From: a virus
Direction: 5' to 3' (one strand)
Length of the DNA: 25,113 bases
Virus record (IMG/VR): IMGVR_UViG_3300025138_000322
Location: 1 to 25,113 of that record
Part shown: one piece after another, positions 1-25,113 of the stretch
Layout of the letters: each line of letters starts with the position of its first letter
How positions within the stretch are numbered: the first letter of the stretch is position 1
Made by a program: the position numbers and the translations under genes
The notes under the pieces: generated by a model
The model's input: the letters and a program-made list of their open reading frames with translations, nothing else
What the model was told of the DNA's origin: nothing
The model's database searches: none

Positions 1-324
1 GATCATATTCAAGAAAAAGCAGATAGAGTTAATTCAATTCAGGAAGATGAAAACCTTAGTGAATTAATTGATAAAGCTAAAATGAAACAAATGCAGAGAG
101 AAATTAAAGATTTGGAAAGAAAGAAAACTAAAATGGAAAGAATCTACGAAAAATCTTGTGGTAAAAAATATGCTAAAAAAGAAATGGTAGATGAAGTAGA
201 AGAATTAGATGAAATGGATGCTGTAAGCTTTAATGATAAAAATAACCCCACTCGTGGCGCTGCAGGTGAAAGAGATCCTAAAAAAGTAGGACAATCAACT
301 TCTGCATATTCTGTAAATAAGTAA
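1..324 (+). CDS. Partial small charged protein upstream of the prohead protease
   Basis: The reading frame is open from the first base of the window, so the 5' end is missing; an internal ATG at 82 is probably not the true start. The visible 107 residues are rich in Lys, Glu and Asp. A likely helical or coiled-coil stretch (about residues 15-55) is followed by an acidic segment and a flexible Gly/Pro-containing tail. The gene ends one base before the protease start. In T4 the portal gene and small prohead-core genes (67, 68) precede gene 21, so a core protein or the C-terminus of a larger head protein is plausible from position alone. I do not recognise the family. Confidence 0.7.
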   Translation, partial: DHIQEKADRVNSIQEDENLSELIDKAKMKQMQREIKDLERKKTKMERIYEKSCGKKYAKKEMVDEVEELDEMDAVSFNDKNNPTRGAAGERDPKKVGQSTSAYSVNK

Positions 325-325
325 T

Positions 326-934
326 ATGAGCAAAAAGCTATTAATAGAAACTCACACTGTAAAAATATCCTCTTCTCAACTAACTGAAAACGTTAGTAAG
401 GAAAGTGGAAATCTTTTAGTTGAAGGTATTTTAGCTACGGCTGAGGTAAAAAATGGTAATGGTCGTTATTATTCTAAAGATTTATGGGATCGTGAAATGG
501 ACAAATATAATGAACTTATTGAGCAACGTCGTTCAATGGGGGAATTAGACCATCCTGAATCTACTGTAATTAACCTAAAAAATGTATCACATCTAATATC
601 AGAATATTGGTGGGATGGAGATAATGTAATGGGTAAAATAGAAATATTACCAACACCATCAGGAAATATACTTAAAGAATTAATTAAGAGTGGTATTACT
701 GTAGGTGTATCTTCTCGTGGTATGGGTTCATTAGAAGAAAATAGAGAAGGTGTATTAGAAGTTCAAGATGATTTTGAATTATTATGTTGGGATTTTGTTT
801 CAACACCATCAAACCCGGGTTCATATATGCATACCTTAAATGAAGGTAAAAATATAGTTACATATGATTACTCAAATGTAAATAAAGTAGTACATGAAAT
901 TCTTTGCTCAAAAGGAAATTGTCCTATTTTTTAA
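326..934 (+). CDS. 21: Prohead core protease, gp21-like
   Basis: This 202-residue protein (T4 gp21 is about 212) resembles the T4-type prohead protease, which matures the capsid by cleaving scaffold and head proteins inside the prohead. The N-terminal part has the strand GNLLVEGILATAEVKNGNGR. The motif GELDHPE carries the likely catalytic His at residue 76. GVSSRGMGS carries the likely nucleophile Ser at 129 or 130. The later CWDFVSTPSNPG segment is also typical of the family. The gene sits directly upstream of scaffold and capsid genes, as in T4. Its start is one base after the previous stop, which suggests translational coupling. The assignment rests on motifs, length and context together. 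Confidence 0.92.
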   Translation: MSKKLLIETHTVKISSSQLTENVSKESGNLLVEGILATAEVKNGNGRYYSKDLWDREMDKYNELIEQRRSMGELDHPESTVINLKNVSHLISEYWWDGDNVMGKIEILPTPSGNILKELIKSGITVGVSSRGMGSLEENREGVLEVQDDFELLCWDFVSTPSNPGSYMHTLNEGKNIVTYDYSNVNKVVHEILCSKGNCPIF

Positions 935-969
935 TTTTTACTTAATCTGCATATACGTATAACCGCAAT

Positions 970-995
970 GTGTCATGAATACTTAGATATGACAC
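970..995 (+). other. Hairpin between protease and scaffold genes
   Basis: A perfect 7-bp inverted repeat, GTGTCAT and ATGACAC, is separated by 12 nt. It lies in the 127-nt gap before the scaffold gene. No T-run follows, so it is not an obvious terminator; it could be an RNA-processing or translation-control element. Confidence 0.45.
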
Positions 996-1016
996 CGATA
1001 TAAAAATATTCCCTAT

Positions 1017-1036
1017 TACGATTCCTAATAATCGTA
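1017..1036 (+). other. Second hairpin before the scaffold gene
   Basis: TACGATT and AATCGTA form a 7-bp stem around a 6-nt loop (CCTAAT). The stem ends about 25 nt before the scaffold start codon and is followed by an A-run and then TTTT. Together with the hairpin at 970-995 it makes this leader unusually structured for the window. Confidence 0.45.
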
Positions 1037-1061
1037 TTTCACAAAAAAAAATTTTGAGATT

Positions 1062-2147
1062 ATGACAAATAATAATTTGTTAAAAGAAGCAATTGCTGAT
1101 GCTAAAGCTGTTAAAGAAACTGCTATAGCAAATGCTAAACTTGCTCTAGAAGAGGCTTTTACACCTCATCTTAAATCTATGCTTTCTGCAAAATTAGAAG
1201 AAATGGACAAAGAAGACGTTGACGAAGGATACGATAAGTATGAAGAAGACGACGTTAAAGAAGAAATGGATCCTAAAGATGACATGAAAGAAGAAAAAGA
1301 AGAGATGGATGAAGCTAAAGAAGAGCTTGATGAAATTAACCTAGACGAATTACTTGCTGAACTTGAATTGGATGAAAATGCTCGTACAGACGCTGAAGAA
1401 GAAGGCTACAAAGACGGTATGAAGGACGAAAAAGAGGACTTGAAAGAGGACGAACGTACGGATGCTGAGGAAGAAGGCTATTTAGATGGCGAAAAAGACG
1501 AGAAAGAAGACATGGATGATGATATGGACGAGGAAATTGACCTTGAAGATATGTCAGAAGATGACTTAAAAGGATTCATTGAGGATGTTATTAAAGATTT
1601 AGTAACAGACGGAACAATTGAAGCAGGCGAAGATTTCGAAGAGGAAGAAATGGAAATGATGGATGTGGAAGATGTTGAAGATGTAGATGTTGATATAGAA
1701 ATCGACGAAGCAAAAGACATGGATAAAGGCGAAAAAGGTACTGGAAACGAGGATGGAGACAAAGATGACTCTAAAGTTGAGAAAGAAACCGAAAAAATGA
1801 GATTTAAAGAAGCATTAGATGAAATCGAAGCTCTTAAAGTTGAATTGAATGAAGTAAACCTTTTAAATGCTAAACTTCTTTACACTAACAAAGTTTTTAA
1901 ATCTAAAAACTTAACTGAAGACAAAAAAGTTAAAGTGCTTAAAGCATTTGATAAAGCGTCAACAGTAAAAGAAGCAAAAGTTATTTTTGAAACATTAAAC
2001 GAAGGTTTAATATCAAAAACAGAAGTTAAAGTAAGACCACAAGGTAGTGCTTCTAAAGCAACTGGAACAATAACTGAAGCTAAAAAACCAATTATTGAAA
2101 GTAATGATGTATACAATCGTATGCGTAAACTTGCTGGATTAATTTAA
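1062..2147 (+). CDS. 22: Prohead core scaffolding protein, gp22-like
   Basis: This 361-residue, extremely acidic protein lies between the protease and capsid genes, the position of the T4 scaffold gene 22. It would form the internal core around which capsid protein assembles and then be degraded by the prohead protease. Residues 1-45 are an Ala/Lys-rich helix. Residues 46-245 are dominated by Asp, Glu and Lys and include a 24-residue tandem repeat at 107-154. Residues 245-320 look like a helical coiled-coil domain (LNAKLLYTNKVF and STVKEAKVIFETLNEG are typical of gp22-type proteins). The C-terminus, YNRMRKLAGLI, is a short conserved tail. It is longer than T4 gp22 (about 269), mostly through the acidic middle. 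The gp22 call rests on composition, the C-terminal domain and synteny. Confidence 0.85.
   Translation: MTNNNLLKEAIADAKAVKETAIANAKLALEEAFTPHLKSMLSAKLEEMDKEDVDEGYDKYEEDDVKEEMDPKDDMKEEKEEMDEAKEELDEINLDELLAELELDENARTDAEEEGYKDGMKDEKEDLKEDERTDAEEEGYLDGEKDEKEDMDDDMDEEIDLEDMSEDDLKGFIEDVIKDLVTDGTIEAGEDFEEEEMEMMDVEDVEDVDVDIEIDEAKDMDKGEKGTGNEDGDKDDSKVEKETEKMRFKEALDEIEALKVELNEVNLLNAKLLYTNKVFKSKNLTEDKKVKVLKAFDKASTVKEAKVIFETLNEGLISKTEVKVRPQGSASKATGTITEAKKPIIESNDVYNRMRKLAGLI
1380..1523 (+). repeat. Tandem 24-residue repeat in the scaffold gene
   Basis: Two consecutive 72-nt units encode residues 107-130 and 131-154. Each contains RTDAEEEGY followed by a DGxKDEKED segment. The copies have diverged at the nucleotide level. 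Confidence 0.8.
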
Positions 2148-2185
2148 AAAAAACAATTAATTAACCCTATTAAAACTTAAAAAAA

Positions 2186-3889
2186 ATGAGCTTAAATTCT
2201 CTTTTAGAAAGCGCAAACCCATATCAGTCTTTACAGTCTGATGCGGCTAGATTAGCTAGCAAATGGGAAAAAACAGGTTTATTAGAAGGTTTACAAGGTT
2301 CCCATAAAAATAACATGGGTATGATTCTTGAAAATCAAGCTAAACAACTTGTAGTAGAAACTTCACAAACAGGTGGAGGTGCTGCTTCCACAGGTACATT
2401 CCAAAGTCAAAACCAAGTTAATGTTGGTGGACAATGGGCAGGTGTCGCTCTTCCGTTAGTACGTAAAGTATTCGGACAGATTGCTGCACAAGAATTTGTA
2501 TCTGTACAACCAATGAACTTGCCTTCTGGGCTAGTATTTTACCTAGATTTCCAATATGGAAATAATAAATCTCCATTTGGAGCTGGTCAATCATTATATG
2601 GTAATAAAATTGACGATACTACATTTGGTAACACAAATGAAGGTGGTCTTTATGGATCAGGTAGATTTGGATATTCTATTCAAAGTACATCATCAGCTGT
2701 ATTAGTTGGTAGTGGTAATGCAGGAGTTTCTTCTGTAGCTGGATGGTCAGATGTTGATTTTGATTCTGAGTATTCTGCATCAGCTGTAGCTGGTCAACTT
2801 TACAAAATTGCAATTGATTCTGCATCATTCGGATTCGGAGATTTCGAAGCAGTTAAATCATGGCAATATTTTTCAGGTTCTAACACTGCTGAAGGTGTTT
2901 TAACTGGAAGTGCTGGTATTCAATACTCTGCATTCACTAAATATAGTGCATCAAAAGTAGTATTTATTGTACCTAGTTCTTCATTCCCAACACCAACTAC
3001 TAGTGGATCTGCACAAGTTGTATATAACTTACAACCAACAGACCAATTTAGAGGTGATTTTGAAGCAGGAACAACACAACCTAATACTAAGTATAATGAT
3101 CAATCAGGAGCTAATTGCTGCCCAGATCAAACAATTCCAGAGATTAACATTCAAATGCAATCTATGGCTATCGTTGCAAAAACACGTAAGCTAAAAGCTG
3201 TATGGACTCCTGAGTTCGCACAGGATTTGAATGCATACCATGCTTTGGATGCTGAAGCTGAATTAACTTCTATCCTAAGTGAGTACATTTCATTAGAAAT
3301 TGACTTAGAAATCTTGGGCATGTTAATTGATTCTGCTGCTGCAGGAACAGAAAACTGGTCTGCTGTAAACAACCAAGCTATCACAGGTGGCGGAAATGGT
3401 ACTGTTTCAGATCTTGGATTCTATAATTCTCAAGGACAATGGTTCCAAACATTAGGAACTAAAATCCAAAAATTAAGTAACATTATTCACCAGAAAACAC
3501 TGAGAGGTGGAGCTAACTTTATGGTAGTTTCTCCAACAGTTGCTACGATCCTAGAATCAATTCCAGGATTTGCTGCAGATTCTGATGGTGATGCTGCTAA
3601 AATGAGCTATGCGTTTGGTGTACAAAAAGTTGGTAGTTTAAATACTCGCCAAAAAGTATACAAAAACCCTTACATGACTGCTAACCAAATCCTATTAGGA
3701 TATAGAGGTACACAGTTCTTGGAAAGTGGTGCTGTATTTGCTCCATACATTCCGTTAATTATGACTCCACTTGTATACGATCCAGATACTTTCGTACCAA
3801 GAAAAGGTCTATTAACTAGATATGCTAAGAAAATGGTTCGTCCAGAATTTTATGGATTAATCAATGTATCAGGTTTAAATACTCTATAA
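2186..3889 (+). CDS. 23: Major capsid protein, gp23
   Basis: This 567-residue protein is the T4-type major head protein (T4 gp23 is 521). The N-terminal NPYQSLQSDAARLASKWEKT region and the following GQWAGVALPLVRKVFGQIAAQEFVSVQPM are family hallmarks. So is the C-terminal run from NPYMTANQILLGYRG to FVPRKGLLTRYAKKMVRPEFYG. The prohead protease normally removes the N-terminal peptide after a Glu; LVVE at residues 55-58, before TSQTGGG, sits close to the equivalent of T4 Glu65. A Ser/Gly/Ala-rich segment around residues 150-290 is longer than in T4 and may form a surface insertion. The gene follows the scaffold gene by 38 nt and is closed by a strong terminator, as expected for a highly expressed product. 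Confidence 0.97.
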   Translation: MSLNSLLESANPYQSLQSDAARLASKWEKTGLLEGLQGSHKNNMGMILENQAKQLVVETSQTGGGAASTGTFQSQNQVNVGGQWAGVALPLVRKVFGQIAAQEFVSVQPMNLPSGLVFYLDFQYGNNKSPFGAGQSLYGNKIDDTTFGNTNEGGLYGSGRFGYSIQSTSSAVLVGSGNAGVSSVAGWSDVDFDSEYSASAVAGQLYKIAIDSASFGFGDFEAVKSWQYFSGSNTAEGVLTGSAGIQYSAFTKYSASKVVFIVPSSSFPTPTTSGSAQVVYNLQPTDQFRGDFEAGTTQPNTKYNDQSGANCCPDQTIPEINIQMQSMAIVAKTRKLKAVWTPEFAQDLNAYHALDAEAELTSILSEYISLEIDLEILGMLIDSAAAGTENWSAVNNQAITGGGNGTVSDLGFYNSQGQWFQTLGTKIQKLSNIIHQKTLRGGANFMVVSPTVATILESIPGFAADSDGDAAKMSYAFGVQKVGSLNTRQKVYKNPYMTANQILLGYRGTQFLESGAVFAPYIPLIMTPLVYDPDTFVPRKGLLTRYAKKMVRPEFYGLINVSGLNTL

Positions 3890-3917
3890 TTAGATATTTA
3901 ACTTTTCTTAATAAATT

Positions 3918-3943
3918 AACCCGGCTTTATGCCGGGTTTTTTT
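3918..3943 (+). terminator. Rho-independent terminator after the capsid gene
   Basis: AACCCGGC and GCCGGGTT form a perfect 8-bp stem around the loop TTTAT and run into a stretch of seven T. This GC-rich stem stands out in an AT-rich genome and ends the head block 28 nt after the capsid stop codon. Confidence 0.93.
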
Positions 3944-3952
3944 ATATTTTTC

Positions 3953-3968
3953 ATATGTATAATAAAAT
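3953..3968 (+). promoter_or_regulatory. Recurrent late-promoter-like element before phoH
   Basis: ATATGTATAATAAAAT lies just after the capsid terminator, so it is well placed to restart transcription. It is a one-base variant of the element found before many genes here. The phoH start codon is 117 nt downstream, much further than at the other copies, leaving an unusually long leader in which I see no gene. Confidence 0.5.
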
Positions 3969-4085
3969 GCGTTATACACAAACTATATTTATCTCATTAT
4001 ATAGCTATATTCAAATTTTACTGTTTTTTAACGTATTTACAACGGTTACAATCACTGATAACATAACCCATAATTTCAAGAATCG

Positions 4086-4823
4086 ATGGCAAGTAAACCC
4101 CATACGGACGACATATATCGTCCTAAAAGAATTCCTAAAAACCCAATTAAGTTTAAACTCCAACTTAATGAAGAACAAAAATTAGCAAAAAAACTTATCT
4201 TAGAAAATACTATTACACTTCTAGGAGGAGGAGCTGGTAGTGGAAAAACATTATTAGCATGTAATGTTGCATTAGATGGTTTATTAAGAAGACAGTATGA
4301 TAAAATTATTATAACCCGACCTACTGTATCAAAAGAAGAAATTGGATTTTTGCCTGGTGATTTAAGAGAAAAAATGGATCCTTGGGTTCAACCTATATAT
4401 CAAAATTTTTACCAATTATATGATAAAGTTAAAGTTGAAAAACTTATTGAAGATGGTAAAATAGAAATAGTACCTGTATCCTTTATGAGAGGTAGAACTT
4501 TTTTAGATTCTATGATTATAGTAGATGAAGCTCAAAATGTTACCCACCAACAGATGGAAATGATTACTTCACGTATTGGTTTAAGAAGTAAAATGATGGT
4601 ATGTGGTGATTCACATCAAACAGATTTAAAGAAAAAATCAGATTCAGGTTTTAAATTTTTATATACAGCTGCAAGAAAAATAAAAAATCTAGAAGCAATT
4701 ACATTAATTACTAACCATAGAAATGAAATTGTTGAAGATTTATTAGAATATTATAATGAAGCTATAGATAAAGGAGTAAGTATTACTACTTCTGGTTCAT
4801 ATATTTATAATAATAGAAACTAA
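4086..4823 (+). CDS. phoH: PhoH-like P-loop ATPase
   Basis: This 245-residue protein has the PhoH fold. The Walker A motif GGGAGSGKT is at residues 47-55. The Walker B region IIVDEAQN is at 144-151. Between them lie the PhoH-typical ITRPTV and LPGDLREKMDPW segments, and CGDSHQTDL follows. PhoH proteins are RNA/DNA-associated ATPases that are very common in marine phages; their role in infection is unsettled, with phosphate stress and RNA metabolism both proposed. The short N-terminus lacks the extra domains of bacterial PhoH. Start: the ATG at 4086 is the first in frame and directly precedes a basic linker. The 3' end overlaps a copy of the recurrent AT-rich element. Confidence 0.95.
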   Translation: MASKPHTDDIYRPKRIPKNPIKFKLQLNEEQKLAKKLILENTITLLGGGAGSGKTLLACNVALDGLLRRQYDKIIITRPTVSKEEIGFLPGDLREKMDPWVQPIYQNFYQLYDKVKVEKLIEDGKIEIVPVSFMRGRTFLDSMIIVDEAQNVTHQQMEMITSRIGLRSKMMVCGDSHQTDLKKKSDSGFKFLYTAARKIKNLEAITLITNHRNEIVEDLLEYYNEAIDKGVSITTSGSYIYNNRN

Positions 4824-4827
4824 TATC

Positions 4828-4843
4828 ATATTTATAATAAAAT
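4828..4843 (+). promoter_or_regulatory. Recurrent late-promoter-like element, tandem copies
   Basis: ATATTTATAATAAAAT lies between the phoH stop and the next start codon, 6 nt upstream of the ATG. A partial second copy (ATATTTATAATAAT) lies at 4801-4814, inside the end of phoH. Matching copies stand before many other genes in this window. Confidence 0.6.
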
Positions 4844-4849
4844 CATACT

Positions 4850-5392
4850 ATGGCAATATGTAACCCAACTGGTTCTTTAACAGTCACTATTTCAGAAAAT
4901 ATAACTTTACCTAATGGTAACATTGAAAATGCAATAAATAGTGTTGTTATTAAAGATGTACATCAAATAGTTAGAAGAATAGACACAATATCCTATGAAT
5001 GGGAAAATAATGGAGTTGAAATTTTAAGATTTGTTGAAAATGAAGAATCTCAAACTGCGGGGTCATTTGTTAGAGATACAGTTAAATATTTAAGGTTTAC
5101 AAATTTAGATAAAACAAATTATTTATCTTTATATTTAATACAAGATAGCCCAGATTCATATTCTCCTAATACCCAAAATTTAGGATCAGGTGATGAAGGT
5201 ATATTTAAATTAGATCCTGGTAAATCTATGATATTATCAAATGCACAATTTGAAAGTAGCAATTATTATGATTATGTTGTTGAAGGATATGTAGATATGC
5301 AATATTATTCATCCTTTGCTTCATTAACACAAATAAAAGCTAAAGCTCATACTGCAGATGTGCAAATTGAGTATCTTGTAGGTTCTTCTTAA
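4850..5392 (+). CDS. Unknown protein, possible virion component
   Basis: This 180-residue protein has no motif that I recognise. It alternates short hydrophobic and polar segments, as in a beta-rich fold, and has no signal peptide or membrane segment. The C-terminal half contains many Tyr, Ser and Asn residues. It has its own late-promoter-like element 6 nt upstream. It lies between phoH and the neck genes, so a structural or decoration role is plausible, but this is only position and composition. Confidence 0.7.
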   Translation: MAICNPTGSLTVTISENITLPNGNIENAINSVVIKDVHQIVRRIDTISYEWENNGVEILRFVENEESQTAGSFVRDTVKYLRFTNLDKTNYLSLYLIQDSPDSYSPNTQNLGSGDEGIFKLDPGKSMILSNAQFESSNYYDYVVEGYVDMQYYSSFASLTQIKAKAHTADVQIEYLVGSS

Positions 5393-5407
5393 TATTTATA
5401 ACAAAAT
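5392..5407 (+). promoter_or_regulatory. Recurrent late-promoter-like element
   Basis: ATATTTATAACAAAAT begins on the last base of the preceding stop codon and ends 14 nt before the next ATG. It belongs to the same family as the copies at 4828, 5834, 16377, 22948 and 24585. Confidence 0.6.
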
Positions 5408-5421
5408 AAATTAAATAAAAA

Positions 5422-5775
5422 ATGGCATTAACTTATAGAACAGGTTCAGATGGTAAAGGATCAGCTTTAACAATTGAAGAATTAGATAATAACTTTAGAT
5501 ATTTTACGGGATCACATTCTGTAACTGGTAGTTTTGAAGTATCCGGAAGTATAATAATTACAGGTTCATTAAATATATTAGGATCTATTACAACAACTGA
5601 AGATACAAATCTTACAGGTTCATTTACTGGATCATTTGATGGTGTATTTACTGGATCAATAGATGGAACTAATTTTAACATAAATAACCTTCCAACATCA
5701 GAACCTGCTGTATCAGGTCAATTATGGTTATCAGGTAGTTTCTCAAACTCTAAATATTTAATGGTAAGAGATTAA
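5422..5775 (+). CDS. Small fibre-like virion protein with TGSF/TGS repeats
   Basis: This 117-residue protein starts with a compact module (KGSALTIEELDNNFRYFTGS). A string of short strands each ending in TGS or GSF follows (about residues 30-80), and then a C-terminal segment with PAVSGQLWLSGS. Regular short strands rich in Thr, Gly and Ser are typical of beta-structured tail-fibre or fibre-associated proteins, and similar TGS-rich stretches occur in the fibre-like gene at 8573. I infer a structural role; no specific family is recognised. Confidence 0.75.
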   Translation: MALTYRTGSDGKGSALTIEELDNNFRYFTGSHSVTGSFEVSGSIIITGSLNILGSITTTEDTNLTGSFTGSFDGVFTGSIDGTNFNINNLPTSEPAVSGQLWLSGSFSNSKYLMVRD

Positions 5776-5804
5776 TGTATATTTAAACATATAAATAAAA
5801 TCAT

Positions 5805-5832
5805 AGGGGACTCAATTTGAGTCCTCTTTTTT
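5805..5832 (+). terminator. Rho-independent terminator before the neck genes
   Basis: A 9-bp stem (one G-U pair) pairs the AGGGGACTC side with GAGTCCTCT around the loop AATTT and is followed by six T in a row. An exact T4-like TATAAATA occurs on the + strand just upstream at 5790-5797, but a transcript starting there would run straight into this hairpin. Confidence 0.9.
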
Positions 5833-5833
5833 C

Positions 5834-5849
5834 ATATTTATAATAAAAC
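5834..5849 (+). promoter_or_regulatory. Recurrent late-promoter-like element before the neck genes
   Basis: ATATTTATAATAAAAC starts right after the terminator T-run and ends 10 nt before the gp13-like start codon. Terminator followed at once by this element marks it as a likely new transcription start for the neck genes. Confidence 0.65.
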
Positions 5850-5859
5850 TAATTAGATT

Positions 5860-7053
5860 ATGAATGTACCAATATATGATGGTAGACCTCTTTGGAATCC
5901 CAACGCATTACCTTTTGGGTTTTATAACCAATACCATGACTTTCAAGTTGATTGTGTTAAAGTAGCTGAATTTGTAACTACTCGATTAGGTTACCCTTTA
6001 GTTGATATTGAATTACAATCCGGATCTATTTTTACTGCTTTTGAAGAGGCAATAACAGTATATGGAAATGAATTATGGGCTTACCTTACCAGAGATAATT
6101 TATTAACTTTAGAAGGATTTAAAGTTGAAGATTTTGTTTTTTTAAATGATAGTATTATAACTCCTAATTTAGAACCTATTATTAGGATGTCTGAACAATA
6201 TGGAGCTGAAGCAGGTACAGGAGGTAATGTTCCATGGTATAAAGATTCAATTCCTTTAACGGCTAGTAAACAAGATTATGATTTAAAAGAATGGGCTGTA
6301 GAAAAAGGAATAACAGGTAGTATTAGAATTCAAAGAGTATTCTTTCAACCACCTATTCCAGCATCTCAAAGGTTTTTATCTCCTTATGATGGTTGGGGAT
6401 TTGGAGGAGGAGTAGCTGCAGGAATAACTGAACTAGGTGGATTCGGTGGTGGTACAGGATTTTTAATGATGCCACTTAGCTACGATATGCAAGTTATCCA
6501 AGCTATTGAAATGAATGAAATGGTTAGAATGTCTAACTACAGCTTTGAAATGCATAATAATGTATTAAGAGTATTTCCAATTCCTGGTAGTTTTGAAGGA
6601 TATGATGAATGGCAAGAAGAAGATTGTGAAGTAGGTTGTGGTAATATGTGGTTTGAATATAGTAAAGTAAATGATGCTATAAGTGGAAGTGTAAACCCTG
6701 CTTGTGGTATGGTTAGTAATGTTTCTAATATACCTTATACTAATCCAAATTATGATTTAATTAATTCAATTGGTAGACAATGGATTTTTGAATATACTTT
6801 AGCTTTATGTAAAGAAATATTAGGATATGTAAGAGGAAAATACGGTACAATCCCTATACCAAATGCTGATATAACATTAAATCAAGCAGATTTATTAGGA
6901 GCAGCAACCGCTGAAAAAACTGCATTATTAGAAAGATTAAGAGCATATTTTGATGAGACTTCCCGTGCTAATTTATTAGCCCGAAGAGCAAATGAAAAAG
7001 AAAGTAGAGATAAAGAATTAGAAGGAGTTCCAACATTTATTTATATAGGATAA
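5860..7053 (+). CDS. 13: Neck protein, gp13-like
   Basis: This 397-residue protein is probably the T4-type neck protein that closes the filled head and joins it to the tail. Near the N-terminus, LQSGSIFTAFEEAITVYGNELW is typical of the family. Near the C-terminus, LCKEILGYVRGKYGTIPIPN, followed by an acidic helical tail, matches the conserved end of gp13-type proteins. The middle (about residues 175-260) has a Gly-rich stretch and YSFEMHNNVLRVFPIPGS. It is longer than T4 gp13 (309). The next two genes look like gp14 and gp15, so synteny supports the call. The start is the first ATG after a terminator and promoter-like element. Confidence 0.78.
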   Translation: MNVPIYDGRPLWNPNALPFGFYNQYHDFQVDCVKVAEFVTTRLGYPLVDIELQSGSIFTAFEEAITVYGNELWAYLTRDNLLTLEGFKVEDFVFLNDSIITPNLEPIIRMSEQYGAEAGTGGNVPWYKDSIPLTASKQDYDLKEWAVEKGITGSIRIQRVFFQPPIPASQRFLSPYDGWGFGGGVAAGITELGGFGGGTGFLMMPLSYDMQVIQAIEMNEMVRMSNYSFEMHNNVLRVFPIPGSFEGYDEWQEEDCEVGCGNMWFEYSKVNDAISGSVNPACGMVSNVSNIPYTNPNYDLINSIGRQWIFEYTLALCKEILGYVRGKYGTIPIPNADITLNQADLLGAATAEKTALLERLRAYFDETSRANLLARRANEKESRDKELEGVPTFIYIG

Positions 7054-7054
7054 T

Positions 7055-7585
7055 ATGGCAATGTACACAGGACTTAGGGATGTATCTCTCCTAAGAAAAT
7101 TAAATAGAGAATTAATGGGTAATATTGTTACCCAACAATGTGCTATATATCAATTTAAACTAGAAGAAACTAAAGTTAATATTTATGGTGAAGCAGCTGG
7201 TGAAAAATTTTATAATGGTCCCTTTTTATTTAATGTTCTAATAAATAGGCAAGACCAGGCTTATGGGGAAGATGAAGAAGGAATTCAATTTTCTCAGGGT
7301 ATTGATTTTTATTTTTTAAGAGACGATTTAAAAGTTGCAAATTTAAATCCTGAAGTTGGTGATATAATTTTATATCAAGAAGGATACTATGGGGTACAAA
7401 GTACAATTGCTAACCAATACTGGGGAGGAAAAAATCCTTCTTATCCTAATAATAATTATGATGGTACTCCAAACCCTTTAAACCCCGGTTTAGATCAATT
7501 TGGAGAAAATATATCAATTTTAGTATCAACATATTATATTCCAGCTGATAAAGTTGCAATATCTCCTTATAAAGAAAGATTTTAA
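7055..7585 (+). CDS. 14: Neck protein, gp14-like
   Basis: This 176-residue protein starts one base after the gp13-like stop and ends on the first base of the gp15-like start codon. KLNRELMGNIVTQQCAIYQF and EETKVNIYGEAAGEKFY resemble the conserved N-terminal region of the T4 neck protein gp14, which joins gp13 at the head-tail connector. It is shorter than T4 gp14 (256), and the C-terminal half (a Tyr/Asn/Pro-rich loop near 125-150) is not something I can match. The call rests on these motifs and on its position between gp13 and gp15. Confidence 0.65.
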   Translation: MAMYTGLRDVSLLRKLNRELMGNIVTQQCAIYQFKLEETKVNIYGEAAGEKFYNGPFLFNVLINRQDQAYGEDEEGIQFSQGIDFYFLRDDLKVANLNPEVGDIILYQEGYYGVQSTIANQYWGGKNPSYPNNNYDGTPNPLNPGLDQFGENISILVSTYYIPADKVAISPYKERF

Positions 7586-8580
7586 TGGCACAAATTAGAA
7601 AACCCATACCTAAAACACAAAAAGAATTAGCTAATGATCAAATTAAACCATCATCAGCTAGATATGGAAATCCAAACATTCCATTACCTTCTAATGAAAA
7701 TGAAACAGGTATTAATTATAATAGATCTGAAAAATTATCTTGGACAGATGATACAACAAAACCATTTTCTATTGGTTTAAAAGATTTAGATGAAGCAGTA
7801 TTTTATTATTTTCAAAATGTAATCAAACCTTTTGTTTACCAAAATGGTGAAAGAAGAGAAGTTCCCGTAATTTATGGTTCTCCTGAAAGGTGGAAATCAT
7901 TTCAAAAAGATAATTACTATAGAGATAAAAATGGTGCTATTATGTTACCTATTATTGTTTTAAAAAGAAATACAATAACAAAAGATAGAACTGTATATAA
8001 TAAATTAGATGCAAATGATCCTAATTTATATGGAACTTTTCAACGAGCTTATAATCCAAAAAACTTTTATAATAATTTTGATGCAATAAATAACGCAATA
8101 CCAGCAAAACAATTCTATGCAGTAGCAGTACCAGATTTTGTTAATCTAGAATATAGTGTTTTAGTGCAAACTTATTACATGGAACAATTAAATAAAATAA
8201 TTGAAGCATGTGAATATTCATCTGATGCCTATTGGGGCAACCCAGAAAGATTTAAATTTAGAGCTTTTATTGATAGTTTTACAACAGAAACTTCATTAAC
8301 CAATGGTAAAGATAGATTAGTAAAAGGAACATTTAATATAAGATTAAGAGGATATATTATTCCCGATACAATACAAAAAGACTTAAGTTCTATTTCTAAA
8401 TTTAATACTAAATCTAAATTTATTATTTCAATGGAAACTACATCTAATAGTGCTATTTTTAATCAAGGTACAACTAAAACACGAGATGGTAGAACAAGAA
8501 TAGAAAACCTAAATGAAGGAGGGCTTAATGATATTTATGATATGAAACGTGGAACAGAAATAAAAGTAGATAATGGCTAG
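7585..8580 (+). CDS. 15: Tail terminator / completion protein, gp15-like
   Basis: This 331-residue protein resembles T4 gp15, which caps the tail and binds the neck. The segment RREVPVIYGSPERWK (about residues 91-105) corresponds to the IRVPITYASKEHF region of T4 gp15. VNLEYSVLVQTYYMEQLNKIIE corresponds to its YELSIFTRYEDDMFQIVE region. The C-terminal GTFNIRLRGYIIPD corresponds to the WSLTFEVNGWMYPP region. An N-terminal extension of about 50 polar residues is not seen in T4. It overlaps the preceding gene by one base and the next by eight, consistent with coupled translation of the neck genes. Confidence 0.82.
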   Translation: MAQIRKPIPKTQKELANDQIKPSSARYGNPNIPLPSNENETGINYNRSEKLSWTDDTTKPFSIGLKDLDEAVFYYFQNVIKPFVYQNGERREVPVIYGSPERWKSFQKDNYYRDKNGAIMLPIIVLKRNTITKDRTVYNKLDANDPNLYGTFQRAYNPKNFYNNFDAINNAIPAKQFYAVAVPDFVNLEYSVLVQTYYMEQLNKIIEACEYSSDAYWGNPERFKFRAFIDSFTTETSLTNGKDRLVKGTFNIRLRGYIIPDTIQKDLSSISKFNTKSKFIISMETTSNSAIFNQGTTKTRDGRTRIENLNEGGLNDIYDMKRGTEIKVDNG

Positions 8581-9181
8581 TAATATAAGATTTGTAGATA
8601 GTTTAAAAGTTGGTGCATACCAAGTCCAAGGCTCTAGTGGTGGTGGGGGTGGTGGCACAGGTAGTTTAGATATTACTAATAATATTAATAATTATTTATT
8701 AACAGCAACAGGTACTGATACTATAAATGGTGAAGCTAATTTACAATTTGATGGGTCAGAATTAAAATTAATTGGAGATTTAAATGTTGCTGGTAATATT
8801 ATACCTAATGGTAGTCTTAGAAATTTAGGATCTGTAGCAAATCCCTTTCATGAAGTATTTGTAACAGGTGATTCTATTATATTTGTTAGCCAATCTGCAG
8901 CCGGAACAGTTACAGGCTCAATTGCTTTTGTAGATGATAAATTAGTATTTGATCCTGGTACAACGGGATCAATACCAGCCTCACCAGTTTCAATATTAAA
9001 TAATACTTCTAGTTATATTTTAACAGCTACAGGAAAAGATGATAGTATTGAAGGAAATGAAAGTGTACAAATTATAGGTTCTGGGGTTTTAAAATTAAAG
9101 GATTTTGCTGGGGCTTTACCTACTCCAGTTGAAGGTGGGATTGTATATAATTCTAATAATTTTTATGTAGGTTTAGGTTAA
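8573..9181 (+). CDS. Small fibre-like protein with duplicated strand module
   Basis: This 202-residue protein overlaps the tail-terminator gene by 8 bases. After an N-terminal module (RFVDSLKVGAYQVQG) comes a Gly linker with six consecutive Gly. A module then appears twice: once as NYLLTATGTDTINGEANLQF with FDGSELKLIG, and later as SYILTATGKDDSIEGN with GSGVLKLK. The same module occurs in the 1511-residue fibre protein downstream (VLTATGTSTINGESNLTF). The C-terminus GGIVYNSNNFYVGLG resembles the end of phage tail-fibre and virion surface proteins. I infer a fibre or fibre-attachment role from shared modules and location. Confidence 0.75.
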   Translation: MASNIRFVDSLKVGAYQVQGSSGGGGGGTGSLDITNNINNYLLTATGTDTINGEANLQFDGSELKLIGDLNVAGNIIPNGSLRNLGSVANPFHEVFVTGDSIIFVSQSAAGTVTGSIAFVDDKLVFDPGTTGSIPASPVSILNNTSSYILTATGKDDSIEGNESVQIIGSGVLKLKDFAGALPTPVEGGIVYNSNNFYVGLG

Positions 9182-9187
9182 AATAAT

Positions 9188-9203
9188 ATATGTATAATAA
9201 ATT
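9188..9203 (+). promoter_or_regulatory. Recurrent late-promoter-like element before first collagen-like gene
   Basis: ATATGTATAATAAATT ends 13 nt before the start codon. As at 3953, it carries G at the fifth position but keeps the TATAATAAA core. Confidence 0.5.
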
Positions 9204-9216
9204 ATAATTTTATAAA

Positions 9217-11289
9217 ATGGCAAATTGGAAAAAAGTAATAGTTAGTGGTTCAATTGCTGACTTAGCAGGGTTAGAGCTTAGTAGTTTATCAGCTCAACCT
9301 AGTGAAGGAACAGTATTAACAATTAACGATTCTGGGGTAGTAGGTATAAAAGAAGGAGCATCAGGAACATCTGGTACATCTGGTACTTCTGGACTTACTG
9401 GTACCTCAGGTACTAATGGTTCATCTGGTACTAATGGTTCATCGGGTACTGATGGATCAAGTGGATCTTCAGGTTCAAGTGGTACTGATGGTTCATCAGG
9501 TTCAAGTGGAACAAATGGATCTTCGGGTACAGATGGTTCAAGTGGTTCTTCGGGTACAGACGGTTCAAGCGGTTCAAGTGGCTCTTCTGGTGTAAATGGA
9601 ACAAGTGGCACAAGTGGTACTTCTGGTACAACTGGTACTTCTGGTTCTTCTGGTACTAATGGTTCATCAGGAACTGATGGTTCATCAGGTTCAAGTGGAT
9701 CTTCAGGTTTAACTGGTACATCAGGAACAAATGGTTCAAGTGGAACAGATGGTTCATCAGGAACAGATGGTTCATCAGGTTCATCTGGTACCTCTGGAAG
9801 TAATGGCTCATCAGGAACTACTGGTTCTTCAGGTTCTTCGGGTTCAAGCGGTTCTTCAGGTGCTGATGGTTCATTTGGTGGTGCTACATTTGATTATACT
9901 TTTGATACTACAATAACAGCTGCAGATCCAGGTCAAGGTAAAGTTAGATTAAATAATACTTCACAATCTGGTTCAACTGCAATGTATGTTGATATTACAG
10001 ATGATGATGGAACAAGCATCCAATCCTTTTTAGAAACAATAGATAGTTCGACTTCAGCTATAAAAGGTCACGTAAGAATTGCTAATAGAACAGATGCAAC
10101 CCAATTTTTATTATTTAGTATACCAGATTTAACTGATAATACAGGGTGGTGGACAATTGATATTAATAACCAAGCATTTTCAGCAGGTTCACCTTTTACA
10201 AATTTAGAAGATGTTACTTTAGCATTTGTTGTTACAGGTGATAAAGGAGATAGTGGTACTGCAGGAACCTCGGGTTCAAGTGGGTCAAATGGTTCTTCAG
10301 GAACAGACGGAACTTCAGGAACAAATGGTTCTTCAGGTTCTGCAGGAACCTCGGGTTCAAGCGGTTCTTCGGGTACAGACGGTACATCAGGAACAAACGG
10401 TTCTTCAGGTACAGATGGCTCAAGTGGTTCTTCAGGATCAAGTGGTGTAAATGGAACAAGTGGTACCTCAGGTACAACTGGTACTTCTGGATCTAGTGGT
10501 TCTTCAGGAATAAATGGAACAAGTGGTACAGATGGTTCTTCGGGATCAAGTGGAGTAACTGGTTCTTCAGGAACAGATGGAACTTCAGGAACAAACGGTT
10601 CAAGTGGAACAAATGGATCTTCAGGAACAAATGGTTCAAGTGGTTCTTCAGGTACAGATGGTACTTCAGGAACTAATGGTTCAAGTGGAACTAATGGTTC
10701 AAGTGGAACAAATGGATCTTCGGGTACAGATGGTTCAAGTGGTTCTTCGGGTACAGATGGTTCTTCGGGATCTAGTGGATTATTAAGTTTAACTGGAACA
10801 ACTACAAATGGTGTAATAACACTAGCAGCTTCAGGGGCGCCTAATGCCGATGTAAATGCTAGAATGGTATTTGATGCAGATGGTGGACATCTTTCAAATA
10901 CTGGTCTATTAACAATTACAGGTGATGAAATTGTAACAGGTAACTTAACAGTACAAGGTACAGCATCTTTCCAAAATTCAGAAAACTTATTAGTTAAAGA
11001 TAGATTTATATTATTAGCTTCAGGATCTGATTCAGCTGGTGATGGTGGTATTGTAATACAACAGGGAACACAAGATTATGGTGATGCATTTGCATTTGAT
11101 GGTTTATCTTCATTAAGATGGGGAATAACTAGTTCATTCCATGCAACGGGATCAGCATTTACTCCAGATGCATTTATGGCAACTGTAGTTGTTGGAACAA
11201 CTAATGACCCAGATGATACACCTGCGAGATATGATAAAGAAGGAAATATATTTATTGCTGATAATTCAGATATTTATATTTATTCTTAA
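9217..11289 (+). CDS. Collagen-like fibre protein (690 residues)
   Basis: This is a modular surface fibre. Residues 1-47 are an N-terminal domain (MANWKKVIVSGSIADL...) shared with the 1511-residue protein. Residues 49-218 are a collagen-like block of GSSG, GTSG, GTNG and GTDG units. Residues 219-345 are a compact domain (FGGATFDYTF ... WWTIDINNQAFSAGSPF) also shared with the larger protein. Residues 346-521 are a second collagen-like block. Residues 522-690 form a unique C-terminal domain (LTVQGTASFQNSENLLVKDRFILLASGS) of the kind found at tips of phage fibres. The repeats are Gly-X-Y-like but nearly proline-free and use Ser, Thr, Asn and Asp, so a proline-stabilised triple helix is not expected. 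I infer a tail-fibre or decoration role; the exact virion location is unknown. Confidence 0.85.
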   Translation: MANWKKVIVSGSIADLAGLELSSLSAQPSEGTVLTINDSGVVGIKEGASGTSGTSGTSGLTGTSGTNGSSGTNGSSGTDGSSGSSGSSGTDGSSGSSGTNGSSGTDGSSGSSGTDGSSGSSGSSGVNGTSGTSGTSGTTGTSGSSGTNGSSGTDGSSGSSGSSGLTGTSGTNGSSGTDGSSGTDGSSGSSGTSGSNGSSGTTGSSGSSGSSGSSGADGSFGGATFDYTFDTTITAADPGQGKVRLNNTSQSGSTAMYVDITDDDGTSIQSFLETIDSSTSAIKGHVRIANRTDATQFLLFSIPDLTDNTGWWTIDINNQAFSAGSPFTNLEDVTLAFVVTGDKGDSGTAGTSGSSGSNGSSGTDGTSGTNGSSGSAGTSGSSGSSGTDGTSGTNGSSGTDGSSGSSGSSGVNGTSGTSGTTGTSGSSGSSGINGTSGTDGSSGSSGVTGSSGTDGTSGTNGSSGTNGSSGTNGSSGSSGTDGTSGTNGSSGTNGSSGTNGSSGTDGSSGSSGTDGSSGSSGLLSLTGTTTNGVITLAASGAPNADVNARMVFDADGGHLSNTGLLTITGDEIVTGNLTVQGTASFQNSENLLVKDRFILLASGSDSAGDGGIVIQQGTQDYGDAFAFDGLSSLRWGITSSFHATGSAFTPDAFMATVVVGTTNDPDDTPARYDKEGNIFIADNSDIYIYS
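9361..9870 (+). repeat. Collagen-like repeat block A1
   Basis: Short degenerate units encode GTSG, GSSG, GTNG and GTDG tetrapeptides in the first collagen-like gene. Synonymous codons vary (TCA, TCT, TCG, AGT for Ser), so the block is ancient enough to have drifted or is selected against exact identity. Confidence 0.9.
10252..10779 (+). repeat. Collagen-like repeat block A2
   Basis: This is the second block of GSSG/GTNG/GTDG units in the same gene, after the shared central domain. Long near-identical nucleotide runs are shared with the blocks at 11971 and 13366, giving ample substrate for recombination or slippage. Confidence 0.9.
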
Positions 11290-11328
11290 AAATTAAAAAA
11301 ATTGTTTTATAAAATATTAAAAAGGTTT

Positions 11329-11535
11329 ATGGGATTCAAAGCAAGTAATACTGTAGTAAAAGGAGTAAAGTCTAAAGACAATACTCCTTCTATTACCTCT
11401 CTAGATTTAACAGAAAAAGAATTAGAGTTTTTATTAGTAACTATTAAAAATGGTTTATTTAAAGGAGAATATGTAGAATTATGTTATAATATTACTTTAA
11501 AATTACAAACAAAATATAATGAAGTAAAAAAATAA
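11329..11535 (+). CDS. Small unknown protein between the two fibre genes
   Basis: The ATG at 11329 gives 68 residues; an in-frame TTG at 11302 would add nine. I prefer the ATG because the extra residues look like AT-rich leader and no signal supports TTG. The C-terminal part, SLDLTEKELEFLLVTIKNGLFKGEYVELCYNITLKLQ, is a well-formed amphipathic helical region, and the N-terminus is basic. I do not recognise it. It lies in the same orientation between two paralogous fibre genes, so a small accessory protein for the fibres or a simple passenger is possible. Confidence 0.6.
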   Translation: MGFKASNTVVKGVKSKDNTPSITSLDLTEKELEFLLVTIKNGLFKGEYVELCYNITLKLQTKYNEVKK

Positions 11536-11541
11536 TAAGTT

Positions 11542-11733
11542 ATGTCTTATAATTTAACAAATCTTTCACTAAGAGAATTACGTGCTCTTAGAAAATCAAC
11601 AGATTTTATTCCAATTACGGGTATTGATGCTATCTTTATAGGTACACTCCAAGTAAAACTTACAGCAAAAATAGAAGGTATTGAAGAGCAATTAAAAGAA
11701 AAAGAAGCATCCATTCCTCCCCCTCCTATTTAA
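11542..11733 (+). CDS. Small unknown protein with helical C-terminus
   Basis: This 63-residue protein starts six bases after the previous stop. It consists of a short N-terminal helix (LSLRELRALRKSTDF), a hydrophobic middle and a charged helix (KLTAKIEGIEEQLKEKEA), and ends in PPPPI. No motif identifies it. Its tight spacing with the preceding gene suggests one bicistronic message. Confidence 0.6.
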   Translation: MSYNLTNLSLRELRALRKSTDFIPITGIDAIFIGTLQVKLTAKIEGIEEQLKEKEASIPPPPI

Positions 11734-11750
11734 TAGGAAAAACTAAATTC

Positions 11751-11766
11751 ATATTTATAACAAATA
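11751..11766 (+). promoter_or_regulatory. Recurrent late-promoter-like element before the giant fibre gene
   Basis: ATATTTATAACAAATA belongs to the recurrent family. It lies 57 nt before the start codon, further than the usual 6-23 nt, because a compact structured leader is interposed at 11767-11823. Confidence 0.55.
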
Positions 11767-11823
11767 TTAAGGCCCGCAAGGGAAGTGGACTGAATAATCA
11801 GTAGCCAACCTAATAAGATAGAT
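11767..11823 (+). promoter_or_regulatory. Structured, relatively GC-rich leader of the giant fibre gene
   Basis: CCC-GCAA-GGG (11773-11782) forms a short stem capped by a GNRA tetraloop. TGG ACTGA-ATAA-TCAGT (AG) CCA (11786-11807) forms a second stem with a two-base bulge. AGG (11770-11772) can pair with CCT (11809-11811) to close both into a three-way junction. No Shine-Dalgarno or gene is visible. The stems are short, so the fold is tentative. Confidence 0.4.
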
Positions 11824-14800
11824 ATGCCAAATTGGAAAAAAGTAATCATCAGTGGATCTAATGCTGATCTAAATGAATTAAAACTATCAGGTCTTTCAAC
11901 CCAAGGATCTGAAAACACAACCCTTGTAATTAATAGTAGTGGTGTAGTAGGTACTAGAGAAAATGCAGCTTCTAGTGGCTCATCAGGCTCATCAGGCTCA
12001 TCAGGGTCTTCAGGTGTAAATGGTTCATCAGGTACTAATGGTTCATCAGGTACTAATGGTTCATCAGGTTCAAGTGGCTCTTCAGGTACAACTGGTACAG
12101 ATGGTACTTCAGGTACTAATGGTTCAAGTGGTTCATCAGGAATAAATGGAACAAGTGGTACAGATGGTTCTTCGGGATCAAGTGGAACAAGTGGTTCATC
12201 TGGTTCTTCAGGCACATCTGGTACAACAGGGACTTCTGGGTCCTCGGGATCAAGTGGAACAAATGGTTCAAGTGGCTCATCAGGAACAACTGGTACCTCA
12301 GGTACTAATGGTTCATCTGGTACTAATGGTTCATCAGGAACAAATGGTTCAAGCGGATCATCAGGAACAGATGGAACTTCAGGTACAAATGGCTCTTCAG
12401 GTACAGATGGTTCAAGTGGCTCTTCAGGATCAAGTGGTTCAAGTGGAATTTCTGGTACATCGGGATCAAGTGGTTCATCTGGTTCTTCTGGTACAACTGG
12501 TACTTCAGGTACAACAGGAACTTCTGGATCATCAGGTTCAAGTGGCTCTTCAGGTACAAATGGTTCTTCAGGTACAGATGGAACATCAGGAACTAATGGT
12601 AGTTCAGGTTCATCAGGAACAGATGGAACTTCAGGTACAAATGGCTCTTCAGGTACAAATGGCTCTTCAGGAACAAACGGTTCTTCAGGAACAGATGGTT
12701 CTTCAGGAACAGATGGTACATCAGGAACAAACGGTTCTTCAGGAACAAATGGTTCAAGTGGTTCTTCAGGTACAGATGGCTCAAGTGGCTCTTCAGGAAC
12801 AAATGGTTCTTCAGGTACAAACGGCTCAAGTGGTACAAGTGGCTCTTCAGGTACAACTGGTACTTCTGGATCTAGTGGTTCAAGTGGTACAAACGGTTCT
12901 TCAGGATCTTCAGGTAGTTCAGGTAGTAACGGCTCTTCAGGATCAAGTGGATCTAGTGGTTCATCTGGTTCTTCGGGACAAGATGGTAACTTTGGTGGTG
13001 CTACTTTTAATTATACTTTTGAAACTAATACCAATGTTGGGGCAGACCCAGGTGCTGGAGATATAAGATTAAATAGCTCTACACAAAATGCAGCAACTAT
13101 ATCGGCTATAAGTCAAACAACAGAAGATGGTGATAATATACAAGAGTTTTTAGAATCTATAGATGCCTCAACATCAGCCGTAAAAGGTCATATGAGAATG
13201 GCAGATAAATTCTCCCCAGAAAATTTTATATTATTTTCAATATCAAACTTAACAGACATAGGTACATATTGGACAATAAATATAAATGAACAAGCATCAT
13301 CAGCAGCTTCACCTTTTAGTGCTAATGAAGCAATAATTGTTTCTTTCGCTTTAGTAGGTGATAGAGGGGATAATGGTTCTTCAGGAACAAGTGGTTCATC
13401 AGGATCAAGTGGGTCTAATGGTTCATCAGGATCTTCAGGAACAAATGGTTCAAGTGGCTCTTCTGGTTCTTCAGGAACAGATGGCTCTTCAGGCTCAAGT
13501 GGCTCAAGCGGATCTTCAGGTACTAACGGTTCAAGCGGCTCTTCAGGTACTAATGGTTCATCTGGTACAAATGGCTCATCAGGAACAAATGGTTCTTCAG
13601 GCTCAAGTGGCTCAAGCGGCTCTTCAGGTACTAATGGCTCATCCGGAACAAACGGGTCTTCAGGTACAAATGGTAGTTCAGGTTCATCTGGTACTAATGG
13701 TTCATCTGGAACAAATGGCTCAAGCGGATCTTCAGGTACTAATGGTTCATCAGGAACAAACGGTTCATCCGGCTCTTCAGGTACAAATGGTTCATCAGGT
13801 ACAAATGGTTCAAGCGGATCATCAGGAACAGATGGAACTTCTGGTTCAAGCGGTTCAAGCGGCTCAAGCGGTTCAAGCGGCTCTTCAGGCACAACTGGTA
13901 CTTCAGGTACAAGTGGTGTTTCGGGCTCTTCAGGCTCTTCAGGCTCTTCTGGTTCTAATGGCTCGTCAGGTACTTCAGGTTCAAGTGGAACATCTGGTTC
14001 TTCAGGAACATCTGGTTCTTCAGGAACTTCTGGATCAAGCGGTTCAAGCGGTTCTTCGGGCACAACTGGTACTTCAGGTACAAGTGGTAATACAGGAACA
14101 TCTGGCTCAAGTGGCTCATCAGGTTCTTCAGGAGTAAATGGAACAAGTGGCTCATCAGGAGTAAACGGAACAAGTGGTTCTAGTGGTACAAGTGGAGTAA
14201 ATGGTAGTTCAGGTTCAAGTGGAGTAAATGGTAGTTCAGGTTCAAGTGGAACAAATGGCTCAGCAACAATTTCAAATAATGTTGATAATAGAGTATTAAC
14301 AGCTACTGGAACATCAACAATTAATGGTGAATCTAATCTTACTTTTAATGGATCATTACTATCAGTAACTGGTTGTCTTTCTGCAACTGGAAGAATAAAC
14401 TTTGGAACAGATAATGACCAATTAGGTTCATGTGCTTCTATATTAGGTGGAGAACTTAATACAATAATTATGGGTGCTAGCCATTCTACAATAGGAGGTG
14501 GTTTTAAAAATACTGCATCAAATGCAAGTACAGATTGTACTTTTATAGGAGGAGGATGTGGTAATAAGGTAGCAAGCCAATATAATATAGTAGTAGGTGG
14601 TCAAAATAACTCTTCTGCAAATAATTATGCAGCTATAGTTGGTGGTGCCAATAACAATAATCAAGGTTGTCATGGATTTATAGGAGGAGGTTCTAGTAAT
14701 ACTAATAGTCTTAATTGTGTAACATCATTAATTGGAGGTTGTTTAAATTATATTGATGGTAATGTTAACTGCTCAATTTTATTAGGAGGTAGAGAAAATT

Positions 14801-16359
14801 GCATGTACGCTGGTAATAGTTTACCTGCTTATTGTACCCAATATGCTTTTGTAGGTACTGGTTGTAAAAACCAAATTAATAAATCAGGTTGTCAAGCCTG
14901 TTTTTCAACAATATTAAATGGATCTCATAATGAAAATTTCTGTAATTTTTCTTTTATAGGAGGAGGAACAAAAAATACTTCATCTGTAAGTTTTAGTACA
15001 ATTTTAGGTGGAGAACGAAATTCAATAACAACTGCAGGGTGTGGAATTTGCTGTTCTGGAAACAATTTTATTGGAGTAGGATATTTAAATACTATCCAAG
15101 GTAGTCTACATGGAAGTGTAATTCTTAGTGGTAATACTAATTGTATTACTGGTTCTAATACCTCTAACGATTTGGCTCTTTTGTCCTGTAATAATATGAT
15201 AGTGGGGGGCCAGACAAATAAAATACTAGTTGCTGAAAGATCAAACCACAATGCAATAGTTGGTGGTAGATGCAATATTATATGCACTACAGGACCCAGT
15301 TATGCTTCCCAATCTACTGGAAATAATGTAATTGGAGGTGGTGCGTTTAATTTTATGATTATGCGTTCTGATGTTGGTCAATTTTGTCTCGGAGCTCAAG
15401 GAGGTAATACTATATCAGGAGGAAAGGGTAATAAAATTTGTTGTGTTGGTAATAGTTTCATAGGAGGGGGGGTTAATAATATAATGTGCTGTGCTGGAGT
15501 GCATAATGTTATCGCTGGAGGATCACAAAATAAAATAAGATGTCAAAGGGGTAATTCCATTCTTGGAGGGTGTTGTAATATAATATGTGGAAATCAATCA
15601 ACACAAGGATGTAATGCTATTGTAGGTGGTTTTGGTAATTTAATAGGAGCGGGTGATGCTTGTGTTTATCTTAATACAATTGGAGGTGGTTCGGGTAATA
15701 AAATTTGTTGTGATAGTCAAAATAATTTTGTAGCAGGATGTAATAACTGTTTAGGTGCTGGAAGTTCTTCAAATAATTCAAGATTTTCTGCAGTATTTGG
15801 ATGTAATAATAAAACCTGTGCTGATCATAATTTAATGTCAGGGTATAATAATACTATAGGGTCAAGTTATAATAGAACAGCTATTTTAGGTACTTATGGT
15901 AAAACTGCAACTGCAGATGATCAATTAATGGTTTGCTGTATTTGTGCTTTTGGATCTTTAAGTAAAGCTTCTGGTACATTTACAATTGATCACCCAAACC
16001 CATGTAAAACAGCAACACATCATTTAAAGCATAGTTTTGTTGAATCACCAACAGCTGGGGATAATGTATATAGATGGGAAGTTGATATTGATGATACACT
16101 TCACGGTGAGATAGTTCTTCCAGAATATTATAGATATTTAAATGAAAATTCTCAAGTATGGATTAATCCTGTAAATAATTTAGGTAGAGCATTTGGTATA
16201 GTAAATATTAGTGCAACTAAAGTAAAAATTACAACATCAGACCCTGGAAAATTTAATGTGTTAGTTATTGGAACTAGAAAAGATAAAGCAGCAGTTGAAG
16301 CTTGGAAAGGTGTTGAAATTAAAAAAACAAAAGAAGAAAAATTAAATAATAGAAATTAA
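11824..16359 (+). CDS. Giant collagen-like adhesin/fibre with Cys-rich beta-roll repeats (1511 residues)
   Basis: Residues 1-48 (MPNWKKVIISGSNADL...) and 388-514 are paralogous to the N-terminal and central domains of the 690-residue fibre. Residues 50-386 and 515-814 are GSSG/GTNG/GTSG collagen-like blocks. A strand module (VLTATGTSTINGESNLTF) follows at about 822-845. Residues 868-1359 hold about 25 units of the pattern (hydrophobic)-I-G-G-G-x-x-N, resembling YadA-like or haemagglutinin left-handed beta-roll repeats. About 42 Cys lie in the C-terminal 650 residues and none in the collagen blocks. Residues 1384-1511 form a separate cap domain starting GTFTIDHPNP with LKHSFVESP, a module I know from the ends of other phage and bacterial surface proteins. 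The protein is probably a trimeric receptor-binding fibre or head/tail decoration. Its position in the virion is inference. Confidence 0.85.
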   Translation: MPNWKKVIISGSNADLNELKLSGLSTQGSENTTLVINSSGVVGTRENAASSGSSGSSGSSGSSGVNGSSGTNGSSGTNGSSGSSGSSGTTGTDGTSGTNGSSGSSGINGTSGTDGSSGSSGTSGSSGSSGTSGTTGTSGSSGSSGTNGSSGSSGTTGTSGTNGSSGTNGSSGTNGSSGSSGTDGTSGTNGSSGTDGSSGSSGSSGSSGISGTSGSSGSSGSSGTTGTSGTTGTSGSSGSSGSSGTNGSSGTDGTSGTNGSSGSSGTDGTSGTNGSSGTNGSSGTNGSSGTDGSSGTDGTSGTNGSSGTNGSSGSSGTDGSSGSSGTNGSSGTNGSSGTSGSSGTTGTSGSSGSSGTNGSSGSSGSSGSNGSSGSSGSSGSSGSSGQDGNFGGATFNYTFETNTNVGADPGAGDIRLNSSTQNAATISAISQTTEDGDNIQEFLESIDASTSAVKGHMRMADKFSPENFILFSISNLTDIGTYWTININEQASSAASPFSANEAIIVSFALVGDRGDNGSSGTSGSSGSSGSNGSSGSSGTNGSSGSSGSSGTDGSSGSSGSSGSSGTNGSSGSSGTNGSSGTNGSSGTNGSSGSSGSSGSSGTNGSSGTNGSSGTNGSSGSSGTNGSSGTNGSSGSSGTNGSSGTNGSSGSSGTNGSSGTNGSSGSSGTDGTSGSSGSSGSSGSSGSSGTTGTSGTSGVSGSSGSSGSSGSNGSSGTSGSSGTSGSSGTSGSSGTSGSSGSSGSSGTTGTSGTSGNTGTSGSSGSSGSSGVNGTSGSSGVNGTSGSSGTSGVNGSSGSSGVNGSSGSSGTNGSATISNNVDNRVLTATGTSTINGESNLTFNGSLLSVTGCLSATGRINFGTDNDQLGSCASILGGELNTIIMGASHSTIGGGFKNTASNASTDCTFIGGGCGNKVASQYNIVVGGQNNSSANNYAAIVGGANNNNQGCHGFIGGGSSNTNSLNCVTSLIGGCLNYIDGNVNCSILLGGRENCMYAGNSLPAYCTQYAFVGTGCKNQINKSGCQACFSTILNGSHNENFCNFSFIGGGTKNTSSVSFSTILGGERNSITTAGCGICCSGNNFIGVGYLNTIQGSLHGSVILSGNTNCITGSNTSNDLALLSCNNMIVGGQTNKILVAERSNHNAIVGGRCNIICTTGPSYASQSTGNNVIGGGAFNFMIMRSDVGQFCLGAQGGNTISGGKGNKICCVGNSFIGGGVNNIMCCAGVHNVIAGGSQNKIRCQRGNSILGGCCNIICGNQSTQGCNAIVGGFGNLIGAGDACVYLNTIGGGSGNKICCDSQNNFVAGCNNCLGAGSSSNNSRFSAVFGCNNKTCADHNLMSGYNNTIGSSYNRTAILGTYGKTATADDQLMVCCICAFGSLSKASGTFTIDHPNPCKTATHHLKHSFVESPTAGDNVYRWEVDIDDTLHGEIVLPEYYRYLNENSQVWINPVNNLGRAFGIVNISATKVKITTSDPGKFNVLVIGTRKDKAAVEAWKGVEIKKTKEEKLNNRN
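11971..12981 (+). repeat. Collagen-like repeat block B1
   Basis: About 1 kb encodes nearly uninterrupted GSSG/GTSG/GTNG/GTDG units. The reverse complement of this block reads as an EPLVP-type open frame, a by-product of the repeat and not a gene. Confidence 0.9.
13366..14265 (+). repeat. Collagen-like repeat block B2
   Basis: About 0.9 kb of the same type encodes residues 515-814. GTNGSSG heptads dominate the first half. Longer GSSGSSG and GTSGSSG runs dominate the second half, which ends in several GVNGSSG/GVNGTSG units. Confidence 0.9.
14425..15900 (+). repeat. GGGxxN beta-roll repeat domain, Cys-rich
   Basis: Roughly 25 units follow a pattern such as STIGGGFKN, TFIGGGCGN, AAIVGGANN, SFIGGGTKN, NAIVGGRCN and NTIGGGSGN, spaced mostly 15-25 residues apart. 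Cys occurs repeatedly at the positions after the Asn (for example NKICC, NIICG, NIMCC). The DNA copies are diverged, so this is an old protein-level repeat. Confidence 0.85.
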
Positions 16360-16376
16360 TTTAAATAAATAAATTA

Positions 16377-16392
16377 ATATTTATAACAAAAT
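16377..16392 (+). promoter_or_regulatory. Recurrent late-promoter-like element
   Basis: ATATTTATAACAAAAT ends 9 nt before the start codon of the small conserved gene at 16402. No other copy occurs until 20836. Confidence 0.6.
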
Positions 16393-16401
16393 ATAATACA
16401 A

Positions 16402-16710
16402 ATGACACATACTTGGAAAATTTACGATCTTAAAAGAACAATATCAACTGGAGTAGTTACTGAAGTAACATATGCTTGTGAATCAGAAGATAATGGACAT
16501 GGGTCAAGAAAAATAGGATATTTTAACATTTCTGGTGATCCTGCTGATGCCGAATTTATTGCTTATGATGATTTAACAGAAGCTAATGTTTTAGAATGGT
16601 TAAATGATAATGTTGAAAAACAAGTATTTATGGATGCTAATACACTTAGTATACAAAATTCAATTGCAAGTGCAGCAGCTATAACAGAAAAAGATGGTAC
16701 TCCTTGGTAA
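16402..16710 (+). CDS. Small conserved phage protein (WKIYDLKR / GVVTEVTY type)
   Basis: This 102-residue protein has the order W-K-I-x-D-L-K-R, G-V-V-T-E-V-T-Y and L-T-E-x-x-V-L-E-W-L. I recognise this layout from a small uncharacterised family common in T4-like marine phages (I believe DUF7936). It looks like a compact alpha/beta domain with no signal or membrane segment. Its function is unknown; its place between the fibre genes and the glycosyltransferase cluster, behind a late-promoter-like element, suggests a virion-related role. Confidence 0.75.
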   Translation: MTHTWKIYDLKRTISTGVVTEVTYACESEDNGHGSRKIGYFNISGDPADAEFIAYDDLTEANVLEWLNDNVEKQVFMDANTLSIQNSIASAAAITEKDGTPW

Positions 16711-16724
16711 TATAGTTAGGAGTA
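16698..16724 (+). other. Hairpin overlapping the stop codon before the glycosyltransferase cluster
   Basis: TACTCCT and AGGAGTA form a perfect 7-bp stem around a 13-nt loop that contains the TAA stop at 16708-16710. No T-run follows, so termination is uncertain. It may attenuate or insulate the following cluster. Confidence 0.4.
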
Positions 16725-16770
16725 TCTAAATTAGTTTCGTATATTAGTTTTAATGTAAAAATAGTTATAA

Positions 16771-17652
16771 ATGAATATTATATTTCAAATAGATGGTGGT
16801 TTAGGTAAAAGTATTATGGCAACAGCCATGATTAAAGTTATTAAAAAAAGATACAAAAATTCTTTTCTTATAATTGTAACAGCATACCCCGATGTTTTTT
16901 TAAATAATCCTAATATAGATGAAATTCATCTACCTACACAAGTAAATGGTTTATATTTAAAACATATTAAGGATAAAGATTGCAAGATACTTGTTAGTGA
17001 CCCGTATAGAGATACAGATTTTATAACTGAAAAACCCATTCATTTATTTAAAACTTGGTGTAAAATATATGGTTTAAAATATAATAATGAACAACCTCAA
17101 ATTTATTTATCTCAACCTGAAATAGATTATTTCACACCTTATTATAAAACGGATAAACCTATATTAGCTATGCAAGTTAATGGTGGTCCAGCAGGATTAG
17201 GTTACCAATATTCATGGACAAGAGATATACCAGAAACTACAGTATTAGAATTAATAGAGCATTATAAAAATGATTATACTATAATCCATATAAAAAGAGA
17301 GGATCAAAAGGTTTACCCTGATACTATGCAAGCCTTAGATGGATATAGAAGTATAGCTATACTTTTACAAATGTCGGATAAAAGACTATTAATTGATAGT
17401 TTTGTTCAACATTTAGCAGCTTCCTTAAATAAAGAATCTACAGTATGTTGGTCTAGTACTAAACCTGAAATATTTGGGTATAAAGTACATAACAACATTA
17501 AAGCAGAAAAGTTTACAAAAGAACCAAATCTTTTACAAGCAATATATGGTCCTTTTGCTTTATCTGAAGATATAAGTACTATTCCTTATAATGATTTAAG
17601 TGAAGTATTTGATACAAATAAAATTATAACTTCTATAAATAACCAAAAATGA
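16771..17652 (+). CDS. Glycosyltransferase family 9-like protein
   Basis: This 293-residue protein resembles the heptosyltransferase family (GT9), which moves sugars from nucleotide donors. The N-terminus MNIIFQIDGGLGKSIMATAMIKVIKKRY matches the GxG(D/K) loop and first helix of these GT-B enzymes. The order of strands (FLIIVTAYPD, NIDEIHLP) also fits. The late segment LLIDSFVQHLAASLNKESTVCW corresponds to the family's D-S-x-x-x-H-L-A-A-A-L donor-site motif. It is shorter than bacterial WaaC/WaaF (about 320-350). It opens the six-gene cluster and overlaps the next gene by four bases (ATGA). No late-promoter-like element precedes it. The acceptor is unknown; the neighbouring fibre protein is a candidate. 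Confidence 0.75.
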   Translation: MNIIFQIDGGLGKSIMATAMIKVIKKRYKNSFLIIVTAYPDVFLNNPNIDEIHLPTQVNGLYLKHIKDKDCKILVSDPYRDTDFITEKPIHLFKTWCKIYGLKYNNEQPQIYLSQPEIDYFTPYYKTDKPILAMQVNGGPAGLGYQYSWTRDIPETTVLELIEHYKNDYTIIHIKREDQKVYPDTMQALDGYRSIAILLQMSDKRLLIDSFVQHLAASLNKESTVCWSSTKPEIFGYKVHNNIKAEKFTKEPNLLQAIYGPFALSEDISTIPYNDLSEVFDTNKIITSINNQK

Positions 17653-18098
17653 TATATTGGTTTACAGGGCAACCAGGATCTGGTAAAACAGTATTAGCAA
17701 ATTTATTAAAAGATAATTACTTACCCCATGCTTATCGTATAGATGGGGATGAAATGAGAGAGTTATTTACTAATAAAGACTACTCTATAAAAGGTAGAAT
17801 AACTAACATAGATGCGGCTCAAAAAATAGCTCATTATTTACATAATCAAGGTAAAGATGTAATTGTATCTCTAGTATCTCCCTATTTAGATCAAAGAGAA
17901 GAATTTAAATTAAAATTAGGTTGGCCCCTTAAAGAAATTTATGTACATTATGATAAATTAATAAACCTTAGGGGTAGAGAAAAATTTCATGTTTTAGACT
18001 TTCAAAAACCAATTTGTGAATTTTTAAATATTGATACTACAGTTGATACTCCTAATGAATCATTAACTAAAATATTAAAATATGTTAAAACAGTATAG
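17649..18098 (+). CDS. Adenylylsulfate-kinase-like P-loop kinase
   Basis: This 149-residue protein has Walker A GQPGSGKT at residues 7-14. RIDGDEMRELF (30-40), GRITNIDAAQKIA (49-61) and VIVSLVSPY (71-79) follow, in the order typical of APS kinase (CysC). Those enzymes phosphorylate adenylylsulfate to PAPS. It is shorter than bacterial CysC (about 200). The Asp of the DRxxN motif is Gly here, and the C-terminal lid region (RGREKFHVLDFQKP) differs from the classical one, so the true substrate may not be APS. Translational coupling with both neighbours (4-nt and 17-nt overlaps) ties it to glycan metabolism. Confidence 0.75.
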   Translation: MIYWFTGQPGSGKTVLANLLKDNYLPHAYRIDGDEMRELFTNKDYSIKGRITNIDAAQKIAHYLHNQGKDVIVSLVSPYLDQREEFKLKLGWPLKEIYVHYDKLINLRGREKFHVLDFQKPICEFLNIDTTVDTPNESLTKILKYVKTV

Positions 18099-18438
18099 TA
18101 TGTTTATTGGTAGATATCAACCATGGCATGAAGGGCATCGTTGGTTAATAGACCAAAGATTAAATGAAGGAAAAAATGTATGGGTAGCTATTAGATCTAG
18201 ACCAGATTCCCCAGATGAACCTTGGGGTGCTGATAGGGTTCAAGATAATATTAAAGAAGAACTTAAAGATTTAATTGAAGAAGGAAGAGTAATTGTTTCT
18301 ATTATCCCTGATATTGAATCTATTAATTATGGTAGAGGAGTAGGATATGATATAATAGAGCACATCCCACCAAAAAAAGTAGAAAAAATATCAGCAACAA
18401 AAATTAGAGAAAAATTAAGAAAAAGTGGTAAGTTATAA
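18082..18438 (+). CDS. HIGH-superfamily nucleotidyltransferase
   Basis: This 118-residue protein has the signature FIGRYQPWHEGH (residues 8-19; the H-x-G-H is H16-H19) and ISATKIRE (103-110). These are the two nucleotide-binding motifs of the NMN-adenylyltransferase/cytidylyltransferase superfamily. These enzymes couple a phosphorylated substrate to ATP or CTP. The small size suggests a single-domain enzyme; the substrate could be NMN or a sugar or alcohol phosphate for glycan synthesis. An alternative ATG at 18100, one base after the preceding stop, would remove six residues from the first strand. I keep 18082 because the longer strand fits the family, but both are possible. Confidence 0.8.
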   Translation: MLKQYSMFIGRYQPWHEGHRWLIDQRLNEGKNVWVAIRSRPDSPDEPWGADRVQDNIKEELKDLIEEGRVIVSIIPDIESINYGRGVGYDIIEHIPPKKVEKISATKIREKLRKSGKL

Positions 18439-18643
18439 ACGACACATTGCAAAAACAATATCATGGAGGATAATAGGAACAATAGATACAATACTAATTT
18501 CAGGAATTATAACTGGTTCTTGGGAAGCGGGTTTAGCTATAGGAGGAATAGAAGTTTTTACTAAAATGCTTCTTTATTTTTTTCACGAAAGAATTTGGTA
18601 TAAATTTTCAAAATTTGGGGTAAATGGTAAAAGAAAATCTTAA
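18425..18643 (+). CDS. DUF2061 small membrane protein
   Basis: This 72-residue protein begins at a GTG inside the preceding gene; no ATG is available before the conserved region. The segment KRHIAKTISWRIIGTIDTIL, then GSWEAGLAIGGIEVFTKMLLYFFHERIWYK, is the DUF2061 signature. Two membrane helices are predicted by eye (about 16-30 and 36-53), with basic ends. The family has no established function. From memory its bacterial members often sit next to sulfate-activation (cysC/cysN-type) or polysaccharide genes, and here it again follows an APS-kinase-like gene. The 14-nt and 20-nt overlaps with its neighbours suggest coupled expression. Confidence 0.88.
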   Translation: MVSYKRHIAKTISWRIIGTIDTILISGIITGSWEAGLAIGGIEVFTKMLLYFFHERIWYKFSKFGVNGKRKS

Positions 18644-19751
18644 TGTTTTATTTTTAGCACCTCACCTTAGCACTGGTGGTATGCCTGCTTTTTTATTAAA
18701 AAGAATAGAGTCATTATCTAATTACCCCAATATAAATTTATTTGTTTTAGAATGGTGTAATTATAGCCATACTTTTATAGTCCAAAAAGAAAAAATAATT
18801 AAATTAGTAGGGGAAAACTATTTTAATTTTGGAGATTTATATACACCTGAAAAAGGTATACATGGTGAAAAAGAAAATATAATAGAATTTTTATATGAAA
18901 AAAAAATTAATATAATTCATATAGAAGAAATACCAGAAGGATTTGATTCATTTAATCCATTTGATAAAAAACTTTTAAAAAAATTATATAGTAAAAATCA
19001 TCCATGGCGTATAGTTGAAACATGTCATAATATGTATTTCCAACCAGATACCGAAAAATTATTTGAACCCGATGGGTACGCCTGTGTTACTCCTTATCAT
19101 GTAGATAATACATTTAAAAACAAACAATCACCAAAAGAATTAATTACTTTTCCAATTGATGATTCTATTATTTACAATGAAACTAGAGATAATTTATTAA
19201 ATGAAATGGGATATAAATTAAAAGGAGAATTCCATATTATTAATATAGGGTTATGGACTCCAGGTAAAAACCAAAAATATGCTTTAGAAATTGCTAAATT
19301 TTTATATGATAAATATGGTTTTACTTATATTTTTCATTTTATAGGAAATCAAGCACCAAATTTTAAAGAATATTGGGGACCATTAAAGGATAAATTACCT
19401 CCTAATGTTAATATATGGGGTGAAAGAAATGATGTAGATAAATTTTTTAAATTTTCTGATTTAATGTTATTTACTTCTGACTGGGAATGTAACCCTATAG
19501 TATTAAAAGAAGCTATATCGAATAATAAAAAAATAATGGCTTATAATTTAGATCATTACGGGGATGAATATACTCCTTATATTGTTCCATTAAGTGGAAA
19601 TGTAGTAGATGATTCTAATTCTTTAATTAATACTATTTTTACACCTATTAAATATAATGTTAAAGAAAACAAAAATAATATTAAAAATTTTGCTTTAAAA
19701 CATATTAATTTTTATAAATCTTTATTAGAAAATGAAACAAAAAGACAATAA
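18624..19751 (+). CDS. GT4-like glycosyltransferase (GT-B fold)
   Basis: This 375-residue protein has an N-terminal Rossmann start, NVLFLAPHLSTGGMPAFLLKRI (STGGMP at residues 16-21). This is the acceptor-side Gly-rich loop of family-4-type glycosyltransferases. The C-terminal domain begins near FHIINIGLWTPGKNQKYALEIA (about 203-224), as in these enzymes. It carries SDWECNPIVLKEAI, where E288 and E296 form the E-x7-E motif that contacts the nucleotide-sugar donor. No membrane anchor is seen. It overlaps DUF2061 by 20 nt and the next gene by 20 nt. The sugar and acceptor cannot be read from the sequence. Confidence 0.85.
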   Translation: MVKENLNVLFLAPHLSTGGMPAFLLKRIESLSNYPNINLFVLEWCNYSHTFIVQKEKIIKLVGENYFNFGDLYTPEKGIHGEKENIIEFLYEKKINIIHIEEIPEGFDSFNPFDKKLLKKLYSKNHPWRIVETCHNMYFQPDTEKLFEPDGYACVTPYHVDNTFKNKQSPKELITFPIDDSIIYNETRDNLLNEMGYKLKGEFHIINIGLWTPGKNQKYALEIAKFLYDKYGFTYIFHFIGNQAPNFKEYWGPLKDKLPPNVNIWGERNDVDKFFKFSDLMLFTSDWECNPIVLKEAISNNKKIMAYNLDHYGDEYTPYIVPLSGNVVDDSNSLINTIFTPIKYNVKENKNNIKNFALKHINFYKSLLENETKRQ

Positions 19752-20832
19752 AATAAAAATAAGTTTTGAATATGGTCCTAAAGTAGAAATTATAGGAAAT
19801 AAACCAAAAAATTATTCTATAAAATTTATTAATGGTTTTAATAATGAAGTAGTACATAAAGATATTATTAAAAATAATATGTGGACTAAAGCTCATTTAG
19901 AATATTATATTCCTTGGATTATAGAAATAGATGGAAAAATAGCCCATAAATTTAATGTTAAAGATAAAAAAGTAAAAATTACATTTGATTCTAAGTCAAT
20001 AGGTGATACAATTGCTTGGATACCTCAAGTTGTAGAATTTCAAAAAATATATAGTTGTAAAGTATGTGTTAGTACATTTCATAATGAATGGTTTGAAAAC
20101 TTAGAAGCATATAAAAATATTAAATTTATAAAACCAGATATCCCATATAATGCTTATGTTCATTATAAAATAGGATGGTTTAAAATTAATGGGAAATGGG
20201 ATAATGGTTTAAAAAACCCAATTCAAGCTAATTCAATACCTTTAATAAAGACTATAACTGATATTATTAATGTCCCATTTAGGGAATTAAACTATGGTTT
20301 AGATTTTAAACCTAGTAAAAGACCTATAAAAGAAAAGTACATTTGCATTGGTCCTAGATCAACAGCAGGAATAAAAGAATGGCCATATGATAATTGGAAA
20401 GAATTAGCTACTAAATTAACTAAAAAAGGATATAAAGTAATTAATTTATCTTATGAAGGATTTGAAGGTAAAGATATTATAAATAAAAAAGAACTAGATT
20501 GGCCTACTACTTGGAATTATATGCACCATGCAGAAGTATTTATTGGATTAGGTTCTGGTTTATCTTGGGTAAATTGGGCATTAAATAAACATACTATAAT
20601 GATAAATAATTTTATTCCATATGGTTATGAATTTACTAATAATTTAACTAAAATAGAAAACCACTCAGTAAATAATAATGTATGGTCAAACCCCCATTAT
20701 GTATTTGATGCTGGAGATTGGAATTGGGACCCAGAATATCAGGGTACTGAAAAACAACATATAGCACAAAAATCAATTACAGTAAAACAAGTATATGAAA
20801 GTATAATAAAACATTTAACTAATAAAAATTAA
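19732..20832 (+). CDS. TibC/BAHT-type autotransporter O-heptosyltransferase homologue
   Basis: This 366-residue protein resembles the bacterial autotransporter heptosyltransferases (TibC, Aah). These attach heptose to Ser residues of repetitive adhesin passengers, using ADP-heptose in the cytoplasm. Family features are an N-terminal beta domain (1-80), SKSIGDTIAWIPQVVEF (87-103, with the candidate catalytic Asp at 92), IGPRSTAGIKEWPYDNW (206-222), GLGSGLSWVNWAL (272-284) and the C-terminal FDAGDWNWDPEYQGT (325-339). In the characterised enzymes the C-terminal part carries four Cys that bind iron. By motif alignment from memory those positions are here Asn314, Val317, Asp333 and Ala345, so the metal site appears lost. 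It closes the cluster and starts 20 nt inside the preceding gene. Confidence 0.82.
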   Translation: MKQKDNKIKISFEYGPKVEIIGNKPKNYSIKFINGFNNEVVHKDIIKNNMWTKAHLEYYIPWIIEIDGKIAHKFNVKDKKVKITFDSKSIGDTIAWIPQVVEFQKIYSCKVCVSTFHNEWFENLEAYKNIKFIKPDIPYNAYVHYKIGWFKINGKWDNGLKNPIQANSIPLIKTITDIINVPFRELNYGLDFKPSKRPIKEKYICIGPRSTAGIKEWPYDNWKELATKLTKKGYKVINLSYEGFEGKDIINKKELDWPTTWNYMHHAEVFIGLGSGLSWVNWALNKHTIMINNFIPYGYEFTNNLTKIENHSVNNNVWSNPHYVFDAGDWNWDPEYQGTEKQHIAQKSITVKQVYESIIKHLTNKN

Positions 20833-20835
20833 TTA

Positions 20836-20851
20836 ATATTTATAAACAAAT
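20836..20851 (+). promoter_or_regulatory. Recurrent late-promoter-like element
   Basis: ATATTTATAAACAAAT ends 10 nt before the small coiled-coil gene. It is the first copy after the 4-kb glycosyltransferase cluster, which has none of its own. Confidence 0.55.
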
Positions 20852-20861
20852 AAAATAAATT

Positions 20862-21116
20862 ATGAGTGAAAAAATCAAGTTATCGAAGGAAGAATTAAAA
20901 ACTCTTAAAGGTTATCAACAACAACAAAATCAATTTACTTTTGAATTAGGTAATGTAGATATTCAAAAAGCAATTTTAGAAGGGCAAAGAAGTGCAATTT
21001 TAGAAAATTTTGCTAATTTACAAGAAAAATCTAATAAATCAGCTAAGGAACTACAAGAAAAATATGGTGACGGGAATATTGATTTAGAAACTGGAGAATT
21101 TACTTTAGTAAAATAG
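20862..21116 (+). CDS. Small coiled-coil phage protein ending YGDGNIDLETGEF
   Basis: This 84-residue, highly charged protein has a long helical stretch (about residues 6-65, rich in Glu, Lys and Gln) and the C-terminal segment KYGDGNIDLETGEFTLVK. I have seen this ending in small uncharacterised proteins of T4-like marine phages. It has no signal or membrane segment. It stands alone between the glycosyltransferase cluster and the sheath gene, with its own promoter-like element. The function is unknown. Confidence 0.75.
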   Translation: MSEKIKLSKEELKTLKGYQQQQNQFTFELGNVDIQKAILEGQRSAILENFANLQEKSNKSAKELQEKYGDGNIDLETGEFTLVK

Positions 21117-21135
21117 TTTTTTGAAAGATTTTTTA

Positions 21136-21151
21136 ATATTTATAATAAAAC
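21136..21151 (+). promoter_or_regulatory. Recurrent late-promoter-like element before the tail sheath gene
   Basis: ATATTTATAATAAAAC ends 23 nt before the sheath start codon. A high-output structural gene directly downstream supports a late-promoter role. Confidence 0.6.
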
Positions 21152-21174
21152 AAATATTAAAATAATATAATAAG

Positions 21175-22932
21175 ATGGCAGAAACATTAATATCTCCTGG
21201 CGTATTAGCAAGAGAAAATGACCAATCATTCATTACAGCACAACCCTTAGTAAGAGGAGCAGCTATTATTGGACCTACTGTTAAAGGTCCTGTTGAAAGA
21301 CCTACTTTAGTTAGTAGTTTTAGTTCATTCCAAGCAAGATTTGGAGGAGCTCTTTCAAGTGGATCAGGTCAATTTACTAACTTAACATCAATTGCAGCAA
21401 ACCAATACTTTCAAAATGGTGGAGCATCACTACTAGTTACACGTGTAGTATCGGCTTCATCTACTTGGACATCTGCTACTAGTTCATTAATCCCTACAGG
21501 ATCAAATGGTTTTGGTACAAATGGAGCAGTAAATGAATCTCCATTCGTTCTTGAAACAATTTCTTCAGGTGAAATAATGAATAATGGAACAACATCAGAT
21601 GGAAATGGTTCACTAGTAAGTGGATCTGTAGATAATGTAAGATGGGAAATTGCTAGTGTTAATAGTGCTTCTGGTGTATTTTCACTTCTAATTAGAAGAG
21701 GAAATGATACTCAAAATAATAAAGTAGTTCTAGAATCATATAATAATATTTCATTAGATCCTTTTTCTAGAAATTATATAGCAAAAGCAGTAGGTGATTT
21801 AACTACTACAGTAGTAACTTCTGATGGGACTACATATTTACAAGAATCAGGTTCTAACCCTAATATTTCTGCTTATGTAAGAGTTAAACAAGTAAATTTC
21901 AAAACACCTAATTATTTTAATAATGATGGATCTGCAAAAACAGAATTTACTGGTAGTTTACCTGCAGTAGGATCAGGTAGTGTTTTTGGTGCATTTGGTG
22001 AGGGAGCTGGAAGTAATGAAGCTACAACAGCTACTAACAGATATTACCAAGATATAGATGCTACAAATGTACAAGGGTTAATAGCTGGTGATTATACTAC
22101 CGCTATTGCATTACTTGCAGACACTGATAGTTACCAATACAATGTAATATCAGCTCCAGGATTATATTATCAAGCATATTCAGCACCTTTAACTAGTTTA
22201 ATTAATAATACTATTGCTAGAGGAGACTCAATAGCAGTAGTAGATATGGTACCTTATAATGCTTCAATTACTGTTGTAAACCAACAGGCTGGAGGTTTAG
22301 ATACTAGTTACGCAGCAACATATTGGCCTTGGTTACAAACTATTGACCCAAACAGTGGAGAATTAGTTTACATACCAGCTTCTACATTTATACCAGGTGT
22401 ATATGCATTTACAGATGCGTCAGCAGACCCATGGTTTGCACCAGCAGGTATTACTAGAGGAGGAATGGGACAAGTTGTTAGAGCTGAAAGAAAATTAACA
22501 TCAGGAAATAGAAATACTTTGTATGAAGCAAATGTTAACCCAATAGCTACATTCCCTAATCAAGGAGTAGTAGTATTTGGTCAAAAAACATTACAAAAAG
22601 CAGCTTCTGCATTAGATAGAGTAAATGTACGTAGATTGTTAATTGTACTTAAAGATTATATTTCTCAAATTGCTGATAACTTAGTATTTGAACAAAATAC
22701 AATAGCGACAAGACAAAATTTCTTAACGCAAGTTAATCCTTATTTAGAATCAGTACAACAAAGACAGGGATTATATGCCTTTAAGGTAGTAATGGATGAA
22801 AGTAATAACACACCAGATGTTATAGATAGAAATGAGTTGATTGGACAAATATTCCTACAACCAACTAAAACAGCTGAATTTATTTTACTAGATTTCAATG
22901 TATTACCAACTGGAGCAACATTTCCAGCATAA
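21175..22932 (+). CDS. 18: Contractile tail sheath protein, gp18
   Basis: This 585-residue protein (T4 gp18 is 659) begins SPGVLARENDQSF and continues VRGAAIIGPTVKGPVERPTLVSSF, the N-terminal hallmark of contractile sheath proteins. The C-terminal third has RGGMGQVVRAERKLTSGNRNTLYEANVNPIATF, VNVRRLLIVLKDYISQIADNLVFEQN and the final helix-strand element QIFLQPTKTAEFILLDFNVLPTGATF, all typical of the polymerising core. The middle (about 130-300) is the variable outer domain. It is followed by the tail tube gene, as in T4. It shows that the virion has a contractile tail. Confidence 0.95.
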   Translation: MAETLISPGVLARENDQSFITAQPLVRGAAIIGPTVKGPVERPTLVSSFSSFQARFGGALSSGSGQFTNLTSIAANQYFQNGGASLLVTRVVSASSTWTSATSSLIPTGSNGFGTNGAVNESPFVLETISSGEIMNNGTTSDGNGSLVSGSVDNVRWEIASVNSASGVFSLLIRRGNDTQNNKVVLESYNNISLDPFSRNYIAKAVGDLTTTVVTSDGTTYLQESGSNPNISAYVRVKQVNFKTPNYFNNDGSAKTEFTGSLPAVGSGSVFGAFGEGAGSNEATTATNRYYQDIDATNVQGLIAGDYTTAIALLADTDSYQYNVISAPGLYYQAYSAPLTSLINNTIARGDSIAVVDMVPYNASITVVNQQAGGLDTSYAATYWPWLQTIDPNSGELVYIPASTFIPGVYAFTDASADPWFAPAGITRGGMGQVVRAERKLTSGNRNTLYEANVNPIATFPNQGVVVFGQKTLQKAASALDRVNVRRLLIVLKDYISQIADNLVFEQNTIATRQNFLTQVNPYLESVQQRQGLYAFKVVMDESNNTPDVIDRNELIGQIFLQPTKTAEFILLDFNVLPTGATFPA

Positions 22933-22947
22933 AAACTAAAAAGATAA

Positions 22948-22963
22948 ATATTTATAATAAAAT
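22948..22963 (+). promoter_or_regulatory. Recurrent late-promoter-like element before the tail tube gene
   Basis: ATATTTATAATAAAAT is an exact copy of the consensus, 11 nt before the tail tube start codon. Confidence 0.65.
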
Positions 22964-22974
22964 AAGATAATAAA

Positions 22975-23463
22975 ATGGCAGTATTAAACCCAAACGAAAT
23001 ATTTTTCACAGCTTTCGAGCCAAAACAAAAGAATAGATTTATCGCTTTTGTAGATGGATTCCCAGCTTACATTATGAAAGGTGTAGGAGCTGTAACCGTA
23101 TCACAAGGAACAGTACCTTTAAATCATATTAACGTTCAACGTTTTGTAAAAGGTAAAACAACTTGGGGAACAATTCAGTTTACACTATTTGACCCAATTA
23201 CTCCATCTGGTGCACAATCAGTAATGGAATGGGTTAGATTACATCACGAATCAGTAACTGGTAGAGATGGTTATAGTGATTTCTATAAAAAAGATCTTAC
23301 AATTAACGTACTAGGACCTGTAGGTGATATCATTTCAGAATGGATTATCAAAGGAGCATTAATCACAGAAGCTTCATTTGGAGATTATAATTGGGATACT
23401 GAAAATGCTGCTCAAGAAATTACAATGACTGTACAACCAGATTATTGTGTATTAAATTTCTAA
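22975..23463 (+). CDS. 19: Tail tube protein, gp19
   Basis: This 162-residue protein matches T4 gp19 (163) closely in length and layout. NRFIAFVDGFPAYIMKGVGAVTVSQGTV, then GTIQFTLFDPITPSGAQSVMEWVRLHHESVTGRDGY, then DWNT-like GDYNWDTENAAQEITMTVQPDYCVLNF are typical of the tube protein that stacks in rings inside the sheath. It lies between its own promoter-like element and a strong terminator, fitting high expression as a single unit. Confidence 0.95.
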   Translation: MAVLNPNEIFFTAFEPKQKNRFIAFVDGFPAYIMKGVGAVTVSQGTVPLNHINVQRFVKGKTTWGTIQFTLFDPITPSGAQSVMEWVRLHHESVTGRDGYSDFYKKDLTINVLGPVGDIISEWIIKGALITEASFGDYNWDTENAAQEITMTVQPDYCVLNF

Positions 23464-23492
23464 AAATTTTACCCACCCCTAATTTGAAAAAT

Positions 23493-23519
23493 AGCTTGGC
23501 TTCGGTCAAGCTTTTTTTT
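23493..23519 (+). terminator. Rho-independent terminator after the tail tube gene
   Basis: AGCTTGGC and GTCAAGCT form an 8-bp stem (one G-U pair) capped by a stable cTTCGg tetraloop and followed by a run of eight T. An A-run on the 5' side could extend the pairing. Confidence 0.95.
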
Positions 23520-23566
23520 ATCTTAATATGTATCAACGATAAAAACGTTTTAACTAAATAAAGATT

Positions 23567-24310
23567 ATGGCTGAATTTAAATTCCCAACAGAAGAAATAG
23601 AATTACCCTCTAAGGGTTTAGTATATTCAAAAGACAACCCTTTATCAAGCGGTAAAGTAGAAATTAAGTATATGACTGCTAAGGAAGAAGATATTTTATC
23701 TAACCAAGCATATATAGAAAAAGGTAATGTACTAGATAAGTTATTAGAATCAGTAATTATTTCTAAAATAGATTTAAAAGATCTAATTGTAGGTGATAAA
23801 AATGCAATTTTAATTGCTACTCGTATTTTAGGATATGGATCCGATTATAAAACAATAGTCAACGGAAGAACAGAAACAATTGATCTTTCAGAATTAGAAA
23901 ATAAGAAATTTGATAATTCTACTATGATTGAAGGTAAAAATGAATTTGCTTTTACCTTACCTTATAGTGATACAAAAATTACATATAAATTACTAACGGG
24001 TCATGATGAATCTAAAATTGAAAGAGAATTAAAGGGACTTAAAAAATTAAATAAAAATTCATCACCTGATGCTTCTACTAGATTAAAATATGTACTAACC
24101 TCGGTTAATGGAGAAACTGAAGCTAAAGATATTAGAGAATTTGTAGATACCTATTTTTTAGCACGTGATGCTAGAGCATTTAGAAAACATATAAGTGAAA
24201 CATCACCTGATGTAGATCTTAATGTAATTCTAGATTCAGGAGAGGAGGTAGTTGTGCCTATTGGGCTTAACTTTTTTTGGCCTGACTTTGGAGACAGCAC
24301 CTCAAATTAG
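23567..24310 (+). CDS. 26: Baseplate hub protein, gp26-like (T4_baseplate family)
   Basis: This 247-residue protein resembles the T4 gp26-type family, needed for assembly of the baseplate hub. ELPSKGLVYSKDNPLSSGKVEIKYMTAKEEDIL at residues 12-44 is the most recognisable part. A helical region (RLKYVLTSVNGE) and the C-terminal VVPIGLNFFWP (about 229-239) also fit. T4 gp26 is 208 residues. The 3' end overlaps the next reading frame by 59 nt at a run of seven T, and the next gene looks like a tape measure. This is the arrangement of frameshifted tail-assembly chaperones in other phages. Confidence 0.75.
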   Translation: MAEFKFPTEEIELPSKGLVYSKDNPLSSGKVEIKYMTAKEEDILSNQAYIEKGNVLDKLLESVIISKIDLKDLIVGDKNAILIATRILGYGSDYKTIVNGRTETIDLSELENKKFDNSTMIEGKNEFAFTLPYSDTKITYKLLTGHDESKIERELKGLKKLNKNSSPDASTRLKYVLTSVNGETEAKDIREFVDTYFLARDARAFRKHISETSPDVDLNVILDSGEEVVVPIGLNFFWPDFGDSTSN

Positions 24311-24572
24311 ATTAAATATATTTAAACAAATCCACGAAATAATTTTTCACGGTAAAGGTGGGTATGATTATAATACTATTTATAATATGCCTATATGGCT
24401 ACGTAAATTTACATTTAAAGAAATAAATGATTTTTATGAAGCGGAACAAGCTGCTATGAAAAAAGAACAATCTGCCGGTAAAACATCACTAGTAAACTCA
24501 GAAGGAAAAATTAATACCCCTCAATTTAAACAAGCTTCTAAAGCATATGAAGGAAAGAGTAGCTACAAATAG
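24252..24572 (+). CDS. Out-of-frame partner of the gp26-like gene, possibly expressed by frameshift
   Basis: This frame is open only after a TAG at 24249-24251 and runs 107 codons to 24572. It has no ATG until the middle of its conserved-looking part (IYNMPIWLRKF), and only a TTG at its 5' end. The likely real sequence is LNIFKQIHEIIFHGKGGYDYNTIYNMPIWLRKFTFKEINDFYEAEQAAMKKEQ, with a polar helical C-terminus. T4 has gp51 after gp26, but gp51 is longer, so I do not assign it. Either translation starts at TTG, or ribosomes shift from the upstream gene (+1 or -2) within 24252-24310 to make a fused protein. Confidence 0.65.
   Translation: MCLLGLTFFGLTLETAPQIRLNIFKQIHEIIFHGKGGYDYNTIYNMPIWLRKFTFKEINDFYEAEQAAMKKEQSAGKTSLVNSEGKINTPQFKQASKAYEGKSSYK
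24272..24278 (+). other. Candidate frameshift slippery site
   Basis: The run T7 is read as AAC TTT TTT TGG in the gp26-like frame and as ACT TTT TTT GGC in the overlapping frame. Repeated TTT codons would allow tRNA re-pairing after a shift of +1 or -2, the only directions that connect the two frames. No computation of a downstream pseudoknot was possible here. Confidence 0.45.
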
Positions 24573-24583
24573 TTACTCTTTTT
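24554..24583 (+). terminator. Hairpin terminator overlapping a stop codon
   Basis: An 11-bp stem (one G-U pair) pairs AAGAGTAGCTA with TAGTTACTCTT around the loop CAAA, followed by T residues. The TAG stop at 24570-24572 lies inside the 3' arm. A promoter-like element begins two bases after the T-run. Confidence 0.8.
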
Positions 24584-24584
24584 C

Positions 24585-24600
24585 ATATTTATAATAAAAT
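24585..24600 (+). promoter_or_regulatory. Recurrent late-promoter-like element before the tape-measure-like gene
   Basis: ATATTTATAATAAAAT, an exact consensus copy, ends 9 nt before the start codon and directly follows a terminator. Confidence 0.65.
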
Positions 24601-24609
24601 CTAATTATA

Positions 24610-25113
24610 ATGGCGAGTCTTAAGGAAATTGAAGAAGCAAAATTAGCAGCTAAAGCCCTCAATGAAGAATTAGGGTATTTAGAAGATGCCTTTCTTTCAA
24701 TAGGCCAAAAAATAAAAAATGAAGTTACAGGTCAATTAGAAGGTGCTAGTAAACAAACTAAAGAATTAAGTAATAAATTTTCTACAAACCTTAATAATGC
24801 TATAAAGCAAAATGCTAGCTCTTTAAAAGAGATAACAAAACTCCAAGATCAAATAAGTAAAGGTGTTAATGTTGAAGCAAAAATACAAAAAGAATTAGAA
24901 AAAATTGCAACTAGGAAAAAAACAATTGCACGCCAACAAAATATTCTTACAGCAAATGGTATAAAAATAAATGAAGAGAATATTAAACAACTTCAATCTC
25001 AATTTTCTGTACAAGAAGACACTCTTAATACCCTATCTCTATCAAATATAGAAAAACAAAAACAAAAATCTTTATTAACTTTACTTGGAGAAGGAGGTGC
25101 TAACCTATTAGAT
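24610..25113 (+). CDS. N-terminal part of a coiled-coil, tape-measure-like protein
   Basis: The frame opens at ATG 24610 and is still open at the end of the window (168 residues visible). The sequence is almost entirely helical and charged, with heptad-like patterns: LKEIEEAKLAAKALNEEL, LKEITKLQDQISKG, KIQKELEKIATRKKTIARQQ, NIKQLQSQFSVQEDTLN. Long coiled coils directly after a gp26-like gene and its overlapping partner are what is expected of a tail tape measure or a baseplate-hub coiled-coil protein (the place of T4 gp29). The C-terminus lies outside the window, so length and domain content cannot be judged. Confidence 0.75.
   Translation, partial: MASLKEIEEAKLAAKALNEELGYLEDAFLSIGQKIKNEVTGQLEGASKQTKELSNKFSTNLNNAIKQNASSLKEITKLQDQISKGVNVEAKIQKELEKIATRKKTIARQQNILTANGIKINEENIKQLQSQFSVQEDTLNTLSLSNIEKQKQKSLLTLLGEGGANLLD

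Follow-up and report, generated by a model that had tools for sequence, protein, structure and literature searches.

A TibC-like glycosyltransferase and companion enzymes encoded beside Ser/Thr-rich collagen-like fibres in a far-T4-like phage: a candidate fibre-modification set

Fibre and enzyme genes in the window

The window, meaning the whole stretch of DNA analysed here, is a 25,113-base IMG/VR record from a far-T4-like phage, and it encodes a head protease, major capsid protein, PhoH, sheath and tube. Its capsid protein shares 55% identity with the counterpart in Flavobacterium phage immuto and 46% with the one in Microcystis phage Mel-JY01. The hosts are probably flavobacterial bacteria. 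The genes are ordered as neck-side genes, two fibre genes, a DUF7936 gene, six overlapping genes (16771-20832) and the sheath gene. The glycosyltransferase genes therein sit within the virion structural module, between the fibre and sheath genes and on the same strand.

9217..11289, plus strand: fibre 1, 690 aa with 360 aa collagen-like; candidate acceptor (PF01391 6e-51; composition)
11824..16359, plus strand: fibre 2, 1511 aa, collagen-like at 52-393 and 512-814, then Cys-rich IGGxxN repeats; candidate acceptor (PF01391 9e-87; composition; repeats)
16402..16710, plus strand: DUF7936 protein, 102 aa, structural-module gene (PF25590 8e-20)
16771..17652, plus strand: putative GT9/TibC-like glycosyltransferase, a weak assignment (hhalign to TibC profile 58%, 209 columns)
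17649..18098, plus strand: APS-kinase (CysC)-like P-loop kinase (PF01583 1e-14, over cut-off; solved APS kinases 7e-12)
18082..18438, plus strand: short HIGH-motif (GRYQPWHEGH) NMNAT-type nucleotidyltransferase (PF01467 1e-6, over cut-off; solved NMNATs 5e-8)
18425..18643, plus strand: DUF2061 small membrane protein (PF09834 1e-22; Flavobacteriales homologue between cysC and cysD)
18624..19751, plus strand: GT4-family glycosyltransferase (PF00534 3e-7, over cut-off; weak SdgA match 8e-7)
19732..20832, plus strand: TibC-like O-glycosyltransferase (TIGR04414 4e-49; TibC crystal sequence 7e-27; Foldseek 1e-26)
20862..21116, plus strand: 84-aa gene; together with the sheath it marks the 3' limit of the variable fibre/enzyme interval (synteny)
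21175..22932, plus strand: tail sheath, the enzyme-independent seed for comparing relatives (phrog_23 3e-72)

The arrangement of one small gene followed by six overlapping genes, given in a preliminary description of this DNA, agrees with the open reading frames found; successive enzyme genes overlap on the same strand by 4, 17, 14, 20 and 20 bases. The cluster is syntenic across dozens of IMG/VR contigs, and dN/dS was 0.11-0.22 for the TibC-like gene and 0.10-0.37 across its five companions in the cluster. This low dN/dS, together with the synteny, indicates that the cluster is more than a chance assembly. The DUF7936 gene was ruled out as a member of the enzyme set, as it also occurs in the TibC-less phage immuto, and it probably lies outside the glycosylation set. 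The immuto DUF7936 gene (L083 34148-34564) carries the annotation lysozyme.

Within the collagen-like parts, Ser/Thr occupied 90% of the X positions in fibre 1 and 93% in fibre 2, while the Y position was mostly Ser, Asn or Asp and Pro was nearly absent from both. Fibre 2 had been described as a 1511-residue protein made largely of GSSG-type units; its length and location were correct, but the collagen-like share amounted to 645 of 1511 aa (43%). The final ~640-700 residues comprise IGGxxN-type beta-solenoid-like repeats and a C-terminal domain, and either the collagen-like or this solenoid part may contain the acceptor residues. In the C-terminal 640 aa of 11824-16359, the solenoid-like repeats are unusually Cys-rich (CGICC, KICC).

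The TibC-like protein and the companion glycosyltransferases

The TIGR04414 (Aah/TibC) profile scored the window protein at 167.5 bits, under the curated cut-off of 200, and that of one relative (L037) at 196.5 bits; a phage-family profile compared with the TibC crystal sequence gave 2e-64. The AF2 model (pLDDT 89.7) contained the N-terminal strands of the beta-barrel, and its best Foldseek match was TibC (4rap; E 1e-26, TM 0.83, ~380 columns), with GT9 heptosyltransferases following. Asp92 and Lys215, the counterparts of the catalytic Asp110 and donor Lys230 of TibC, were kept in 102/102 phage homologues, and the alignment placed Thr211 and Trp279 at the donor positions Thr226 and Trp305. The position of the adenine-contacting Arg286 is Thr in the window protein and, judged by eye, in L037 too.

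The TibC iron-finger cysteines 339, 342, 358 and 370 correspond to Asn314, Val317, Asp333 and Ala345 in the window. All four were kept in 91 of the 102 phage homologues, and the window's clade and L072 have other residues at all of these positions. Mutating any of them inactivated TibC (PMC4358343). The region of the thumb, a beta-hairpin in TibC, is ~ten residues shorter in the window protein, where the model shows just a short strand. Given the purifying selection on these genes (dN/dS 0.11-0.22), the fingerless proteins probably retain activity, in an assembly form other than that of TibC.

The window enzyme shares with TibC of ETEC and AAH, both of the BAHT family (PMC4358343), the fold, the N-terminal beta domain, the catalytic Asp and the donor-binding Lys/Thr/Trp positions, and its gene likewise lies near one for a long repetitive Ser-rich protein. 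It differs from that family in being phage-encoded and under the TIGR04414 cut-off, in the shorter thumb region, in the Thr at the Arg286 position and in the iron finger, which its whole clade lacks. Membership of the family would further imply a dodecamer and heptose transfer to Ser. No autotransporter substrate gene was found near it, the neighbours being phage structural genes. Because the iron finger is lost and the Arg286 position is Thr, the product of 19732..20832 is TibC-like and not a canonical BAHT member; the earlier TibC/BAHT-type label is upheld in sequence and fold relation and withdrawn for canonical membership. A literature search turned up no paper that connects the term autotransporter heptosyltransferase to phage genomes.

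The earlier labels of APS kinase, HIGH-type nucleotidyltransferase, DUF2061 and GT4 were each matched by their profiles. The GT9-like label of 16771-17652 did not gain Pfam support: no GT family of that database matched, no solved relative gave a meaningful PDB sequence match, and the match to the TibC profile was weak. Confirmation of GT9 by structure was tried and rejected owing to a poor AF2 model (pLDDT 55.5). A homologue of this gene lies directly 3' of a tail-fibre gene in Pelagibacter phage HTVC112P, and in the cyanophage-like marine virus AG-345-L05 homologues come after fibre-like genes and DUF7936. The latter locus (L244 3-14616) has three similar large fibre-like genes, interspersed with genes for proteins of weak similarity to the sulfotransferase NoeE and with oxygenase-like genes. 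A GT4 domain is fused to TibC in many relatives.

Fibre type and enzyme content across relatives

Relatives of TibC were found at 80 IMG/VR loci. As this set was chosen on TibC itself, sheath-seeded loci were gathered in addition, and a third sheath scan yielded a nearly identical candidate pool. Complete p331-to-sheath intervals contained Ser/Thr-collagen in 0/40 cases without TibC and in 6/16 cases with TibC, where it was adjacent. In the other 10 of the 16 TibC intervals Ser/Thr-collagen was not adjacent, and the interval of L033 contains TibC by itself; for L010 and L145, a whole-contig pattern search located Ser/Thr-collagen elsewhere on the contig. On contigs of at least 40 kb, Ser/Thr-collagen was present in 21/23 with TibC versus 1/14 relatives without it (Fisher p 4e-7, uncorrected for kinship, with several records near-duplicates), and the sole TibC-less contig with such a collagen ends inside its fibre gene. 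The preliminary description had proposed looking for this co-occurrence across T4-like phage and metagenome contigs, and it is observed here; clusters lacking a Ser/Thr-rich fibre, whose frequent occurrence it named as refuting its idea, were seen locally in the ten intervals above and were largely gone at contig scale.

A sheath tree of 78 rows provided 8 independent TibC contrasts, in which Ser/Thr-collagen was concordant in 4-5 and opposed in 0 (rarely 1), with L144 scored positive by composition (37%) where the strict pattern gave 0. The tree-corrected association was not significant (median p 0.125); parsimony placed only ~8 TibC changes on this tree, and the sign test was underpowered. 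The direction of the association is clear and its power is low.

TibC also adjoins Ser/Thr-collagens where it is not sheath-adjacent, as seen in L045, L046, L048 (opposite strand) and Mel-JY01. In the Mel-JY01 record (L082), the collagen-like open frame 2-3052 runs off the record start, where linearisation probably split the fibre gene; this region is annotated as short genes, partly on the opposite strand. The 735-kb uncultured phage LR756501.1 (L084) presents ~1200 Gly-Ser/Thr collagen pattern matches and a TibC homologue. Ser/Thr-containing collagens without TibC occur in L200 (26.7 kb).

The target found for TibC is Ser in a beta-helix passenger, not collagen. The beta-solenoid was considered as the co-varying acceptor instead of collagen: IGGxxN repeats were present in 29/107 TibC loci (and in 2/132 loci without TibC), which makes collagen the more constant partner of TibC and the solenoid a less likely candidate.

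HldE-type heptose genes, candidates for sugar-donor supply, lie beside TibC in L037. Directly 3' of TibC, positions 2592-4414 encode rfaE_dom_II (4e-29), HAD, cupin and rfaE_dom_I (1e-32) domains, the two rfaE matches (HldE-like adenylyltransferase and kinase) both being under equivalog cut-offs. Judged by these matches, this one relative would carry part of an ADP-heptose route. Other relatives add PIG-L, C-methyltransferase, Polysacc_synt_2 and RmlD-like genes.

A different enzyme accompanied the Pro-containing collagens, which are Ser/Thr-poor in L042, L119, L128, L108 and L225 and mixed in L148. A 2OG-Fe(II) oxygenase was counted at 6/7 Pro-rich-collagen loci versus 1/41 Pro-free loci (p 4e-6 before any correction, with perhaps four lineages represented). 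The count used local profiles, with a bias from the seed OX1, which came from a Pro-rich locus; a PF13640 record search was left out, having missed known matches such as L042. A GT4/GT25/oxygenase-type fusion lies beside the oxygenase in L042, L119 and L148, and no TibC was in view in L108, L225 and L148. In L042 1-8781, L119 1-6026 and L148 2-7525, GPK/GPQ- or GPR-type collagens adjoin a PKHD-type 2OG-Fe(II) hydroxylase and the fusion, an arrangement that resembles the hydroxylation and glycosylation of animal collagen. The enzymes therefore seem to track fibre chemistry. The company of oxygenases and Pro-rich collagens suggests that the clustered enzymes act on the fibre, where either Ser/Thr supplies the hydroxyls or the hydroxylase makes them.

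Candidate fibre glycosylation and its alternatives

The observed gene content and order, fold, catalytic residues, purifying selection and association with fibre type are best explained, with fair though far from complete confidence, if 16771-20832 is a late-module cytoplasmic set for O-glycosylation of the Ser/Thr-rich collagen-like fibres that the phage itself encodes. The modification would occur before or during tail assembly. The TibC-like enzyme would put the first sugar on fibre Ser/Thr hydroxyls, and the GT4 and putative GT9-like enzymes would then lengthen or diversify this glycan. Another step of activation or modification may come from the kinase, nucleotidyltransferase and DUF2061 protein; it could be nucleotide-linked and could have a relation to sulfate activation. 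Since the fibres are almost Pro-free, the glycans could stabilise the triple helix, provide shielding or alter receptor contact. The acceptor, the sugar, the order of steps and the benefit are what we infer here. The central proposal of the preliminary description, fibre decoration by phage enzymes, is strengthened by the co-occurrence, the fibre adjacency elsewhere, the HldE-type genes of L037 and the tracking of oxygenases.

The main rival is that the enzymes modify host LPS or capsule, thereby blocking superinfection or altering receptors, with fibre proximity reflecting a shared hypervariable host-recognition region. The pelagimyophage host-recognition cluster, where T4-like marine phages likewise carry glycosyltransferases and rfaE among fibre genes, has been interpreted as host LPS modification (PMC7029224); the parts of that article considered here do not relate fibre chemistry to the enzymes encoded. 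The epimerases, C-methyltransferase and RmlD-like enzymes of relatives are usual for surface sugars, their sugar-nucleotide enzymes fit surface-glycan synthesis equally, and LPS heptosyltransferases belong to the GT9 family. Against this, the best fold match is the protein O-glycosyltransferase TibC, with WaaC/WaaF far behind, and the six window genes included no recognisable lipid-carrier transferase, flippase or polymerase. The gene set also co-varies with fibre type and lies inside the late structural module, and we regard host-surface modification as unlikely.

The accessory genes raise the question of sulfation. The nearest bacterial relatives of the kinase are mostly from Flavobacteriales, with flavobacterial CysC relatives ~50% identical; the order CysC, DUF2061, CysD, CysN is frequent (CysD and CysN named by eye), and some of these CysC proteins are fused to a HAD domain. 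Owing to this kinship with flavobacterial CysC[-HAD]-DUF2061-CysD-CysN operons, the kinase and DUF2061 probably derive from a sulfate-activation operon, and they hint at the host group. The earlier suggestion that these enzymes could activate a sugar finds no support for the kinase and nucleotidyltransferase. The set might instead sulfate or 3'-phosphonucleotide-modify the fibre or its glycans, with the two enzymes making PAPS or an analogue and DUF2061 carried over from a cys operon. By sequence the kinase falls in the APS kinase family (PF01583 over cut-off), a HAD gene is retained in L027 between those for the kinase and the nucleotidyltransferase, and NoeE-like proteins (weak, E ~1e-4) alternate with fibres in AG-345-L05. 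However, neither an ATP sulfurylase (CysDN or Sat) nor a sulfotransferase was found at significant score among the window cluster proteins, and the nucleotidyltransferase is NMNAT-like. In the relative L002 the kinase is missing and the HIGH motif of the nucleotidyltransferase has decayed, yet the GT and TibC genes persist; kinase and nucleotidyltransferase therefore look like an accessory pair, and sulfation as the role of the set is improbable.

The kinase and nucleotidyltransferase also occur in other settings. In Stenotrophomonas phages, a fused kinase-nucleotidyltransferase adjoins a NADAR gene, which raises the idea of NAD salvage. L257 1-6346, binned as Chitinophagaceae and probably a phage contig, encodes a Thr-rich repeat protein, then transferase-like, FkbM-like, GT25-like, epimerase-like and GT2-like genes (all these labelled by eye), followed by kinase, nucleotidyltransferase and DUF2061 in the window's order.

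Linked inheritance of fibre and glycan enzymes with different targets in one mobile cassette would fit the few TibC changes and underpowered sign test on the sheath tree, but is very improbable given that TibC and Ser/Thr-collagen meet in other lineages in differing orders and strands and that the oxygenase accompanies Pro-rich collagens.

Glycosylation of the phage's own fibres has partial parallels. SgtA of Clostridioides difficile, encoded beside the collagen-like BclA3, attaches O-linked sugar to Thr/Ser of its collagen region (PMC7157674), and its gene adjoins that of a collagen-like protein as in the window; SgtA is of the O-GlcNAc transferase type and modifies GPT repeats in a spore protein, whereas the window has another enzyme type, Pro-free repeats and a virion protein. 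Mycobacteriophages encoding glycosyltransferases bear virion-protein glycans (Freeman et al. 2023, as cited in PMC12619734), with capsid and tail-tube C-termini as the targets named there, in contrast to the collagen-like fibre and TibC-like enzyme proposed here.

As a tentative generalisation, which is plausible but falls short of probable, a group of aquatic T4-like phages may carry exchangeable fibre-modification cassettes matched to fibre chemistry. Pro-free Ser/Thr collagens would receive TibC-type O-glycosylation, and Pro- or Lys-containing ones 2OG-Fe(II) hydroxylation with glycosylation, by a hydroxylase together with GT4/GT25/oxygenase fusions and in the manner of animal collagen. The fibre-glycosylation reading makes a defined prediction, namely fibre glycopeptides. 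If it is true, TibC-type glycosylation of proteins would reach beyond bacterial adhesins to virion fibres, marine-phage glycosyltransferases that are usually filed as host-surface modifiers would gain a function, and the use of Pro-free Gly-Ser/Thr collagens as fibres would have an explanation.

Follow-up and report, generated by a model that had tools for sequence, protein, structure and literature searches.

Frameshifted chaperones set the tail length in long-tailed phages. The tail chaperones of different phages use −1, −2 or +1 shifts, with T4 being listed as an exception (2016 review, PMC5009743), while the training set of PRFect holds 350 forward (+1) sites among annotated phage frameshifts (PMC10885494). 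Hence, chaperones made by a +1 shift are in themselves no novelty. Some T4-like phages do without frameshifting and encode the short chaperone and a fused long one in two genes, according to Vladimirov et al. 2022 as relayed in PMC10274946 and cited in PMC12846349. The assignment of T4 gp26 and gp51 as the short and the long chaperone is likewise already published and is not claimed as new here. For myoviruses, a comparative case for chaperone frameshifting at a T-rich site has been made with the Vandenendeviridae phage Adele (PMC12846349), which, unlike the locus described below, employs a −1 shift with GTTTTT and belongs to another chaperone lineage. With gpG/gpGT of phage lambda, this locus shares the overlapping frames between the tube and tape measure genes and, as predicted here, a short product accompanied by a rarer fusion and a slip site at the first gene's 3' end. 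However, lambda shifts by −1 on a tandem heptamer, whereas the site discussed here is of the +1 type on YUU_U, opposite to the direction that is usual for genes of this kind, and the proteins differ in sequence and in length (247 aa here).

What is new is a conserved +1 site in a group of phages related to the uncultured, T4-related phage analysed here, together with an AGGAGG element located 26 nt upstream of it. Both are found in the window, that is, the whole stretch of 25,113 nt of viral DNA that was analysed, which carries the following features in this region:

21175-22932: tail sheath gene, upstream neighbour
22975-23463, + strand: upstream tail tube gene (phrog_4542 tail tube, E=1.6e-24)
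23493-23512, + strand: terminator-like hairpin between the tube gene and the putative chaperone unit (pattern match only)
23567-24310, + strand: gp26-like gene with ATG start, 247 aa, phrog_150; predicted short chaperone form (TAC-N or 'G')
24243-24248, + strand: conserved AGGAGG resembling an SD sequence, placed 26 nt ahead of the P-site codon
24249-24251, + strand: TAG that bounds the second frame upstream (from the sequence)
24252-24572, + strand: second frame as an open reading frame, open after the TAG, with the stop codon at 24570-24572 (from the sequence)
24272-24281, + strand: predicted slip site TTT TTT_TGG C, with P-site UUU at 24275-24277 moving to 24276-24278 and GGC at 24279-24281 as the next codon
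24279-24572, + strand: T domain as it would be read after the slip, 97 aa followed by the stop codon; C-terminal portion in a predicted 334-aa protein (TAC-NC or 'GT')
24552-24583, + strand: hairpin resembling a terminator, located where the T domain frame ends (pattern match only)
24610-25113, + strand: start of a coiled-coil-looking gene, open at the window end, in the tape measure position

The two frames thus sit between the tail tube gene and the tape measure position. A family match of its own was not found for the gene at 24610-25113, and the gene in this position is annotated as tail tape measure in Flavobacterium phage immuto (L001; L numbers denote related loci) and in LIS04. Given the hairpins at 23493-23512 and 24552-24583, the gp26-like gene and the second frame may form a transcription unit of their own. 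Farther upstream, the window contains two long collagen-like tail fibre genes at 9217-11289 and 11824-16359 (690 and 1511 aa), the second of which has further long open reading frames inside on both strands. Downstream of these fibres, the stretch 18624-20832 holds two genes, one glycosyltransferase-like (phrog_2170, E=8e-5) and the other without family match.

A sequence-only reading of this DNA had described the second frame as opening after a stop at 24249, overlapping the gp26-like gene by 59 nt and lacking an ATG before its conserved part. All of this holds: the frame is open from 24252, directly after the TAG, the overlap spans 24252-24310, and the first ATG at 24387 is codon 37 of the conserved part. 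The gp26 frame reads AAC TTT TTT TGG CCT GAC and the second frame ACT TTT TTT GGC CTG AC, in agreement with the codons TTT TTT TGG and TTT TTT GGC given in that reading. The shift had been narrowed down to "+1 or −2"; the offset is indeed +1 (equivalently −2), and the choice is best resolved as +1 through the slip sites of relatives. The T7 run to which attention had been drawn exists in the window (24272-24278), but the conserved signal across relatives is TTT or CTT followed by T and not T7 as such, since several relatives break the T run.

We consider it very probable that 23567-24572 is a single tail assembly chaperone gene that yields two products via a programmed +1 frameshift. The majority of ribosomes would end at 24310, and the short form released there would be the gp26-like protein of 247 aa. 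We infer that a minority would slip forward by one nucleotide at UUU_UGG (24275-24280), where the P-site tRNA-Phe could shift from 24275-24277 to 24276-24278 while UGG is waiting in the A site. Thereafter, GGC would be read next and translation would run on to 24572, which would afford a long form of 334 aa composed of gp26 residues 1-237 and the T domain of 97 aa. The analogy with lambda gpG/gpGT suggests that the tape measure protein would be coated by the short form and that tail tube subunits would be recruited through the T domain in the long form. A programmed frameshift had already been suspected from the window alone, and the homologue comparison proposed at that point supports it with comparative, not experimental, evidence: neither a single in-frame gene nor a separated gene nor a conserved start with a leader was found in the group.

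Related loci were collected in two sets. For the first, viral contigs were searched with the second frame, which provided 80 loci, to which Flavobacterium phage immuto and Microcystis phage Mel-JY01 were added. Because this set was chosen by the second frame, another one was fetched by alignment of gp26 alone and is hence not selected for the second frame. The two sets share some contigs, and counts therefore refer to 94 representatives with less than 88% DNA identity. One locus (L171, 2001-2744), whose gp26 frame is broken early by an assembly error or as a decayed copy, was left out of the counts. The second frame lies at +1 to gp26 in all 169 readable related loci. The offset was +1 throughout the first set of 80 loci and in immuto and Mel-JY01, and again in 79 of 79 readable loci of the set obtained with gp26. 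It is also found at +1 on MAG contigs labelled Flavobacteriales, Winogradskyella, Saprospiraceae and similar; from these labels, the hosts are probably Bacteroidota. The +1 pattern is repeated in the distant phages RM378 (TTT TTT TGG), SP-15, LIS04, GXN1 and LR756508.

The second frame overlaps the first, is conserved at the protein level and lacks a start of its own. Within 50 codons after the slip, the 94 representatives contain no stop in the +1 frame, whereas the gp26 frame has 651 and the third frame 336. With 169 loci alike and no stop in the second frame, the arrangement is well beyond chance. In an earlier set of 48 representatives, in which synonymous sites are near saturation, pN/pS was 0.40 for the T frame and 0.47 for gp26, uncorrected for saturation; the former value indicates purifying selection in the T frame. 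The upstream stop of the T frame is at most four codons away from the shift in 17 of the 94 representatives, and gp26 stops 3-10 codons downstream of it. With the T-frame stop up to four codons before the shift and a gp26 stop 3-4 codons after it, the two frames must be joined within about seven codons around TTT TTT TGG.

At this place, the codon assigned to the P site is TTT in 87 representatives and CTT in seven, while TTC does not occur. The A-site codon begins with T in 94 of 94 cases (TGG 87, TAC 4, TTC 3). Hence, YUU_U, the P-site pattern of the release factor 2 type, is present in every representative, as is required if a single tRNA is to slip by +1 from YUU_U to UUU. The missing TTC accounts for 13% of Phe codons (p about 6e-6, kinship ignored), and the Leu replacements are all CTT (7/7), a codon that makes up 18% of Leu codons (p about 5e-6, kinship ignored). 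A canonical −1 heptamer (X XXY YYZ) does not describe the group, in all loci of which the second frame is at +1; an offset of −1 was seen only in cyanophages, phiM12, HTVC008M, Atu_ph07 and LR756511. RNA structure near the site was not supported: the consensus fold reaches −7.1 kcal/mol, consists mostly of G-U pairs and shows no compensatory pair changes.

Taken by itself, the T7 run of the window would be compatible with a −2 shift and with some slippage of RNA polymerase as well. A programmed −2 frameshift on the U7 run would resemble that documented for phage Mu (PMC5009743) and give a protein with one extra Phe (335 aa). In most loci, U7 allows perfect re-pairing of tRNA-Phe, and at TTT CTT TGG the −2 re-pairing on UUC is no worse than the +1 re-pairing on UUU. 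Other sites speak against −2, namely TTC TTT TGG in L070 and L074, AAC TTT CTA (UUU_CUA) in L085 and TTC TTT CGT in L087 (phage GXN1). There, tRNA-Phe re-pairs with UUU or UUC after +1 but not after −2, which needs a mismatch at the middle codon position. Moreover, the first U of the A-site codon, invariant in the 94 representatives, is required by +1 but not by a −2 slip of the P-site tRNA, and the −2 shift is accordingly held to be improbable. Slippage of RNA polymerase on the T7 run, by which the frames would be joined in the transcript, is favoured by the T7-T8 run that most loci have. However, the run is broken in loci with TTT CTT TGG and TTT CTT TAC, and the same offset persists without a long run in TTTCTTT (7/94, including immuto), TTCTTTT (L070/L074) and the T3 of GXN1, so that this explanation appears very improbable. 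Homopolymers are also prone to sequencing errors, and the two frames could conceivably be a former single gene that lacks a base of the T run through error or decay. Against this speak the recurrence of the offset in independent metagenome assemblies, MAG contigs and the sequenced isolates immuto, Mel-JY01, RM378 and SP-15, the purifying selection acting on the T frame, and the fact that relatives with one continuous frame were not found; the likelihood of this scenario is close to negligible.

The remaining alternative, an independent gene translated by re-initiation or from a weak start, draws on features of the window that count against the frameshift: its second frame has TTG codons at 24252, 24261 and 24288, and AGGAGG lies 3 nt before the first of them. 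Furthermore, short separate open reading frames are annotated here in GenBank records, and cyanophage gp51 has an ATG just past the gp26 stop. Yet, none of the three TTG codons is conserved in relatives, and in L017 and L018 a stop separates the T domain from any TTG farther upstream. For 30 of 94 representatives, the stretch from the upstream stop to T codon 12 is free of ATG, GTG and TTG, and in L045 the entire T frame lacks a start codon. Initiation at the next ATG, codon 37, would truncate the conserved domain. A separate gene is therefore a very unlikely explanation, and the programmed +1 frameshift is retained as the preferred one.

The AGGAGG at 24243-24248 was considered as the start signal for TTG 24252 and rejected in this role, as AGGAGG is conserved but TTG is not. 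The element is conserved at the RNA level and at a fixed distance from the slip codon (window 24243-24248; L003-L225). An SD-like hexamer occurs at −42 to −28 in 57 of the 94 representatives versus 8.3 ± 1.9 (maximum 13) in 60 synonymous shuffles, and the two Glu codons at AGGAGG are GAG in 56/60 and 43/46 cases versus 22% in the gene body (kinship ignored). Bacteroidota ribosomes hardly use SD sequences for initiation, and a distance of 26 nt from the P-site codon is, to our knowledge, beyond the reach of SD-type stimulators. As a speculative and rather doubtful possibility, AGGAGG at this fixed distance could represent a new type of +1 stimulator in Bacteroidota ribosomes that acts beyond the known SD reach.

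The gp26-like protein of the window matches the phrog_150 baseplate hub family over residues 4-163 (E=1.6e-7). It gave no match to PF12322, which is matched by the relatives SP-15, LR756508 and LIS04. Gp26 and the T domain were modelled separately. The AlphaFold model of gp26 (pLDDT 89) displays a whole-length fold match to the hub protein of SP-15 (TM 0.77). Among 806 solved chains, residues 1-95 fit best to 3klu (Z 6.1), which is B. subtilis YqbN, a prophage tail assembly chaperone, and to 2ob9 (Z 5.5), the tail assembly chaperone of HK97, followed by 5ir0 (Z 4.0) and others at 2.9 or less; with all Z below 8, these matches are modest and alone not proof. The resemblance of the model to tail assembly chaperones appears modest but specific. 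For the T domain, a helical hairpin with a core pLDDT of about 90 is predicted, for which neither a fold match better than E=1 among viral models nor a match among solved structures was obtained. A sequence search of the PDB gave no usable match. When the T domain of the window was compared by profile with the extension of T4 gp51, the link proved too weak for a claim (hhalign probability 0.4%, E=0.08 over full length). The cyanophage T domain reaches hhalign probabilities of 84-87% with the same extension. In Mel-JY01, the fusion stretches the phrog_150 match to 274/282.

In annotated relatives, only the last 36 codons of the second frame are recorded for immuto (L001, 3974-4234) and none of it for LIS04 (L088, 3708-3939). 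In SP-15 (L086, 3741-3960), it is annotated partly or not at all. As the second frame is missed or shortened in annotations, the predicted long chaperone is absent from databases.

Like the gp26-like protein of the window, its T4 counterpart belongs to phrog_150. Coverage of this family (gp51 3-281, gp26 10-236) implies that T4 gp51 consists of a gp26-like body and a C-terminal extension. Unlike here, the two T4 forms stem from separate genes on opposite strands, and the earlier remark that frameshifting is not established for T4 gp26 therefore stands. Cyanophages and phiM12 likewise have the gp26 body and its extension in different, overlapping frames ahead of tail genes, but the offset is −1 and gp51 has its own ATG. 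The −1 overlap is seen in P-SSM2, S-PM2, HTVC008M and phiM12. P-SSM2 (L116) and S-PM2 (L117) contain T TTT TTC, which is preceded by the SD-like GGAGGG at a distance of about 9 nt, and phiM12 (L119) contains T TTT TTT. The annotated gp51 of P-SSM2, S-PM2 and phiM12 (53-57 aa) probably corresponds to a T domain that is produced by −1 frameshifting. In Atu_ph07 (L089) and LR756511 (L090), the gp26-like gene ends in a canonical T TTT TTC, and a T-like domain lies at −1 to it. As judged from the fit of these two loci to −1, the shift direction has switched within the family.

Beyond tail chaperones, the site resembles the release factor 2 site CUU_UGA of prfB, which also relies on a P-site slip on YUU_U; seven representatives have exactly CUU_U. 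In contrast to the stop codon in the A site and the SD sequence 3 nt from the slip codon in prfB, the A-site codons here are sense codons (UGG, UAC or UUC) and the distance is 26 nt. The +1 shift with UUU before a sense codon is further shared with influenza PA-X (UCC_UUU_CGU), whose UUU_CGU +1 site was shown by mass spectrometry (PMC3498833), and GXN1 has UUC_UUU_CGU at the homologous place, although PA-X involves eukaryotic ribosomes and unrelated genes. As a simple natural site for the proposed +1 slip that is strongly conserved and places a sense codon in the A site, YUU_UGG could be useful for studying +1 stimulation. Taken together, T4-type gp26 genes would take part in frameshifting outside the T-evens, and the family appears to have arrived at three solutions: a +1 slip as proposed here, a −1 slip in cyanophages and two genes in T4.
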